The translations under genes and the position numbers were made by a program. From contig RPFO01000104.1 of assembly GCA_009746045.1 (NCBI GenBank), positions 7,680,955-7,744,954 of the forward strand: DNA of 64,000 nucleotides, given 5' to 3'. Position 1 is the stretch's first letter; every line of letters begins with the position of its first letter. The notes under the pieces are model-generated. The model saw only the letters and a list, made by a program, of their open reading frames with translations, was not told the origin of the DNA and searched no databases. Origin of the DNA: Mesostigma viride. Taxonomy: Eukaryota > Streptophyta > Mesostigmatophyceae > Mesostigmatales > Mesostigmataceae. Positions 1 to 64,000 of the stretch are shown here, one piece after another.

Positions 1-917
1 TCGCCATCATTCTCATCGCCACCGTCACCATCTACCGAGCCTGCAGCCTCGGCGACCTTCCACTGATAAACCTGCGCCTTGCATGGTGAAGTCGTATTTC
101 TTCGGATCGCCCTCGATCGAAAAGACATTTCGCGATAGTGCATGCGCGGTTCAGCGACACTACAGACCCAGGAATGCGCACGGTATCATGATTTTCCCCG
201 AAATTCTCGCGTGCCCCGTGAGCCAGCACCGAATCTAGCCGGTGGTACCGAAAGTTTAATTCCACGTCTGAGCAAAAATCCTGACTGCGCGCCACCGGGA
301 GGCGACGCCATGGCTGCCGTCGTTACTCGTCGTTTTCGCGGTCTTCGTCGTTTTGGCTCGTTTCGGTCATTTTTTTCGCGCCCAAAGTTACCTTTGGACC
401 AGGGTACCCCCCTGGATATTTCTGTTCATAGCTCCCTGCATGTCCAGGTGTCCAAAAGTAGTAAACCATGCAGGGGTGTACGTGAAAGTACAAATCTAGA
501 TCTCGAAGTCCAAACAGAATATTCAAAAGTTTGCTAGAATTATAGCTAGTTCTGCCACAAACTCGGTCTGATTTTTAGGACTGTCAGAGAAAAACTCAGT
601 CCTTCAAATCGGACAGAGTACGGTTTAAGGGCTAAGGCACAAAGAGAAGTGGTAAAGAAGAGAAAAACAGGAAAGCAAGAAAGAAGTAAAAAAATTAAAA
701 ATAAAGAATGAATTTAAGCAATAAAATAATTATAACAATTATGAAATGCGAAGAAGAACAAAGTATGACATATGAAAAAGAAATGTTGAATAGGCATACA
801 TAAGAAAGACAAGAAGAGCAAGTAAGGTAAAAAAGAAAATATAAAAAATATAAAAAGAAAATGAGGTGGGGATGGAAACCCCTTGCCACAAACAGGAGGG
901 GAAAAAAAAAAACACCT
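1..917. other. Unassigned sequence, AT/purine-rich from about 600
   Basis: No gene is recognisable here. Short open frames on both strands (for example 142-537 plus and 32-295 minus) show no domain. From about 600 to 917 the plus strand is strongly A/G-rich, low-complexity sequence leading into the CAA array. Confidence 0.5.
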
Positions 918-1863
<946 letters not shown>

Positions 1864-2858
1864 CGGGCGCGGGCCGCAAAGCCCGCAAAAACGGCTGCGT
1901 TGGGAGCACCCTGGGCCAGCGCGTCGACGTCCGCCTGGGCGTTCCAGGGCGGCAGGGCCTCCAGGTACGCCCGTCGGCACCTGTTCCGCTCGTGCTCGGC
2001 GTCCGTCCAGTAGTACGTCCTCAGGACCCCCCCGGACCGGGCGTAGCGCAGCTAGACCAGTCAGGACGGGCCATGGGGGCGCGGCACTTGGGGGCGTGGA
2101 ACCGGAGCCCAATGGTCGCACACACCAAGTTACCGGTGGTCAGAGCACACCGTGGGTGGGTCGAACACTCGGGTTATCCAGAACCGAAGTGCACCTGGGC
2201 TAGCTCAGGCCATACCACCACGTATAGTCCAGACAGGCCTGACGGTCGTTAGGGCCCCGAAAAGTGACCAAGTCCTGTGAGGGACGTTGGAAGTGGCATG
2301 CAGTTGACAGCAAACATCCGGCTCACTGATCCCGCAAAAAGGCAGAAAACAAGGAGGTGTTGTCGTTATTAGCAGCCGTGCCGGCAGGCACAAAGCGACT
2401 GCCAGCTGCCATGCAGTGCCCACGGGGAGCGTGGGGTTGGCGTCGAGCAGCATAACCAAGAAGTGGCGGGCCGGGCCGGGTGGCCCCCTCAAGGCTATGC
2501 GAGTCCTCGAAGAACTTCTGGCAGTCCAACGGAGGTAGACCACTACAGGTATGCAGGGTGCGTAACCCGTCCCCAACCGTGAGGTGGTGTTTTGACCGCC
2601 CCTCAGCTGAGGTGAAATGTGCCACCATAAGGCGTGGGCCGGGTTAGAAACTTCAGCGTACGTGCTGAGGCTGGCAGCTGCCAGCGGTGAACACAGCTAG
2701 AAGGCCATGCAACGCCACCTTGGCCTGGCGTCCCACTGCCAGCAAAGTAAAAACGCCAACCCGGCCTGCCAGGCGATCAGTGAGCACCGTGCTAGCAGGC
2801 ATGCACCGTGCGAGGAGGATGCTCCTGCACGCCTAGAATAGGGCACACGGTGTGCGAT
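1864..2858. other. Unassigned region with a protein-like minus-strand stretch
   Basis: Directly beside the CAA array, 1865-2030 on the minus strand reads as an ungapped protein-like stretch containing TYYWTDAEHERNRCRRAY. Its composition looks coding, but I do not recognise the family. It may be the end of a decayed retroelement gene. The rest (2030-2858) holds only short, overlapping open frames with no recognised domain. Confidence 0.35.
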
Positions 2859-3185
2859 TCAAAAGGCAACAGGCTTATCCTCCACCCGGTACGTAGCTAT
2901 GGTCGGCTGGTCGCTATCTACTAGTAATGTGCGTGCGTTGAAAGTTGCGAGGGCCAACTTAGGATGCCTGCTGGCCCAACAGGGAGACCGACGATGGGAG
3001 ATGGGGGTGGATGCAGCGGAAAAAGGGGGTGGGGATGGAACGGAGGGGAGAGGGATGGAGGGAATAGTGCTTTTCATCGCATGTAGCTTGTCCTGCAGGC
3101 GTAGGATGCGAGCCCATGCCGCCTGCTCTGGGGATGTATTCGGGGGTGATTGCGCAACGCCGAGGCGTAGTAGGTAATCCAGCAA
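2859..3185 (-). pseudogene. Fragment of LINE ORF2, start of the AP endonuclease domain
   Basis: The minus-strand open frame of 108 codons carries ATFNARTLL near residue 79. This resembles the first beta-strand and Asn motif of the apurinic-type endonuclease at the start of many LINE ORF2 proteins (typically TWNVRTL). About 30 residues after it the frame ends, so the catalytic Glu, Asp and His motifs and all of the reverse transcriptase are missing. The preceding part is proline/serine-rich, as in LINE N-terminal extensions. It is probably a dead fragment of a LINE family seen elsewhere in the window. The assignment rests on one short motif. Confidence 0.5.
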
Positions 3186-4046
3186 ACGTTGAGTTTTACG
3201 AATCTGGCAGCTGATAGAGATGTCGTTCTAGCCCAAAATACCGGCACCATGCACCATGCATGTCCATCACCCGACTAGGTCGAGGCATGAGGGCGGTGGA
3301 ACGGGGGCCGGGACTGTTAGTAGAGGCTGTCCCCGAGGCCTGTTATAGCCGCGAGCCGACGAGTAGGGTTGTCTACTTATACTGGAACCACCATGCAGGG
3401 GCAGCACGTTTCTTAGACTCACCACGAGACTCTACACCCGTGGTGTTAATCTCAACACCGTCAAAGAAGGCAGCTAGCAAAGCGACCAATGATCCGACTT
3501 CAGACGCATCTGCACACGCTTTCCCCCCCTGTACGCACCCCTTCCTCTTCTCCACGACCTTCTCATGATTCGATCCAAAGCTTGCTCCTAGCTAGTCGCC
3601 GCCATGCAGCTGTGCAGGGGTGTATAGTCCTCGTCCATGCTGATGAGGGTCAGTGTCCTTGAGCAGGCGACGGGCGCCCATGACCCGTTTCTGGTCGTTC
3701 ACGGTGGCCATGCATGGTGATCAGAACCAGGCCGCCAGCTGGGCCTGCATGGCAGGCGAATGGCCCTATGTAGCTGTCAATGGTCACGTGATGGCGCAGC
3801 TGCAGCACCCGGCCCCAAGAACGCGCGGGGCCCCGCAAGGCCTCGGTAAGTGCGTGTGCGGTGTAATGCTCGGCCTTCTCAAAATTCTTCTTGAGAATGA
3901 TATTGCGTTGTCTGAGCTGAGCCACATTCTGTGACGCGACTGCATGCAGTGCATGGCAGCCGTCTTAGCCGCCTGGGTGACTATGGCATCCAGGTTCTTG
4001 CCCTCTGCGTCTGCGAACGTGACCCGCTTGGGGGGGGAGGTGGCCA
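3186..4046 (-). other. Unassigned, possible decayed retroelement ORF
   Basis: Two overlapping minus-strand frames (3784-4047 and 3650-3925) look like one frameshifted protein. The first part begins MATSPPKRVTFADAEGKN, and the continuation includes a short charged helix (RQRNIILKKNFEKAEHYTA). No family is recognised. Its place beside a retroposon tail suggests retroelement debris. Nothing is recognised from 3186 to 3650. Confidence 0.3.
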
Positions 4047-4200
4047 TTAATTAATTAATTAGGACTGACATCACTCCGTTGGGAGTAAATGTAGCACATA
4101 TCCCTGAGAAGGGGCATTTGGCTTTTAATACATTCTAGGCTACTTCATGCAAGGGGGGGAATGTAAGCTACCCTTGCTCTCGGGTGCACCAGGTTAGAGG
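4047..4200 (-). mobile_element. 3' end of hairpin-tailed ORF1-type retroposon, truncated
   Basis: Read on the minus strand, this is the last ~150 bp of the ORF1-only retroposon family. It has the conserved block around GGTGCACC, then the terminal motif GTGCTACAT, the hairpin CTCCCAACGGAG and a TTAA microsatellite tail at 4047-4061. The 5' part is missing, as expected from target-primed insertion. Family membership follows from near-identity to the copies at 27761-28166 and 60788-61128. Confidence 0.75.
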
Positions 4201-5072
4201 TGGCCATGGCCGCCTTTAATTCCAGCAAGGTGGCGTGGGTTGCAGCAGAGGCAGCAGTCATAGACTTGAGCTCACCTTGCCGTATACAGAGCTAGGTGAG
4301 CGACTGCTGCATGCAACGCAGCTACAGCTCAGCAGCGGGGTCGGCTTCGCCGGCAGGGGTGTCGGCGTCGGATGCGGTAGCGATGGTCGCCAGCGGGTTG
4401 CCGAGTTCAGGGCAGCATATGTTAGGAGGCAGGAGGTGCGTAGCAGGGCGTCTTTCCAGTTCAGCCACTCATCAGGGCCGTCGGGCACAGCTGCGCCGGT
4501 GTTGGGATATGGCGGATGATGTCGTCGGCGTCGCATAAAAAATTGAGGATTTGTATCACGTCGGCGGCCGGCATGGTGAAAAATGCCGCAAGGTCGGCCG
4601 GTTGCAGGCGGGTGCCGAGGCTTGTATATTTGGTTAAAGCAGACACGGTGCAGGCGGTGGGGTGGCAGGCGTGGTGTTAGCCACGGCGTACGTCCACTAT
4701 GGAAGTGGCTTCCGTGGTGCGCGTTTTCTTGCACATGAGCGCGGCGGTAGCGGTGTCGGCGGAATGGCGGGCTTCCTCGATCAAGAAGGGCGTCGATGGC
4801 GCGGGTTTCCAGGGCGGCAGGTGTTGTTTGGGCCTCCATAGCTACGAGTAATATTACGTATGCTATGGCGGGGTCGCAGGCGTGCTATATTCACGAGTGG
4901 AATGCCGCCATATCGTGATATCGAGTCGAAAATAGCGAGATCTGCTGGGCAGGCCGATGTCGATAACTTACTAAATCGGAGGCGATAGCTGCAGGAAATT
5001 ATACCAGCATGTTCGTCATCAAAAGACGAGTCGAATGCACTAAACCCGACTAAATTTCATCGACCCTAGCCA
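4201..5072 (-). other. Unassigned, long frameshifted minus-strand frame
   Basis: A minus-strand open frame at 4258-4839 (193 codons) overlaps a second frame at 4461-4646 containing DVIQILNFLCDADDI. Together they may be one frameshifted protein, perhaps an N-terminal part of a retroposon ORF1, but no conserved domain is identifiable. From 4840 to 5072 nothing is recognised. Confidence 0.3.
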
Positions 5073-5230
5073 TTGCCTAGCCATAATTGTCTTCCACCCC
5101 ATGCCAGGCCTTCTACTAGGTATATGATATACATCATGGATGGTGGTGCAGGCCGGTGCACCTTGTGCACCCAGAGCAGGTGCATGGCGTTTTACACCCC
5201 CCCACCTGCAGGTTGTAGCTCAGAATGTAT
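5073..5230 (+). mobile_element. Internal fragment of hairpin-tailed retroposon (divergent subfamily)
   Basis: Closely similar to the central part of the copy at 60270-60500: the block TTCCACCCCAT, the GTGCACC/GGTGCA region and the CACCTGCAGGTTGT block occur in the same order. It lacks the terminal hairpin and TTAA tail, so it is an internal fragment. Confidence 0.6.
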
Positions 5231-5249
5231 TACAAACCATACGCCCTAC

Positions 5250-5401
5250 CCCGGATCGTCAAGCATGACCTCTTCAAGGTCGTCATTCTGACGATCCTGA
5301 CCTACGGCGCCGAGACCTGGACACTGACGCAGGAGCTGGAGCAACGACTCGACGGCAACGTCACCAAGATGCTGCGCAAGGCCCTTAACATCCCCTTTGG
5401 T
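5250..5401 (+). pseudogene. LINE reverse transcriptase, C-terminal thumb-region fragment
   Basis: The translation contains LTILTYGAETWTLT followed by a Leu/Arg-rich helix (RLDGNVTKMLRKALNI). TYGAE.WT is a hallmark just downstream of the polymerase core in many LINE ORF2 proteins and recurs in the better copies at 29850 (plus) and 59170 (minus). Only about 50 codons remain. The fragment is followed at once by the TTAA-flanked transposon at 5416. Confidence 0.7.
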
Positions 5402-5415
5402 TTGCACATTATTAA

Positions 5416-7114
5416 CCCCTAAATGGTCTGGCTGCCGATTTTCCGCCTAAAACTGAGTTACAGCCGACACGTCGGCCCCTTCTCGGGGGACCAAATGCCG
5501 CGAAAACTATTGAGAATTAGGAAAAGTTTAGCTGAGAAGATCGAAAGTTTATAATTTTCCTCACAGCATGGTACTAGGGTTTGCATACTTCTGACAAAGT
5601 TATAGAGGTGTTCTGGCCGGTCAAAGTACAAGGGGTCAGGGTACTTTTTCACGTACAACGTGCATTCCGGAAAACGACGACCTGGCCATGGCGGCTTGCG
5701 CCCACGCATGGCATTTACGTTTTCGTTCGAATTTTCTGACCAAACTCAGGAAATTGATTTTATACGTCCTAAAGATGATACAGGCCAATTTTTGGTTCGC
5801 GGGAATGCCATTTGATAGGTGTCGGCAGCGTTCTTGCTCGAAAAAACTGCGATCAGGCCGGACGATAGAAACGTTGACAGCAATACCTTTCCGGCGTATT
5901 TTAAAGGATATATTGGTTTCTTTGTACTTTTTATGGTACATGGTAGTCGTAAACGTGCAAGGTTGGCCAGAAATCGCCGAATCCAGCGACCATGCTGCAC
6001 AACTTTGGTGTGCCGAAATGCGCCATTTTGCGGCCACCGCCTGGGCCAAGGTAACGCCATCCATGCCTGGTAAAGCTTAAGCATCGTTTTCCTATCGATG
6101 TTTGACGTTTATATATACGTTCTAGCTTGTGTAGCGCATTCTTTTTGCATTATTCATGCTCTTTCTTGACCCTGGCCTGGCCCCTTTCTAAAACACCCTT
6201 CTTAGATGCTTCCCTCAGTCAGTTGACCTGCCACAGGGTGATGGTGATAAGTTTTAGAGGCTGTATGGGTTTGAATACCTCCATATATGTTTGTTATACA
6301 TTTCCCACACACATATTGCATGAGTGTGAGGCAGTTGGCTGGTCTCTGTGGCATCATCAAGCATGTAACCGGTGAGTAGAAGCTTCCCATTGTCAGCATG
6401 TGCCACCAGGTGTGCTGGCCATCACCTGGCAAGCTATAGCAGCTTAGGCCTAGTTTATCCTTGCTAGGGCAAGCTGAAATAGGCTTAAAATCACTAGTTT
6501 GTTGGTGGCTGCCTCCTAGAATGCATGCCTTGCGTAGGGTATCCGTACCACGTTACCTACGTGCATGGACAAGGTGGCACCTGCACATAGGTGCCATGTA
6601 AGGGCAGTGTGATGATGCAGTTATGTTTCCCCATCATTGTGGAAGGGAAATGTATTGTGTGGCATGGTTGGGGGCCATATTAGTAGGTATTAGTAGGTAG
6701 TATGCCCACTCCTACCCCCTTGGTTGCTTTTTACCAACGGTACCCCTATGGGCTGTACTGGGTGTAACTGCTGGTATACCCACCCAAATGATGACCCCAA
6801 TGGCTCAAACTGTTCAGCAACTAATTGTTCATCATCCCTGAAGTGGTAGGTGCCTAGCTCTTACAACATAATTCAAAATGCACATTCTACCAAAAATGAA
6901 AACGCTCGTCTTGACCCCCCTGACTTTGACGGCAGTTATACATGGCCTACCCTGCATATATGTAAGGTTGTGATATACCAACCCGAAGGGCAACTCATGG
7001 ACATGCTTGGCCCCCAAGGACAGCCATTGGATATGGGTGGGTTGGATGGCATCTGGTTTGCAAAATTGTGAAGTTACAGCCGATGCATCGGCAGTATTTC
7101 TGCCCATTTAGGGG
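5416..7114. mobile_element. TTAA-flanked DNA transposon with CCCC termini, piggyBac-like, non-autonomous
   Basis: The element begins CCCCTAAATGG (5416-5426) and ends with its exact reverse complement (7104-7114). It is flanked by TTAA at 5412-5415 and 7115-7118. TTAA duplication and C-rich termini are the signature of the piggyBac superfamily. Inside each end lies the block GTTACAGCCGA (left near 5456, right near 7073) followed by a short palindrome. No transposase with a DDD core is visible. The best internal frames (5688-6080 plus, 5636-6064 minus) overlap antisense and resemble nothing known to me. It therefore looks like a 1.7-kb non-autonomous derivative. Confidence 0.75.
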
Positions 7115-7410
7115 TTAATGAGGCCGATTTGTGACGGGCTCACACCCGGGCAGCCTCCTGGTTTGTCTGTAATATATGGAGGCAGATGGTACGCAAGGAT
7201 AGATGGCAAGTAGTGCATCATTGATGAAGGAGACCACCCCCAAGTCTGTGGGGGCTCCGCGTGCATGTGACCGCGTATGGCATGCATAGCGATTCGGGCC
7301 GTGGTGCCCACAACCCTGTAACTAGGACCTAGATCGCTTACACCATCAGTTCCATCCCATGTTCCCCTCCCATGCACTGAGGACTTATGCTCACGTAACG
7401 CAGTCACGTG

Positions 7411-7488
7411 TCCATTAATTAATGAATTAATTAATTAATGCCCCCTCTCAGGGCTACGTGTTACATATGCTCCCAACGGAGTTATGTT
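7411..7488 (+). mobile_element. Retroposon 3' tail fragment with TTAA repeat
   Basis: A TTAA microsatellite (about 7412-7438) is followed by the retroposon terminal block CTCAGGGCTACGTG and the hairpin CTCCCAACGGAG. The order (TTAA before the hairpin) suggests two abutting tails. The preceding 7119-7410 contains no recognised feature. Confidence 0.6.
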
Positions 7489-7519
7489 CTTAGGACATCT
7501 TGCTCGCAGACGAAAATGG

Positions 7520-9272
7520 CTGACGGCGGTATGGCTGACGACGGAGTTCAGATCTTTTGCGTATGAGCCCCAAATTCGGTCAGACCACTCGCATTTGATG
7601 CGCCTTTTAAAGACGCACTTGCCAGTATAATCGGTTACGGCTGCCACGCAGTATCGACAAAGTTACGCACGTGACAAGCAGCTATGACGACTCCCAATTA
7701 ACCAAAGCAAAACGAGGGCTGGAAAAGGAGCTGGCCCAGCTTCCCAGCGCCCAGCCCAACCCTCTCGCCCTCGCCATTGTCCCGCCGCCTGGTGGCTTAC
7801 CCGCCAAACCATCGCCCTTTGCTTCACCTGAGCCCAAGAAACCCTGCCACGATCTCAAATGGCGCCACTTCTTGCCCGGCGACAGGAGCTTCTCCTTCAC
7901 GGAGTGGCAAGAGTTGTCGCCGCAGTAGGAATGCGTCGCGAGGTCCTCCAGTTCCTCGCACAGGAACGGAAGCTCTTCGTGCCCCAGAAGGGGGGGGGCG
8001 GCTATCGACTACCGCGACACGTCCTGGCTCTACACCTACCCCGAACCACGCCAACGCCTGTTTATCTTGACCAGAGCTTACTACCAGCGCAGCCTCGGCG
8101 ACCTCTATATCGAGCGCTCAGCACCCCAGCCCCCGCGCAGCCGGCAGCCCCATCGGCTCCCTCCCTCAGCAAGGATGACATCCGCGCAGTACGTGATGGA
8201 GGAGCACGTGACCTGGCCGCTGGCCGAGAAGCTGACGACATCCCTGAACACCACGCTCAACACGGTGGAGGCCCGGCCGGGTCTCCAATGTGGAAACCAA
8301 GGTCGTCCACTAGCTCCAACCCCAGTTCACGGCGCTACACATGCACCGCGCAGCGCAGGCATCGGAAACGCACGCTGCACTTGTCTCTCGCCTTAACCAG
8401 GTGGAGGGCAAGTGCGGCGTGCTCATGAAGAAGCTTGTGGGATGTGTTTAGAACATGTGCAAAGTTCCAGCTCCAACTGAGTTCATTTGGAGTCATTTCC
8501 AACACATGGGTGCCTATATCAATGAACTCAGTCAAGCCTAGAAATTTGCACAGCTCATAAAAACATCTATGTTAACTGCCCACAAGAAATTCAGACTGTT
8601 TGCATGAGCCATCACCGCCCACACCGAGGCCCTGGCCTCACAGGTCCCAAAGATAGCGGAGCAGACGGCCACCATCGCATCCCAGCCACTCCCCGGCTGG
8701 ATGCTGGTGACCTCCCGCCCCTCTCCTATGCGGACCTGCTGCGCGGACAGCGACCGCCTCCACCACCGACGCCATCGCCACGAAACTCCAGGAGCTTGAA
8801 GACCTTCGCCAGGCACAACAACGCGATCGAGGCCACCGACCGCGCACGCCGCGACTGCCGGGTGGTGCTGCGTCGCTTCCCCCAGAAGCCAGGTGACACG
8901 TCAACCTCCCTTGCCGAAGAGCTCAAGGACCAGCTCCTTACCCTCGATCATGGGCCTGGTAGGTGAGGTAGAACTGCGTGGGTGCCACCGCCTTCCGGCC
9001 CACTAACGGGACAAGGCGGCTCCCCCACCAGTCCTGCTCACCTTCCCCTCCCATGAGGACAAGCAGCGGTTCCTCTCTCGTCGCAAGCGGTTGCACGACC
9101 TCGATCACCTGGACGCTGGACGACGACCTGACCGGCGCTCAGCAGCAGCAGCGACGCGACCTGTGGCCGGAATACCTCCGCCACAAGCAGGACCCCCAGA
9201 AGCCCACTTAGGTGTACTGGAGGGGCGGGGACCTGATGATCAACCACAAGATGTGGACGCCCCCAGCGGGCT
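7520..9272 (+). pseudogene. ORF1-only retroposon, full-length but decayed copy
   Basis: The copy begins with the family 5' UTR (GGCTGACGGCGG ... CCCCAAATTCGGTCAGA, about 7520-7670). It continues through an ORF1 broken into several frames (7671-7928, 7859-8428, 8067-8396, 8604-8966, 8978-9211). The last frame carries the conserved C-terminal motif TLDDDLTGAQQQQRRDLWPEY followed by VYWRG. In L1-type ORF1 proteins this order corresponds to the end of the RRM-like domain and the C-terminal domain. About 130 bp near 8440-8600 does not match the other copies and may be an insertion. The copy is non-coding in its present state. Confidence 0.7.
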
Positions 9273-9544
9273 AGACTAGCTTGCCTAATAGCCCTAGCTT
9301 GTATCCATTGGTAGTCACTGCGGCTATGGCAGCCACGCTTAAAATGTTTGCCTAGCGTTGCCAACATACCTACTAGTCACGTGCACCGCTCACGCACGGT
9401 ACACCACCAGCCATATATTCTGATTTATATATAGCTATATATAGCCTTAGCTTAGTCCTTGTACAGCCATGCTACGTCCTGGCTATGATCAGATTACTTG
9501 CCCACGCTCCTTGTTATGCCATGCTCACATGGGTCTTATTGCAC

Positions 9545-10138
9545 CCACAGATTGCCGGATCTGGCCCAGCAACAGCGGCAACGCGAGCTATGGCCGACCT
9601 TAGTAGGCTTCAGCTCCGGCAGAGCGCAGGGGGGAAGCCGGTATACTGGAGGGGGGCGGTCATCCACGTTGACCACAAGCCCTGGCAGGCACCTCCTGCC
9701 ACCTCAGACTAGGGAATATATACCAGTAGTGTAGATTAGTCAGGCTTAGCATAGCATGTGGCCCAGGCGCATGTGCGCCCATAATGGCCCCCATGGATGA
9801 TGCCAAGCCATGCCTATAATGGGACCCCCATGGATTTTGCATTAAGAATTTAGCCATGCTATGCCTATGCAGAGAGATGCTCTCTGTTGAGAAGCCATGC
9901 CTTAGCTCTTGTATAGCCATGATGATCTTCCCCCACATGACATGCTCCCCCTTAGCTGGGCATAGCGTGATAGATCATGAGGGTGCAGGTGCCCTGGTGC
10001 ACCTAGAGCAAGGGTAGCTTGTAAACATTCCCACCCTTGCAGGAAGTAGGCTGCCCAGAATGTAAAGCCATATGCCCAGGCTTCTCAGGGATTTGTGCTA
10101 CATGTACTCCCAACGGAGTTATGTTCCAAATTAATTAA
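9545..10138 (+). mobile_element. ORF1-only retroposon, 5'-truncated copy with complete 3' end
   Basis: It starts inside the ORF1 C-terminus (frames give LRQSAGGKPVYWRGAVIHVD) and reaches the ORF1 stop near 9712. It then runs through the whole family 3' UTR (TAGGGAATATATA, GTGGCCCA, GGTGCACC blocks) to the hairpin CTCCCAACGGAG near 10110 and a short AATTAATT tail. It shows directly that the short repeats scattered in the window are the 3' UTR of an ORF1-encoding element. Confidence 0.8.
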
Positions 10139-10384
10139 TTGCCGGATCGTTAGCGTGTCCGTTTAGCTAGCGTGCCAGAATGCAGCTGTGGCATGCCTTA
10201 GGCATGAAGGAGACTGGGGGTCTCTGCCCTTTCTCCTGTTGTGCACACTCAGGGATTAAAAGCACTTCGGTGCTCCGTGACTCCCCAACGGGAGCACGTG
10301 TTTAATTAATTAGTTAATTATGTTCTTAATTAATTAATTAATTAATTAATTAATTAATTAATTAATTAATTAATTAATTAATTG
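10139..10384. repeat. Retroposon tail remnants and (TTAA)n array
   Basis: A degenerate hairpin-like tail (CTCCCCAACGGGAG near 10292) leads into a TTAA/AATT microsatellite, uninterrupted from about 10333 to 10384. It belongs to the same tail family as the other TTAA arrays. The stretch 10139-10290 has no recognised content. Confidence 0.6.
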
Positions 10385-10848
10385 GTTGTCCGCAGCCATC
10401 AGGAGAGCGCCGCGGGCGGCGGGGGGGGGTCCGGCAGCAACACCGAGACGGGCGGCCGTCTCGGGGTGCCGAGCGGCGGGGGGGTGGGCGCAGGCCCCAC
10501 CCGTCAAGGAAACATTGTGGGCCAACCAGCGGTCAAGGCTGACCGGCGCCGCGCCATCCCCCGTGTGCTCTTGACAGGGGTGCGCTGCCGCCGGCCGCCG
10601 AGCCGGTCAAGGTGGTACCACACGGCCGCTGGGAACACATGGGCGCCAACTAATTGTTCCGAGGTTTGTTTTTTTAGCTAAAATGTCTAGCTCTCGCTGT
10701 AAATGTTAACTAGACATAAATTAGCCATGTATACACACAGAGCCATGTATACGAAGCGTGTTTGCACCTGTATGGGATCAAACTGAAGAATGCCAGGAGA
10801 CAATGCTAGGGTCTGGCTCCATCTAGATAGAGACCGGTAGGTTTGTGT
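10385..10848. other. GC-rich unassigned sequence
   Basis: A G-rich and CGG-rich stretch (10400-10640) followed by ordinary AT-containing sequence. Short open frames on both strands carry no domain. It does not resemble rRNA or tRNA. Confidence 0.4.
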
Positions 10849-10976
10849 GTCTCATCCATCCATCCATCAAACCATCCAGTCATCCATCCATCCCTCCATC
10901 CACCCACCCACCCACCCACCCGCCCACCCACCCGCCCGCCCGCCCGCCCGCCCGCCCGCCCGCCCGCCCGCCCGCC
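10849..10976. repeat. Tetranucleotide array CATC to CCAC to CCCG
   Basis: A simple array that changes unit along its length, from CATC through CACC to CCCG/CGCC. It resumes as a CCCG/CCG array at 17581, on the other side of the LTR retrotransposon. The retrotransposon therefore integrated into a pre-existing simple repeat. Confidence 0.9.
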
Positions 10977-11673
10977 TTTTATGTACATCCCGGCTGACTG
11001 CCGGCTGCGAAAGATCTACACCTGATTCATAATAGACCATTATGAACAGTGGTCGCTATATTAATCTACGCAATCCACACCGTGACTAGTGTGGACGATA
11101 ACTAATCTAACATAATTAACCTGGCGCAGTTGACCCTGGCCGGTTCAAGCCCGAGGTGTTGCAACCTCGTGGGAAGCTGGGCGAAATGCCTCCCGAGGTA
11201 CATGTAGCATTTACGACAGGAATTCAGGACCATGCATTTCCTAAACCCGCGGGCGTGACCCAGCCGGAAAGAGAAAGAGATTAACTCAATTCATTTCATT
11301 CATTCCGGGGGTGCCAATGGTGAACGTTCCCACGCACTATTAACCTTGGCGGCTCACAGCGTTGCCAAGCAGTGCCAAGCAGCACTGCTTGGACGCATGG
11401 TCAACCGAGATCTCTAGGGCGCTACGGTTCACACGAATTGACCGTACGACCCAAAACGAATTATACTAGGTCCACGCACATTGACATGCTGCGCACCTAC
11501 AGATAAACCAAAGTACCGAAAGTACTACAAAACCACTGAATAGCAAGTACAACGCCGTATGAACCGGCTGTACAAATAGTCCTAAATAGTCGAACACTAA
11601 GACTTCGCCTATTTCACATTGTTGCGCCGAACAACCACTAAAGGAACCTAATTAAATAGGCTTGGACGCAACA
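10977..11673 (-). repeat. 3' LTR of the 6.6-kb element
   Basis: Matches 16886-17579 over its whole length. Differences noticed: a 4-bp TGTA present here near 10982 and absent in the other copy, CCCGCGGG versus ACCGCGGG, CACGCACTA versus CACACACTA, and a short block near 11636. Confidence 0.9.
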
Positions 11674-11688
11674 CTCCTCCCCCCTCTC
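11674..11688 (-). other. Polypurine tract of the 6.6-kb element
   Basis: On the minus strand GAGAGGGGGGAGGAG directly precedes the TGTTGCG start of the 3' LTR, the expected position for plus-strand priming. It fixes the orientation of the element. Confidence 0.8.
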
Positions 11689-12468
11689 TGGGGAGAGGTC
11701 GGCTACCCCGCTAGCCCAACGACAACCACGCCCAGAACATGCTAGACTCCGTATACGCATGGTGCAACCCATGAGTGACCTATGGTCCCGATGGGGCAGG
11801 GACCAGCTTGCACGACTAAGCTGGTCCATCGGGCAAGCCCAACTCAGATCCCGTCCATTGGCCGCGCGGCACGCAGAAGAAGGATGCATGCCCAAAGGAC
11901 AGAAGCGAGGGGCCAAGACACAGGGCAGTGAGCCAAGGTCTCCACGATCACCACAAGTTTAGCCACGGACATACGTGAATCGTAACACATCCCAAGTGAG
12001 GATAGTCAATACAGGCATCGACACGACCACCACTGTAACTGCACGAGGTGATACATCACGCGCAGGTGGCTCAACCTCCAAATTCTCATCACAAGAGCCA
12101 ATAAAGGCCATGCTACAATAAAGTAGCCAAAAGTCCCCAAAGAACACCGAGTGTCGCCAAATGTCACCGAATGTTGCCAAATGTCACCAAATGTCGCCAA
12201 CTCAACGACGTCCCAAATAGAACAGTCTACCAATGGCAAGCAAGGTGCCAAAAGCTCCAACCCCGGCGATCAGACAATGTGGTGAAGAACACAATATAAA
12301 CTGTCATGTGACCATGACCAATCACACGCCCGTACTATCGCCACACGCGGCAATAGGGAGGTCCACCCAGACCCCTGAGGGGGAACCTGGACAGGAGCCA
12401 AAGGTCGGTGTGAGGAGCTGGAAAGCCCCGCCACGAGGGGACCTGATGGCCCCGGTGCGACCCCTGAA

Positions 12469-13124
12469 TCACCACCCGCAACGGTCACAGTACCCACCGG
12501 TAACGTCGCGCTGGTGACTGCCCCGCCCGGCCCTTAAGGCGCGACCTGATTGGGTCCTGCACTGGAATGTGTAGAAGCCCCAGGTCCCGCCGCCGCTTGG
12601 GGAGTCAACATCCGCTCCATCACCTTCTGGAGTACCGCTTCCATCGTGGTGGACAACCGCGCCTAAAACAAAAAACTCTGCCTGTGCAACCATCTGTTTC
12701 TCCAAACCTAAACGCAGCGCCTGCAGCTGGGAGAAAACCCGCTGCTCGACCTCCACCGCGGACTGCGAAGAGAGGTCGGACGCCTTGTTGAATGCCGGAA
12801 ACCATGTTGTCCAACAAATGACTCGCCGATGCGTCCATCGACTCGCCGATGTGGCCACTGTGTCTCCTTGTCCTTGTCGCCCGTCGCCACTATACCTGAG
12901 GGGCATAGCGCGGGCTCTATGTACGGTGGCTTACCACCGTTGCACAAATATACGCTGCGACGGAAGTCGCGTGTGATACTTCGCCCGACGGCCGCCCTAG
13001 CGCTGACTGCCGCCACTGCGTCGATGTCGCAACTTGAGGCGCGATCATAGCTGGAACTGCGCGCACCGTATCCCGCGCTCTTTGTCGCCGCCGTAACCCT
13101 TATGAAATCGGTGTCCCTCGCCAC
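12469..13124 (-). pseudogene. Possible gag remnant in the 6.6-kb element
   Basis: Three overlapping minus-strand frames (12469-12906, 12620-12838, 12708-13124) look like one frameshifted protein. It contains a Gln/Leu-rich helical stretch (LQALRLGLEKQMVAQAEFF) and Gly/Ser/Pro-rich tails. The position between the primer-binding site and the polypurine tract, and the helical composition, would suit Gag, but there is no CCHC knuckle and no recognised capsid domain. Confidence 0.3.
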
Positions 13125-16046
13125 CTCGTATGACTACAAGGGGGACTCCGCGCCGAATGAACTAATGCCGAGTTCCAACCCCTCCTGAAGAGCGGGGTCC
13201 TGAAGAGCAGATAGCTCCTCCTTGCGGACATGCGGCTGGTATTGGTGTGGTGGGGAAGAGACAAGTGTGCATGACTGCGCACATCCATCGCACGAAAGAG
13301 ATCAGATACCTCCCCCCCCTAAGGGGGAGCCAAGCGTGTGCCTCGGCATGGAGGAACCCACACCAAGTTCAAAGAAAAAAAATTGAAAGATTCCTCTGAC
13401 ACGCATACGCATCTTCCAATCCTTTATGCACACACCACGTACACCCTCATACACCTACTACATGACCTAGTTGACCTCAGGCACTGACGAACCAAGGACA
13501 ACCAACCCCGTACATCCATGATGTCCGGACCAACACATGCACCAGAGCTCGATCACTAGTATGACTACCAGTACAAACACAGATGCTCGGGCCAACATGT
13601 GCATCCACTAGTATGACTACTAGTACAGACACAATATCTAGTTGCTACTAGAGCCACTAGTACTAACACTAGTAACCTCAGTGCTTTCTCACACTGACTC
13701 CTCCCCCCCCTAAGGGGAATGGGAGCCTCTCCCTTCAGTCCACTAACTGGGTAACACACAGATGCCTATATCTGTGACTCCTCCCCCCCCTAAGGGGCTG
13801 TGAAGCCTCTTCCTTCTTCTCTCCTCCCCCCTCTATGGGAATCGGAGCGCCCTCGCGACGGAAAGCCCCCGGAGGGGGGGGGGGGGGGAAAGGGAAAAAA
13901 AATTCCAAACAAACCAAACAGATAGAACATCAAGCCAAAATAGACGTGCCACAACTGAGGTACAAAGACATTGTACCACAAGGGTACCCCCAGACTGGGG
14001 AGAGAGGGGTGTGAAGGTCAAGACAAGGCAGTGTCTACGAAACATGTGTCCGAATGGCAGTGAGAGTGGAGTGATCAGGTCCACAAGCAAGGCTGCCCCT
14101 ACAAACACGTCGAGGAACTCCCCGGTACTGAGCTATCACGAGCCCCTGTCATCATGGTAGATGTGTCTAGCTGGCGATGTACGATAAACCATTGCCTCGG
14201 TTACCAGCATGACCGCTAGTATTGAGTACAAAAAAAATAGGTATGACTACCTGCAACAGAAACGTGCCACACACCCACAACAATGGGTAGGAACACCCAT
14301 TATCACCTGACATCAATCCCAGCAAACAGCAGGTATGACCAACAGCAACCCCGATTAACAGCAAGGATTACTACTTGCTAGCTCCTGGCACGGTGGCTGT
14401 GCAGGGAGGGGTGATGGCAAGGGGCTGAATGCGACTGAGGATAGATGATGTGGGGGTGGGGTAAAACCCAATGCACCCCATGTGAAGAGTCCTAACTCCC
14501 CTTAGAACAGGGAAGAGAACAAAATGCTAATAGCGCCTTCAGACTGAAGGAGTACTGCTAACCCTATAGGATCCATAGATTGTTATGTCAAGCAACAAAA
14601 ATCAACAACAATCCCAGGCCCGTCATGCAGCTAAGTGCTCCATTGCCTAAAACCTGCAACTAAGAAGGTTGCACATTGTGGCGACGTAACCCTCCCTGAC
14701 TGGAAGGAAAAAGTACGAGGAGACAAGTGTGCATGACAGGAGTACTGGGAACCCTGTAGGATCCACACGTGGGAAATGATGTCCATGAACGTCCACAACA
14801 GCATGCATTTCAGCAAAGTGAAATCTGCAACTAGGAAGGTTGCAAAGCATATGCTGATAGAACCCTCCCTGACTGGAAGGAAAAGTAAGGTACCCGAGCT
14901 ACAACAACCAAGCGCATCATCCTGAAACAACCACGTCGCATAGATACGTCAAAGGTAAGAAAAATTAATTACCCTTGCCAAACAGGCCGACGCTTGAAGA
15001 TGGACATGATGCACAAAGGAACAAGCCGGTGGAACGCCGGCGACAACCACTAAGAAACAAAAGAGGTAAAGCGTTGATGCACTTCACATGGACGGCCGTG
15101 AGGGCCATATACACAGGAACCAAAAGAAGCAAAAGAGACAAAATACTCATGATGGCACCAGCTATGACTAACTGTTGCAACAACTGTCACTCTAACTAAT
15201 TAATCCCAACAAAGAGACAGCAACAGCCATGAGGGTATCCCTAATTGCGATGTCTAGTAGCAAATAAGACCAACCTAGACAACACAGCTATTACTAGCTG
15301 CTGTCACAGCTGATACAAATATTGCTAGAATATTGCAGTCACTAAAGACTACAAGGGACGATGCTACTAAAGATAGCAATTGTCACTATAGCACCTATAA
15401 GGTGAGCACAGGCAGCCATCCTGGCCCCTGCAAAGGAGGTACATGGTACAGGCAGCTAACGGCTACAACCACAAGGACACAGTGTCAACATACTGGCATG
15501 ACTAGCAGCATATGGAAATAACCAAACAACAAAAGAAAGAAGAAGGACAGGTGTGACCACCCGTGACAGCGCAGCAGCTAGCCAGACTGGCTACTACCTG
15601 CCTGTCTCCAAGATACTGGCATGACTACCAGCACCTAAAGAAAATAAAACAACCCAATGAAGTAAAAGAACAAGTGTGACCACCTGTAACACTGCAGCAG
15701 CCAACCAAAGTAGCTACTACTGCGCGTCACCACTCGCGCATGCAACAGATATGACTACCTGTTGTCACAGCTACGTAGTGCATCCAACAATTGTTGCCCT
15801 CCCTGTACCCTCTACACTGATGACCCAGGTGAGAGGAGGGTTGGGGCAGAAGGCAAAGGTGGTGGTGAAGGTCATAGAGTGGTACAAGTGGCTCCTAGTG
15901 ACCCAGGAGTGCCGTGCGCATAAGAATTAACGCTTCTGCCTGAACAAGAGTGGCAAGACCTGCCTCCCCCACCCGTACCCACGAATGACCTGTTCAGCGT
16001 GCTCCGAAGATTAAGGAGCAAGCCACAGTGTACACTATTGCTGCTA

Positions 16047-16446
16047 GGGGCTACAGCCTATAAGGGCTGCCACTAAAAGAAACACTTGGGCTAACAGCCT
16101 CGAAGGACTGCAACGCTAAATGGGCTACAGCCGGGAGAGGCTGCAACGCGAAAATGGGCTACAGCCGGGAAGGGCTGCAACGCCAAAATGGGCTACAGCC
16201 GGGAAGGGCTGCAACGCAAAAATGGGCTACAGCCTGGAAGGGCTGCAGCACACACACACACAAAGGGGGCTACAGCCTGTAAGGGCTGCAGCACCACAAT
16301 GGGCTACAGCATGTAAGGGCTGCAGCACAAAAATGGGCTACAGCATGTAAGGGCTGCAGCACAAAAATGGGCTACAGCCTGGAAGGGCTGCAGCATGACA
16401 AAAAGAAAAGGGGGCTACAGCCTGGAAGGGCTGCAACCCTAAAAGA
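16047..16446. repeat. Minisatellite of about 34-bp hairpin-forming units
   Basis: About ten tandem units of the form GGGCTACAGCC-N6-GGGCTGCARC-spacer. CAGCC and GGCTG in each unit can pair, so the RNA would be a row of small hairpins. It lies a few hundred bases downstream of the 5' LTR in the transcription direction. Unit length varies because the spacer between GCAGCA and GGGCTAC varies. Confidence 0.85.
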
Positions 16447-16872
16447 AACACTACTGGGTAGGGCTGCATACACTGATAGAAATTCAAGTCTAGGAAAAAC
16501 TAAAATTTCGACAGCATTGGCCGAAGGAGCGTTCTATCATAATGAACAATCCTACTCCGGGCGTACCTGTGTCTTCGACTCCACCAGCTGACTGCCGGGT
16601 GTCGTGCCCATGGACGCTGCCGAAGTAAAAGAGGTCGCCGATGATGAGGATATTCCCTCGAACACTCGCCAGCAACCCCGCCCCACTAAAAGTCGACTAA
16701 AATTAAATTTCGTGAAAAAAAAGCCGTTCCTGACAGGAACCTGGGTCATGACCTCTAGAGTGTAGGTCACGACATACGCACAATCGCAAGGTGGCCAGTC
16801 AGCGATGTGACATTATAGTTGTTTTAGAAACTTATAAACAGCGCTCATTTACCTCTGCGACTCACGTGGATT

Positions 16873-16884
16873 CCTCCGATACCA
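16873..16884 (-). other. Primer-binding site, initiator-Met tRNA type
   Basis: The minus strand reads TGGTATCGGAGG next to the inner edge of the 5' LTR. It closely resembles the common TGGTATCAGAGC site complementary to initiator methionine tRNA. The identical 12-mer occurs at 51525-51536 in the second Gypsy element. Confidence 0.75.
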
Positions 16885-16885
16885 G

Positions 16886-17579
16886 TTTTACATCCCGGCT
16901 GACTGCCGGCTGCGAAAGATCTACACCTGATTCATAATAGACCATTATGAACAGTGGTCGCTATATTAATCTACGCAATCCACACCGTGACTAGTGTGGA
17001 CGATAACTAATCTAACATAATTAACCTGGCGCAGTTGACCCTGGCCGGTTCAAGCCCGAGGTGTTGCAACCTCGTGGGAAGCTGGGCGAAATGCCTCCCG
17101 AGGTACATGTAGCATTTACGACAGGAATTCAGGACCATGCATTTCCTAAAACCGCGGGCGTGACCCAGCCGGAAAGAGAAAGAGATTAACTCAATTCATT
17201 TCATTCATTCCGGGGGTGCCAATGGTGAACGTTCCCACACACTATTAACCTTGGCGGCTCACAGCGTTGCCAAGCAGTGCCAAGCAGCACTGCTTGGACG
17301 CATGGTCAACCGAGATCTCTAGGGCGCTACGGTTCACACGAATTGACCGTACGACCCAAAACGAATTATACTAGGTCCACGCACATTGACATGCTGCGCA
17401 CCTACAGATAAACCAAAGTACCGAAAGTACTACAAAACCACTGAATAGCAAGTACAACGCCGTATGAACCGGCTGTACAAATAGTCCTAAATAGTCGAAC
17501 ACTAAGACTTCGCCTATTTCACATTGTTGCGCCGAACTGTCCACTAAAGGAACCTAATTAAATAGGCTTGGACGCAACA
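16886..17579 (-). repeat. 5' LTR of the 6.6-kb element
   Basis: Direct repeat of 10977-11673. It starts TGTTGCG on the minus strand at 17579 and is followed by the primer-binding site after one base. Confidence 0.9.
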
Positions 17580-17580
17580 C

Positions 17581-17752
17581 CGCCCGCCCGCCCGCCCGCC
17601 GCCCGCCCGCCCGCCCGCCGCCCGCCCGCCCGCCCGCCCGCCCGCCCGCCCGCCGCCGCCCGCCCGCCCGCCCGCCCGCCCGCCCGCCCGCCCGCCCGCC
17701 CGCCCGCCGCCCGCCCGCCCGCATGCCCGCCCGCCCGCCCGCCCACCCATTC
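17581..17752. repeat. (CCCG)n/(CCG)n array
   Basis: Continuation of the array interrupted at 10976 by the LTR retrotransposon. Predicted Ala/Arg/Pro or Gly-rich frames across it are repeat artefacts. Confidence 0.9.
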
Positions 17753-18651
17753 ATGTTGACTAGCCAGGGTGTGTGCACTAGCCAGGGTAGAGTCCAGGGT
17801 AGAGTGCACGGCAGGCTTGCGGGGCTCAGGTCGGCATGCAATAGCAGATTCATGTTTGCCATCATGCAGCTTTATGAGAATAAAAGCGCGTTTTATACTG
17901 TCACGCGTGTTATATGGTTTTTAGGTACGAACCTTGACATAACAATAAATAAAATGCATAAATAAATAACAATAACTGGACTAAAACACCTTCACATGTG
18001 CATGGACACATATTGGGGGTTAGGTTCAGTTAGGATTGCTCAACTCCCTTGAGGAGGCCGAAGCGGTCCCCAGCAGAAACCCGTTGAGATACATCCTCTT
18101 CCCCACATGGGTGGTAGCAGCTCTTACTTCCCCTTCACATGGGTGGCAGCAGCTCTTACTTTCCCTTCACATGGGTGGTAGCAGCTCTTACTTTCCCACA
18201 TGGGTGGTAGCACAAGCCAGTGACTCACTCAGTGCACCTCGCAGTGAACCATCCAGAGGCCATGCTTGCCAGCTGGTGGGATGAGGTGGCGCCGTACTTG
18301 CCTCGAATGTCCAGGTCATCGTTAGACGTCTGCACTGCGCCCACCTCAGCGCTAGCATCAGGTGTCACGGGAACGCTACAAGTCACGGCCGCCCTCAACT
18401 GTCCAGCTACAACTAGGGAGAGCGGGTCGTCCCCACGAAGCCTAGAGGTTGCCCTCCAGTGACGGGGTCTGCTATCAAACGCCAACGCCGCTAGTCGCCC
18501 TCCCGTGTCAGGTCGTTGTCCCATGCATGTTCCCGTCTGCTATACCGCGTCACCGTAGCCCTCAACAGTTGAGGTCATCGTCAGCTGTCCATGTCTTATA
18601 TGCCCAGCTACTCCGCAAGTCACTGGCAGTCTTGTATCAACGAGACGACTC
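17753..18651. other. Intergenic, downstream of ELP5
   Basis: No gene is recognised. It contains a 32-bp minisatellite (18104-18215) and presumably the ELP5 3' UTR and poly(A) site on the minus strand. I could not identify a poly(A) signal with confidence. Confidence 0.5.
18104..18215. repeat. 32-bp minisatellite, about 3.5 units
   Basis: Units starting CACATGGGTGGTAGCAGCTC recur at 18104, 18136, 18168 and, shortened, 18197. The core GGGTGGTAGCA also occurs in the unrelated-looking repeat at the B-box exon 2/intron 2 boundary. Confidence 0.9.
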
Positions 18652-20181
18652 TTATATGTCCAGGTCATCGTCTGGGTCCTCGTCTGAGTCCGGCACGTCA
18701 TCGTCCGAGTCCCTCTCATACAGGATATGCCCCCCCACCTGCACGCCCGCGCCTTTCCCCGTGAAGTCTGCGTGCGGGGGCATTGGTATGCTGGCGCCAC
18801 CCCCTGTGCGGCCATGGGCCAGACCCCCCTCGGTGGTGGCGTACGCCAGGGAGAAGGGTGCCGTGACCCTAACATCCGGCATGTGCCCCTGCCGCATGCC
18901 CTGGTGCTCGTACGGCAGCACCACGCTCCGCTTCTGCTCCTTCTCCTGCGAGCTCAGCTCCATGCGGAACGGCAGCGCGAGCCCTGGTGCCCCGCGCAGC
19001 GGCAGCGCCACGCCTCCCACCCCGGGTGCTGCCGAGGACGATCCGGTTGCTGCTGAGGACACAGAGGATGGAGTGGGAGTAGGTGCCGTTGTGGTGGCAG
19101 AGTCAGGCCTGCGGGGGAGCGCGCTGGTGGCTGCGTGCTTGATGCTGGCTTCCGCCACCGCTGCCGCCACCGTCTCGGCCACTGTCTCGCACGCCTTGCT
19201 GACATCCGCCATGGGGGAGAACAAGACACTTGGCGACCAGTCATTGGCGTCCCCTGCTGCTATGCCTGGTCTATTCTTGGCCTGGCCAAGGGAGATGAGG
19301 AACCCCATCGTCTGCGTCTGCAGGAGCCCCTTCCGCTTGCGCAGGAGCACCTTGACACGCCCGTGCTCGCGCACAGGGTGGGACCCAGGGAGCGACGATG
19401 GTGACGCGAATAGCACGGGGCGGTTGGATGGTAATGCGGAGGTGGTCGACAGGCTGCCCTGCGGCAAGGGCGAGGGGAGTACGTCCACCACCGCGGAGGC
19501 CATGTGCTCGAGGTATGCACCGTCGTCGGAGGCATGCCGCTCTTCTTGTACGGACAGCCCTGGCGACAGCGCCGCGCCAACATGCCTCATGACAAACACG
19601 CTGGCCACGCGAAAATCCAGCCTCAGCGCGTCCAGCAACGAGACCGCCGCCGCCTTTCCGTATCTTCGTGACAGTGTGTCGAACGAGTCGATGGTGACGG
19701 TGCAGGAGGGACACGTGGCGGAGGTGTCTGGGCCGTTAAGTTCGGACGCCTGCGACAGGATGGTGTTCAATAAAGGTTGCCAACCAGGTCCTGACTTGGA
19801 AACGGGGGCGGGTTGGACTGTCAGGCCGGCTGGTGCCCAAGTCATGCAGGAAGGAATGCGATTGTCGCCATATCTCTCGCGATACCACCCGAGAGGATCA
19901 GACCAGCAGTCAATGATGCTGACGCATGAATTCACTGCCCCACTGGAGGCTCCATTCCAAATAACCGACATGGGCAACGCATCCAAAACTAACATGATTA
20001 CGCGCGAAGCTTTTGCCCTTTGAGCCCGGACTGCAATGCACAAGTCGTGGACCATCTGCTCATATACGTGTCGTCCTCCAAATACGTGACTGCTGTCTCG
20101 CAGCAGGACCAAAGGGGCGGCATGCCTTGACATTCCGGCCGCCGGGCCATCCCGCAACATCCGAACTGCAGCGTCGACCAT
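18652..20181 (-). CDS. ELP5: Elongator complex subunit 5
   Basis: A 509-residue uninterrupted frame. ELP5 forms, with ELP4 and ELP6, the RecA-like ring of Elongator, which works with the ELP3 catalytic core in modifying wobble uridines of tRNA. Evidence: SIIDCWSDPLGW near residue 88 matches the ELP5 motif that follows the first RecA-like strands. VTIDSFDTL resembles the Walker-B-like strand. RVKVLLRKRKGLLQ is the basic strand typical of the second half. The C-terminus ends YERDSDDDVPDSDEDPDDDL then DI, almost the invariant tail of plant ELP5. It is longer than Arabidopsis ELP5 (about 370 residues) because of a low-complexity Ala/Ser/Thr/Pro insert around residues 330-390. An in-frame TAA directly precedes the ATG, fixing the start. 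Intronless here. It is divergent from the B-box gene. Confidence 0.85.
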   Translation of the reverse strand: MVDAAVRMLRDGPAAGMSRHAAPLVLLRDSSHVFGGRHVYEQMVHDLCIAVRAQRAKASRVIMLVLDALPMSVIWNGASSGAVNSCVSIIDCWSDPLGWYRERYGDNRIPSCMTWAPAGLTVQPAPVSKSGPGWQPLLNTILSQASELNGPDTSATCPSCTVTIDSFDTLSRRYGKAAAVSLLDALRLDFRVASVFVMRHVGAALSPGLSVQEERHASDDGAYLEHMASAVVDVLPSPLPQGSLSTTSALPSNRPVLFASPSSLPGSHPVREHGRVKVLLRKRKGLLQTQTMGFLISLGQAKNRPGIAAGDANDWSPSVLFSPMADVSKACETVAETVAAAVAEASIKHAATSALPRRPDSATTTAPTPTPSSVSSAATGSSSAAPGVGGVALPLRGAPGLALPFRMELSSQEKEQKRSVVLPYEHQGMRQGHMPDVRVTAPFSLAYATTEGGLAHGRTGGGASIPMPPHADFTGKGAGVQVGGHILYERDSDDDVPDSDEDPDDDLDI

Positions 20182-21088
20182 TTAAGTTGACAATGTCTGA
20201 TGGCGATATAGACGCATTTTACAGACGTGTGTGCCCAAGCATAGACCGTTTGGCAGCCGTCTTCATTTCAACTTTTTTCCTGTGGAGAATTGACGTTTTT
20301 CCGGGGGAAAATTGACGTGGGCCGCGTCCCGGCGACAACTTGGATCACTGCATGCGACGTAAAGATCTCTAGTTGCTGTCGTGTTTCCTTGTGATTAGTT
20401 CCTGCCAAGTGGATTTATGCGTGGAGTTGAGTCGCGCCGGATTCATGCGTGGGCGTCGTGCATGGGCGCGCCTGAGTTGAGTTGAGTTTATTCCCGCGCC
20501 GGTAGTCCGACAGGGTTATTAATTAACAGTGGATCCATAGGCTGGTCCGACCTTATGGGCGCGCCTGTGGGAAATAATCGCGCCTGTGGTCAATTGCGAC
20601 CCGAGTATCCAAAGTATCTTCAATGCGCCATCGCAGGATTTTCGCGCCAGAAAATGACCGTACCGCATCCTGGGTATGGAATCCTTGTAGCGTGTGGTGC
20701 CTGGTGAATCCTGCGATCTGATTAAATTGTCATCTCGGTATCGCCCAATCTTACAAAGAGACTGTCTCTTCACGTTCAGAAAATTGCGTCATCTATACGT
20801 CTAGACATGATTCAGCCAGTCGTTTTTCACCGCAATCCTGAGCGAGGCCTGCACTGCCGGCCTAGCTGGCTGCTTTGCAGTTGGGTTCCCTCGTGCCCTG
20901 TCCACCTCACGTCCATGGCGCGCTGCGGTCAACCCTCCACTTGCGCGCGCGTGTGTGGCCTGAATCCGTCAAGCGGTGCGCGCCTTGCCAGCAACTGCAC
21001 GGGCGAGAGAAAAATCGGGACACCAGTTCGGTAAACGAGCACAGCAGGAGAGAGAACGTGAGGTGGAGGGCAGCCAGTGCCTATCGAC
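20182..21088. promoter_or_regulatory. Divergent promoter region between ELP5 and the B-box gene
   Basis: The 907-bp gap separates the two divergent start codons. Two E2F-like sites are visible: TTTTCGCGCC at 20639-20648 and TTCCCGCGCC at 20491-20500. The palindromic block TGGGCGCGCCTG occurs twice (about 20463 and 20556), and GCGCCTG recurs near 20580. No clear TATA box was found. A small TTAATTAA lies at 20518. Confidence 0.5.
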
Positions 21089-22878
21089 ATGGCTGCCACC
21101 GGGTCTTGTTCGATTCGTGGTCAGTGTAATTTGTTATGCGATGGATGCTTGAGCGCACCGGCCGCTGTGTTCTGTCCCTCGGACGCCGCGGCTCTTTGTT
21201 TGGCATGCGACGGCAACGTGCATTCCGCCAATCGCGTCGTGTCAAAACACGTTCGCGTGGATATCTGGCCATCCCAACCTGAAGAACGCACAAAATGCGA
21301 CGTCTGCCAGGTGCGATTTCTTTCCGGCTACCCGGGCTTGTACGCTGTTCCTTAAAATTTTTGTTCTCCGTCATTCTTCTTCTTGCGTCGGCTATGCCCA
21401 CCTCAGTTATATTTAGTTCATCCAAGAGTCGATCCAATAGTTATTATAATGTTCTTACTCAGTTGCTCACGGTAGTTCCTTTCGTTATCCTAGGATTTTT
21501 GTTTTAATGACTGAATTTCATGCCGGACACCCGTCAATATCCTGTTCTGTTTTCTTCTTGTTTTATAACACAGAGCATTTCGTGATTTCCCCCCCCTACT
21601 GCTTTGTAAATCTCCACTTGCTATTGAACTGTTACGATACTAAAGTTGACGCCCGATAGTCCCTTTCGAATCATGTCTTGTCAGGACAGCTTTAATTGTA
21701 GCTAGCGTCTTCCACTCTTTCAAATTCATTGGTTGTAATTATCCGTATATCGAGGAGACAACCAGCGCGTATACATCACATATCTGAAACGCCTCTCCAA
21801 TGCAAGTAAACCTTCGCTTTTTCAAGCAAGTGATTAATTCATCGCGAAATAACAAGTATGGACTAATTATTGACACACAACTTATGGTGACTTTTGGTGG
21901 TGCCTGAGTAGTTCGCTTTGTATTACTGTGATATTTCAGCACAACGGCTGGCTTGTATGCCTGTAAGCACCCACAGTCATAGATAGCGACACAATATGCT
22001 AGGCTTACTGTTGTGTTAGAAACAGCTCACAGCCAGTCATACTCTGAAGAGCCATGTGTCTAATCGACGGAGCCATCTGTCCATTGTTCCGGAAGCACAG
22101 GGCCAGCTGGGTGGCTGGGCCACACTTGATTTCTGGGCCACCCTGCTTTATGTTGCTACTTTGCCCTCACCATCCAAGCTTGGTGCTCTGATTGACTTGA
22201 TCACTTGTGGCCATCTGCCCAGATAGCTCGCCTGCGTTTGTACTCTACCCTTACGCCTATCGTCATTGCCCCGCTAGGCATCTCCATGGTCATAGAAACC
22301 GTTTAAACTACCCATGACCCAGCTGGGGAGTGCACCGGGGCCGGGCACACCCGTGCGAGCCCTCCGCCACGTGTCACCATAGTGGCCCTGTTTTCTGCCT
22401 GCCATTGCCGCGCGATCATGGCAACACTCCCACTGTGCTATCCATTTACCTTTTCCTTGATGTACTCGACTTTATTTATCAGTTATCTTTTGTTGACTGT
22501 TTACGTGGCCTTACCCCCATATACTCTATTAGTCATGACAAAAATGCCCTTGCATAATCAATATTTGTGCCCTTCCTTTCTCCTCCCCTCTGCCCCATTC
22601 TTCCCCCCCCCCGCCCCCCCCAGGAGGCATGCGCCTTCTTCTTTTGCCGCGAAGACCGCGCTCTGCTCTGCCAGGAGTGCGACGTGTCCATCCACACGGC
22701 CAACGCGCTGTCCGAGAAGCACAGCCGCTTCCTGCTGACGGGCATGCACGTGAGCCTGGCAGCCGACGACCCCGACAGCGGGGACGAGGAGGAGGAGCGT
22801 AATGGGGGGGCCGCGTCGGCGGACCCGGCCAGTCCTAAAGGGGAGCCCCGCCACGCGATGCATGCGCAAGATGCGCCA

Positions 22879-22944
<66 letters not shown>

Positions 22945-23823
22945 GTGTGGAACTCGGGGGTGGGGGATGACATGCGCCAGCATAATGCGCAGAGTCAGCC
23001 GTTACTGGACCCTTCCAGGGGCTCAGGAGGGCGAGGCTTGCAAGGGAGCAATAAATCGGTGGCAGGTGGGAACGGGAATGGCAATAACAATGGCTGGTTG
23101 GACAGCCCCCAATATCTGCCACCGCAGACGGTGCCGCAACTGGGCGGCAGCAGTCAGCAGCCACCGAGATTCTCATCCGCAGGTGCTGGCAGCAGCAGCA
23201 GCTTGAGCTCCGGAAATAGCTCCCCATCCCTGCTGGGGGGATCCCAATCCCCGCAGCTGCTAGTACCAGACCTCCGGCTGGGCTCTAACTTGGGCAAGGG
23301 GCAAGGCACGGGCGGGGGCGGGCCATCCAGTATGGGGGGGCCACAGGCATACCCTCCCGGGGGCGTGGGCAATGCTTTTGGCGGCGGCATGGGTGGGTCG
23401 CGGGGAGGTGGGGGATACTCGGGCTCTCCCAGCGTGGGCAGCGCGGGTGGCATGGCAGACGCCGCCGGTGGGTCGGGCGCGGGTAACGCGCTGGATATGA
23501 GCGTGCAGTGGAGGGTGGACGAGATACTCAACATTCCGGACCTGGCCGATGGGTACAACATTGGCGACATTGACACCTCCAAGGTGGGTGGTAGCATGGT
23601 TGCCTCCAAGGTGGGTGGTAGCATGGTCGCCCTCAAGTTGGGTGGTAGCAGGGGAAGGAAGCCGTGGGATGCGATATTGGGCAGGTGGGTGCTGCGGTGC
23701 AGGTGATAGCAAGGCAAGGATACAAATGGAGTGTGGACGCAGGGCCCCTGTGTGGTGGTTGGTTGGATGCCACTGCCATCCGCACCGTGGAATGCTGGAT
23801 ACCGCCTCTGCTCGCGTTGGTGC

Positions 23824-23861
<38 letters not shown>

Positions 23862-24556
23862 GCTGCCGCTGCCGCTGCCGCTGCCGCCGCTGCTGCTGCT
23901 GCTGCTGCTGCTGCGCTATTGGACGCTCGTGTGATGGACGCCAGCTGTTTTTTGTTTCATCATGAGGGTGTGCAAGGGCTCGTGTTGTCTGGGCACAGGG
24001 CACGCGTGTGTCGTGCTGTATTGAGGCGAGGCCGTGACAGCTAGTCACCTGAGAACCACCGTAGCTGAACAGGCCAAACGTACCCTTGGCGCTCACGGGC
24101 ACGTGATGCGTTTGCGCCGTCAAGTGAACCTGGTATATGACCGAAACGAGACGAGCTGTGGGTCCCCTGGTTGCCCCCGTGTATGCTCCCATGTCATAGG
24201 GCCTGCTTGCGCTATGTGCTAACGAGCTTGTGTCTTTGCCATTTCTGTTATCGCCCCGCCATCGTGGCGACATTCTCCATGCCTGGCCTCTGTGTGCGCA
24301 GGGAGGAGACCTCTTTGACGACATTGACTGGAGCGTGGTGCCCGAAATGCCAGTATCAACGGTGGGTGTGGTGCCCCAGCTGGGCTTTGGAGACATGTTT
24401 GGGTACGCGGGACACATGGAGCGTAGCAAGTCGCCAGACTCAGACGACGGGTGTGTTGTGCCGGATGCAAGGGTGAGCATGGGCGGGCCGTCGGGGCTGG
24501 ACAGTGGCAACGGCAGCAACCGCGGTCTGATGTCACAGAAGAGGCAAAGAATGTGA
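21089..24556 (+). CDS. Double B-box zinc-finger protein (DBB/STO-like BBX), three exons
   Basis: Exons 21089-21310, 22624-23583 and 24302-24556 join in phase 0 with GT/AG borders and encode 478 residues. In plants such B-box proteins act in the nucleus in light and circadian signalling as partners of transcription factors. B-box 1 ligands: C17, C20, C29, D32, C37, C40, H45, H54. B-box 2: C70, C73, C82, D85, C90, C93, H98, H107, with FFCREDRALLCQECD as in STO/BBX24-type proteins. Intron 1 splits B-box 2 after its first Cys pair. No CCT domain is present. After the boxes come an acidic stretch, 21 Gln, Gly/Ser-rich linkers, the conserved VDEILNIPDLADGY motif and a basic KRQR end. An in-frame TGA at 21059 precedes the first ATG. 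Confidence 0.85.
22879..22941 (+). repeat. CAG/CAA repeat coding for 21 Gln in the B-box gene
   Basis: In-frame (CAG)n with a few CAA codons near its 5' end in exon 2. Poly-Gln tracts are frequent in algal regulatory proteins. The long pure CAG part makes it likely to be polymorphic. Confidence 0.95.
23581..23637 (+). repeat. 27-bp repeat duplicating the exon 2 splice donor
   Basis: The donor context AAG|GTGGGTGG at 23581-23590 is repeated exactly 27 bp later (donor at 23611). A third unit has TTGGGT and lost the GT. Use of the second donor would insert nine codons in frame. Confidence 0.8.
23825..23914. repeat. CTG/CCG trinucleotide repeat in intron 2
   Basis: About 90 bp of GCTGCT with interspersed CCG units inside intron 2 of the B-box gene. 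Frames across it (poly-Leu, poly-Ala, poly-Cys) are artefacts. Confidence 0.95.
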
Positions 24557-25308
24557 TTGAGAGGCGAAGGGATCTGGCTGGGTGGTGGCGGGTTGTCACC
24601 CATTTTCTGGGCTTGGTGTTGCTGTAAAACTAGCGGGGTGGTACCCGATGCAACTTATGATTGTTAGTTTTATCGGTTGGACATTGGGCCGGGTGCCCAG
24701 AGAAGCGAATGGTTGGTCCCTGGTGGATCATGCGGATGTGTGGCGTCGTATGTACCACCTGACACGGACCAGCTGGCAGGAACCCTCTGCAGCATGCTAT
24801 TTGAGCCGAAATTCGGAGGCTGTAATGTACATAATAACTCAACTCATCAATAAGCCTGCGCATGTTGCTGCCTTCATGGCATGTGTCAACAAGCGCTAGC
24901 CTCACTTGGTTTACACCTTATGAATGCTGGCCAGGAAGTTAGATGTTTGTATCAAGGAGACAACCAGCGCAGATGTTTGTATGATTACGAAGTAGAAGAT
25001 CTAGATATGAAGTCTTGGGGCTCAGCCGTGGTCAACCAAGGTGGCTTGTCATTGCAAGCTGAGTGACTAGTGGGCAATACTCTATTACCTAACGTCCTTC
25101 CTTGTTTTAGGCGAGCAGTTTGGGTAGTTCGATCCATGTTCCATGCTCCGACCCACCATGTACCCCGAGCCGCGCCAGAGTTTGTCTTAAATTATTGTCC
25201 GGATTTCGTCCGAGATGCAGACTTTTGCAGCGTCACAAGTGGCTATATGCTCCAGCCCAGGGGCTTAGCTGTATCTGCGACGGACAAAGCAACGAGAATC
25301 GATCGGCT
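24557..25308. other. 3' UTR of the B-box gene and intergenic sequence
   Basis: The TGA stop at 24554 is followed by non-coding sequence. A TGTAA at 24821 could serve as a green-algal-type poly(A) signal, but this is a guess from a five-base match. Nothing else is recognised up to 25308. The 17-mer-like block AGGAGACAACCAGCGC occurs at about 24956 and also at 21752 inside intron 1. Confidence 0.4.
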
Positions 25309-25603
25309 GACGGCGACCTGGCTGATGGCGGAGCTCAGAACATTTACGTCTGAGCCCCAAATTCAGTCAGATCACTGGCATTCGATGCGCATTTCTAGGA
25401 CGCACCCGCCAGTATGTACGGCGTTGGATCGCCATGCGTCCAGGCATAGCTGTCTCACTTCATAATCACTTACGGCTGAAACACAATATCAAAAAAGTTA
25501 CACATGTGACAAGATTCAGGCTATGACGACTCCGAAAGCTGAACGAGGTCTGGAAAAGGAGCTGGAAAAGCTTCCCAGCTCCCAGCCCAACCCTCTCGCC
25601 CTT
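25309..25603 (+). pseudogene. ORF1-only retroposon, 5' UTR and ORF1 start
   Basis: It carries the family 5' UTR (GGCTGATGGCGGAGCTCAGA to about 25522), then an ATG at 25523 and about 27 codons including RGLEKELEKLPSSQPNP. A reverse-oriented retroposon copy (25604-26179) interrupts it. After the second target duplication only about 10 bp of the original ORF1 remain (TGCCATTGC) before LINE tail sequence. Confidence 0.7.
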
Positions 25604-26179
25604 AATTAATTAATTAATTAATTAATTAATTAATTAATTAATTAATTAGGAACATAACTCCGTTGGGAGTATATGTAGCACACCTTTGCGGAGTGTCTGA
25701 TCAGAATATGTAGCACATAGCCCAGAGAAGGGGCATATGGCCTATCATACATTCTAAGCTACTTCCTGCAAGGGTGGGAATGTAAAGGACCCTCGCTCTA
25801 GGTGCACCAGGGCACTTGCATCCCCATGATCTTCAAGCTATGCCCAGCTAAGGGGGAGCCTGTCATGGGGGGGAAGATCAGCATAGCTATACAAAAGCTA
25901 GAGCGTGGCATCTCAGCAGAGAGCTACTCCCTGCATGGGCACAGCATAACTAAATAAAGCTAGGCATCGTCTGGAGGGTGGCACATCATAGGCACACATG
26001 TACATGATGAAATAAAGCGCGTGGCTTAGCTGGGATAGCACGCCTCTAGGAGGCGTACATGTACATGGCCACGGTCTATCTATTCTACACTACTACTGCT
26101 GTATTCCCCTAAGCTGGGGCGTCTGGAGTCGCTGGGGCCGCGGGGGTCGCCTGCCAGGGCTTGTGGCCGACGTAGATGG
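25604..26179 (-). mobile_element. ORF1-only retroposon, 5'-truncated, with exact 10-bp target duplication
   Basis: On the minus strand the copy begins in the last codons of ORF1 (CCATCTACGTCGGCCACAAG), passes the complete 3' UTR and ends in the hairpin and a TTAA tail of about 45 bp at 25604-25648. TCTCGCCCTT is duplicated at 25594-25603 and 26180-26189. This proves a single insertion event into another ORF1 copy. A 24-bp insertion of a different family sits at 25683-25706. Confidence 0.88.
25683..25706 (-). mobile_element. Ultra-short insertion of the 397-bp family with 11-bp target duplication
   Basis: Twenty-four bases equal to one end of the 397-bp family (CCTTTGCGGAG ... CTGATCAGAA), with one substitution. 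They lie between two copies of TATGTAGCACA (25672-25682 and 25707-25717). Other retroposon copies have a single TATGTAGCACA here. This is an extreme 5' truncation that leaves only the 3' end. Confidence 0.85.
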
Positions 26180-26198
26180 TCTCGCCCTTGCCATTGCT

Positions 26199-28270
26199 AA
26201 ATTAAATTATAACATGACTCCGTTGGGAGATCATTAAAATTAAAAATTAAATTAAATTATAACATGCCTCCGTGGGGAGGTCATGTAGCACATATTTCAT
26301 GATGGATGGGGTGGAGGAAGCCGCGTGATCGAACTATCCTAACTCTATCTAGAAAATCCTAACTGCACTACTCATCAAAACGCCTCCTCCGCTTGGGGGG
26401 AGGTGGCTCTCCGTTGGGAGATCATGTAGCACATATACCTTGCTGGATGGATGGAGGTGGGCGAAGCCGCGGAACCGAACTAAGCTAACTCTAAGGTAAT
26501 CTAGTCTAGAAAACCCTAACTACTCTACTCAGCAAAGCGCCTTTTCCTTCTGGGGGGAGGGGGCTTGCCCACAGGGGCTGGCGTGTGAGCCTGGACAATC
26601 TTGTGCCACCTCTTCTTGTTCTGCATAGCAGTCCAAGCAAGAGAGAGGGAGTGAATGCGGTGTTCAAACTGAGCTGGGACCACTACGTCGGCCAGCAACA
26701 TCTGTGTGTAGTTCATGGCAGGTTTACCCATCTTTCTAGGAATGTCCTTGGGGCCAGGCCAGGTCAGGATATATGCCGCCCTAGCTGGCTGGCCAAGCCG
26801 CTGGGGCCGCCGGCCAGACCAAGGTCGGTGTCTACCTGACTGGTGCAAGCAAGATGCCCTACAAATGCTATCCTACGCTGCAGGTAATCTTGTCCGAAAT
26901 GCGAGGCATACCCTGATACAAAAAGACTCTAATTACCTATGTGTGGAAAACCCGACATTCAGGACCTGTCGAATTAAGCATCCGGTAAACCGTGCCGTCC
27001 AGCTTAATTGGCGGCCAGTGTGTTCGTGAGTGTCCATACCTCGGCGCCGTACGTAAGCACCGTGTCAGAGGACGAGGATCTTGAAGAGCATTCGCTTGTG
27101 GTGCTCGCCCAGGTCCATCGATTGCCAGTAGGTGTTGAGCGAACGAAGCCTAGCCCAGGCCAGGCCGATGCGGATGTCCACATCGTCGGCGGTGTCGGGG
27201 AGCATGCTCCCCAGCAGTTTGAAGCGGTCACGGCACGGGACCTCCGTCCCGTCGAGCAGCCGCGGCAGCGGTGGGCGACTGGAGGCCCCAATCAGGTGCC
27301 ATCGCCTCAGTTTTGACACTAATCTCCAACCCGGCCCACCGCCCGCGCCTCTACTAAGCCCAGACACTCTAGCCAGGTCTGAATGTGCTCGGGGCGCCCG
27401 ATGAGGGTGGTATCATCCGCATATAGATCAGGTCGGACAGGCGGTAATCAACCGGGGCCACCGCCGTCGTGTTCGCGCTCGTTAAGGATGTCCAAGCCAG
27501 GCTCGAACCCCTTCCGAGCAGTAAAGCGTGCACGTGCCTGGCGCATGACGTGATCCCCGACAATAATGAACAGATATGGGGACAGGACACAACTCTTGCC
27601 ACACCCCATGGTGAACATGGGGGAATGGTGGGGTGGTGCCTTCCGCAGTCCGCACTGCCTGTGAACCCTCATACAGCCGACGAATGGCAGCAATAAACGC
27701 TGGTGGTGCATGGTCCAGAGCTAGGATGGCCCAAAGAGCCTCCCAGAGGACCGTGTCAAATTAATTAATAAATTAATTAGGAACATAACTCCGTTGGGAG
27801 TATATGTAGCACATAGCCCAGAGAAGGGGCATATGAGCCTATAATACATTCTGAGCTACTTCCTGCAAGAGTGGGAATGTAAACAACACTTGCTCTAGGT
27901 GCGCCAGGGCACCTGCATCCCCGTGATCAATCAAGCTATGCCCAGCTAAGGGGGAGCCTGTCATGGGGGGGAAGATCAGCATGGCTATACAAAAGCTAGA
28001 GCGTGACATCTCAGCAGAGAGCAGCTCTCTGCATGGGCACAGCATAACTAAATAAAGCTAGGCATCATCTGGAGTGTGGCACATCATAGGCACGCATGTA
28101 CATGATTAATTAAATAAAGCGCGTGGCTTAGCTGGTTTAGTGCCTGTAGGAGGCGTACATGTACATACCGTGTCAAAGGCCTTGGTATAGTCAACAAAAA
28201 TGAAGACCAGCGGCCAACCGTCAGGGCAAATTGCGACGTACCTCCTCCATCAGCCGGCGCGCGACAAATA
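26199..28270 (-). pseudogene. LINE ORF2 remnant (reverse transcriptase) with stacked 3' ends
   Basis: On the minus strand: the RT motif-A region DYTKAFDTV near 28195 (before the inserted retroposon), the degenerate motif-B region ending CVLSPYLF near 27570, and DLIYMRMIPP in place of the expected YADDT near 27430. These are followed by TYGAEVWTLT near 27050 and the C-terminal region to about 26520, with several frameshifts. The endonuclease is missing. Downstream, three 3' ends follow one another (about 26410, 26232 and 26199). Each has the hairpin CTCCGT(T/G)GGGAG and the last two have AATTT-rich tails, so 5'-truncated copies landed in earlier tails. Confidence 0.75.
27761..28166 (-). mobile_element. 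Hairpin-tailed retroposon with exact 11-bp target duplication
   Basis: A 406-bp insertion splits the LINE reverse transcriptase. ACCGTGTCAAA is duplicated at 27750-27760 and 28167-28177. On the minus strand it starts ATGTACATGTACGCCTCC (within the 3' UTR of the ORF1 family) and ends with GTGCTACATATACTCCCAAC, the hairpin and a TTAA tail at 27761-27779. It has no coding part, so this copy behaves as a SINE-length derivative. Confidence 0.92.
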
Positions 28271-28289
28271 CAGCCATGACAGTGACAGC

Positions 28290-29224
28290 ACACTGCTAAG
28301 CCGCCTGGCTTACCTGCCAAACCATCGCCAAGCGCCTAGCCTGAGCCCAAGAAATTTATCTTGCCAACTATACGCCAGGTCGACACACAACTTGGCGTTG
28401 TCAAGTGTCAACAGATGGGGGTCGCTTTGGAGCTTCCATCCCAGCAACGATAGTTTTTCCTTTCTCAGCTGGCTAATCCTGCCGAAAAAGGACTGTGCCC
28501 AGGTCCTGCAGTATCTCGCAGAGGACCGCAAGCTTGTTTTGCTCGAGGGCGCCGGAAAACTTATGATTCCGACAACCCGCGCCCATTGGAGTGGCTCCTC
28601 AATCTATCGGAGACGTACCAACGCCTGATTATCCTGACCAGCTTCTTCTAGCTCAACGAACGCGCCCTGTTCGAGGCACTCCGCAAGTTACCAGCCCCTG
28701 CGCCTGCAGCCACACCGGCAGCCAAGCCGGCCGCCTGCAGCCAACCCGGCTCCCTCCCTCTGCAAGGACGACATCCGCGCAGTGTTGCATGGAGGAGCAC
28801 GTGACCTCCTGGCCACTGGCCGAGAATTAAGCTGACCTCTCTGAACACGACGCTCAATGCGGTGAAAGCCCGGATCTCCAATGTGGAAACCAAGGTCGCC
28901 CACAAGCTCCAACCTCAGGCTGGGTGAGGCTCAGCTCACGGCGCTGCAGACCGCAGCGCAGGCATCTGAGGCGCATGCTGCACTCGTCTCTCGCCTAAAT
29001 CAGGTGGACGGAGGGCAAGTGCGGCCTGCTCGTCAAGAAGCTCAAAGCCATCACCGCCCAAACCGACGCCCTGGCCGCGCAGGTCCTGGCGATTGCAGCG
29101 CAGACAGCCACCAATGAATGCAGCCCAGCCCACCCGGCCGGCAGATGATAGCCTCTCGCCGCACTCCTACTACGCGGACCTGCTGTGATCAGCGACCGCC
29201 TCGACCACTGATGCAATCGCCACG
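28290..29224 (+). pseudogene. ORF1-only retroposon, internal fragment of ORF1
   Basis: Frames at 28200-28628, 28591-28830 and 28881-29117 match ORF1 of the copy at 7671-8780 in order (LPAKPSP..., the block around SARTTSAQ, MWKPRSPTSSNL). Both ends are missing. Many indels; not coding. Confidence 0.65.
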
Positions 29225-29690
29225 ATGTCGCGCGCCGTTCCGTTCTGCACGGCCGGGTCCATCGCCGTTATGCGGGGCCGCGAGGCGGCGCGAGGCCGGT
29301 CGATCGAGGCGGGACAGGTGGCGTCAACGCGCTGTTACGCCTTACCGAGGAGTCATGCAGGCTTGCGTCGCCCCAGGCGATGGGCGCCAACGCGACGTAG
29401 CGCACGCAGGGTTCCGGTCTAATTTCCGGACCGGTGCATGCGAATCTGTGCACCGGGAGCCAAGTGCCGTTCTGCCATATATGCGTCACCGGGTGTCCCG
29501 ATTCTAAGATGGGCATGCAGTAATTGGCTGCTGGAGTCACTACAACATGCAGCAGGTTTCGTGCATAGGCTGACAGCCTGGCAATGTGGGCTGAACATGC
29601 ACGTGCATGCAAAGTGCGTTGCACGGACTGGGAGCATGTCCGGTGATCATGGCCTTGTCATTGCTGTGCATTATGTATCCGCGCGATCGC
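29225..29690. other. Unassigned sequence between retroelement fragments
   Basis: No recognised domain. Small frames on both strands overlap. It separates an ORF1 fragment from a LINE reverse-transcriptase fragment. Confidence 0.4.
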
Positions 29691-30528
29691 TTCAAACTGT
29701 TGGGGAGCATGCTCCCTGACACCGCCGACGATGTGGCCATCCGCATCGGCCTGGCCTGGCCAGGCTACTAAGGCTTCGTTCGCTCAACACCTACTGGCGC
29801 TCCAAGGGCCTGGGCGAGCACCGCAAGCGCATGCTCTTCAAGGTCCTCGTCCTCACGGTGCTCACGTATGGCGCCGAGGCGTGGACACTCACGGCAACAC
29901 TGGCAGCTAAGCTTAGTAGTCGACGACACGGTTTACAGGATGCTCCGACAGGTCCTGAACGTAGGGTTTTCCCAGCGTAGGTCATTAGAGTCTTTGTATC
30001 AGGATATGCCTCGTATTTCGGACGAGATTAGGCAGCGTAGGATAGCATTTGTAGGACATCTTGCTCGCACCAGCCAGGTCGACACCTCCCTTGGTCTGGC
30101 CGGCCCCCAGCGGCTCGGCCAACCATGCAGGGCGGCATATTTTGACCTGGCCTGGCCCCGGCCAAGAACATTCCTAAAAGGGTAGGGAAACATGCCATGA
30201 ACTCACACCCAGATGTTGCTGGACGACCTATAGTGGTCCCAGCCCAGTTTGAACACCGCATCCACTCTCTCTCCCTTCTTTGGACTAGCTGCCATGCAGG
30301 ACAAGACGCGGTGGCAGAAGATTGTCAAGGCTCACACGCCAGCCCCTGTGGGCAAGCCACCTCCCCCCAAGAGGAGGAGGCGTTTTGATGAGTAGTACTG
30401 TAGTTAGGCTTTTCTCGACTAGATAGCTTAGAGTTAGGTTATGTAGTTCGATTACGCGACTTCCTCCACTCCACCCATCCATCATGGAATATGTGCTACA
30501 TGATCTCCCCACGGAGGCAAGTTATAAT
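29691..30528 (+). pseudogene. LINE ORF2 C-terminal part with complete 3' end
   Basis: The reading resumes inside the polymerase region (RFKLLGSMLPDTADDV-like), continues with LTYGAEAWTLTATL near 29860, and the frame 29868-30185 includes RQRRIAFVGHLARTSQVDTS. The ORF2 end is near 30390. The 3' UTR then leads to GTGCTACATGATCTCCCCAC, the hairpin CTCCCCACGGAG and an AATTT-type tail, into which the transposon at 30533 inserted. Frameshifts make it inactive. Confidence 0.8.
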
Positions 30529-30532
30529 TTAA

Positions 30533-31877
30533 CCCATACTCCGTCAGGCCATTTTTGGCACTTTCAGACCCCTAAAATTGCCAAAAATCATAACTCATAG
30601 ACCACAACTCCAAATACCCCCAACCAAGATGCTAGGAGTATCTACACTTCAAGGGCTTTCATAATATGCAATAATATCATGAGTCTAATTAGTCCTTTGG
30701 ATGATACCTTCAGTCAAAGTGAGCCAAAAGACGATCATTTTGTGCCAAGAAAAAGTATACCCCCCCCCCTTCTACTGAGGGGAGGGTCAGAAACCTCAAA
30801 CCCAACATTGGACAATTGAGTTGGATAGTCCAATGGTGCTTTCCTTTGGTCAAACTACCCGGATAGCCCATTTGACCCATACCATGCCCGCGTTTACGTG
30901 TGTGGCTTACGCGCGCGCAAACAGCCAACTATGCCATGCCATACAATGATGCAATATAATTGACGACAATAGACTGCCAAATATGCTGGAATACAAATGT
31001 GAAGCCACCTGACACTCACTGAACGGTATCCCCCAAGAAATGCCACAAACTGTGCAACATAATGGCTAATACCCCTCCTTGAGCAGGCATGGAAGGCAGT
31101 GCAATTACCACTAATATATCCACCATCAGACATGCATGAACGTACGAGTTTCCATGCAACCAACACGGAAACGAATCGCCGCACCTGCCTCGATCACGAC
31201 CTGGCCGGGTTCCGCTGGCCGACATGCTCATACGTCCCGGATACTGATGCTAGTGGCACAGGCAGCCATATCCGCTCTATCCATGCATCCGTCATGATAA
31301 CCATGTTGATTTATCTATGCAAAGATGACGTCTAACGCGTCGACGTTCCCAGCAGATGGTGCCTGCGGACTTCCGTAAAACAATGTAAGGCCCAGGCGGA
31401 AAGAAGCTACCAAGAAACCAAAAAGAAACCGGCGATACCAAACGGGACGTCTCTTCTGATGGTGGCGACCAAGACAGAGATAATAACCACTGCGTATTTT
31501 CACAGTTCCGTGAATCTGATAATTCTTGACGAACCAACATAATGCATCATCGTTCAGGGGTCATCATCTGACCCGTTTCAAGCTGCGGAACCCCAAATTT
31601 CCACCAAATGGCACGTTGACAGCCATATCTCGCTATCCGCGCGCGCAACGGTCAAAAATGTTAGCAAAAGTCACGTGATGCACAGCCTGGCAACGTGGTA
31701 TTTAGGTGGCTATGGCGCAATTATCCCACCAACCTATGCATTTACGTTCACATTGGGTCTGTCCCGAGTTGCCTGACCACTTACATCCGTACCCGATGGC
31801 GCGGCGCTCGCGCAATATTTTGCCACGTGGCGGGGGGTGCAAGTGTATCCAAATGGATACACTTGACGGAGTATGGG
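30533..31877. mobile_element. TTAA-flanked DNA transposon, 14-bp perfect TIRs, piggyBac-like
   Basis: It starts CCCATACTCCGTCA (30533-30546) and ends with the exact reverse complement (31864-31877). TTAA flanks both sides (30529-30532, 31878-31881). It is inserted in the A/T tail of the LINE, which supplies TTAA targets. No transposase frame is seen; the longest frames are below 100 codons. It is therefore a 1345-bp non-autonomous element. Its ends differ from the element at 5416 beyond the leading CCC, so it is a separate family. Confidence 0.8.
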
Positions 31878-31881
31878 TTAA

Positions 31882-32910
31882 TTTAATTTAATGTATCCGG
31901 CACTGACTGCATTTGGCAGCCAGCTGGCAAACCGCAATTCTGAGGCCTTGAAGAGGTAGATATTTCTCATCACAACAATCTGTTGTTATGCAGGCTAGAT
32001 ATCAAATTGTTTGGCAAGCTGGCACTACGCTGAGCATTGTGATCAGCGGTGAGGGCATTTTGTCGTCTGATGCGGACCTGGTAGATTAAAGGTTTTCTTA
32101 TGCAGAACAGGGAGTCGCTGCAGGTGACGACAATTAGGATTTTGTTAGAACTTCGATTCCTTGGTGCATGATGCTGACCAAGGCAGCTTGTCAGCCCAGT
32201 ACTATAGCTGCTAAAGCTTGCCTGTAGTGCATTGTGGAAAGACAAATCGATTGTCATCAGGAGTCACATGCTGAACGTGACTGCAAGGCAAGGCTGATGC
32301 AAGATATTGCGTAAGCGTTTGAAGCAACTGGGCTGGGCTTGGGTTAAGTATGCATTCCACACGGGTCGGTCTTAGCTGCATGTAGCTCTGTGTGCCGATT
32401 CTTGAACCTGTCCGACTACGGTAGTTATGGTGGTGAGGGGCAACGGTAGCCAGCCCCCCATTTTTCGTTTTCTCATTGACCCCAGCGATCGCTGCAGAGC
32501 AGAGCTATATCAAGTTTGTTAGTGCTGTGTTAACGTTGTTGCCCTTACATAAACAAACAGATTGTCTTTTTGTGAAGCACACAATATGTCCATGACTAGT
32601 CAGAAGCCTGAGTGCCTCTCATCTCTCATTGTGTGAGAACTGGCGGTGCCTAGGATAGGCACACGTAACTTCTCGTCTTTATCTACACAGAGCTACCCGG
32701 CGGCCGAGTAAGGTAGGCTGTCTGAATAGCTGCTACCTCGATCCTCTTGTTGGAACGGAGCTAGGTTTAGCTGAATGTGTCAGACTGTCACGAGAGGCAG
32801 CTGGCAAGCAACTAGGCCTAGACATTCCAGTTGAGTGTGAGGCAGTTGATTTTTTAAAATCTTGTCTTGGGCATCACATTTCGTGCCAAGCAAACTGTTG
32901 AAGAGGCCAA
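31882..32910. other. Unassigned, no gene recognised
   Basis: About 1 kb with only short open frames on both strands and no repeat family I can match. It may be unique host sequence between transposons. Confidence 0.45.
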
Positions 32911-33048
32911 GGGCCCCTGCCACCCCAGCAATCCCAGCCTAGGGAATATAAGCAGTGGTGTAGTCAGGCTTAGCTTAGCACGTGGCCCACGCCTATGCGC
33001 ATGTGCGCCTATGATGGGACTCCCCGCGGATGATGCATTAAGCTTGAA
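32911..33048 (+). mobile_element. ORF1-only retroposon, fragment around the ORF1 stop
   Basis: It contains the ORF1 3' end (CCACCCCAGCAATCCCAGCC), the TAGGGAATATAAGCAGTGG block and the GTGGCCCACGC block in the family order, but no hairpin tail. It directly precedes the 5' end of the next copy. Confidence 0.65.
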
Positions 33049-34660
33049 GAACGAGCCACGAGCCACGAGGTAGCCATGGCTGCATGACGGCGGAGCTCAT
33101 AACTTTCACGTTTGAGCACCGAATTCAGCCGTGAATATCACTATCGCTTCGTCTTTCTAAGACGCACATGCTGATATAATTTTCCGAATCTCAAACGCAA
33201 TATATGACGAGCAAACGTCCCTTGACGCAACGCAGTTTGGCGGATGCGCTCGGCCATGAAAATCCGTCTGCAGCTCAGGCTGCAGCTTCGCCCTCAGGTC
33301 TGGCAGGCAGCGGTGACACTAGTCGTGCTCTAGAGGTCGCCCAGCAACCTCCCGGGCTTAATGCCTCGCCATCGGCATCGCCTGACCCGAAACGCACCCG
33401 CTCAGCCGACAAAACAGGACTAGGGTCTTCACGCCCCTCAGAACCGCGCTTTCGGCCCCAACCTTTCCAGGTTGATGATCACGACTGGACCAACATGTCT
33501 CCGAGCGATGCTATCCATTGCATCCTCTTCGGGGACTACGCCTCGCTTTACGACCTGTGCCTCGATCTCCACGACAACAATCGCCTCCTCCTCCCGGACG
33601 GCCGCCGCTGGAACAACATCAGCATACTGTTCGGGTGCCCCCGCCCCCAACTCCAGCACACCATCCTCAACTCCCTTCTCCAGCGCTCTGACGGCGAGAT
33701 CTGGGCTCCATCCATCTCCGTCCCCACACTTCGTTCCATCCTCACGGAAGCCTTTCAGCAGCACGTGACCCCCCTTGCTGCCGACGTAGCAGCAACTGGC
33801 TGGCACGCTGCATGGCTTAGTACTGAAATTCCTCACATTTCCACCATGCACCGCCGCCTCCACCTCCACTGGGCACCGTCTCCGCCTCCACTGCCGACAG
33901 TCAAAGCCCAGCTCCTCGACCTCGACCAACGCCTTCAAGCCACCGCCACCGCCCTTGAGTGCTTGCATGACACCGCCGGCCTCACCGCCCAGGCGGTGAA
34001 GGACATCGCCGCCCAGCTAGCCGGCACCTGCTGGCCCGGCTGGCGATGCTCCCTCCACCTGGGCGGACTTGCTTATAAGCATCACACCACCTCCACCACC
34101 TCCACCATCACGGCACAACTCAAGCAACAAGCCCTCGACCTTCGCGAGGAAGCCGACATCGCCAAGTGCAGCCACAATGTCATCGTCAAGCACTTCGACC
34201 AGCCGGCAGGTGAGACCTCCACGAGTCTTCTTGAGGCATTTAAGCGCGACATTTTTGCCCCCATGCTACTCACTGGTGAGCTGCGGATGTCGGCTGTCCG
34301 CCTCCCCCGCGCGTGGGGTAAGGCTGGCCCGGCACCCGTGCTCCTCACCTTTAAGTACATGGCGGACAAGCTGGCGTTCCTTAAATGCCGCAAGAAGCTC
34401 TCGAGGACTCGCTTCACGCTGGACCGGACGACTTGACCCTGGCCCAGCAACAGCGGCGACGCGAGCTATGGCCGAGCTACCTTCAGCTCCGGCAGAGCGC
34501 AGGGGGGAAGCCGGTATACTGAAGGGGGGCGGTCATCCACGTTCAATGACCACAAGCCCTGGCAGGCCCCTCCTGCCACCTCAGACTATAGGGAATATAT
34601 ATCAGTAGTGTAGATTAGTCAGGCTTAGCCTAGCATGTGGCCCACGCGCGCATGTGCGCC
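33049..34660 (+). mobile_element. ORF1-only retroposon, best-preserved copy
   Basis: Family 5' end (GAGCCACGAGGTAGCCATGG, then GACGGCGGAGCTCATAAC), a 5' UTR of about 150 bp, an almost complete ORF1 (33204-34436), its frameshifted C-terminal domain to about 34590, and the first part of the 3' UTR (GGGAATATATATCAGTAGTG). It breaks off near 34660, where Gypsy protease sequence begins. Confidence 0.8.
33204..34436 (+). CDS. L1-ORF1-like protein of the ORF1-only retroposon (C-terminus frameshifted)
   Basis: 410 codons from ATG, the longest ORF1 in the window. N-terminal region: Ser/Ala/Pro-rich with a basic cluster (PDPKRTRSADK), then a conserved block WTNMSPSDAIHCILFGDYAS. Middle (about 225-310): heptad-like Leu/Ala helices suggesting a coiled coil. 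C-terminal (about 330-410): VIVKHFDQPAGETSTSL, then VRLPRAWGKAGPAPVLLTF and LAFLKCRKKL, the strand order of an RRM-like domain as in L1 ORF1p. An indel in the codons after FTLD truncates the expected DDLTLAQQQRRRELWP and C-terminal domain, which continue in another frame to about 34590. Such proteins bind RNA and form trimers. No endonuclease or reverse transcriptase follows. Confidence 0.65.
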   Translation: MTSKRPLTQRSLADALGHENPSAAQAAASPSGLAGSGDTSRALEVAQQPPGLNASPSASPDPKRTRSADKTGLGSSRPSEPRFRPQPFQVDDHDWTNMSPSDAIHCILFGDYASLYDLCLDLHDNNRLLLPDGRRWNNISILFGCPRPQLQHTILNSLLQRSDGEIWAPSISVPTLRSILTEAFQQHVTPLAADVAATGWHAAWLSTEIPHISTMHRRLHLHWAPSPPPLPTVKAQLLDLDQRLQATATALECLHDTAGLTAQAVKDIAAQLAGTCWPGWRCSLHLGGLAYKHHTTSTTSTITAQLKQQALDLREEADIAKCSHNVIVKHFDQPAGETSTSLLEAFKRDIFAPMLLTGELRMSAVRLPRAWGKAGPAPVLLTFKYMADKLAFLKCRKKLSRTRFTLDRTT

Positions 34661-34972
34661 CATACATAGAACAGCACACTGTGGCTGGTCTTTCTCCCCC
34701 CTTTACCACCGTAGTAGCGTCCCACACCGACCCATCCTGAAACTGCACCAGTGACCTTCTCAGCCTGCACAAGATGACAGGATTAGCAGACTCCAACCAT
34801 GGCATCCCCAGAATCACGTACGTCAGCAGCGGTGAGTGGAATAACGTCTGCAGTGCACTGACCATGACTGACAGGGTTTGGGATGGGCACACCTGAAACA
34901 TCAAGTGCACATAGCCTGGTGAGTTACTCTGCCTACCATCAGAATATTGGACCCTGACAGTGTCCAAAAACC
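34661..34972 (-). pseudogene. Gypsy protease, C-terminal half (second Gypsy element)
   Basis: The minus-strand translation contains YVILGMPWLESANPVI, the conserved C-terminal motif of retropepsins (ILG.PWL). It is preceded by VQYSDGRQSNSPGYVHL, which matches the flap-side strand. The N-terminal half with the catalytic Asp (IDSGAG) is at 49216-49548 on the same strand, so the gene appears to have been split by about 14 kb. Downstream RT sequence is missing. Confidence 0.7.
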
Positions 34973-34994
34973 AAATGTCCTCATTTGAGGACAT
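34973..34994. repeat. Left copy of a 22-bp near-palindromic repeat
   Basis: Contains ATGTCCTCATTTGAGGACAT. The same 22 bp is at 49208-49229. A degenerate second copy (GTCCTCGTTTGAGAC) follows immediately at 34996. Confidence 0.9.
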
Positions 34995-35252
34995 AGTCCT
35001 CGTTTGAGACGGGGGGGGTCAGAGGCGCGGTTTTGGCGCCAAATTTGGTCCTAGGGTCACTTGGTGGGTTTTGGCGCGAAACTGGGATAGGTACTGAGCG
35101 CGCCAAGCCCCTGGGGTCGACAGGGGTCGACCGTACCTGGAAAATATGAGGCGACGAAAAGTACCTACAATAGCAAGAACATCGCAATGCAATCGAGTGT
35201 TTTGTCGAGTGGCGGCTATGGGGTCGTGCCAGTTCCGAGGCTTGCCTGAATG
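34995..35252. other. Left arm of the split-Gypsy insertion
   Basis: Non-coding sequence between the palindrome and the methyltransferase Gypsy. It contains TTTGGTCCTAGGGTCACT, similar to the right end of the 51.6-53.3 kb block read on the minus strand (GTCCTAGAGGTCACT). That suggests both blocks have related termini. Confidence 0.5.
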
Positions 35253-35395
35253 TGTCGCGTCTGCGTGCCACAATCTCCGGCGCCACCATGGCGGCTGGCC
35301 ACTCAGCTTAATTTGGTAAAACCCAAATGAGCTGAGCTGATGTGCCTGCCTTAACTGCATGCCCTGTGGGGTGGGCGAGGACCTGTCCCATGATT
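35253..35395 (-). repeat. B2 repeat (outer 3' end)
   Basis: 143 bp identical in position and orientation to B1 (36534-36676). It forms the outermost 3' end of the element, ending CGCGACA beside the AATG flank. B is absent from the 5' end of the element. Confidence 0.88.
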
Positions 35396-36531
35396 AAAGA
35401 AAGGAGGGCTCTCAGCCGAGGACAAGGAACTGTCCCTCGTGCCTGATAACCACCTTATTGCCTCCCCTGCTATAGAATAATGCTTTCAAAACACACACTT
35501 TGCACAGTCTGATGATGAAGCCGCACATGCGGAGTTTATTGAGAAAGTTAATACAATTACAACACGTTGATAGTCTCAATATCGATGCACTCCATGCTCA
35601 CGAGCCCGCAGTTAGGCAGCGCTCCATGACATGCTACCGGCCTTGCTCCCAAGGAAAGGGAGAAACACGAAGGCCACTAACGAGAGACTCGAAGAGACTA
35701 CACGCTGCGTGAGAGTCCTCTTCGACTATGAACCAAACCATTCGTCATGCCACACGCATGACACACGCCACACTTGTCAGTCCAGCCAGGAATGCCAAAA
35801 CTATCTTGCTGCCTGAACCATGCGAATAGAAACCGCATTCCAGTTGCCGTCCTGGCTTTCTACCACACATGCCAACAAAAGCAGGAAGGCATCCCGACAA
35901 ATCTAAATTGCTACCCTGTTGCCGATCTCATCTCCTAGAGGCTCCGGCATTTCTGTCCCTGGGAATGTCCGACATTGAGTCACGTCCAGCAAGGTCGAAG
36001 CATAATATCCTTCAGACAATCTGCACGCTCACACCTTGCGTGTGAGTGGCCCAGCAAACATTGCGTCTAATCGTTCCTTTCTAGAAGAAATCCCTTTTTA
36101 GGGCTGCCAGCGATTTCGCATTCATTCCAGCGATCTGGCTCCGCACCGCAAATTGTCCTTTTCCATTTTCTGTCCAGTCCTCATAACGTTGACCCGCTAT
36201 TCTACACCACAAAGACACCTGGCCTGTCAATAGCCTCGGCGCTGTTGAAGTCCAGCAGTCCAGCTTCAGCTCCAGCTGTCCACTAACACGCGTATGATCC
36301 TCTCGACGCTGCACACTTGTGCTGCCGTCCGCTCAAGTCAGTGCTGCGCGCCCAGCTGTGCCTGGCCCGGCGCGCGTGCACGTACACTTTCGTCCGCTCT
36401 TATGCTGCAAGTGCTAGTGTCCCCCCCGGTCACTAGCCTTTGTCGAAAATGCGTAGAAGACAAATTCCTTGCGCACGTCACCGGTCTTGTGCATAGTGGG
36501 CGCCCGGATGACATAGCGCGCGTCCGTGACA
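35396..36531 (-). repeat. A2 repeat (3' LTR-like)
   Basis: 1136 bp, nearly identical to A1 (44845-45981). It starts TGTCACGG and ends CTTTCTTT on the minus strand. It contains a 15-nt sequence complementary to the site after A1. Confidence 0.92.
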
Positions 36532-36533
36532 GC

Positions 36534-36676
36534 TGTCGCGTCTGCGTGCCACAATCTCCGGCGCCACCATGGCGGCTGGCCACTCAGCTTAATTTGGTAA
36601 AACCCAAATGAGCTGAGCTGATGTGCCTGCCTTAACTGCATGCCCTGTGGGGTGGGCGAGGACCTGTCCCATGATT
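36534..36676 (-). repeat. B1 repeat (between polypurine tract and A2)
   Basis: Same 143 bp as B2. With the two bases GC it joins A2 in the perfect 10-bp palindrome GACAGCTGTC. On the minus strand it directly follows the polypurine tract. Confidence 0.88.
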
Positions 36677-36685
36677 CCCCCCCTC
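36677..36685 (-). other. Polypurine tract of the methyltransferase Gypsy
   Basis: The minus strand reads GAGGGGGGG directly before B1, 18 bases after the pol stop. No purine tract lies directly before A2. Plus-strand synthesis should therefore start at B1, making the reverse-transcribed LTR equal to B plus A. Confidence 0.65.
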
Positions 36686-36702
36686 GCTGGCGACCGGCCC
36701 CA

Positions 36703-39700
36703 TCACGAAGACAGCGATCGTACCAAGACAAGGGCAGCGGTGACCGCAGTCAAGCTGCGGGAGGTAAACTGCGCAGCGGTGCACACTGGACAAAACCAAT
36801 CCCCCTCCGGAATGCTGGTGACCACGGGCTGCAAGCACTGCATGTGCCAACCACAGTTACACTGATCACACAATAACATGGACTCCGCCTGATCGACCCG
36901 GTGACAAACCTGACACTGGGCGTCCTTGACTCGGCGAGATGTGTGCGGTTGGAGGTCGTGGACCAAATTGGGCAGTGAGCAGGGACTGAGATTGCTGAGG
37001 TTGTCTGTCGTACGGCTCCCGTCGGCGCCCTCCAAAATTGCCACTCCCGATGGTTTGATAGCCACAATGCGCAAAATGGTGGGCCCCGCCTCCACATCCA
37101 AAGTGTGCTTCAGCTGAGTGCGCAGGAAAACATACTGCCCTGGCCTAAACCGCAGCTGGCGAGCCATGTATGCGCCCCCCCGGCGCTGAGCGTAACGCAG
37201 GGAGTCCCTGTGCTGAGCAATGAACAAGTTGTTCATCGCGATGGGCATGACCTTCTTAAAAGTCTCTGCCCTGGCCAGCACCTCAACCAAAAATTGCTGA
37301 GCGTTGTCGAAGGCCATGGGTTCGGGGTGCGCAACCTGTGCCTCCGTAGGCAAAAGAGGATTACGCCCGAACAGAAGGAAATACGGGGAGAAGGTAGCGA
37401 GAGACTCCTGGGGAGACATGCGATAACCCATGGCAATCCATGCCAACTCGCGATCCCACCTGGCCGACTCCGGCACCTGCAGGCTCCACTTGCGCAGCGC
37501 CTGCTTGACGGTCTGCACCAATCTCTCAGCCAAACCATTGGCCTGAGGATGCTCCCGAGAAGTGCGACGGTGATCAATAAGACATCCATCCAGCAACTCC
37601 TGGAACTCACCCCTGAACTCACCACCCTGGTCCGTGACTACCTCCGCGGGAGCCCCAAACCTGGTGATGATGTCTGCAAAATGCTTCGCTGTGGTAGCGG
37701 CATGCTTGTCAGCAATGGGGATCAACTCAACCCATTTGCTAAAGCTCTCCACGCATACCATGACATAGAGGTTGCCGTCAGGGCTCTCCTGAAACGGCCC
37801 GCACAGATCGACGTGCCAGCGATAAAACAAGCCCTTGATGGGAAGCGACATCAGCTCCTTGGCACCATGATCTGCGCTAAAGTTAGCCTTGGTTCGAGCA
37901 CACGGGACACAGCTGGCCACTACCTGGGCCACTGTGTGTCGCATGTTATTCCACCAATAGCTGGTCCGTACGAGGCTGAGCGTGCGATTGCCACCCAAGT
38001 GACCATACCGCTCGTGGTACGCCTGCACTATAGCAACGCGCTTGTCAGGCGGTGGGACGACCACCCTACGCTTGCCCAACAGCTTGTACAAAACCCCATC
38101 TTCCCAACCATAGGTTGCAGCCCTGTGCTGCACCCTGTTCAACTCCGTCGCCTTCTGAGCAGGAGTCCAATCGACTGGAGTAGGAGTCAAGACAGCACCC
38201 TGCACTTGCTCCAAAACTCGACCATCTAGCCAGATATCAGCGGTGTAGCAATCAGCAAGAGAGCTACGCGCTAAGAGAGCCTGCACAGCGATCAGCTGCT
38301 GCAGAGAAGGATCAATGTCAAAGGACAGAGACCTACCCTCTTCCATAGCGCACACAGCTTTGGATGGCGTGAATGGCGACGGCCGCACCGGGTCGTCGCT
38401 GATGCCGAAGTCCGCCACAGAGTACTCGACACTGCGCCACCACGCCTCCTCCTCATCGTCGGCCGCATACCCAGCAGCGTTCACAAAGACCACAGAACCC
38501 GACGAGCCCTCGGCACCCATGGCCCGGGCTCCAGTGTGGTCAACAGTGGTAGGCATGGCGTATCGGGATAGCACATCGGCGTTGACATGGTCCTTGCCGG
38601 CCCGATGCACAATGGTCATGTGGTACTCCTGGATAATCATGGCCCATCGGGCGAGCTTACCCGTCAGGTTGGTGTTGGTCATTAGCCACTGAAGCGGCTG
38701 GTGGTCTGTCACCAGAGTAAACACGCGCCCAACTAAATACGGGCGAAAGTGCTTGATGGCCCACACCACAGCCAGTGCCTCCCCCTCATAGGAAGAATAC
38801 CGGCTCTCCGCTGGGTTGTTGCTGCGACTAGCATAAGCAATAACGTGCTCGCGCCCATCACCATCCTTTTGCGCCAAGACCGCACCCAGTCCTACCTTGG
38901 ACCAGTCGGTATATAACACAAACGGCAAAGCATAGTCAGGGGCGCGCAGAATCGGGGCCGACGTGAGCTCCTGCTTGATTGTCTCGATGGCGCGTTGCTG
39001 TGCGGGACCCCACGCCCACACGCACCCCTTCTTGAGTAACTCGGTCAAGGGCTTCACCTTGCTGCTGAAGTTCTCAATGTAACCTCGGTAATAGCCAGCC
39101 AAACCCAAATACGCCCGCACCCCTGAGACATCCGTGGGTACGGCGGCCTGCACAATGGATTCGACCTTGGCGGCATCAGGCGTCCGGCCACCCGGCACAA
39201 TCTGATGACCAAGGAATGAGAGGGTCCGCTGGGCGAACTTGCACTTCTCAGGGTGCAGCCGCATATTATGCTCCTCGAGAGCCAAGCGAACCTGCTCCAA
39301 GTGCGCCAGGTGCTCCTCAAATGTCGCGCTAAAGACGATTACATCATCAATGTAACAAGCGGCGAAAGGAAGACCTGCAAGCACTTTGTCCATAGCTCGT
39401 TGGAAAACAGCACTAGCGTTGCGGTGCCCAAAGGGCATGCGCACCCACTCATACAAATTGCCGCCCCCCCAGAATGCAAGCTTCCGCTGATCCTCCGGCG
39501 CAACTGCGATCTGATGAAAGCCGCTACGCAGGTCCAGCGAGGACACAAACTTCACATGAGGAGATATCTTATCCAGGACATCATCCACACGTGGCATGGG
39601 GTAACGGTCCACGGGTGTGTGTGCATTCAGCAACCGCAGATCGGTGGCCATGCGCATACCCGTCCATGCCCCGGTGATAGCGTCCTTCTTGGGCGCAACG

Positions 39701-39822
39701 ACAACGGCAGCGGCATAGCTGGAGGAAGATTGCCTGATGATACCGGCATCCTCTAACTCCTTGCATTGCTCGGCTACAAAATCCAACTCGGCCTGACTCA
39801 GGCGATGCTGGCGTCGGAACAA
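36703..39822 (-). CDS. Gypsy pol: reverse transcriptase, RNase H, integrase, PHD finger
   Basis: About 1039 codons, complete in all catalytic residues. RT (about 1-200) has LRSGFHQI and YIDD at 157-160. RNase H (about 300-420) has D306, E348 and D373 (TDH). The integrase zinc domain has H603, H608, C638 and C641. The catalytic core has D672, D731 and E766 (D35E spacing). The C-terminus carries a C4HC3 PHD finger: C970, C973, C985, C988, H993, C996, C1011, C1014. A chromodomain is absent. The frame opens just after an in-frame TGA and has no ATG at its start. The beginning of the RT region (GGTMRVPLDTDT) lies in the upstream ORF, so one base seems lost near 39815. Intact, it would be one polyprotein with the protease-methyltransferase part. 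Confidence 0.93.
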   Translation of the reverse strand: MFRRQHRLSQAELDFVAEQCKELEDAGIIRQSSSSYAAAVVVAPKKDAITGAWTGMRMATDLRLLNAHTPVDRYPMPRVDDVLDKISPHVKFVSSLDLRSGFHQIAVAPEDQRKLAFWGGGNLYEWVRMPFGHRNASAVFQRAMDKVLAGLPFAACYIDDVIVFSATFEEHLAHLEQVRLALEEHNMRLHPEKCKFAQRTLSFLGHQIVPGGRTPDAAKVESIVQAAVPTDVSGVRAYLGLAGYYRGYIENFSSKVKPLTELLKKGCVWAWGPAQQRAIETIKQELTSAPILRAPDYALPFVLYTDWSKVGLGAVLAQKDGDGREHVIAYASRSNNPAESRYSSYEGEALAVVWAIKHFRPYLVGRVFTLVTDHQPLQWLMTNTNLTGKLARWAMIIQEYHMTIVHRAGKDHVNADVLSRYAMPTTVDHTGARAMGAEGSSGSVVFVNAAGYAADDEEEAWWRSVEYSVADFGISDDPVRPSPFTPSKAVCAMEEGRSLSFDIDPSLQQLIAVQALLARSSLADCYTADIWLDGRVLEQVQGAVLTPTPVDWTPAQKATELNRVQHRAATYGWEDGVLYKLLGKRRVVVPPPDKRVAIVQAYHERYGHLGGNRTLSLVRTSYWWNNMRHTVAQVVASCVPCARTKANFSADHGAKELMSLPIKGLFYRWHVDLCGPFQESPDGNLYVMVCVESFSKWVELIPIADKHAATTAKHFADIITRFGAPAEVVTDQGGEFRGEFQELLDGCLIDHRRTSREHPQANGLAERLVQTVKQALRKWSLQVPESARWDRELAWIAMGYRMSPQESLATFSPYFLLFGRNPLLPTEAQVAHPEPMAFDNAQQFLVEVLARAETFKKVMPIAMNNLFIAQHRDSLRYAQRRGGAYMARQLRFRPGQYVFLRTQLKHTLDVEAGPTILRIVAIKPSGVAILEGADGSRTTDNLSNLSPCSLPNLVHDLQPHTSRRVKDAQCQVCHRVDQAESMLLCDQCNCGWHMQCLQPVVTSIPEGDWFCPVCTAAQFTSRSLTAVTAALVLVRSLSS

Positions 39823-42740
39823 AGGGTGTCAGTGTCCAATGGAACACGCATGGTCCCACCATTGAAACACCCCAGTTCATCACTTGTGAAAGCGAAGGCC
39901 CCCCTTGCAGTGCCTAGCCACTTTAGCATGGCTGAGCGCTGCGCATCAGAAAGGTGTTCGCCAATAGCCCAGGGGTGCGTATCCGCGGGATCACCCACAG
40001 CTACCGCATGTGCCTCAAGATGCGGCGCCCTAGCCGCATCGTCGTGGAACAAGGAAAAGGCTGCCACGCCTGGTGTGACACCCACCGCCGGAGCCTCGCG
40101 TGCCGCACGGTGTATTACCCGATGCAGCGTGGGCTCGCCGGCCAGCACGGTGCTGGTCAGCAGGGCGGTCATGAGAATGATAGTCCACACCTGTCGCAGA
40201 CGCCACCCCCATGCTGATGAAGTCCCCGTCGCTGCAGGGCGCTTCAGTTTGGCTGCGCGCGCCTCAACCTGCTGAGGCGGATTGGCTGGGGACGCCCCCC
40301 CAGACTGGCGCACGGCAACCGATGCAAGCAGCACATACCCGACCTGCAACACCGACATAGCCTGGCCTATCAAAGACCAGCGCTCACTCTCGAGCACGCC
40401 CGGCAGCGCCGAGGCCCCGACATGAAAACCCATGCTGGCCTCACGAAATTCTGCGGGTGGCTGCACCAACAGACCGGTGGTAGTGTCCCAAACGAGACCC
40501 TTACCCCGATCACGGTATGCTGTCGACCCTTGGTAACTGACCAGGGTCGGCAGTGCACACATGGGGCTCCCGACCCGGTTGACGCGTGCATACGGTGGGC
40601 GATCCTCGCTATCCACCTTCTGCGTGACTAGGTGGGAAGGCAATGCTACCTCCGCAGACACACTCGGATGCTGCCTTGCTACGGCCCCCAAGACCGCCTG
40701 CACATCGGTCGCACACGCCACGTTGGTCCAATAGGCACGCAAACGATGCGTGAGCCCACCCAGCCCTGCGTTGTCACACACGATGGGCTCCCCCAGGAGT
40801 GCCACGATTGTAGCCCAGTCCTCCCGCACCGCCTGATGTGGGCTGTCACCCGCCACAACGTTCTCAAACAGATACGCAGGCGGATGGGGCTGACGCGACT
40901 GCAACAGTCCCACCACACGCAACAGTTCCCAGAACAGCGCGCTACGCGGATCGGCTAGCCCCCGCCCTTGCCCTGCCTGGCTCAGGCCCTGGCACTCCCA
41001 ACCCGCAATTACCAAGTCGATGGCATGATGCCTGCGCAACAACTGCTGCACCTGCACCTCACCGATGGCTCGGATATCTTGAGGACATTCCCCAAACGGG
41101 TCACGCCATGCTGATGGCGGAAACTGCGCGGGATACTCTCGCGACAACACGCCACAGTGACTGAAGTACACCTGACGCGCCTTGTGCGATGGCTCTACCG
41201 CGATGAGTTTACGGCACACGCCGCCTGCGGCCAAAAAGCCTGCAATGCCCCCTCCGATCCCCGCAAACAGTTCCAACACTACCGCACCCTTGGCAAAATC
41301 AGGGGCCTGCGGTAAGATTGCAGCAGAAAAATTACCTTGGGCCTCCGAGACACCCGGTTGCAGCAAAGTGAGGCCATGGCTGGCCATCTGAGGAATGGTG
41401 ATGACGGCTTCAGTTACCCGCTTGCGCATAGCCAGCTGCCGCGTGGACGTCACAGCATCCAGCGACCACTGCGTGCGCATCTTGGCAATGCTCGCCGTTG
41501 GCTGGGGCAGCACCGTCCGATGCTTGTCCCACGCCGATGAGCCCGCCGCCCGTACCTCCACCATGCTGACCTCCACCACGCCCGCAGCCGCGGAAGGGTT
41601 GAGGCGTGCAGCCCCGGCTGAAGAACTGAAGCATGAGACCGGCACGCTGGCCCGCTTCAGGCCAGCCCCATCCCAATCAGGGATGTAAGATGCCTCCTCC
41701 GCCCTATAGTCCACCTGAACCATGGCGCGAGCAAGGACATCCACCCCGAGTAGTGCGGAATATCCACACTTGTTGACCACCAGCGCATACGCGGACACGG
41801 TGGTCATGCTAGAGGCGCGCAACGGATTGAAAATCACGTTGACTTTAACCGCCGTCATAGCGTACGGCTTACTAGCCGGACCCTGCCAACCTGACACAGA
41901 CACGGGGCTTTCCACTAAGCCACCGTTCTCGTAGGTCAGGTTCAGCATGGTGGCCAAGTCCGTGCTGATGACTAGCGGCTGAGCACCGCTATCAAGCTTG
42001 ACTGCGCCAACCAACGGACATGTCACCATGTCGCTCCATACATCTCCACAGGCTCCAACTGCTTGGAACGCCATGGACGGCTCACCATTGGGGTATGGAA
42101 CCACCGTGGGAACCTGGGGGACTGCACTAGTGCGCTGCTGGCTACTTGTGCTGACCACTCCCGCTTGCACCACGGGCACTGCGGCTTCTACCGGCTGGCG
42201 CCCGTAGGTGACGGACTCAGAATTGCGCAAGGTGCGCACATCATGCCCATCTGCGAACAACTGGATCTCGGACACAACCGACCCCAGCCACTCAACCCCC
42301 TTCTGCCCGAAGGTGTCGACCACCTGCCGTGCTGAAAACATGGGTACGTCCACAATGAACGGCATTGGGTACACAGGCGCCAATCGCCTACGCTGCTCCA
42401 GCCCAGCAGGGTTCGCATGCTCAAAAGCAGATTGCACCCCAGCCAGCGGCATGGAAAAGGACGCGGGCAACTGCCCGGCAGGCAACATGGGTGCCTGCTG
42501 AAAAGAAAGCGGGCTGCGTGCCTGCTTGCCTTTGGTAGCCTCCGCAGCGTTGATCTCGACGTCACCCGGCATGGGCGCCCAGAATGGGTCCTCCCGGTAC
42601 ACCGTCTCGAATTGGTTGGGGGGCGCCGTCGCCTCCTCACCATGCTTGATGGCAGCCACCTGGGCTTCCATCGAGTCGGTCTTGCCCGCCATCTCGGCGA
42701 AGTGGACCGTCTTGATGCCCGCGGCTGGACACTTGTTCAT
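39798..42740 (-). CDS. Retropepsin plus C5-cytosine DNA methyltransferase polyprotein
   Basis: 980 codons from the first ATG. The open frame extends upstream to the G7 run at 42877-42883 and includes a CCHC knuckle. Retropepsin: LDSGAQPLVIS (Asp250), ALLGVDVL near 330. DNA methyltransferase about residues 483-805: motif I LFAGIGGG (491-498); an acidic turn AVEPS; motif IV GWECQGLS with catalytic Cys583; motif VI FENV with Glu626; motif VIII HRLRAYW (665-671); IX LPTLVS; X GQAMSVLQVGY (792-802). This enzyme class methylates carbon 5 of cytosine in DNA. No CXXC, BAH or PWWP domain is present. A hydrophobic stretch VWTIILMTALLTSTVLA (851-867) follows. The last 35 residues are the start of the RT region, cut off by a frameshift. 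Confidence 0.9.
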   Translation of the reverse strand: MNKCPAAGIKTVHFAEMAGKTDSMEAQVAAIKHGEEATAPPNQFETVYREDPFWAPMPGDVEINAAEATKGKQARSPLSFQQAPMLPAGQLPASFSMPLAGVQSAFEHANPAGLEQRRRLAPVYPMPFIVDVPMFSARQVVDTFGQKGVEWLGSVVSEIQLFADGHDVRTLRNSESVTYGRQPVEAAVPVVQAGVVSTSSQQRTSAVPQVPTVVPYPNGEPSMAFQAVGACGDVWSDMVTCPLVGAVKLDSGAQPLVISTDLATMLNLTYENGGLVESPVSVSGWQGPASKPYAMTAVKVNVIFNPLRASSMTTVSAYALVVNKCGYSALLGVDVLARAMVQVDYRAEEASYIPDWDGAGLKRASVPVSCFSSSAGAARLNPSAAAGVVEVSMVEVRAAGSSAWDKHRTVLPQPTASIAKMRTQWSLDAVTSTRQLAMRKRVTEAVITIPQMASHGLTLLQPGVSEAQGNFSAAILPQAPDFAKGAVVLELFAGIGGGIAGFLAAGGVCRKLIAVEPSHKARQVYFSHCGVLSREYPAQFPPSAWRDPFGECPQDIRAIGEVQVQQLLRRHHAIDLVIAGWECQGLSQAGQGRGLADPRSALFWELLRVVGLLQSRQPHPPAYLFENVVAGDSPHQAVREDWATIVALLGEPIVCDNAGLGGLTHRLRAYWTNVACATDVQAVLGAVARQHPSVSAEVALPSHLVTQKVDSEDRPPYARVNRVGSPMCALPTLVSYQGSTAYRDRGKGLVWDTTTGLLVQPPAEFREASMGFHVGASALPGVLESERWSLIGQAMSVLQVGYVLLASVAVRQSGGASPANPPQQVEARAAKLKRPAATGTSSAWGWRLRQVWTIILMTALLTSTVLAGEPTLHRVIHRAAREAPAVGVTPGVAAFSLFHDDAARAPHLEAHAVAVGDPADTHPWAIGEHLSDAQRSAMLKWLGTARGAFAFTSDELGCFNGGTMRVPLDTDTLCSDASIA
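40326..41294 (-). other. C5-DNA methyltransferase domain
   Basis: Domain span within the preceding ORF. All main catalytic motifs (I, IV, VI, VIII, IX, X) are in canonical order with typical spacing, so it is not circularly permuted. The target-recognition region is compact (about 60 residues between motifs VIII and IX). The motif IV dipeptide before Cys is W-E rather than the usual P-P or x-P. Confidence 0.9.
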
Positions 42741-44548
42741 CAGGTGCCACTTCGTGTCTGCCCCATGCGGCTTCGTGCAGCGGCTTGGACACTCGCGACT
42801 AAGGTGCCCATCCTTGTCGCAAAGGAAGCAGCCCGATTTGCGCGCATCCGTCCTAGTACCCGTCTGTGAGGACGTGCCCCCCCAGCTCGCGTCGGGGCGG
42901 CAGCGTCTTTGTTGCCGCCAGCGGCGTTACCCTGGGTTGCATCATGCGATGAGGCGTTGCGAGACCCCCCTTGGTTCCTGCTAGCACCGTGGCCGCCTTG
43001 CGGGCGCGCTTGTCTTGTGGCAGACGACTCACCCGACTTGGCCTTGGTCAGCGCGTCGACCTTGGCCTGCAGCTCGGCCACCACCGTGCTTACCGAGATC
43101 CGGCCTTGCGCGTGTCGTCGCATCATGGCCCTGACCTCAATGCACAGTGACCGCAATCGCCACGGCTGGCCGTTGGGCGGCGTGGGCAGCTCCATCTCCT
43201 TGGAGCCTAGCGCTTGCAGCCATTTCTGACACGCCAGCTTTTCGGACCAGTCCTCCACTTCGCCGGCGAACTCCATGAGGCGCTCGTAAGATTGCTCCGG
43301 GGTTTCACCCTCGGCTATCTTGAAACTGCGCCACTCACGCTCTGCCTTGATGGTCTCCACCGGGTATTCCTGGCGAAGGAGGCCCCACAGTTCCTCGGCA
43401 GGGTCGACACCATACATGATGTTGTCATAGTCGGGCTGGCCACGCCCGTCGAAGCCGAACCACACGTCCGTGTGACGCGTGTACAGCGAGACCTCTCTCC
43501 ACTGCTCCACCAGCCTAGCCACTCGCCTCAGCGTAAGGCCGTGAAAGAAAAAATGCATGTTGTTCATCACAAACTCATGCATTACAGCGCCTTGCGTAGT
43601 CATGTATTGCAGATCAATCCATGACTTGTACGCGTTGTAGGCCTGCGCCAGCGTGGCCAGATTGCCGGTTGTGGAGAACTTCTCGCGCATGTCCACCCGT
43701 GGTAGGGTGGGCATCTTCGCGCCTTCCGGTATGAGGCGCACCCTTTGCGGGTACTGCACCCCATCGGCATCCTCCGGCGGTCGCTGAGCTGCGCGTCCCT
43801 GCGCCAGCGTGCTTGGTCGTGCTGCCTCCCGTACTCGGAAAGCCAGCGGCGTGGTTATGTCCTCCATGGGCGGAATGCGCCCGATTGGCACACTTGACCA
43901 CCGTGCAGTCGACCCGCCGGTCAGCGCCCCACCGCCTCGCCCAAACGGAATTGAGGCCCCGCCTGGCAGCATGCGTCCTGGTGCACCCCTGTGTGGGTCC
44001 ATCGCGCGCGCCAGCCCTGCCCCGTTCTCCTCGTGCAATCCGTCTCGCGCTTGATCGAAAGGCAGGCGCCTGGGCGCCAGCGTATACTCGCCCCGTGGCT
44101 GACCATCCGCCTCACCAAGCAAGTCGTGTTGGGTTAGCGACCCAGCCAAAACCCCCGGTTCCATCGAAGCCCTTCCCGCCGCATTACCTGAGGTTGGCGG
44201 CTGGTCCCGCTCCCTCGGCTCCGCGGCAACACCACTGGGGCCCGGCATCGATGCCTGCCCGTCCCATGGTGTGGACTGCAGATGACGACCCTCTACGGCC
44301 ACCAATCTGTCGGTCACTTCCCGCATCTGCAGCGCCAATTGCTGCTGCAACTGTTGCGACTGTTGCTGCATCTGCGCTTGCATCTGCGCGAACAGCGCCA
44401 CCATACTCAGCGGCGCTTCTTGGTCGCGACTCTCACCCACTGCGGGTACGGCGGGAGGAATCCCGCCATTCGACCCCGGAGCGGACGTGTCGGCATCTGC
44501 TCTATTTGCATCTGCCATGGCTCGAGTCTGCGCTCGCGTCAGTGGCAT
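42740..44548 (-). CDS. Gag polyprotein of the methyltransferase Gypsy
   Basis: 602 codons from the first ATG (44548). N-terminal Ala/Thr/Pro-rich segment, then a Gln/Met-rich coiled coil (AQMQAQMQQQSQQLQQQLAL) near residues 50-85. The capsid-like region is about residues 290-500 (LAQAYNAYKSWIDLQ to KLACQKWLQALGSKE), resembling the Retrotrans_gag fold in helix spacing. The expected CCHC knuckle (CFLCDKDGHLSREC, 42789-42830) lies in the -1 frame, the frame of the methyltransferase ORF. The junction is a run of seven G. This gag frame ends 160 bases further on in an Arg-rich tail. Gag would package the RNA in virus-like particles. Confidence 0.8.
   Translation of the reverse strand: MPLTRAQTRAMADANRADADTSAPGSNGGIPPAVPAVGESRDQEAPLSMVALFAQMQAQMQQQSQQLQQQLALQMREVTDRLVAVEGRHLQSTPWDGQASMPGPSGVAAEPRERDQPPTSGNAAGRASMEPGVLAGSLTQHDLLGEADGQPRGEYTLAPRRLPFDQARDGLHEENGAGLARAMDPHRGAPGRMLPGGASIPFGRGGGALTGGSTARWSSVPIGRIPPMEDITTPLAFRVREAARPSTLAQGRAAQRPPEDADGVQYPQRVRLIPEGAKMPTLPRVDMREKFSTTGNLATLAQAYNAYKSWIDLQYMTTQGAVMHEFVMNNMHFFFHGLTLRRVARLVEQWREVSLYTRHTDVWFGFDGRGQPDYDNIMYGVDPAEELWGLLRQEYPVETIKAEREWRSFKIAEGETPEQSYERLMEFAGEVEDWSEKLACQKWLQALGSKEMELPTPPNGQPWRLRSLCIEVRAMMRRHAQGRISVSTVVAELQAKVDALTKAKSGESSATRQARPQGGHGASRNQGGSRNASSHDATQGNAAGGNKDAAAPTRAGGARPHRRVLGRMRANRAASFATRMGTLVASVQAAARSRMGQTRSGT
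42877..42883 (-). other. G7 run, possible -1 frameshift site
   Basis: The gag frame reads GCT GGG GGG GCA across it. A one-base backward slip opens the frame that carries the zinc knuckle, protease and methyltransferase. It could be a programmed slip or a simple homopolymer indel. No pseudoknot was tested. Confidence 0.5.
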
Positions 44549-44829
44549 GCACCAGCTGACCGATGGGCAAAACAAGAACCAACAAGCCTAGGTTTCGCTG
44601 AGAAGAAGCAACAACCAAAGGCTTTATAACAGGTGTCAAGGATAACGACTCGACTAGCCTGCCAGAAAAAGACAAGAGCCAGCAAATTCTGGCTAGTTCT
44701 ATTTTCTTAAAATCTGTCTCAAGACACTTCCTTTACAAACTGTCAGCCAGGCCGTTCCCTGTACTGCTGATGGTTGCTAAACACTAAAGCCAACGTCTTG
44801 GCTTCGAACAGAAGGAAGCAGACTACCGG

Positions 44830-44844
44830 GTAGTCTCTTCGAGT
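44830..44844 (-). other. Self-priming site directly after A1
   Basis: In transcript sense ACTCGAAGAGACTAC begins at the first base after A1. It is perfectly complementary to GTAGTCTCTTCGAGT at 45150-45136 inside A1. No tRNA-type site (TGGTAT) is near. The site also overlaps a small hairpin (AGACTAC-CCG-GTAGTCT). Confidence 0.7.
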
Positions 44845-45981
44845 AAAGAAAGGAGGGCTCTCAGCCGAGGACAAGGAACTGTCCCTCGTGCCTGATAACC
44901 ACCTTATTGCCTCCCCTGCTATAGAATAATGCTTTCAAAACACACACTTTGCACAGTCTGATGATGAAGCCGCACATGCGGAGTTTATTGAGAAAGTTAA
45001 TACAATTACAACACGTTGATAGTCTCAATATCGATGCACTCCATGCTCACGAGCCCGCAGTTAGGCAGCGCTCCATGACATGCTACCGGCCTTGCTCCCA
45101 AGGAAAGGGAGAAACACGAAGGCCACTAACGAGAGACTCGAAGAGACTACACGCTGCGTGAGAGTCCTCTTCGACTATGAACCAAACCATTCGTCATGCC
45201 ACACGCATGACACACGCCACACTTGTCAGTCCAGCCAGGAATGCCAAAACTATCTTGCTGCCTGAACCATGCGAATAGAAACCGCATTCCAGTTGCCGTC
45301 CTGGCTTTCTACCACACATGCCAACAAAAGCAGGAAGGCATCCCGACAAATCTAAATTGCTACCCTGTTGCCGATCTCATCTCCTAGAGGCTCCGGCATT
45401 TCTGTCCCTGGGAATGTCCGACATTGAGTCACGTCCAGCAAGGTCGAAGCATAATATCCTTCAGACAATCTGCACGCTCACACCTTGCGTGTGAGTGGCC
45501 CAGCAAACATTGCGTCTAATCGTTCCTTTCTAGAAGAAATCCCTTTTTAGGGCTGCCAGCGATTTCGCATTCATTCCAGCGATCTGGCTCCGCACCGCAA
45601 ATTGTCCTTTTCCATTTTCTGTCCAGTCCTCATAACGTTGACCCGCTATTCTACACCACAAAGACACCTGGCCTGTCAATAGCCTCGGCGCTGTTGAAGT
45701 CCAGCAGTCCAGCTTCAGCTCCAGCTGTCCACTAACACGCGTATGATCCTCTCGACGCTGCACACTTGTGCTGCCGTCCGCTCAAGTCAGTGCTGCGCGC
45801 CCAGCTGTGCCTGGCCCGGCGCGCGTGCACGTACACTTTCGTCCGCTCTTATGCTGCAAGTGCTAGTGTCCCCCCCCGGTCACTAGCCTTTGTCGAAAAT
45901 GCGTAGAAAACAAATTCCTTGCGCACGTCACCGGTCTTGTGTATAGTGGGCGCCCGGATGACATAGCTCGCGTCCGTGACA
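44845..45981 (-). repeat. A1 repeat (5' LTR-like)
   Basis: 1137 bp. Starts TGTCACGG at 45981 on the minus strand next to AATG. It should contain the promoter. If self-priming holds, the RNA 5' end lies near 45150. CAATAAA on the minus strand near 44985 could be a poly(A) signal used in A2. Confidence 0.92.
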
Positions 45982-45986
45982 AATGT

Positions 45987-46975
45987 TATAGGGCATTATT
46001 TTGCCCCGGACGAAGACAGCATTTTAGATCGTCATCTAGTGATTTCGAAGATGCTATTCTTCACGTGCAGGTGCTTTGTATATGTCGAAAATTTTGTTCA
46101 TGAACGGATTTTGGCATTGTTGAAGAAAATCTGAGAGCTACGTAGATCGCATGATAGGTCAGTTCGCAGTTCGGTTTTACAATTTCTTTTTCCGCCCAGG
46201 CGCTGCGGACTGATATCGCGAGTATGGGTTATGGTACGCTTCTGGGCTTATGGGCGACATGGGGAGAAGAGGGACCTGGGCAGTTGCATGCGACAAAGAG
46301 TCTCTATTTTCTCGTCGTGATGTCGCAGTCGCGCCTGGCGAAAACCAGGGCGAGCGCGAGCCATATTTTTCTTTTGCCGCAAGGCTGGGTGCTTCCCACG
46401 CGTCACCGTCCTTTAATATATATTTCTTGAGCTGGCCCGCGCAGCTGGCGGCCTGGGCGCACGTCAAGAGCAAGGTTCCGACTGTCATTCTCAACCGCAT
46501 CGTTCTAAGTAAGCGTGTTAAGCGGATTGTAACCTATAACTCTCGCAGACGTGATCATTCCGGTTGCTTTCAATGCCCAACTTCGTGGTTTTGATTACGT
46601 TTATGTCCGGGGAATAACGGAAGTTTGCTGGGCAGTACTTTCTTTTCCCGCTGCGTCACTGAAAAGGTAAACGGCCTTGCGTTATCAAAACAGCAGCGAC
46701 TAAAAAGTCGCTGTGCTTAATTGCGATGTGGTAGTTTGATTCAACACATATACTGCCTTGTTGCTGAGAAGTTTTTCAAGGCTTGCTGGTATGTTGCCCA
46801 TATGTTTCTAATGCTTCAACTCATGTCCAAGTGATCAAGGCTGGCTTGGAAACTTGAGCTTGTCATGTTTACATTGTGCTTGTGTTACAACTTGTGCCTC
46901 TTTGCAGTATATGTTTCATATATAACGTAAGTGTCATATATAACGTAAGTGTGCAGTCTTTTCGCCCCAGGGGGA
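45987..46975. other. Unassigned, interior of the split-Gypsy insertion
   Basis: No recognised gene. Open frames at 46250-46594 (plus) and 46177-46500 (minus) overlap antisense. A 19-bp unit CATATATAACGTAAGTGT is duplicated at about 46917-46955. Confidence 0.4.
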
Positions 46976-48494
46976 CTGCTCTGGCTTCCCCGCGGCTATC
47001 CCGGGGGCATTGGCGCGGGCGCGTGGTTTCTCGTGCCTAGGCGTCCCTGTGGGTGACCCTGACTACGTCGAAGAGGAGCTCCGGGCCACCGTGGAACAGC
47101 GCACCCATGTCCTCGAGACTTGGGCGCGCCTCAAGGACCCCCAGACCAAAGGGCTCCTCCTGTGGTTTTGCGCCCACCCGCGGGTGGTTCACTGGCTCCG
47201 TGGCGCTCCCCCCCACTTGGTGCGGCTTGCCGCGGAAGGCCATGACGAGCGCATTCAGGCCGCCTTGCAGGTGCTCCTCCCCGGCCCTAGCCTGCCAGCT
47301 CACTCCATGCGCTTGGCCACCCTCCCCTGCCGCATGGGCGGGTGTGGGCTCACCCGCGCCGCCCGCCTCGCCCCCGCCGCCTTCCTTGGCTCTGTTGCTC
47401 AAGCCTGGGCGGAGATCCGCCGGTTGGTCCCCAGCGCCGTCAGCGCCATTCCCGACTTGGTCACCCCATCCCCCTTCCCCTTTGTGCAGGCTGTGCAGGA
47501 TTCTTACCTCGGGATCCAGCAGGCTTGCGACCTCGTCCGCCCCGCTCAGGCCGTCCACCGTCGCCTGCCCCGGGGCACGCCCGGCGTGTCTACTGTCGTC
47601 AGTCCTAGTGTCTTCCCTGCCTGCGTTCATGAAAAACAACAAAAGACCTACGCGGGTATACTACACTGTGCCGACTGGATGGGTCTGCACGCGAGCTTGA
47701 ACGATCAGGGGAAGGCTTGGCTTCACTCCGTTTCCCTTGAGGGGAGCGTGGGGTCCGCATTCCTGCGCGCCCTCCCCATGAGCCCTTTGTTCACGCTGGT
47801 TCCGGCCCTTTACGCCATCGCTCTCCGCCACCAGCTCTTTGCCCCGCAACCTCTCATCACGGCGGGTGCGTCCTGCGGCAGCTGCGGGCTTGCTCTGGAT
47901 ACTACTGGGACGCACTACATCGCGTGCATGGGTGGCCAGCAGAACCAGAACTGGTTCCTCTATCTCCATACCGCTCTCCTCCGGGTGGTGTGTGCCATGG
48001 TTCGGTCGGTCTTTCCCCACTCCACCATCAAGTGCGAGGACGCGGATGGGGCCGCCCTCTACTCACCCAACCACCGCCCCGACATTACCGTGCTTGACTA
48101 CGACGGGCAGGGTTGCCACCTGCTCATCGATGTCTCCGTGGCTCGGCCGCTTTCCGGTCGCCACATCCTCCGGGCGGCTGTGGATGCCGGCGCTGCTGCC
48201 ACTGTGGCTGAGCGCGACAAGTTTGCCTCCTACGGCAATGTGGGGCCCCACCGGGTCATCCCCTTTGTCCTTGAGGAGTTCGGGGCCATGGGCCCCAAGA
48301 CAGCGGAGTTTTTCCACGAGTGCTGCCAGCGCCGTGAAGACCGCCTCGACCTCGAGGGTCAGACCGCCCCGTGGTCGGCCCGCACGTGGTCCTCGTATTG
48401 GCGGCAGCGCCTGTCACTCGCCCTCACTCGCACCGTGGCTGATGTGTTATTCCGCCGCACCCGGGCCGACTTTGTCGCGACCCATGCGGTCTAG
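46976..48494 (+). pseudogene. 5'-truncated LINE ORF2 with restriction-like endonuclease domain
   Basis: One open frame of 494 codons (47010-48494) without the polymerase core. It starts downstream of the catalytic motifs, in the region typified by LPCRMGGCGLTRAARLAPAA. Further on, CGSCGLALDTTGTHYIAC is a CCHC-type zinc motif (C-x2-C-x8-H-x3-C). It is followed by RPDITVLDYDGQGCHLLIDV, the PD...D core of a PD-(D/E)XK restriction-like endonuclease, and by AERDKFASYG with the late Lys and Tyr. This order is known from R2/CRE-type and many algal LINEs. The intact frame suggests a recent truncated insertion. Domestication is possible but unsupported. GC is clearly higher than in the flanks. Confidence 0.75.
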
Positions 48495-49207
48495 ATCCCT
48501 TCCAGGCCTGCATGGTGGGCCGGCAGCGCTGTACGTTGCTGCGTGTAGTTTTGTGATGTCTAGTTAGTTGTACCTTGTGCCGCTGGCGTGATCCTTGGAT
48601 GTCTGTGTCAGATTACTATTAATTTCTTCAGGGTTATTCTCCCAGTTATCGGGTTTTTCCTTATGTTGCATGCCTATCTCACCTCCGTAATCTATCATTC
48701 TCAATGAATATATAAGGTAAGGGTTCAGCATCATGGTTTAGCACCGTGGTGGCAGCCGAGCCTCTACCAACGATCATGGACCTAACCTTGGCGAGTATTT
48801 GCTTCATATTTCACTCGTTGGACTGAGCTAGCTTTACACCTGCTGTTTGGCCTGCACCATGGTCCCTGGTTGCCAGTTACATTTTGTCCCCCCACCCTGG
48901 CCGGCTGCAGGGTCTAGGACTGCGAGGGTGTAACATAGACATGTTGTGGGCACCCTGGGTGCATGTTCAGGGCCAGCCATGACCTGGCCATGCCTTCTTT
49001 CTTGGCATATTGTTGACTTGAGTGCTATTTGGTCACTCGCGTAGCGACCCCCCTGCATTCATAAATCGTAAACAATTATACAATGAGCATATTTTATGGA
49101 TGTTAAGCATTGCAACTCTTGAACATATCATAAATGAACATGGTTCCATACCGTACCCATGGATGTGTTGACATGTGTTAGTTATTACAAATGGTATCCA
49201 TGCTTAA
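48495..49207. other. LINE 3' UTR and unassigned sequence
   Basis: The stop at 48494 is followed by a probable LINE 3' UTR; its end is unclear (a candidate near 48715, TATATAAGG). The rest up to the near-palindrome at 49208 has no recognised content. Confidence 0.4.
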
Positions 49208-49229
49208 AAATGTCCTCATTTGAGGACAT
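49208..49229. repeat. Right copy of the 22-bp near-palindromic repeat
   Basis: Identical to 34973-34994. The reading frame of the Gypsy protease runs into it from the right and resumes beyond the left copy. Confidence 0.9.
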
Positions 49230-49548
49230 TTTCTTGGTGATTAGACAACAGGTATACAGGGTGAGGAAGGACTGGCAATTGCAGCTCCTGTACCAGAGAA
49301 GTAGTAGAGATGTAGTTACTCCCTGCACCAGAGTCAATCATGAAGAGACATACAGGCTGGGCCAAAGGGACTGGCACGTTTAACAGCCTAGCTTGAAACT
49401 TCAAAAGCTGACTGGGGATAGGAGGGCCAAAAGAGGTGACACGGTGCCAGAAACAGACATGCAGGTTGTTCACGGGACGAACATGCACATCAGGCAAACC
49501 AGTCAGCTGCACTGCTGGACGTAGTCCTGCTGGAGCTGGGGGCTCCAC
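49216..49548 (-). pseudogene. Gypsy protease, N-terminal half (second Gypsy element)
   Basis: Minus-strand translation FMIDSGAGSNYISTTSLV holds the retropepsin catalytic Asp-Ser-Gly. The preceding stretch is the Pro-rich spacer after Gag. The frame ends within the near-palindrome. The rest of the protease is at 34661-34972. Confidence 0.75.
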
Positions 49549-49652
49549 TAGTTTTTTGGCAACTCAGGGGGTTGGTCTGAAGACGAGCTCCCCACGAAGG
49601 TTGCACCTGCTGCTCATCTGGATCATCCTCTCCCCCATCTCCCTCGTCCTCC

Positions 49653-51306
49653 TCAGCTAGAAGGTGCCAAAGAGCGTTGACCATCCTCCTCCTGTCTTGT
49701 CTGCTGAAGGTCTTTGGCTGGAAGGGTCCCCTGCCTGATGTCTGAAAGTTGGGCTTGAACCCAGGCTGCATCCTGTGGTCGCTCTGGTTCACCCCTGGAG
49801 GTAGATGGCCTGGTGAAAGGCAGCACCCCCTGCTGAGGGCCTCTGGTGTCAGCAGGAAACTGGTCTCGTTTGGGGCAATCCCGTGCAAAGTGCCCAAGCT
49901 GGCCACAGGTGAAACAGGCACCCTTGGATTGCTCCAGGGCATGAAGCTCCTCCACCACAGCATTCAGCTGGTTCATGGGCTTCTTGACAGCAGATGCTTG
50001 GTTGCCTGCAGTGGGCTCCCACTTGAGGGAAAAATCGGGTACACGGCACAGCGTAAGGGCATAAGACAGCACGGTATCCCACTTCCACTCGACATAGTCG
50101 TAAGGGGAGAAGTGCTTGTCAATATCCACCCTGACTTGAGGGGAGAGCCCATGAAGGAACCTGTGAAGAGCCTCAGAATCAGAACACTGGGGGATTTTGG
50201 CCCTCAGGTTGGTAAACGTCTCCGCGTATTGTGGTAGCGTCAGGCCTGCCTGGGTACAGTTGGCCAACGCGCCCCGGTCCAGACGGAGCTGGTCCTGGGG
50301 AAGTACAAAACGTCGAAATGAAAGCATGAGGGATGGTAAATCCTTGCAAGTATTATCTGCCGTGGAACGTAAAAACTCATCAAACCTGTCGGCTGCACTG
50401 TCCGGCGCTCATTCGCTGACGAACCATCTTCTTCTGGATGTCCAGGGAAAGTCGTTCTTCCGCTCTCTTGCCATAGTTGGCGAAATGGATAGCGAACACG
50501 TCCTGGAATCGAGTAGAGAAATGATCGAAACTGCGGTGAGTTAGATTAGTGAGCGACAGCTTGTCTACGGATTCGATTTTTGGAAATGGTGGGGCTGAAC
50601 CTTGATGCGGTGGTATAGTGACGGTCACGGGGACGTCGCTGGCGGGCGTGGTGAAGGTGACCGAGGTCGTCTGCGTTGGATCCTGCCTATCGCTATCCTG
50701 CGTCTCATTCCTCGTAGTAACTGCGGTACGATAAGGTAGAACCCCTCTGTCACCCAACCTAGGAGCCTCTCTCCCCACTCCAGCAACCATGTCACGCATG
50801 GCCTCCTCCTCCTCCTCAATTCTCTGACGAAGTCGTCCCATGCACATCCTGTTCCACCTCCTCCACCATCTTTCTATACATTGCTGCGTGTTGTTCATCT
50901 TGTTGTAACCTGAGCTTAGCTGCTGAGAGGCGATCCGCTGCTAATCTGGTCCCGTCTCGTCCTGGCGTGGTATTAACCGGAAAGAGAAATGATGATGATG
51001 CACTCGGCACAGGACTCGTTCGCGCGCTTGTGATCCTGGGCGACAGCGACCCTCCTCGACCCACGCGGTTAGCGATGGCTCGCCTGGTTGGAGACCAGAC
51101 GCAATGACGGAAAACTTGGGCCCAACAGACAACGAGGCCCGCCTCACTTCAGACATAGAAGTACGATTAAAATCAAGTTGACGCCGTGGAGTAGTAAGAG
51201 CTAGTAGTTGTCTCAGCACCTTCCCTAGTAATAAGTTCATGAGATGATAATGGATCTCTTGCACTTGGATCAGTAGGGTGTAAAGGTGATTGTGTCTTCG
51301 AACCAC
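49653..51306 (-). pseudogene. Gag of the second Gypsy element, frameshifted
   Basis: Three minus-strand frames in order: 50941-51306 and 50816-51064 (N-terminal, Ser/Arg-rich), 50380-50898 (with a Glu/Arg coiled coil RLRQRIEEEEEAMRDMV), and 49653-50327. The last contains the Retrotrans_gag-type block TLPQYAETFTNLRAKIP and LHRFLHGLSPQVR and the CCHC knuckle CFTCGQLGHFARDC. Frameshifts between them inactivate it. Unlike the methyltransferase Gypsy, the knuckle here is in the capsid frame. Confidence 0.75.
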
Positions 51307-51524
51307 TCATACTACCACATGAAGTCGCAATCGTCTACCTAGTAGAACCACGGTTACGGCTGACTTTCAGTGAGAAAGAGCAAGACATTCACATCAGGAT
51401 GTGTCTCTCTCTGTATCACTTGAAGTTTGCCGCAACTCCATGATTCTTCCTGGATGGCAGACATCTTTTCAACATTGTACTACCCGGAAGGTTATGACCT
51501 CAAGAGAAACACCGAAGTAGAGAT

Positions 51525-51536
51525 CCTCCGATACCA
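51525..51536 (-). other. Primer-binding site of the second Gypsy element
   Basis: The minus strand reads TGGTATCGGAGG just upstream of gag, preceded by GTTACAT, a plausible LTR end. Identical to the site at 16873-16884. It places a 5' LTR at 51538 and beyond, but its outer end cannot be fixed because no 3' LTR is in the window. Confidence 0.65.
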
Positions 51537-51566
51537 ATGTAACGACTAATGTTAATCTTCCCAGAA

Positions 51567-53337
51567 AAAGTCCTAAATTTAGGACCACTTTGAATTAAAA
51601 TATATACATGCAAACATTAAAATTTGACCCTGGCATTCGTTCCCATGACAGATAACACACTTTTTTAGTTGGCATAAAAAACCTGGGGTCAAATAATTAC
51701 ATTTAGTGCATGAATGGGCCCTGCCACCTGCCAGACCTCAAAGCGCGAATTTGGCCAAAATGTGGGTTTTAGGACCATTAGGACCAATTATTGTCAACGC
51801 ATGACCATGCTATCCACACGGTCCCTTGAGCATCTTACAAGCGCTAGGGGACCCTACGAGGCCTTGGGATGGCGGGGCAGCGTATAACAAGGCCATACCC
51901 TGCTGTGGCTGCCTCTATATATACGCGTGATTAACGGTGTCACAGATGGTGCAGGTAATGCAATATAGGGTTGCATGGTTGCTGAGGTTGCCCGGCTTAA
52001 TTGAACATGGCCCACCCCTTGCGGTAAACTTTCTCTAAGCATATGCCAAACCTTCTTTGACATCACGGACATGCTGGCCACCACCCAGCGATGAAAAAAC
52101 ATTGCATTTGCATTGCAACTAACACATGAATGCAGCCAAATCAAGTTACAAAACAACGTTGTGCTAACATGCAACGCTTTGTGAGCGAATTCAGCGTGCA
52201 TGTAACACGTAAACCATACTGTATATACTGTCTGAGAACACCCTGAACGACTGCAGGCCATAGGACAATGGTTTATAACTAACTAACACATGAGTAAAAC
52301 TGCTCTTACGCATGTGTGTTTTAGCTGCAGCGGACGACGAAGATAGAGACGTAAAAAATTGTATGACGTAAACCAACTATGTGTGACAGTTATGTGCACA
52401 GAGAGCGTCCCCTCTTTTTAGGCATAGCTGGCTGACTCAAAACACCACGACAGCGTTGCCAGTTACACTCATGATCTAGGACAACCCGGCACTTACCTGC
52501 TACTTACGTCGCCTCATTCCAGATGGTTGCAAAAAAGTCGCTGAAATCCGCAGCGAGGTCAGCTTTCCGAGAGCTGAGCGCACCAAAGCTGGCCAACCGG
52601 TTCGACAATGACTAGTATAAACCAATAGTATAAACCACGCTTGTGCTGCGTTCTAGGTCCAAGAAATACCGAAAGTGAATACCTATAAGGTGCGCTCGCT
52701 GCCCAGCCTGAACGTCCCTAAAACATGGTCGACAATGGAAATCGGGCAAGAATATCGATCACGGCCCAGGCGCTCCCATGTCAAATACTCCATTTCTAAA
52801 CTCCAGACTAAAATAAAAATCGTCCACAAAAATTTCCTGGCTTGATTCGCACCACCATTGCTAATACACTAACATGTTTGTGCCGAAATCGACCCTCCGC
52901 GAGCAGGCGATCTGCGACCCATTTGTGTTGTGCCGCTGTGATACAGCGCTACACATAAAAACTTGCGCAGAAAATATTCACAGCCTTTAAGCATAACTAA
53001 CAACCTTTCGTTTTTGCTACTGGGCGCCCGAAATGATAAACGCACGTGAAAACGCCGGCCACGATTGTCAGGTCGCCATATCCACCTCACTTCATTCCCG
53101 CACCCACTTTTTCGCTCCAAAATCGGTTATATTTTTGGTCGAGGTACCTACTTTCCCGCCATTATACCCGGTACCCGGGTACGGAATCCGGGTACCATGT
53201 GCCGGTACCACGGGTCGGGTACATCATACCGGGTACGGTGGACATGGGGTACGGACCATATAGTGACCCCCCCTACCCGGTACCTCGGTTATAGTGACCT
53301 CTAGGACAATTTAGGACAAAGTCCTAAATTTAGGACC
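51567..53337. other. 1.75-kb block between two 20-bp near-palindromes
   Basis: AAAGTCCTAAATTTAGGACC occurs at 51567-51586 and 53318-53337. Between them no gene is seen. The block appears to interrupt the 5' LTR of the second Gypsy element. Its right end (GTCCTAGAGGTCACT on the minus strand) resembles the left arm at 35049, so it may be a transposon of the same kind as the 34973-49229 block. Confidence 0.45.
53155..53290. repeat. Degenerate GGTACC/CCGGGTAC repeat
   Basis: About ten occurrences of CGGGTAC or GGTACC in 135 bp, at irregular 10-20 bp spacing, many palindromic. Confidence 0.75.
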
Positions 53338-54069
53338 GTGAGTGAATTAACACTAAAAATGATCATCAACATCATCCATAGTCCAATACATACGAAAGAT
53401 CGATCTTTTACCTGGGTTGCCTTCTTGGGTCACAGAACTTCAAGTATCCAGGCAACGTTGAGGTGAAGATTCCACAGCGACGTGATTAAAGGAACCACAA
53501 CCCCTTGTAGACACAACGACAAGCGTGTGCCCTAGACGCCTTCTGTGGAACTGCAAGTAGTCTAGTACCAAAGAGCTTTATGAATGGACAACAAAGACAA
53601 GCTTTATTATACCATGATGGATCAAAACCAACGTAGTGACAATGGCGACCCCACGTCCCTGATATCGACGTGCTTGTCGAACATGCCTCAACCTTAGCCT
53701 GAAAGGAACCAATCAGAATCATGGAATTCTAAACAAGATCTTGGTATCCATCCTAGTCACACAAAACAGAACAGCCTGGCACCACAAACAGCCTGGCAGA
53801 ATCTATTCGTGAGCTAATCCTACTAGATCTGTAGTAAGCACTAATAAAGTCCCAAAGGAACATTTAAGACTTGGTAGTACCGACCAACAAACTATAGCCC
53901 CACGTGCATGGATCAGGCCACGACCAATGAGCGCTCCTGACAGTCGGTTGACAAAGCCCAAGTTCCAAGTAGAAATCTCATAACTTTCTCAATACTGATC
54001 CAAAAGTCCTCAAATAAACGCCAAGCGTTCACAAAACAAAGGATGTAACAACAAATCACTTTTGCTTGT
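53338..54069. other. Unassigned, possibly rest of the second Gypsy 5' LTR
   Basis: No gene recognised. If the primer-binding site at 51525 is right, some of this sequence may be LTR. There is no second copy in the window to test it. Confidence 0.35.
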
Positions 54070-54600
54070 TACAATGTCGTAGAGATGGAGGCACAGGTCG
54101 TAAAGCGAGGCGTAGTCCCCGTGGAAGATGCAACGCAGGGCAGTTGCCGGGGACATGTTGGTCCAGCCGTGATCATCGACCTTGAAAGCTAGGTTCAGGC
54201 CGAAAGCGCGGTTCTTTGGGGCGTGAAAACCCTCCTGTGTTGTCGGCTGGGCGGCTGCGTTTCGGGTCAGGCGATGCCGATGGCGAGGCATTGAGCCCGG
54301 GAGGTTGCTGGGCGACCTCCAGTGCACGACTAGTGTCACCGCTGCCTGCCGGACCTGATGGCGAACCTGCAGCCTGAGCTGCAGACGTATTTTCATTGCC
54401 GAGCGCAGCCGTAAGGCTGCGTTGTGTCGATGGGCGTTTGCTCATCGTATAATATTGCGTAATAGCGTCGGAAAATTATATCAGCATGTGCGTCTTAGAA
54501 AGACGAAGCGATTGTGATATTCACGACTAAATTCGGTGCTCAAACGTGAAAGTTATGAGCTCCGCCGTCAGCCATGGCTACCTCGTGGCTCGTTAAGGAT
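54070..54600 (-). pseudogene. ORF1-only retroposon, 5' UTR and N-terminal ORF1
   Basis: Minus strand: the 5' UTR (from about 54575), ATG at 54445, then KRPSTQRSLTAALGNENTSA closely matching the start of the copy at 33204. After about 85 codons the frame shifts and continues with DDHGWTNMSP near 54175. It ends abruptly near 54070. Confidence 0.8.
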
Positions 54601-54640
54601 GTCCTCGCGCTCGTTCTGCCTCCATGTTGGGTCTCAGGGA

Positions 54641-55046
54641 TATTAATTAATCAATTAATTAGAAACATAACTCCGTTGGGAGTACATGTAGCATGTGCAT
54701 ATCCCTGAGAAGGGGCATATGGCTTCGTCCGGACCCCTACATTCTGGGCTACTTCCTCCTGCAAGGGTGGGAATGTAAGCTACCCTTGCTCTAGGTGCAC
54801 CAGGCCACCTGCACCCTCATGATCTTCACACTATGCCCAGCTAAGGGGGAGTATGTCATGTGGGGGAAGATCATCATGGCTATACAAGAGCTAAGGCATG
54901 GCTTCTCGACAGAGAGCATCTCTCTGCGTTGCATAGCATGGCTAAATTCTTAATGCGACATCCATGGGGGTCCCTTTATAGGCAGGGCGTGGCTAAATTC
55001 TGAAGGCATCATCCATGGGGGCCATTATGGGCGCACATGCGCGTGG
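54641..55046 (-). mobile_element. Hairpin-tailed retroposon, head-to-tail between two ORF1 copies
   Basis: TTAA tail at 54641-54661, hairpin CTCCGTTGGGAG at 54670, and the full 3' UTR body on the minus strand. It lies between the divergent ORF1 copies at 54070-54600 and 55047 onward. Confidence 0.8.
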
Positions 55047-56730
55047 GTGCACGAGCCACGAGCCACGAGGTAGCCATGGCTGACGGCGGAGCTCATAACT
55101 TTCACGTTTGAGCACCGAATTTAGCCGTGAATATCACAATCGACGCGTCTTTCTACGACGCACATGCTGGTATAATTTCCCGAAGCTATTACGCAATATA
55201 CGATGAGCAAACGCCTCTCGACGCAACGCAGCCTGGCGGCTGCGCTCAGCAATGAAAATACGTCTGCAGCTCCGGCTGCAGCTTCGCCAACCGGCCCAGC
55301 AGACAGCGGCGCCACTAGCCAAGCAAGCTCTAGTGGTCGTCCAGCCCCCTGCTGAGCCCGCCTCGCCAGCAGCGTCGCCTGAACCCAAGCGCAGTCGCCC
55401 TGCCGAGCCGAGCTGGGTCGAGATCGAATTTGTAGCCGAGGCCCGCCAGCCCGACTAGTTCTTGGACAAGTTTACCGAGGAACGCATCCTCGGCTGCGTG
55501 TTTTTTGGATCACACGCCTCGCTTGTTGAATTGTGCAAGCAGCTCTTCATCCGAGGTCGCCTCTTTGATCCTCGCCTGAATCGCGTCTCCTCTTTCGACC
55601 ACTTTCCCGGCCTCCGCCGCCCCATCCTCCAGGAATTCGCTCTCTTTTCCCTCCTTGGACGCTCCATCTCGGAGCTTTGGCCCCCAAAGCCCCTCACCAC
55701 CACCTTAACCGAATCCTCCATCCGCTCACTCCTCCAGGAGGCCCTCGAGCAGCACGTGGCCCCCATCGCAGCAGATGTGGCGGTCATGGGCAGCACGCTG
55801 GCTGCCGAGCTCCCCCTCCTCTCCATCGCCACCTCCACCATCTCCACCGCCACCTCCACCCTCCTCGCCTCCTCCACCGCCACCACCTCCACCTACGACG
55901 CCATCACCGCCCAGCTCCGTGACATCGACCAGCGTCTTAAGGACAACGCCATCGCTATCGAGGTTCTGCAGAACACCGCAGCTAGGCCTCACCGCCCAGG
56001 CGGTGAAGGACATTGCCGCCAAGCCAGCCCCGGCTGGCCTGGCCGGCGATGCTCCTCCCATCACCACCTGGGCGGACATGCTGGTGGACATGCAACATAC
56101 CACCTCCACCACCTCCGCCGTCGCAGCCCAGCTCCAACGGCAGACGCTTGACCTCCGCGAGGAGGCCGAGCTGGCCAAGCGCAGCCTCAACGTCATTTCA
56201 AGAGCTTCACCATGGAGGAAGGTGAGAATTCCGAGAAGCTTACGCGTGCGTTTGAGAGAGAAATCCTTGGTCGCATGGGCCTTAACGGTGAGATCGAGCT
56301 GGTCGCCCACCGCCTTCCCCGCGCGCGGGGTAAGGCAGGGCCGCCCCCGCTCCTTCTCACCTTTCAGACCCCGGCGGACAAGATTTCTTTTCTCAGACGC
56401 CGCAAGCGGCTCGAGAAGACTCTCTTCACCCTTGATGACGACTTGACCCTGGCGCAGCAACAACGGCGACGGGAGCTATGGCCGACCTACCTCTGGACAG
56501 CTCCGGCAGACCAAGGCGGGGCAGCCGGTGTACTGGAAGGGGGCGGCCATCTACGTCGGCCGCAAGCCCTGGCAGGCGACCCCCGCGGCCCCAGCAACTC
56601 CAGACGCCCCAGCTTAGGGGAATACAGCAGTAGTAGTGTAGAATAGATAGACCGTGGCCATGTACATGTACGCCTCCTAGAGGCACTATCCTAGCTAAGC
56701 CACGCGCTTTATTTAATCATGTACATGTGT
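55047..56730 (+). mobile_element. ORF1-only retroposon with 5' UTR, ORF1 and first part of the 3' UTR
   Basis: 5' end GAGCCACGAGGTAGCCATGG at about 55053, ORF1 55203-56618, then TAGGGGAATACAGCAGTAG and ATGTACATGTACGCCTCCTA. It is interrupted at 56731 by the tandem 397-bp repeat; the rest of its 3' UTR continues at 57598. With the insertion removed it is about 2.0 kb and ends in hairpin and TTAA tail at 57941. No endonuclease or RT lies between ORF1 and the tail. Confidence 0.82.
55203..56618 (+). pseudogene. L1-ORF1-like protein, frameshifted copy
   Basis: ATG at 55203 begins SKRLSTQRSLAAALSNENTS. The protein then continues through 55462-56151 (LGCVFFGSHASLVELCKQLF; helical region IDQRLKDNAIAIEVLQNTA) and 56212-56646 (GENSEKLTRAFEREILGRM, then PLLLTFQTPADKISFLRRRK and TLDDDLTLAQQQRRRELWP). 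These are the coiled coil, RRM-like and C-terminal domain signatures of L1-type ORF1 proteins. At least three frameshifts disable it. The stop near 56616 is directly followed by the 3' UTR. Confidence 0.75.
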
Positions 56731-57597
56731 TTTCTGATCAGGCACTCCGCAAAGGTGAAAACCGCTTGCGTTCAGGGCCGGGCCGCGGAAAACGCGGAAA
56801 AACGCGATCTGCAAGTGAATCCGACCGTAATCGAACTGGGGACCTCTCGCACCAACTTTCGCTGACTATAGGACGGACGTCTCCGGTTACCATGGCATCG
56901 CCAACTTACACCTACAGTCATCCGCAAAAGTTCTCCTTTCCGGGGAGTGATGCAAGCCTGTCGGATTTGGTACTAGATAAATCACTCGAGATCTGTGTGT
57001 AGGAGTACTACACACGTGTCCACTCGAGACTTGTTCAGTCTCGAAACGTGAGACGGGCTGAACACGGCTGGATCCTTCTTTATTAGAAGGGGGCGTAGCC
57101 GGTACTAACGAAATCAGCCAAGCGTATATTCTGATCAGGCACTCCGCAAAGGTGAAAACCGCTTGCGTTCAGGGCCGGGCCGCGGAAAACGCGGAAAAAC
57201 GCGATCTGCAAGTGAATCCGACCGTAATCGAACTGGGGACCTCTCGCACCAACTTTCGCTGACTATAGGACGGACGTCTCCGGTTACCATGGCATCGCCA
57301 ACTTACACCTACAGTCATCCGCAAAAGTTCTCCTTTCCGGGGAGTGATGCAAGCCTGTCGGATTTGGTACTAGATAAATCACTCGAGATCTGTGTGTAGG
57401 AGTACTACACACGTGTCCACTCGAGACTTGTTCAGTCTCGAAACGTGAGACGGGCTGAACACGGCTGGATCCTTCTTTATTAGAAGGGGGCGTAGCCGGT
57501 ACTAACGAAATCAGCCAAGCGTATATTCTGATCAGGCACTCCGCAAAGGTGAAAACCGCTTGCGTTCAGGGCCGGGCCGCGGAAAACGCGGAAAAAA
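56731..57597 (-). repeat. Tandem array of a 397-bp unit, 2.2 copies, inserted as a block
   Basis: CTGATCAGG starts at 56734, 57131 and 57528, a period of exactly 397 bp, with almost no differences between units. The block splits a retroposon 3' UTR between short GTGT duplications. The unit carries a tRNA-like stretch on the minus strand (CAGTTCGATTACGG resembling a B box) and several strong hairpins: GTGTGTAG/CTACACAC; TGTTCAG...CTGAACA enclosing GTCTC/GAGAC; and a CCTTCT/AGAAGG stem. Small frames (91 codons) are repeated with it and are not convincing genes. A single unit copy is at 59874-60778. Confidence 0.85.
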
Positions 57598-57941
57598 CGT
57601 GTGCCTATGATGTGCCACACTCCAGATGATGCCTAGTTTTATTTATTTAGTTATGCTGTGCCCATGCAGAGAGCTGCTCTCTGCTGAGATGCCACGCTCT
57701 AGCTTTTGTATAGCTATGATGATCTTCCCCCCCGTGCCAGGATCCCCCCCCTAGGCGGGTTGAACCTGAGACAGCATGGTGGTGCCGGTGCCCTGGTGCA
57801 CCTAGAGCAAGTGTCGTTTACATTCCCACCCTTGCAGGAAGTAGCTTAGAATGTATGATAGGCCATATGCCCCTTCTCAAGGGCTATGTGCTACATATAC
57901 TCCCAACGGAGTTATGTTCCTAATTAATTAATTAATTAATG
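57598..57941 (+). mobile_element. Remaining 3' UTR and tail of the retroposon begun at 55047
   Basis: It resumes exactly where the family sequence broke off (GTGTGCCTATGATGTGCC) and ends with GTGCTACATATACTCCCAAC, the hairpin and a TTAA tail. Confidence 0.88.
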
Positions 57942-58235
57942 CGCGTGGGCCACATGCTAGGCTAAGCCTGACTAATCTACACTACTGGTATATATATTCC
58001 CTAGTCTGAGGTGGCAGGGGGGGCCTGCCAGGGCTTGTGGTCAACGTGGATGACCGCACCCCTCCAGTATACCGGCTTCCCCCTTGCGCTCTGCCGGAGC
58101 TGAAGGTAGCTCGGCCATAGCTCGCGTCGCCGCTGTTGCTGGGCCAGGGTCAAGTCGTCGTCCAGCGTCAAGCGAGTCTCCGAGAGCTTCTTGCGGCATT
58201 TAAGGAACGACAGCTTGTCCGCCATGTACTTAAAG
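57942..58235 (-). pseudogene. ORF1-only retroposon, ORF1 C-terminal fragment
   Basis: Minus-strand frame: DKLSFLKCRKKL, TLDDDLTLAQQQRRRELWPS, then VYWRGAVIHVDHKPWQA and the 3' UTR start. It shows the intact reading across the RRM end and C-terminal domain that the copy at 33204 has lost. Confidence 0.75.
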
Positions 58236-58512
58236 GGTATTAAAATTAAATTAAATTAAATTATAACATGCCTCCGTGGGGAGATCATGTAGCACATATT
58301 CCATGATGGATGGGGTGGAGGAAGCCGCGTGATCGAACTATCCGAACTCTAAGCTATCTAGAAAATCCTAACTACACTACTAGCTCATCAATTAAACGCC
58401 TCCTCCGCTTGGGGGGAGGGGGCTTGCCCACAGGGTCGGGCGTGTGCGCCTTGACAATCTTCCTCCACCGCGTCTTGTCCTGCATGGCAGTCCAAAGACG
58501 GGAGAGAGAGTG
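58236..58512 (-). mobile_element. LINE, severely 5'-truncated copy
   Basis: AATTT-type tail at 58236-58262, hairpin CTCCGTGGGGAG, LINE 3' UTR and the last ORF2 codons, ending at GAGAGAGTGGAT. It abuts the tail of the next LINE. Confidence 0.8.
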
Positions 58513-59840
58513 GATTAAAAAAATTAAATTAAATTAAATTATAATAACATGCCTCCGTGGGGAGGTCATGTAGCACATATTCCATGATGAATGGGGTGGA
58601 GGAAGCCGCGTAATCGAACTATCCGAACTCTAAGCTATCCAGTCTAGAAAATCCTCACTACACTACTCATCAAAACGCCTCCTCCGCTTGGGGGGAGGGG
58701 GCTTGCCCACAGGGTCGGGCGTGTGCATGCGCCTTGACAATCTTCTTCCACCGCGTCTTGTCCTGCATGGCAGTCCAAAGACGGGAGAGAGAGTGGATGC
58801 GGTACTCAAACTGGGCTGGGACCACTAGGTCGTCCAGCAACATCTGGGTGTAGTTCGTGACAGGTTTCCCTACCCTTTTGGGAATGCCCTCGGGGCCAGG
58901 CCAGGTCAGAATGTGTCGCCCTGGCTGGCCAAGCCGCTGGGGGCCGGCCATGCATACCAAGGGTGGTGTCGACCTGGCTGGTGCGGGCAAGGTGTCCTAC
59001 AAATGCTATCCTACGCTGCCTAATCTCGTCCGAAACACGAGGCATGCCATGATACAAAGACTCTGATGACGGACGCTCGGAAAAATCTACGTTAAGGACC
59101 TGTCGGAGCATCCTGTAAAACGTGCCGTCTAGCCTAGCTGCCAGTTTGGGTGCCGGGATGGTCCACGCCTCGGCGCCATACGTGAGCACCGTGAGGACGA
59201 GGACCTTGAAGAGCATGCGCTTGCGGTGCTCGCCCAGGCCCTTCGAGCGCCAGTAGGGTGTGAGCGAACGGAGCTTGGCCCAGGCAAGGCCGATGCGGGT
59301 GTCCACATCGTCGGCAGTGTTAGGAAGCCAGCTCCCCAACAGCTTGAAGCGGTCGCGGAACGGGACCTCCGTCCCGTCGAGCAGGCGCGGCAGCGGTGGT
59401 TTACTGGAGGCCCCAATCACCATCGCCTCGGTTTTGACACTTATCTCCAACCCCACCGCCCGCGCCCCCAGGCCCAGGCAGTCCAGCCAGGTCTGAATGT
59501 GCTCGGGGCTCTCGATGAGGGTGGTGTCATCCGCATAAATCAGGTCGGCAAGGCGGTAACCAGGTCTAACCCCGCCGTGCTCTGTCACGTTAAGGATGTC
59601 AGTCCAAGCCTGGCTCGAACCCCTTAAGAGCAGTAAAGCGCGCACGTGCTCGGCGCATGACGTGATCCACGACAATAATTATGAACAGGTATGGGGACAG
59701 GACACAACCTTGCCACACCCCGTGGCGAAGGGGGAATGGTGGGGTGGTGCCTTCCGCAGTCCGCACTACTGCCTGTGAGCCCTCATACAGTCGGCGAATG
59801 GCAGCAATAAACGCAGGTGGCACCCGATCCAGACTTAAAG
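58513..59840 (-). pseudogene. LINE ORF2 remnant, reverse transcriptase to C-terminus and 3' end
   Basis: The best RT copy in the window. On the minus strand GVWQGCVLSPYLF (motif B, near 59700) and LADLIYADDTTLIE (motif C, near 59545). Then SVKTEAMVIGAS, FKLLGSWLPNTADDVD, LTYGAEAWT and RQRRIAFVGHLARTSQ in one frame (58806-59675), and the C-terminal RW.KIVKAHAH in another frame. The endonuclease and RT motif A are missing. Frameshifts disable it. 3' end: hairpin CTCCGTGGGGAG and an AATTT tail at 58513-58545. Confidence 0.82.
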
Positions 59841-59873
59841 GGTATGTGCTACAGATACTCCCAACGGAGTTAT
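59841..59873 (+). mobile_element. Retroposon tail split by the 397-family insertion
   Basis: GTGCTACAGATACTCCCAAC and GGAGTTAT, the family 3' hairpin. The TTAA tail continues only at 60788, after the insertion. Confidence 0.75.
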
Positions 59874-60778
59874 TCTGATCAGGCACTCCGCAAAGGTGAA
59901 AACCTTTGCGTTCAGTGCCGGGCCGCGGAAAACGCGGAAAACGCGATCTGCAAATGAATCCGACCGGAATCGAACTGGGGACCTCTCGCACCAATTTTGC
60001 TGACTATAGGACGGACTGTCTACTGGAAGGGGGCGGACATCTACGTCGCCCACAAGCCCTAGCTGGCAGGCGACCCCTGCCGCCCCAGCCACCCCAGCCA
60101 CCCCAGCCTAGGGAATATATAGCAGTAGTGTAGCCTAGAAAGCTTAGTGACGTGGCCATGTATGCCTACGTGATGGGCCCACACCCGCCCTTGCAATAGC
60201 CGTAGCAATTTCGAGTCATGCTTTGCCCATGCAGGGAGTTACTCCCTGCTGAGAGGCCATGTGTACCCTAGCTGTAGCCTAGCCACATACCTTCCACCCC
60301 ATATGTCATGCAGGCCTTCTAGGCCCTCTCCTCAAGCCCCCCCTGGGTGCCTGTGCTTGTTTAGGAGGCATGAACCATCATGGAGGTGCAGGTGCACCTA
60401 GTGCACCCAGAGCAGGTGATAGTTGTACATCCTACACCTGCAGGTTGTCGCCCTGATTGTATTACAAACCCATAGATGCCCCTTTCTCAGGGCTATGTGT
60501 TACATATGCTCCCCACGGAGCTATGATTTTAATTAATTAATTAATTAATAGGACGGACGTCTCCGGTTACCATGGCATCGCCAACTTACACCTACAGTCA
60601 TCCGCAAAAGTTCTCCTGTCCGGGGAGTGATGCAAGCCTTTCGGATTTGGTACTAGATAAATCACTCGAGATCTGTGTGTAGGAGTACTACACACGTGTC
60701 TGCACGCGAGACTTGTTCAGTCTCGCACCGTGAGACGGGCTGAACACGGCTGAAACCTTCTTGAGAAGGGGGCGTAGC
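59874..60778 (-). mobile_element. Single copy of the 397-bp family, itself split by a retroposon
   Basis: The two parts 59874-60016 and 60559-60778 make one unit of about 363 bp. CGGAGTTAT is duplicated on its outside (59865-59873, 60779-60787). On the minus strand its B-box-like AGTTCGATTCC (59966-59976) differs from the tRNA B-box consensus only at the first base. It lacks about 27 bp found between units of the tandem array. Confidence 0.82.
60017..60547 (+). mobile_element. ORF1-only retroposon, 5'-truncated, exact 11-bp target duplication
   Basis: ATAGGACGGAC is duplicated at 60006-60016 and 60548-60558. The insert begins in the ORF1 C-terminus (TACTGGAAGGGGGCGGACAT), passes the stop and the divergent 3' UTR subfamily, and ends in CTCCCCACGGAG and a TTAA tail. 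This defines the 3' boundary of the family and shows that ORF1 and 3' UTR move together. Confidence 0.9.
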
Positions 60779-60787
60779 CGGAGTTAT

Positions 60788-61128
60788 TAATTAATTAGAA
60801 ACATAACTCCGTTGGGAGTATCTGTAGCACATATCCCTGAGAAGGGGCATATGGCTTTTAATACATTCTGGCTACTTCATGCAAGGATGGGAATGTAAGC
60901 TACCCTTGCTCTAGGTGCACCAAGGCACCTGCACCCTCATGATGTATCGCGCTATGCCCAGCTAAGGGGGAGCGTGGCATGTGGGGGAAGATCATCATGG
61001 CTATACAACAGCTATGGCATGGCTTCTCAGCAGGGAGTGACTCCCTGCATGGGCACGACATAATAAAATAAAGCTAGGCATCATCTGGAGGGTGGCTCAA
61101 CATAGGCACACATGTACATGACTAAAAC
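60788..61128 (-). mobile_element. Hairpin-tailed retroposon copy
   Basis: TTAA tail, hairpin CTCCGTTGGGAG and the complete 3' UTR body to CATGTACATG on the minus strand. The next bases (61129-61180) hold fragments of two further tails (CGGAGTTATGTTTC and CTCCCAACGGAG) around another TTAA array. Confidence 0.8.
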
Positions 61129-61180
61129 GGAGTTATGTTTCTAATTAATTAATTAATTAATGTACTCCCAACGGAGATAT

Positions 61181-63008
61181 CAAGGAGACAGCACGGTGAA
61201 AAATGGGTTTTGGACTCAAAAACTCGCGGAAAGGCCTGAGCCCGAGTTCGCGGAAACTGTGCGCGTGTTTGAATGCGACGCGGCGCACAGGCTTTTAGCT
61301 TCAAGCTTCAAACCTTCGCGCAGGGGCGACTATTTGGCGCCGCGTCGGTCGTGATTACTCCATTGGATCTGCATCTACGGCGTTCGTGGGTAGTTTCGAA
61401 ACCCGGTCGATGAGATTAAACGGAGAAGTCGGGTAAATAATTGATCCTTTTTTGACAAATCCGTGAAAATGTATAAGTCGAAATGAATTAAACGGCTTGA
61501 CATGTTGTTGTCCCAACTACAAGTAAACTACAAGTTAACGCCAATCGAAACAAGTCTCCAAAAAAATATCTTGATAGAGGCATGCCTCTGATTTAATTTC
61601 CACTTGGACTCGGAGGTGGAGGTTGAGTTTGAGTTTGGACTCGAGCCAATACAGTTGAAGTTACCAGTTATGACAACCCGCGCAGCCCAGAATTCCCAAC
61701 AGAGACATAGATTCTCCCGATTTCTGGCCTGCGCTGGTGGTCTCCTTGATATGTTCCAATTTAATTTTAATTTGATTTATTAGTTCTCTCAACAGTAACA
61801 GCGCACGACACAGTGCAGACAACCACAAATTAATTCCCCCCCCCCCACCCGTTGTTCTTACATGTCACAGCGGCATGCCTCTATATGTCGTGCCCTTCAA
61901 CCACCTCCAACACCAGCTGTCGCAGCAGTTAAGTATCTCACTCGGAAAGACTACCAAGGCACTCTTGTCTGTGCCCTGCAGCCAGCGGTAAAGCAATCCA
62001 TGCATTCAGTGTCCCATGTAACCTGTCTGTCAGCTTTCGCACCTGCCAGCACATCCCATCCAGTGACAAACCTGCCGGCACACCCCATCCAGTGACACAC
62101 CTGCCAGCACACCCCATCCAAACACACCTGCCAGCACACCCCATCCTTGCACCACGCTCACACCAATACTAAAATCGCCACCACTGCATGCCTTTGTCCA
62201 CGCGTCTCGCCTTGTGCTCCGTTACCCCCGTAGGCTACCACTCCCGGAAGGTCGCAGCATTCCAGCGAGTCATAGCAAACACTTAATCCCATTATGTAAA
62301 TGAAGTACATGGCATATGAACCGAGATGACCCAGCTCACACGTGACACCAACAACCACCCCCACACATCAAACCAAAAAAGGCAGGAAATATATGAAATG
62401 ACAGGGGCAGGGGGGCAGGAAAAGGGCATCATGCAAGTGCCATCATGCTGACCATGCGTTGAGCGTGTATATAATTGTCTCACTTAATATAACATGATAG
62501 ATCGCCCTCAAAGCGCACAAGTGTTACCCACAACGGCATGCCTCTTCGAATGTAAATGAAAAAGTAACCGGGGGTAGTAACATAAATTTAGTACATCAGC
62601 AACACCGCCACAGGACACAGCCAAGGACACAAGCAACCCAGGACAACACACACCACAGAAACCAGGACTATGCCTGGCGTGACAGGCAGAGCACTTAAAA
62701 CCACACTCCCACCCAAGCAAACCACACCCTAATGATGGCAAATGAAAAAAAAAGAAAAACGTTAAAAAAACATCCATCTGTACATACATGACAAAGGAGT
62801 GGAGTGACACACATTATTACTCTTAAAACAACACTGAATATACTGATATCCTACACACTCCGAAATGAAAGATACTCTGGCAAACGCTGCTTTTCCAGAC
62901 CAGAATAAACCGGAAATCCAGAAAACCCTTCCCCGTAACGCAGCTGCACGTCGAATGGTAAAAAAATCGTCGATATATGCTTAAAAGACGCCCAGGCGAC
63001 CGCAGCGA
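61181..63008. other. Unassigned region
   Basis: No gene recognised. The frame at 61160-61354 (plus) and the short minus frames at 62158-62810 show no domain. It contains a poly-C stretch near 61838 and a short tandem repeat at 62037-62152. Confidence 0.4.
62037..62152. repeat. Tandem repeat, units of 22-29 bp
   Basis: Four units built on CACCTGCCAGCACACCCCAT, with or without a CCAGTGACA spacer. Confidence 0.85.
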
Positions 63009-63425
63009 ATGTGTATGGCGCTCGATAGACGGCGGCTGCTTCAGAAGTTTATTCTGTTAAAAATAATAAATCACGAAACTCCAAAAATAGCAATTCATGC
63101 CTCCTTTCCTTTGGTGCCATACTGGCGTATTTTGCCTCGTGGGCCGCCCAGCAAGCGCACTCGCCGCACAGGCAATCGCAGCGTGAAAAAAGTGCCGACT
63201 ACAAGCCGACCCCATTCCATGCATGGCACGCTATGCTCCATGACCAGCAGCCAATTCGGCATCGAACAGATAGCTCCCGCAAGTATCCTTGAGTGGAAAG
63301 CTACGCGGGGCTCATTTCTCATTTCCACGCTCCGTGCCATCATATTTCCGCACGCCGACAAGGAAACGCACACGCGTAGTCCTTCCGCCCTCTACAAGAA
63401 GCTGGAAAATTCGGACATGCTATGA
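63009..63425 (+). other. Open frame of unknown status beside eS30
   Basis: 138 plus-strand codons with no recognised domain, antisense to the probable eS30 3' UTR. Coding status is doubtful. Listed because it fills most of the gap. Confidence 0.2.
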
Positions 63426-63428
63426 TAT

Positions 63429-63617
63429 TTACTCTGGGGCAGCGTTCGGGCCCCTCTTCTTTCCAAAGCCGACAACGACGTTAACAAACCGCCGGTTGTA
63501 CTGGGCACGCTTGCGAGCGCGGCCGCATGGCTTGGCCTTTTTTTCCTGCTTGGCCACCTTTGGAGTCTGGCCACGCACCTTTCCGGCACGAGCCAGGGAA
63601 CCGTGGACCTTTCCCAT
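63429..63617 (-). CDS. RPS30: 40S ribosomal protein eS30
   Basis: 62 codons, ATG to TAA, without intron. eS30 is a small basic protein of the 40S subunit near the decoding region. The sequence starts [20 protein letters not shown] and ends [16 protein letters not shown], almost the plant protein, whose usual length is 62 residues. In animals eS30 is made as a fusion with a ubiquitin-like domain (FAU); here the Met-Gly start follows non-coding sequence, as in plants. Very high Lys/Arg content throughout. No neighbouring ribosomal gene is visible. Confidence 0.95.
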
Positions 63618-64000
63618 GGTTGTTAAAAGGTAACGACGAGCAACCGCTTGGTGGTAAGCTTGGTCACCGAGAGGCCATGGCTTCCTGCATCACTATGATT
63701 TTGTGCTTGCACGGCCGCGCGAGCCACGGCCAGGCGTGCCCCGGCCGCCCGGCGTAAGTTAACGCCGGGCGCATCGTAAGTTAACCTCGGGGGGCGAATA
63801 AAATTTGGCGCACTTCTCAATCGCCTGTTCGTCGCCGTCGGATGACTGCCGGCATGCATGATGCGCGTCCCAGGCGCACGCGAGCACCAAGGCGCGCTCA
63901 AACGAGGCTGACACGCGATAATTTGGACGCTGCGAGGGCGGGGGTCACGAACGACGTGTTTGGGATCGATCGTCGACGACGTTGTACAGGCAGGTCCGGC
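63618..64000 (-). promoter_or_regulatory. Upstream region of eS30
   Basis: Upstream of the minus-strand ATG lie a direct repeat CGTAAGTTAAC at 63753 and 63775 (22 bp apart) and the E2F-like motif TTTGGCGC near 63805. No TATA box is evident. The window ends in this region. Confidence 0.4.

Follow-up and report, generated by a model that had tools for sequence, protein, structure and literature searches.

The genome of Mesostigma viride harbors a young Gypsy retrotransposon family in which a C5 cytosine DNA methyltransferase (MTase) is built into the polyprotein, as the first-pass annotation had proposed; the copy described here occupies positions 35253-45981 on the minus strand of the window, that is, the whole stretch of 64,000 nucleotides analyzed. 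The kind itself, a Gypsy element bearing a DNMT3-type MTase, is already known from published work on Klebsormidium (de Mendoza et al. 2018, PMC5890265). What goes beyond that case is the membership of one clade, the repeat order A-genes-B-A-B bounded by target duplications, and the side-specific alleles of the repeats. With moderate confidence, we read the whole as a recently active Gypsy family equipped with a DNMT3-like MTase and a PHD finger, with a probable single capture of the MTase, presumed collinear copying of the element and putative methylation of its own DNA.

On the minus strand, the coding order runs from gag through protease and C5 MTase to reverse transcriptase (RT), RNase H and integrase with a C-terminal PHD finger. 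The element is flanked by a CATT target-site duplication (45982..45985 on the 5' side and, identically, 35249..35252 on the 3' side) and opens with TGTCACGG, the start of the first long repeat, A1 (44844..45981). The gag ORF (42740..44587, 615 aa from stop to stop) gave zero matches in the Pfam search and was labeled by its position in the element. It is followed, in the -1 frame relative to gag, by ORF2 (39798..42926, 1042 aa), which comprises a CCHC zinc knuckle (42783..42833; PF00098, E 8e-4, its 19.8 bits narrowly missing the curated cut-off of 20.8), a protease assigned from its active-site motif LDSGA (41982..41996), with none of the protease families above threshold in the Pfam search of ORF2, the MTase domain (40338..41288, residues 547-863) and the start of the linker to RT. 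ORF3 (36703..39828, 1041 aa), again in the -1 frame relative to ORF2 in the window copy, carries RT (39199..39693; PF00078, E 4e-28), RNase H (38623..38937; PF17917, E 8.9e-39) and an integrase with H2C2 zinc-binding and DDE core domains (37546..38055; PF17921, 1.1e-16, and PF00665, 4.2e-11), in agreement with the earlier assignment of this frame. The polyprotein closes with a PHD finger (36781..36915; PF00628, 4.7e-9), which the first-pass annotation had overlooked and whose closest PDB matches are BAZ2B/BAZ2A, LID, WSTF and ATXR5 (BAZ2B at 2.6e-16).

Downstream of the genes, a polypurine tract (PPT) assigned by sequence, GAGGGGGGG (36677..36685), abuts the 143-bp repeat B1 (36534..36676), which is joined through GC to the second long repeat, A2 (35396..36531), the B1-GC-A2 junction forming the palindrome GACAGCTGTC. 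The element ends in CA with B2 (35253..35395, 143 bp), identical to B1. The earlier dating by LTR similarity was right in substance, since A1 and A2 of this copy differ by 4 mismatches, one of them at the repeat border, and one gap over a 1141-bp alignment (99.56%). Observed/expected CpG is 0.85 in the element and 0.78 and 0.84 in the flanks, which indicates no CpG depletion.

The MTase motifs occur in canonical order in a single frame behind the protease motif, as had been stated: LDSGA lies at residue 311 of ORF2, and LELFAGIGGG (551), ECQGLS (644), FENV (687), HRLRAYW (727) and GQAMSV (854) represent motifs I, IV (ECQ), VI, VIII and X, with a Pfam DNA_methylase match at E 2.3e-11. By profile and predicted fold, the domain is DNMT3-like. 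A profile built with its relatives matched DNMT3A/3B best in the PDB and DRM next, while the single sequence matched DRM (4.3e-5), then HaeIII and HhaI, with DNMT3A/3B absent up to E 0.1. The fold comparison was run on a second structure model, the first (pLDDT 57.8) being poor and discarded; among the best 50 matches the predicted fold is closest to DNMT3A/3B and HhaI scores about 3 Z units lower, while DRM and DNMT2 fall outside those 50, which excludes neither. A viral or phage source of the MTase was considered and found unsupported: viral_contigs yielded zero relatives in scans with the Mesostigma MTase and, for close relatives only, with ORF3 by itself, and of the 303 phage records matched by the MTase the best 20 reach 24-39% identity over part of the domain, with none of the 303 covering 80% of it.

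The assembly contains at least 44 near-identical copies, scored with the ORF2 protein that includes the MTase, and the search for further copies suggested earlier thus rules out an accidental insertion or misassembly. Together with the low divergence between A1 and A2, these copies suggest recent activity of the family. All catalytic residues had been reported as present, which holds for the MTase; in the window copy, ORF3 lies in another frame than ORF2, and the stop that separates them is common to 21 of the 44 scored copies. In the other 23 the frame is open beyond this stop, and 14 of these reach 2074 aa. No canonical slippery heptamer lies in frame at either the gag/ORF2 or the ORF2/ORF3 change, the heptamers present being out of frame, and the overlap of gag and ORF2 shows no unusual RNA folding (z -0.81), so that a programmed -1 shift through a canonical heptamer is unsupported.

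We examined 41 of the 44 scored copies (all except C1810, C598 and C637), of which 12 were incomplete, 7 unresolved and 22 resolved. Among the resolved copies, 18 have TG..CA ends and 4-bp target duplications. The order A-genes-B-A-B, unlike that of ordinary LTRs, is found with its own target duplications in 14 copies, which makes it a standing form, while 4 of the 22 consist of A-genes-B only. Four further A-genes-B-A-B copies have no target duplication; in two of them one flank is the same as in another copy, and in a third B precedes A1. B1 and B2 are near-identical 143-bp direct repeats across the family, and A1, A2, B1 and B2 are inherited separately among copies. A1 and A2 carry different, side-specific alleles that have been maintained across independent insertions, with exceptions at two sites: the allele split at site 108, a run of 7 or 8 G, is missing in 6 of 23 copies, and at the gap site 1051 three copies go one way and three the other. 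In the textbook LTR cycle an element has two terminal LTRs that are identical at insertion because one template makes both, and the side-specific alleles conflict with this cycle. The element does show the Ty3/Gypsy domain order protease-RT-RNase H-integrase with a DDE integrase, the MTase being inserted between protease and RT, and the best relatives in the RT grouping are Gypsy-type Pol proteins (the RT and Pol trees contained no Copia or DIRS RTs as a control). The TG..CA ends and short target duplications likewise agree with Ty3/Gypsy. The two identical terminal LTRs expected of Ty3/Gypsy are contradicted by the A-genes-B-A-B order and the shared side-specific alleles. The first-pass annotation had overlooked this departure of the repeats from conventional LTRs: the element is Gypsy by its Pol and not by its repeat structure.

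Phylogenetic analysis placed all MTase-bearing elements included in the Pol trees in one clade, with members from Mesostigma, Klebsormidium, Closterium, Chromochloris, Tetrabaena and environmental samples. The Klebsormidium nitens protein P0044 (KFL_009030040; MTase-RT-RNase H-integrase), which we take to be a KnitGypsy copy, falls in this clade with the Mesostigma element (UFBoot 91), the two not being sisters. The first RT tree covered 95 of 121 RT rows, leaving out 26; the Pol tree omitted P0053, P0083, P0113 and rows with less than half of the columns; and the MTase tree, built without host DNMT3 sequences, omitted P0009, P0100, P0111, short matches and 5 of 10 database MTases. This last tree is weak at depth and disagrees in places with the Pol tree: for elements with the MTase placed after RNase H and before the integrase, the sister group is Closterium by MTase (93) and Klebsormidium by Pol (87). 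The single clade fits one capture of the MTase by a green-algal Gypsy lineage, which is probable, with one later relocation of the domain. The close outgroups of the clade, the Gypsy proteins P0090 and P0105, have a PHD finger in Pol according to Pfam, and no MTase was found in them although over 300 aa of protein precede the RT; the PHD finger was perhaps present before the capture. Methylase-encoding Gypsy and DIRS elements of green algae and charophytes have been mentioned in general terms (PMC6338049), and an independent MTase acquisition was inferred for the K. nitens lineage (PMC5890265); with one clade and a probable single capture, that acquisition appears to have been placed too late.

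Among the relatives named by the first-pass annotation, the comparison with Klebsormidium was well chosen, while the Symbiodinium elements are, as described in PMC5890265, of DIRS and LINE type and not Gypsy; nor is the Mesostigma element an isolated third case, given the clade it shares with the Klebsormidium one. KnitGypsy-Dnmt3, from a different class of streptophyte algae, is likewise a Gypsy element with a DNMT3-type MTase in Pol, and the figure legend describes its repeats as DIRS-like A-coding-B-A-B, matching by description the Mesostigma order; the portions of the account consulted do not mention a PHD finger, target duplications or separate inheritance of A1 and A2 (PMC5890265). SymbioDIRS-Dnmt3 shares the DNMT3-type MTase in Pol and split repeats but has a tyrosine recombinase in place of the DDE integrase and 4-bp target duplications seen here, and SymbioLINE-Dnmt, a C5 MTase-bearing retroelement as well, is a LINE with its MTase in ORF1, assigned to an orphan group rather than DNMT3 (both PMC5890265). 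The environmental polyprotein P0002 (JGI, 1770 aa) has an N-terminal MTase of the same family, about 29-31% identical to that of Mesostigma, and sits among the deep MTase branches; RNase H is among its listed Pfam domains, RT was recognized by eye only, and Gypsy RT and integrase profiles gave no match, making it non-Gypsy by these profiles. DIRS and other split-direct-repeat elements have A-coding-B-A-B repeats, a tyrosine recombinase and no target duplication, and collinear copying has been proposed for them; the Mesostigma element resembles them in its A-genes-B-A-B repeats and differs in its DDE integrase and 4-bp target duplications.

A collinear, DIRS-like and perhaps circular intermediate joined by the DDE integrase fits these observations best. 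The element would be copied collinearly, its ends being joined on B1-A2 as template or splint. In the product, perhaps a circle, the DDE integrase would then cut the palindromic B-A junction; forms with two repeats would yield A-genes-B-A-B and those of one unit A-genes-B. Several observations count against our overall reading: 21 of 26 listed A-B junctions have the standard form, which speaks against fresh joining of ends in each cycle, and the exceptions at sites 108 and 1051, the frame change in 21 of 44 copies with no in-frame slippery heptamer, the DRM match of the single MTase sequence, the lack of CpG depletion and the disagreement between the MTase and Pol trees also weigh on that side. 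Tentatively, and with somewhat less than even confidence, we extend this to a Gypsy element that does not regenerate LTRs, whose end-joined or circular form with the B-A palindrome would be self-methylated and then opened at the palindrome by a PHD-tethered integrase, which would insert either form with a 4-bp target duplication, the whole clade behaving likewise. An ordinary LTR Gypsy that took up a host DNMT3 independently in Mesostigma, its odd order arising by recombination or two-LTR circles in a few copies, would explain three observations: the PBS- and PPT-side borders coincide with those of a conventional B-A LTR, B precedes A1 in C133 and C111, and one A-B junction, in C1413a, has an additional G at the PPT border, as fresh joining of PPT-defined ends predicts. 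The 14 copies with their own target duplications, the survival of side-specific alleles across insertions and the single clade of MTase-bearing elements all speak against this explanation, which is already strained by the copy survey (order, target duplications and alleles) and which we consider unlikely.

Spread at the DNA level, in which the integrase puts excised or episomal double-stranded DNA back into the genome without an RNA stage, would keep A1 and A2 distinct and predicts the separate inheritance of all four repeats, but RT and RNase H are present in the Mesostigma element and its listed relatives, and we regard this route as equally improbable. The A-genes-B copies may instead be products of B1/B2 recombination in the longer copy rather than direct integrations, a possibility that comes fairly close to an even chance: near-identical 143-bp direct repeats are available and such a deletion would retain the target duplication, even if 4 of 22 resolved copies in a very young family is many for repeats of this length.

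The MTase would travel with Pol in the particle and methylate the new DNA before integration, so that element DNA would arrive pre-marked, while the PHD finger may steer integration toward chromatin with unmodified H3 tails. A test of the K. nitens enzyme in yeast did not reveal activity, an outcome its authors regard as inconclusive, and both RNA substrates and host silencing have been discussed for the published elements (PMC5890265). An activity of the MTase on RNA, or a role mainly in exposing the element to silencing by the host and thereby limiting its damage, instead of one in shielding incoming DNA, nonetheless seems rather doubtful to us, in view of a profile and fold that are DNMT3-like and not DNMT2-like and of the 5mC reported in M. 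viride genomic DNA, mainly at CG (PMC6947507).

Overall, our results tie a published, seemingly isolated methylase-bearing Gypsy element to one old green-algal clade, in which a likely reader (PHD) and a likely writer (DNMT3-like MTase) of chromatin marks reside within one Pol, so that the purpose of the enzyme becomes testable by comparison. Moreover, the separate inheritance of the repeats in an element with a DDE integrase contradicts the textbook LTR cycle and hints at a mixed mechanism.

The Gypsy element carrying the DNMT3-like C5 methyltransferase (MTase) extends over 10,729 bp of the minus strand of the window (45981 to 35253), starts with TG, finishes with CA and has CATT next to either end. 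In element order, and entirely on the minus strand, a repeat of about 1,138 bp (A1) is followed by a 615-aa gag frame, by ORF2 with a zinc knuckle, a protease motif and the MTase (40338-41288), and by ORF3 with reverse transcriptase (RT), RNase H, integrase and a PHD finger. The purine tract GAGGGGGGG, read from the sequence, separates ORF3 from a 143-bp repeat (B1), after which come GC and the second repeats, A2 and finally B2. The first-pass annotation had proposed a C5 methyltransferase built into a Gypsy polyprotein, with a protease motif upstream and RT, RNase H and integrase in the next frame, and these domains were all found. B1 and B2 are identical in this copy, while four mismatches, one of them at the repeat border, and one gap separate A1 from A2. 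Directly 3' of A1 (44800-44843, minus strand), a TGG primer-binding site (PBS) was absent and the palindrome AGACTACCCGGTAGTCT was present.

The search for further copies suggested by the first-pass annotation covered 440 Mb of assembly in 2,243 contigs and scored at least 44 copies of ORF2, all 100% identical after rounding, which rules out an accidental insertion or a misassembly. The best protein match of ORF2, which stands for four sequences, belongs to the gene set of Mesostigma viride (Mesvir1) and covers 80% of the query part at 99% identity; two further Mesostigma proteins carry a diverged MTase, with 67% and 62-63% identity over the parts covered. M. viride is therefore the presumed host. 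The break between ORF2 and ORF3 (39798-39828) is a polymorphism common to copies that still multiplied, since the frame ends at the window's stop in 21 of the 44 scored copies and stays open past it in 23. In 14 of the latter it reaches 2,074 aa, so that ORF2 and ORF3 form one frame; because this is about the length of ORF2 plus ORF3, we infer that gag lies in a separate frame in these copies as well. In relatives such as P0021 and P0022, the linker in which the break falls runs uninterrupted into RT as part of a single protein. No canonical slippery heptamer was found in frame at either the gag/ORF2 or the ORF2/ORF3 frame change, and RNA folding at the former showed nothing unusual.

The window also holds a fragment of another Gypsy element (49219-50408, minus strand), consisting of a gag that includes a zinc knuckle and of a weak match to a protease, as well as two 692-bp direct repeats (10984-11674 and 16889-17580; 99.3% identity, spacing 5.9 kb) that lack TG..CA ends and belong to another element with unusual termini. 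In addition, there is a CAA triplet array of about 316 units with 99% matches (918-1863) and a perfect 397-bp tandem repeat of 2.2 copies (56732-57596). A frame with a B-box zinc finger (22558-23703, plus strand; PF00643 at cut-off) is perhaps a host gene. The long frames at 46944-48491 (plus strand) and 58809-59678 (minus strand) had no match in a Pfam search; the second contains a YADD motif and may be a LINE remnant.

Ends were retrieved for 40 further copies, giving with the window copy 41 of the 44 scored, of which 22 had both ends resolved, 7 were unresolved and 12 were incomplete. At their TG..CA ends, 18 of the 22 end-resolved copies show a perfect 4-bp target duplication; these comprise 14 of 18 with the order A-genes-B-A-B and all four with A-genes-B only. 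Among the copies lacking it, C2217 and C488 have one flank in common with another copy, C111 carries B-GC ahead of A1, and C998b is the fourth, also A-genes-B-A-B. The B-GC-A junction read GACAGCTGTC in every copy in which it was inspected. The A-B junction was standard in 21 of 26 listed copies; C1413a has an extra G, C1239 differs by one base, and C133 passes into other sequence. In C1847 and C378 (L060 and L075), the latter judged from its first bases only, an inverted PBS/A1 stretch follows A2, as if a cDNA strand switch had occurred. C133 and C111 (L065 and L072) differ from other copies with an A1 start in having B-GC directly upstream of A1, and C133 continues into sequence that resembles by eye the end of a diverged sister family.

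The two A repeats carry different alleles across insertions. At a G run that is either 8 or 7 long, A1 has the G and A2 the deletion in 17 of 23 copies with both repeats, among them every one of the 14 A-genes-B-A-B copies that have a target duplication of their own. When all copies are counted, the G occurs in 24 of 30 A1 and the deletion in 29 of 30 A2. Fisher's test gave p 1e-9 (first 23 A1 and 21 A2), which is no clean probability because the copies are related. Side-specific substitutions also occur at sites 14 and 76 (five copies), 992 (four) and 716 (three), always in copies with their own target duplication, and at sites 276 and 1095 (four and three copies, two at each site with their own duplication). 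Two gap sites are less clean, site 1051 being split three copies against three and site 1148 lying at the end of the repeat; one B2-only allele is common to two insertions. During the LTR cycle, a single set of template pieces gives rise to both new LTRs, which are identical at the start, so side-specific alleles should not outlast a single round. Since much of the mean A1/A2 difference of 0.23% (12 copies) is inherited, repeat divergence overstates the age of the element.

Overall, the integrated ends are the start of A and the end of B, the A repeats are inherited separately, and copies take the form A-genes-B-A-B or A-genes-B. We infer an intermediate covering A1 through B2, whose ends would be joined across B1-A2 and whose joined DNA the DDE integrase would cut at the palindrome. 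The end of A coincides with the PBS side and the start of B with the purine tract, which fits the residue of a conventional cycle, present or past, and the extra G at one A-B junction hints that fresh end joining may still occur. The MTase would methylate the new DNA before integration, a putative role that we consider the most likely one, at somewhat less than an even chance, the competing explanations being that the enzyme serves self-silencing of the element or that it methylates RNA. A CG mark is plausible in this alga because 5mC in M. viride is reported chiefly at CG in the sections consulted of PMC6947507.

The PHD finger of ORF3 has its nearest PDB match in BAZ2B (2.6e-16), followed by BAZ2A, LID, WSTF and ATXR5. 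Unmodified H3 tails are bound by BAZ2 PHD fingers, and in animal DNMT3 the ADD domain binds them too. Should the PHD finger of the element also recognize such tails, its Pol would combine reading and writing in the manner of DNMT3, which is offered as a lead.

In the ORF3 search, 8,000 candidates were scored and 1,471 proteins reached E 1e-30 or better; domains were counted in the best 120 of these. An MTase was present in the same protein in 30; because many of the others begin near RT, this figure would miss any MTase encoded in a different frame. Profile searches found a PHD finger in 37, with both domains in 13. Within the same 120, the MTase precedes RT in 13 proteins, including Klebsormidium nitens KFL_009030040 and Closterium, and lies between RNase H and integrase in 17, including Chromochloris and Tetrabaena. 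Two Gypsy proteins of Tetrabaena socialis (P0059 and P0070) have a decayed MTase at the latter position.

In the first RT tree (95 rows: 21 with MTase, 15 clearly without, 59 undecidable), all 21 MTase carriers and none of the 15 fell in one clade (support 0.6), which together with P0090, a PHD-bearing element lacking the MTase, had support 0.995. A larger Pol tree (114 rows) gave UFBoot values of 91 and 100, respectively, and recovered the RNase H-MTase-integrase arrangement as monophyletic (100) and nested among before-RT elements. The next outgroup joined P0105, PHD-bearing by Pfam, with two Closterium proteins (P0091 and P0099) that have no PHD finger among their Pfam domains, so the suggestion that the PHD finger was perhaps gained before the MTase leans mainly on P0090. 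In the MTase tree, the RNase H-MTase-integrase group had support 78 and deep nodes were weak; its sister was Closterium (93), as against Klebsormidium in the Pol tree (87). The deep branches include P0002, not Gypsy by the profiles used. This environmental 1770-aa polyprotein has the same MTase family ahead of RNase H, with RT recognized by eye, neither being of this Gypsy type. Pol and MTase distances were correlated over all 26 shared taxa (r 0.54) and over 24 taxa without the decayed Tetrabaena pair (r 0.70), and none of 5,000 permutations reached the observed value in either case.

The simplest reading of these trees would be one MTase capture, perhaps after that of the PHD finger, and then one shift of position. 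We make no claim of vertical descent from a green-plant ancestor, because host-to-host transfer could also spread such a clade. An independent acquisition was inferred for the K. nitens lineage in the portion consulted of PMC5890265, and it would need revising under vertical descent and host transfer alike. The same portion already describes a DNMT3-bearing Gypsy with DIRS-like repeats, and a 2025 survey (PMC12344493), in its consulted sections, restates that report without the Gypsy case and terms the LTR class Copia. In the open-access literature searched, we found no mention of MTase-bearing Gypsy elements from Mesostigma, of a PHD finger in their clade, or of repeats that are inherited separately. 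The question of replication mechanism that separate repeat inheritance raises thus appears to be new.
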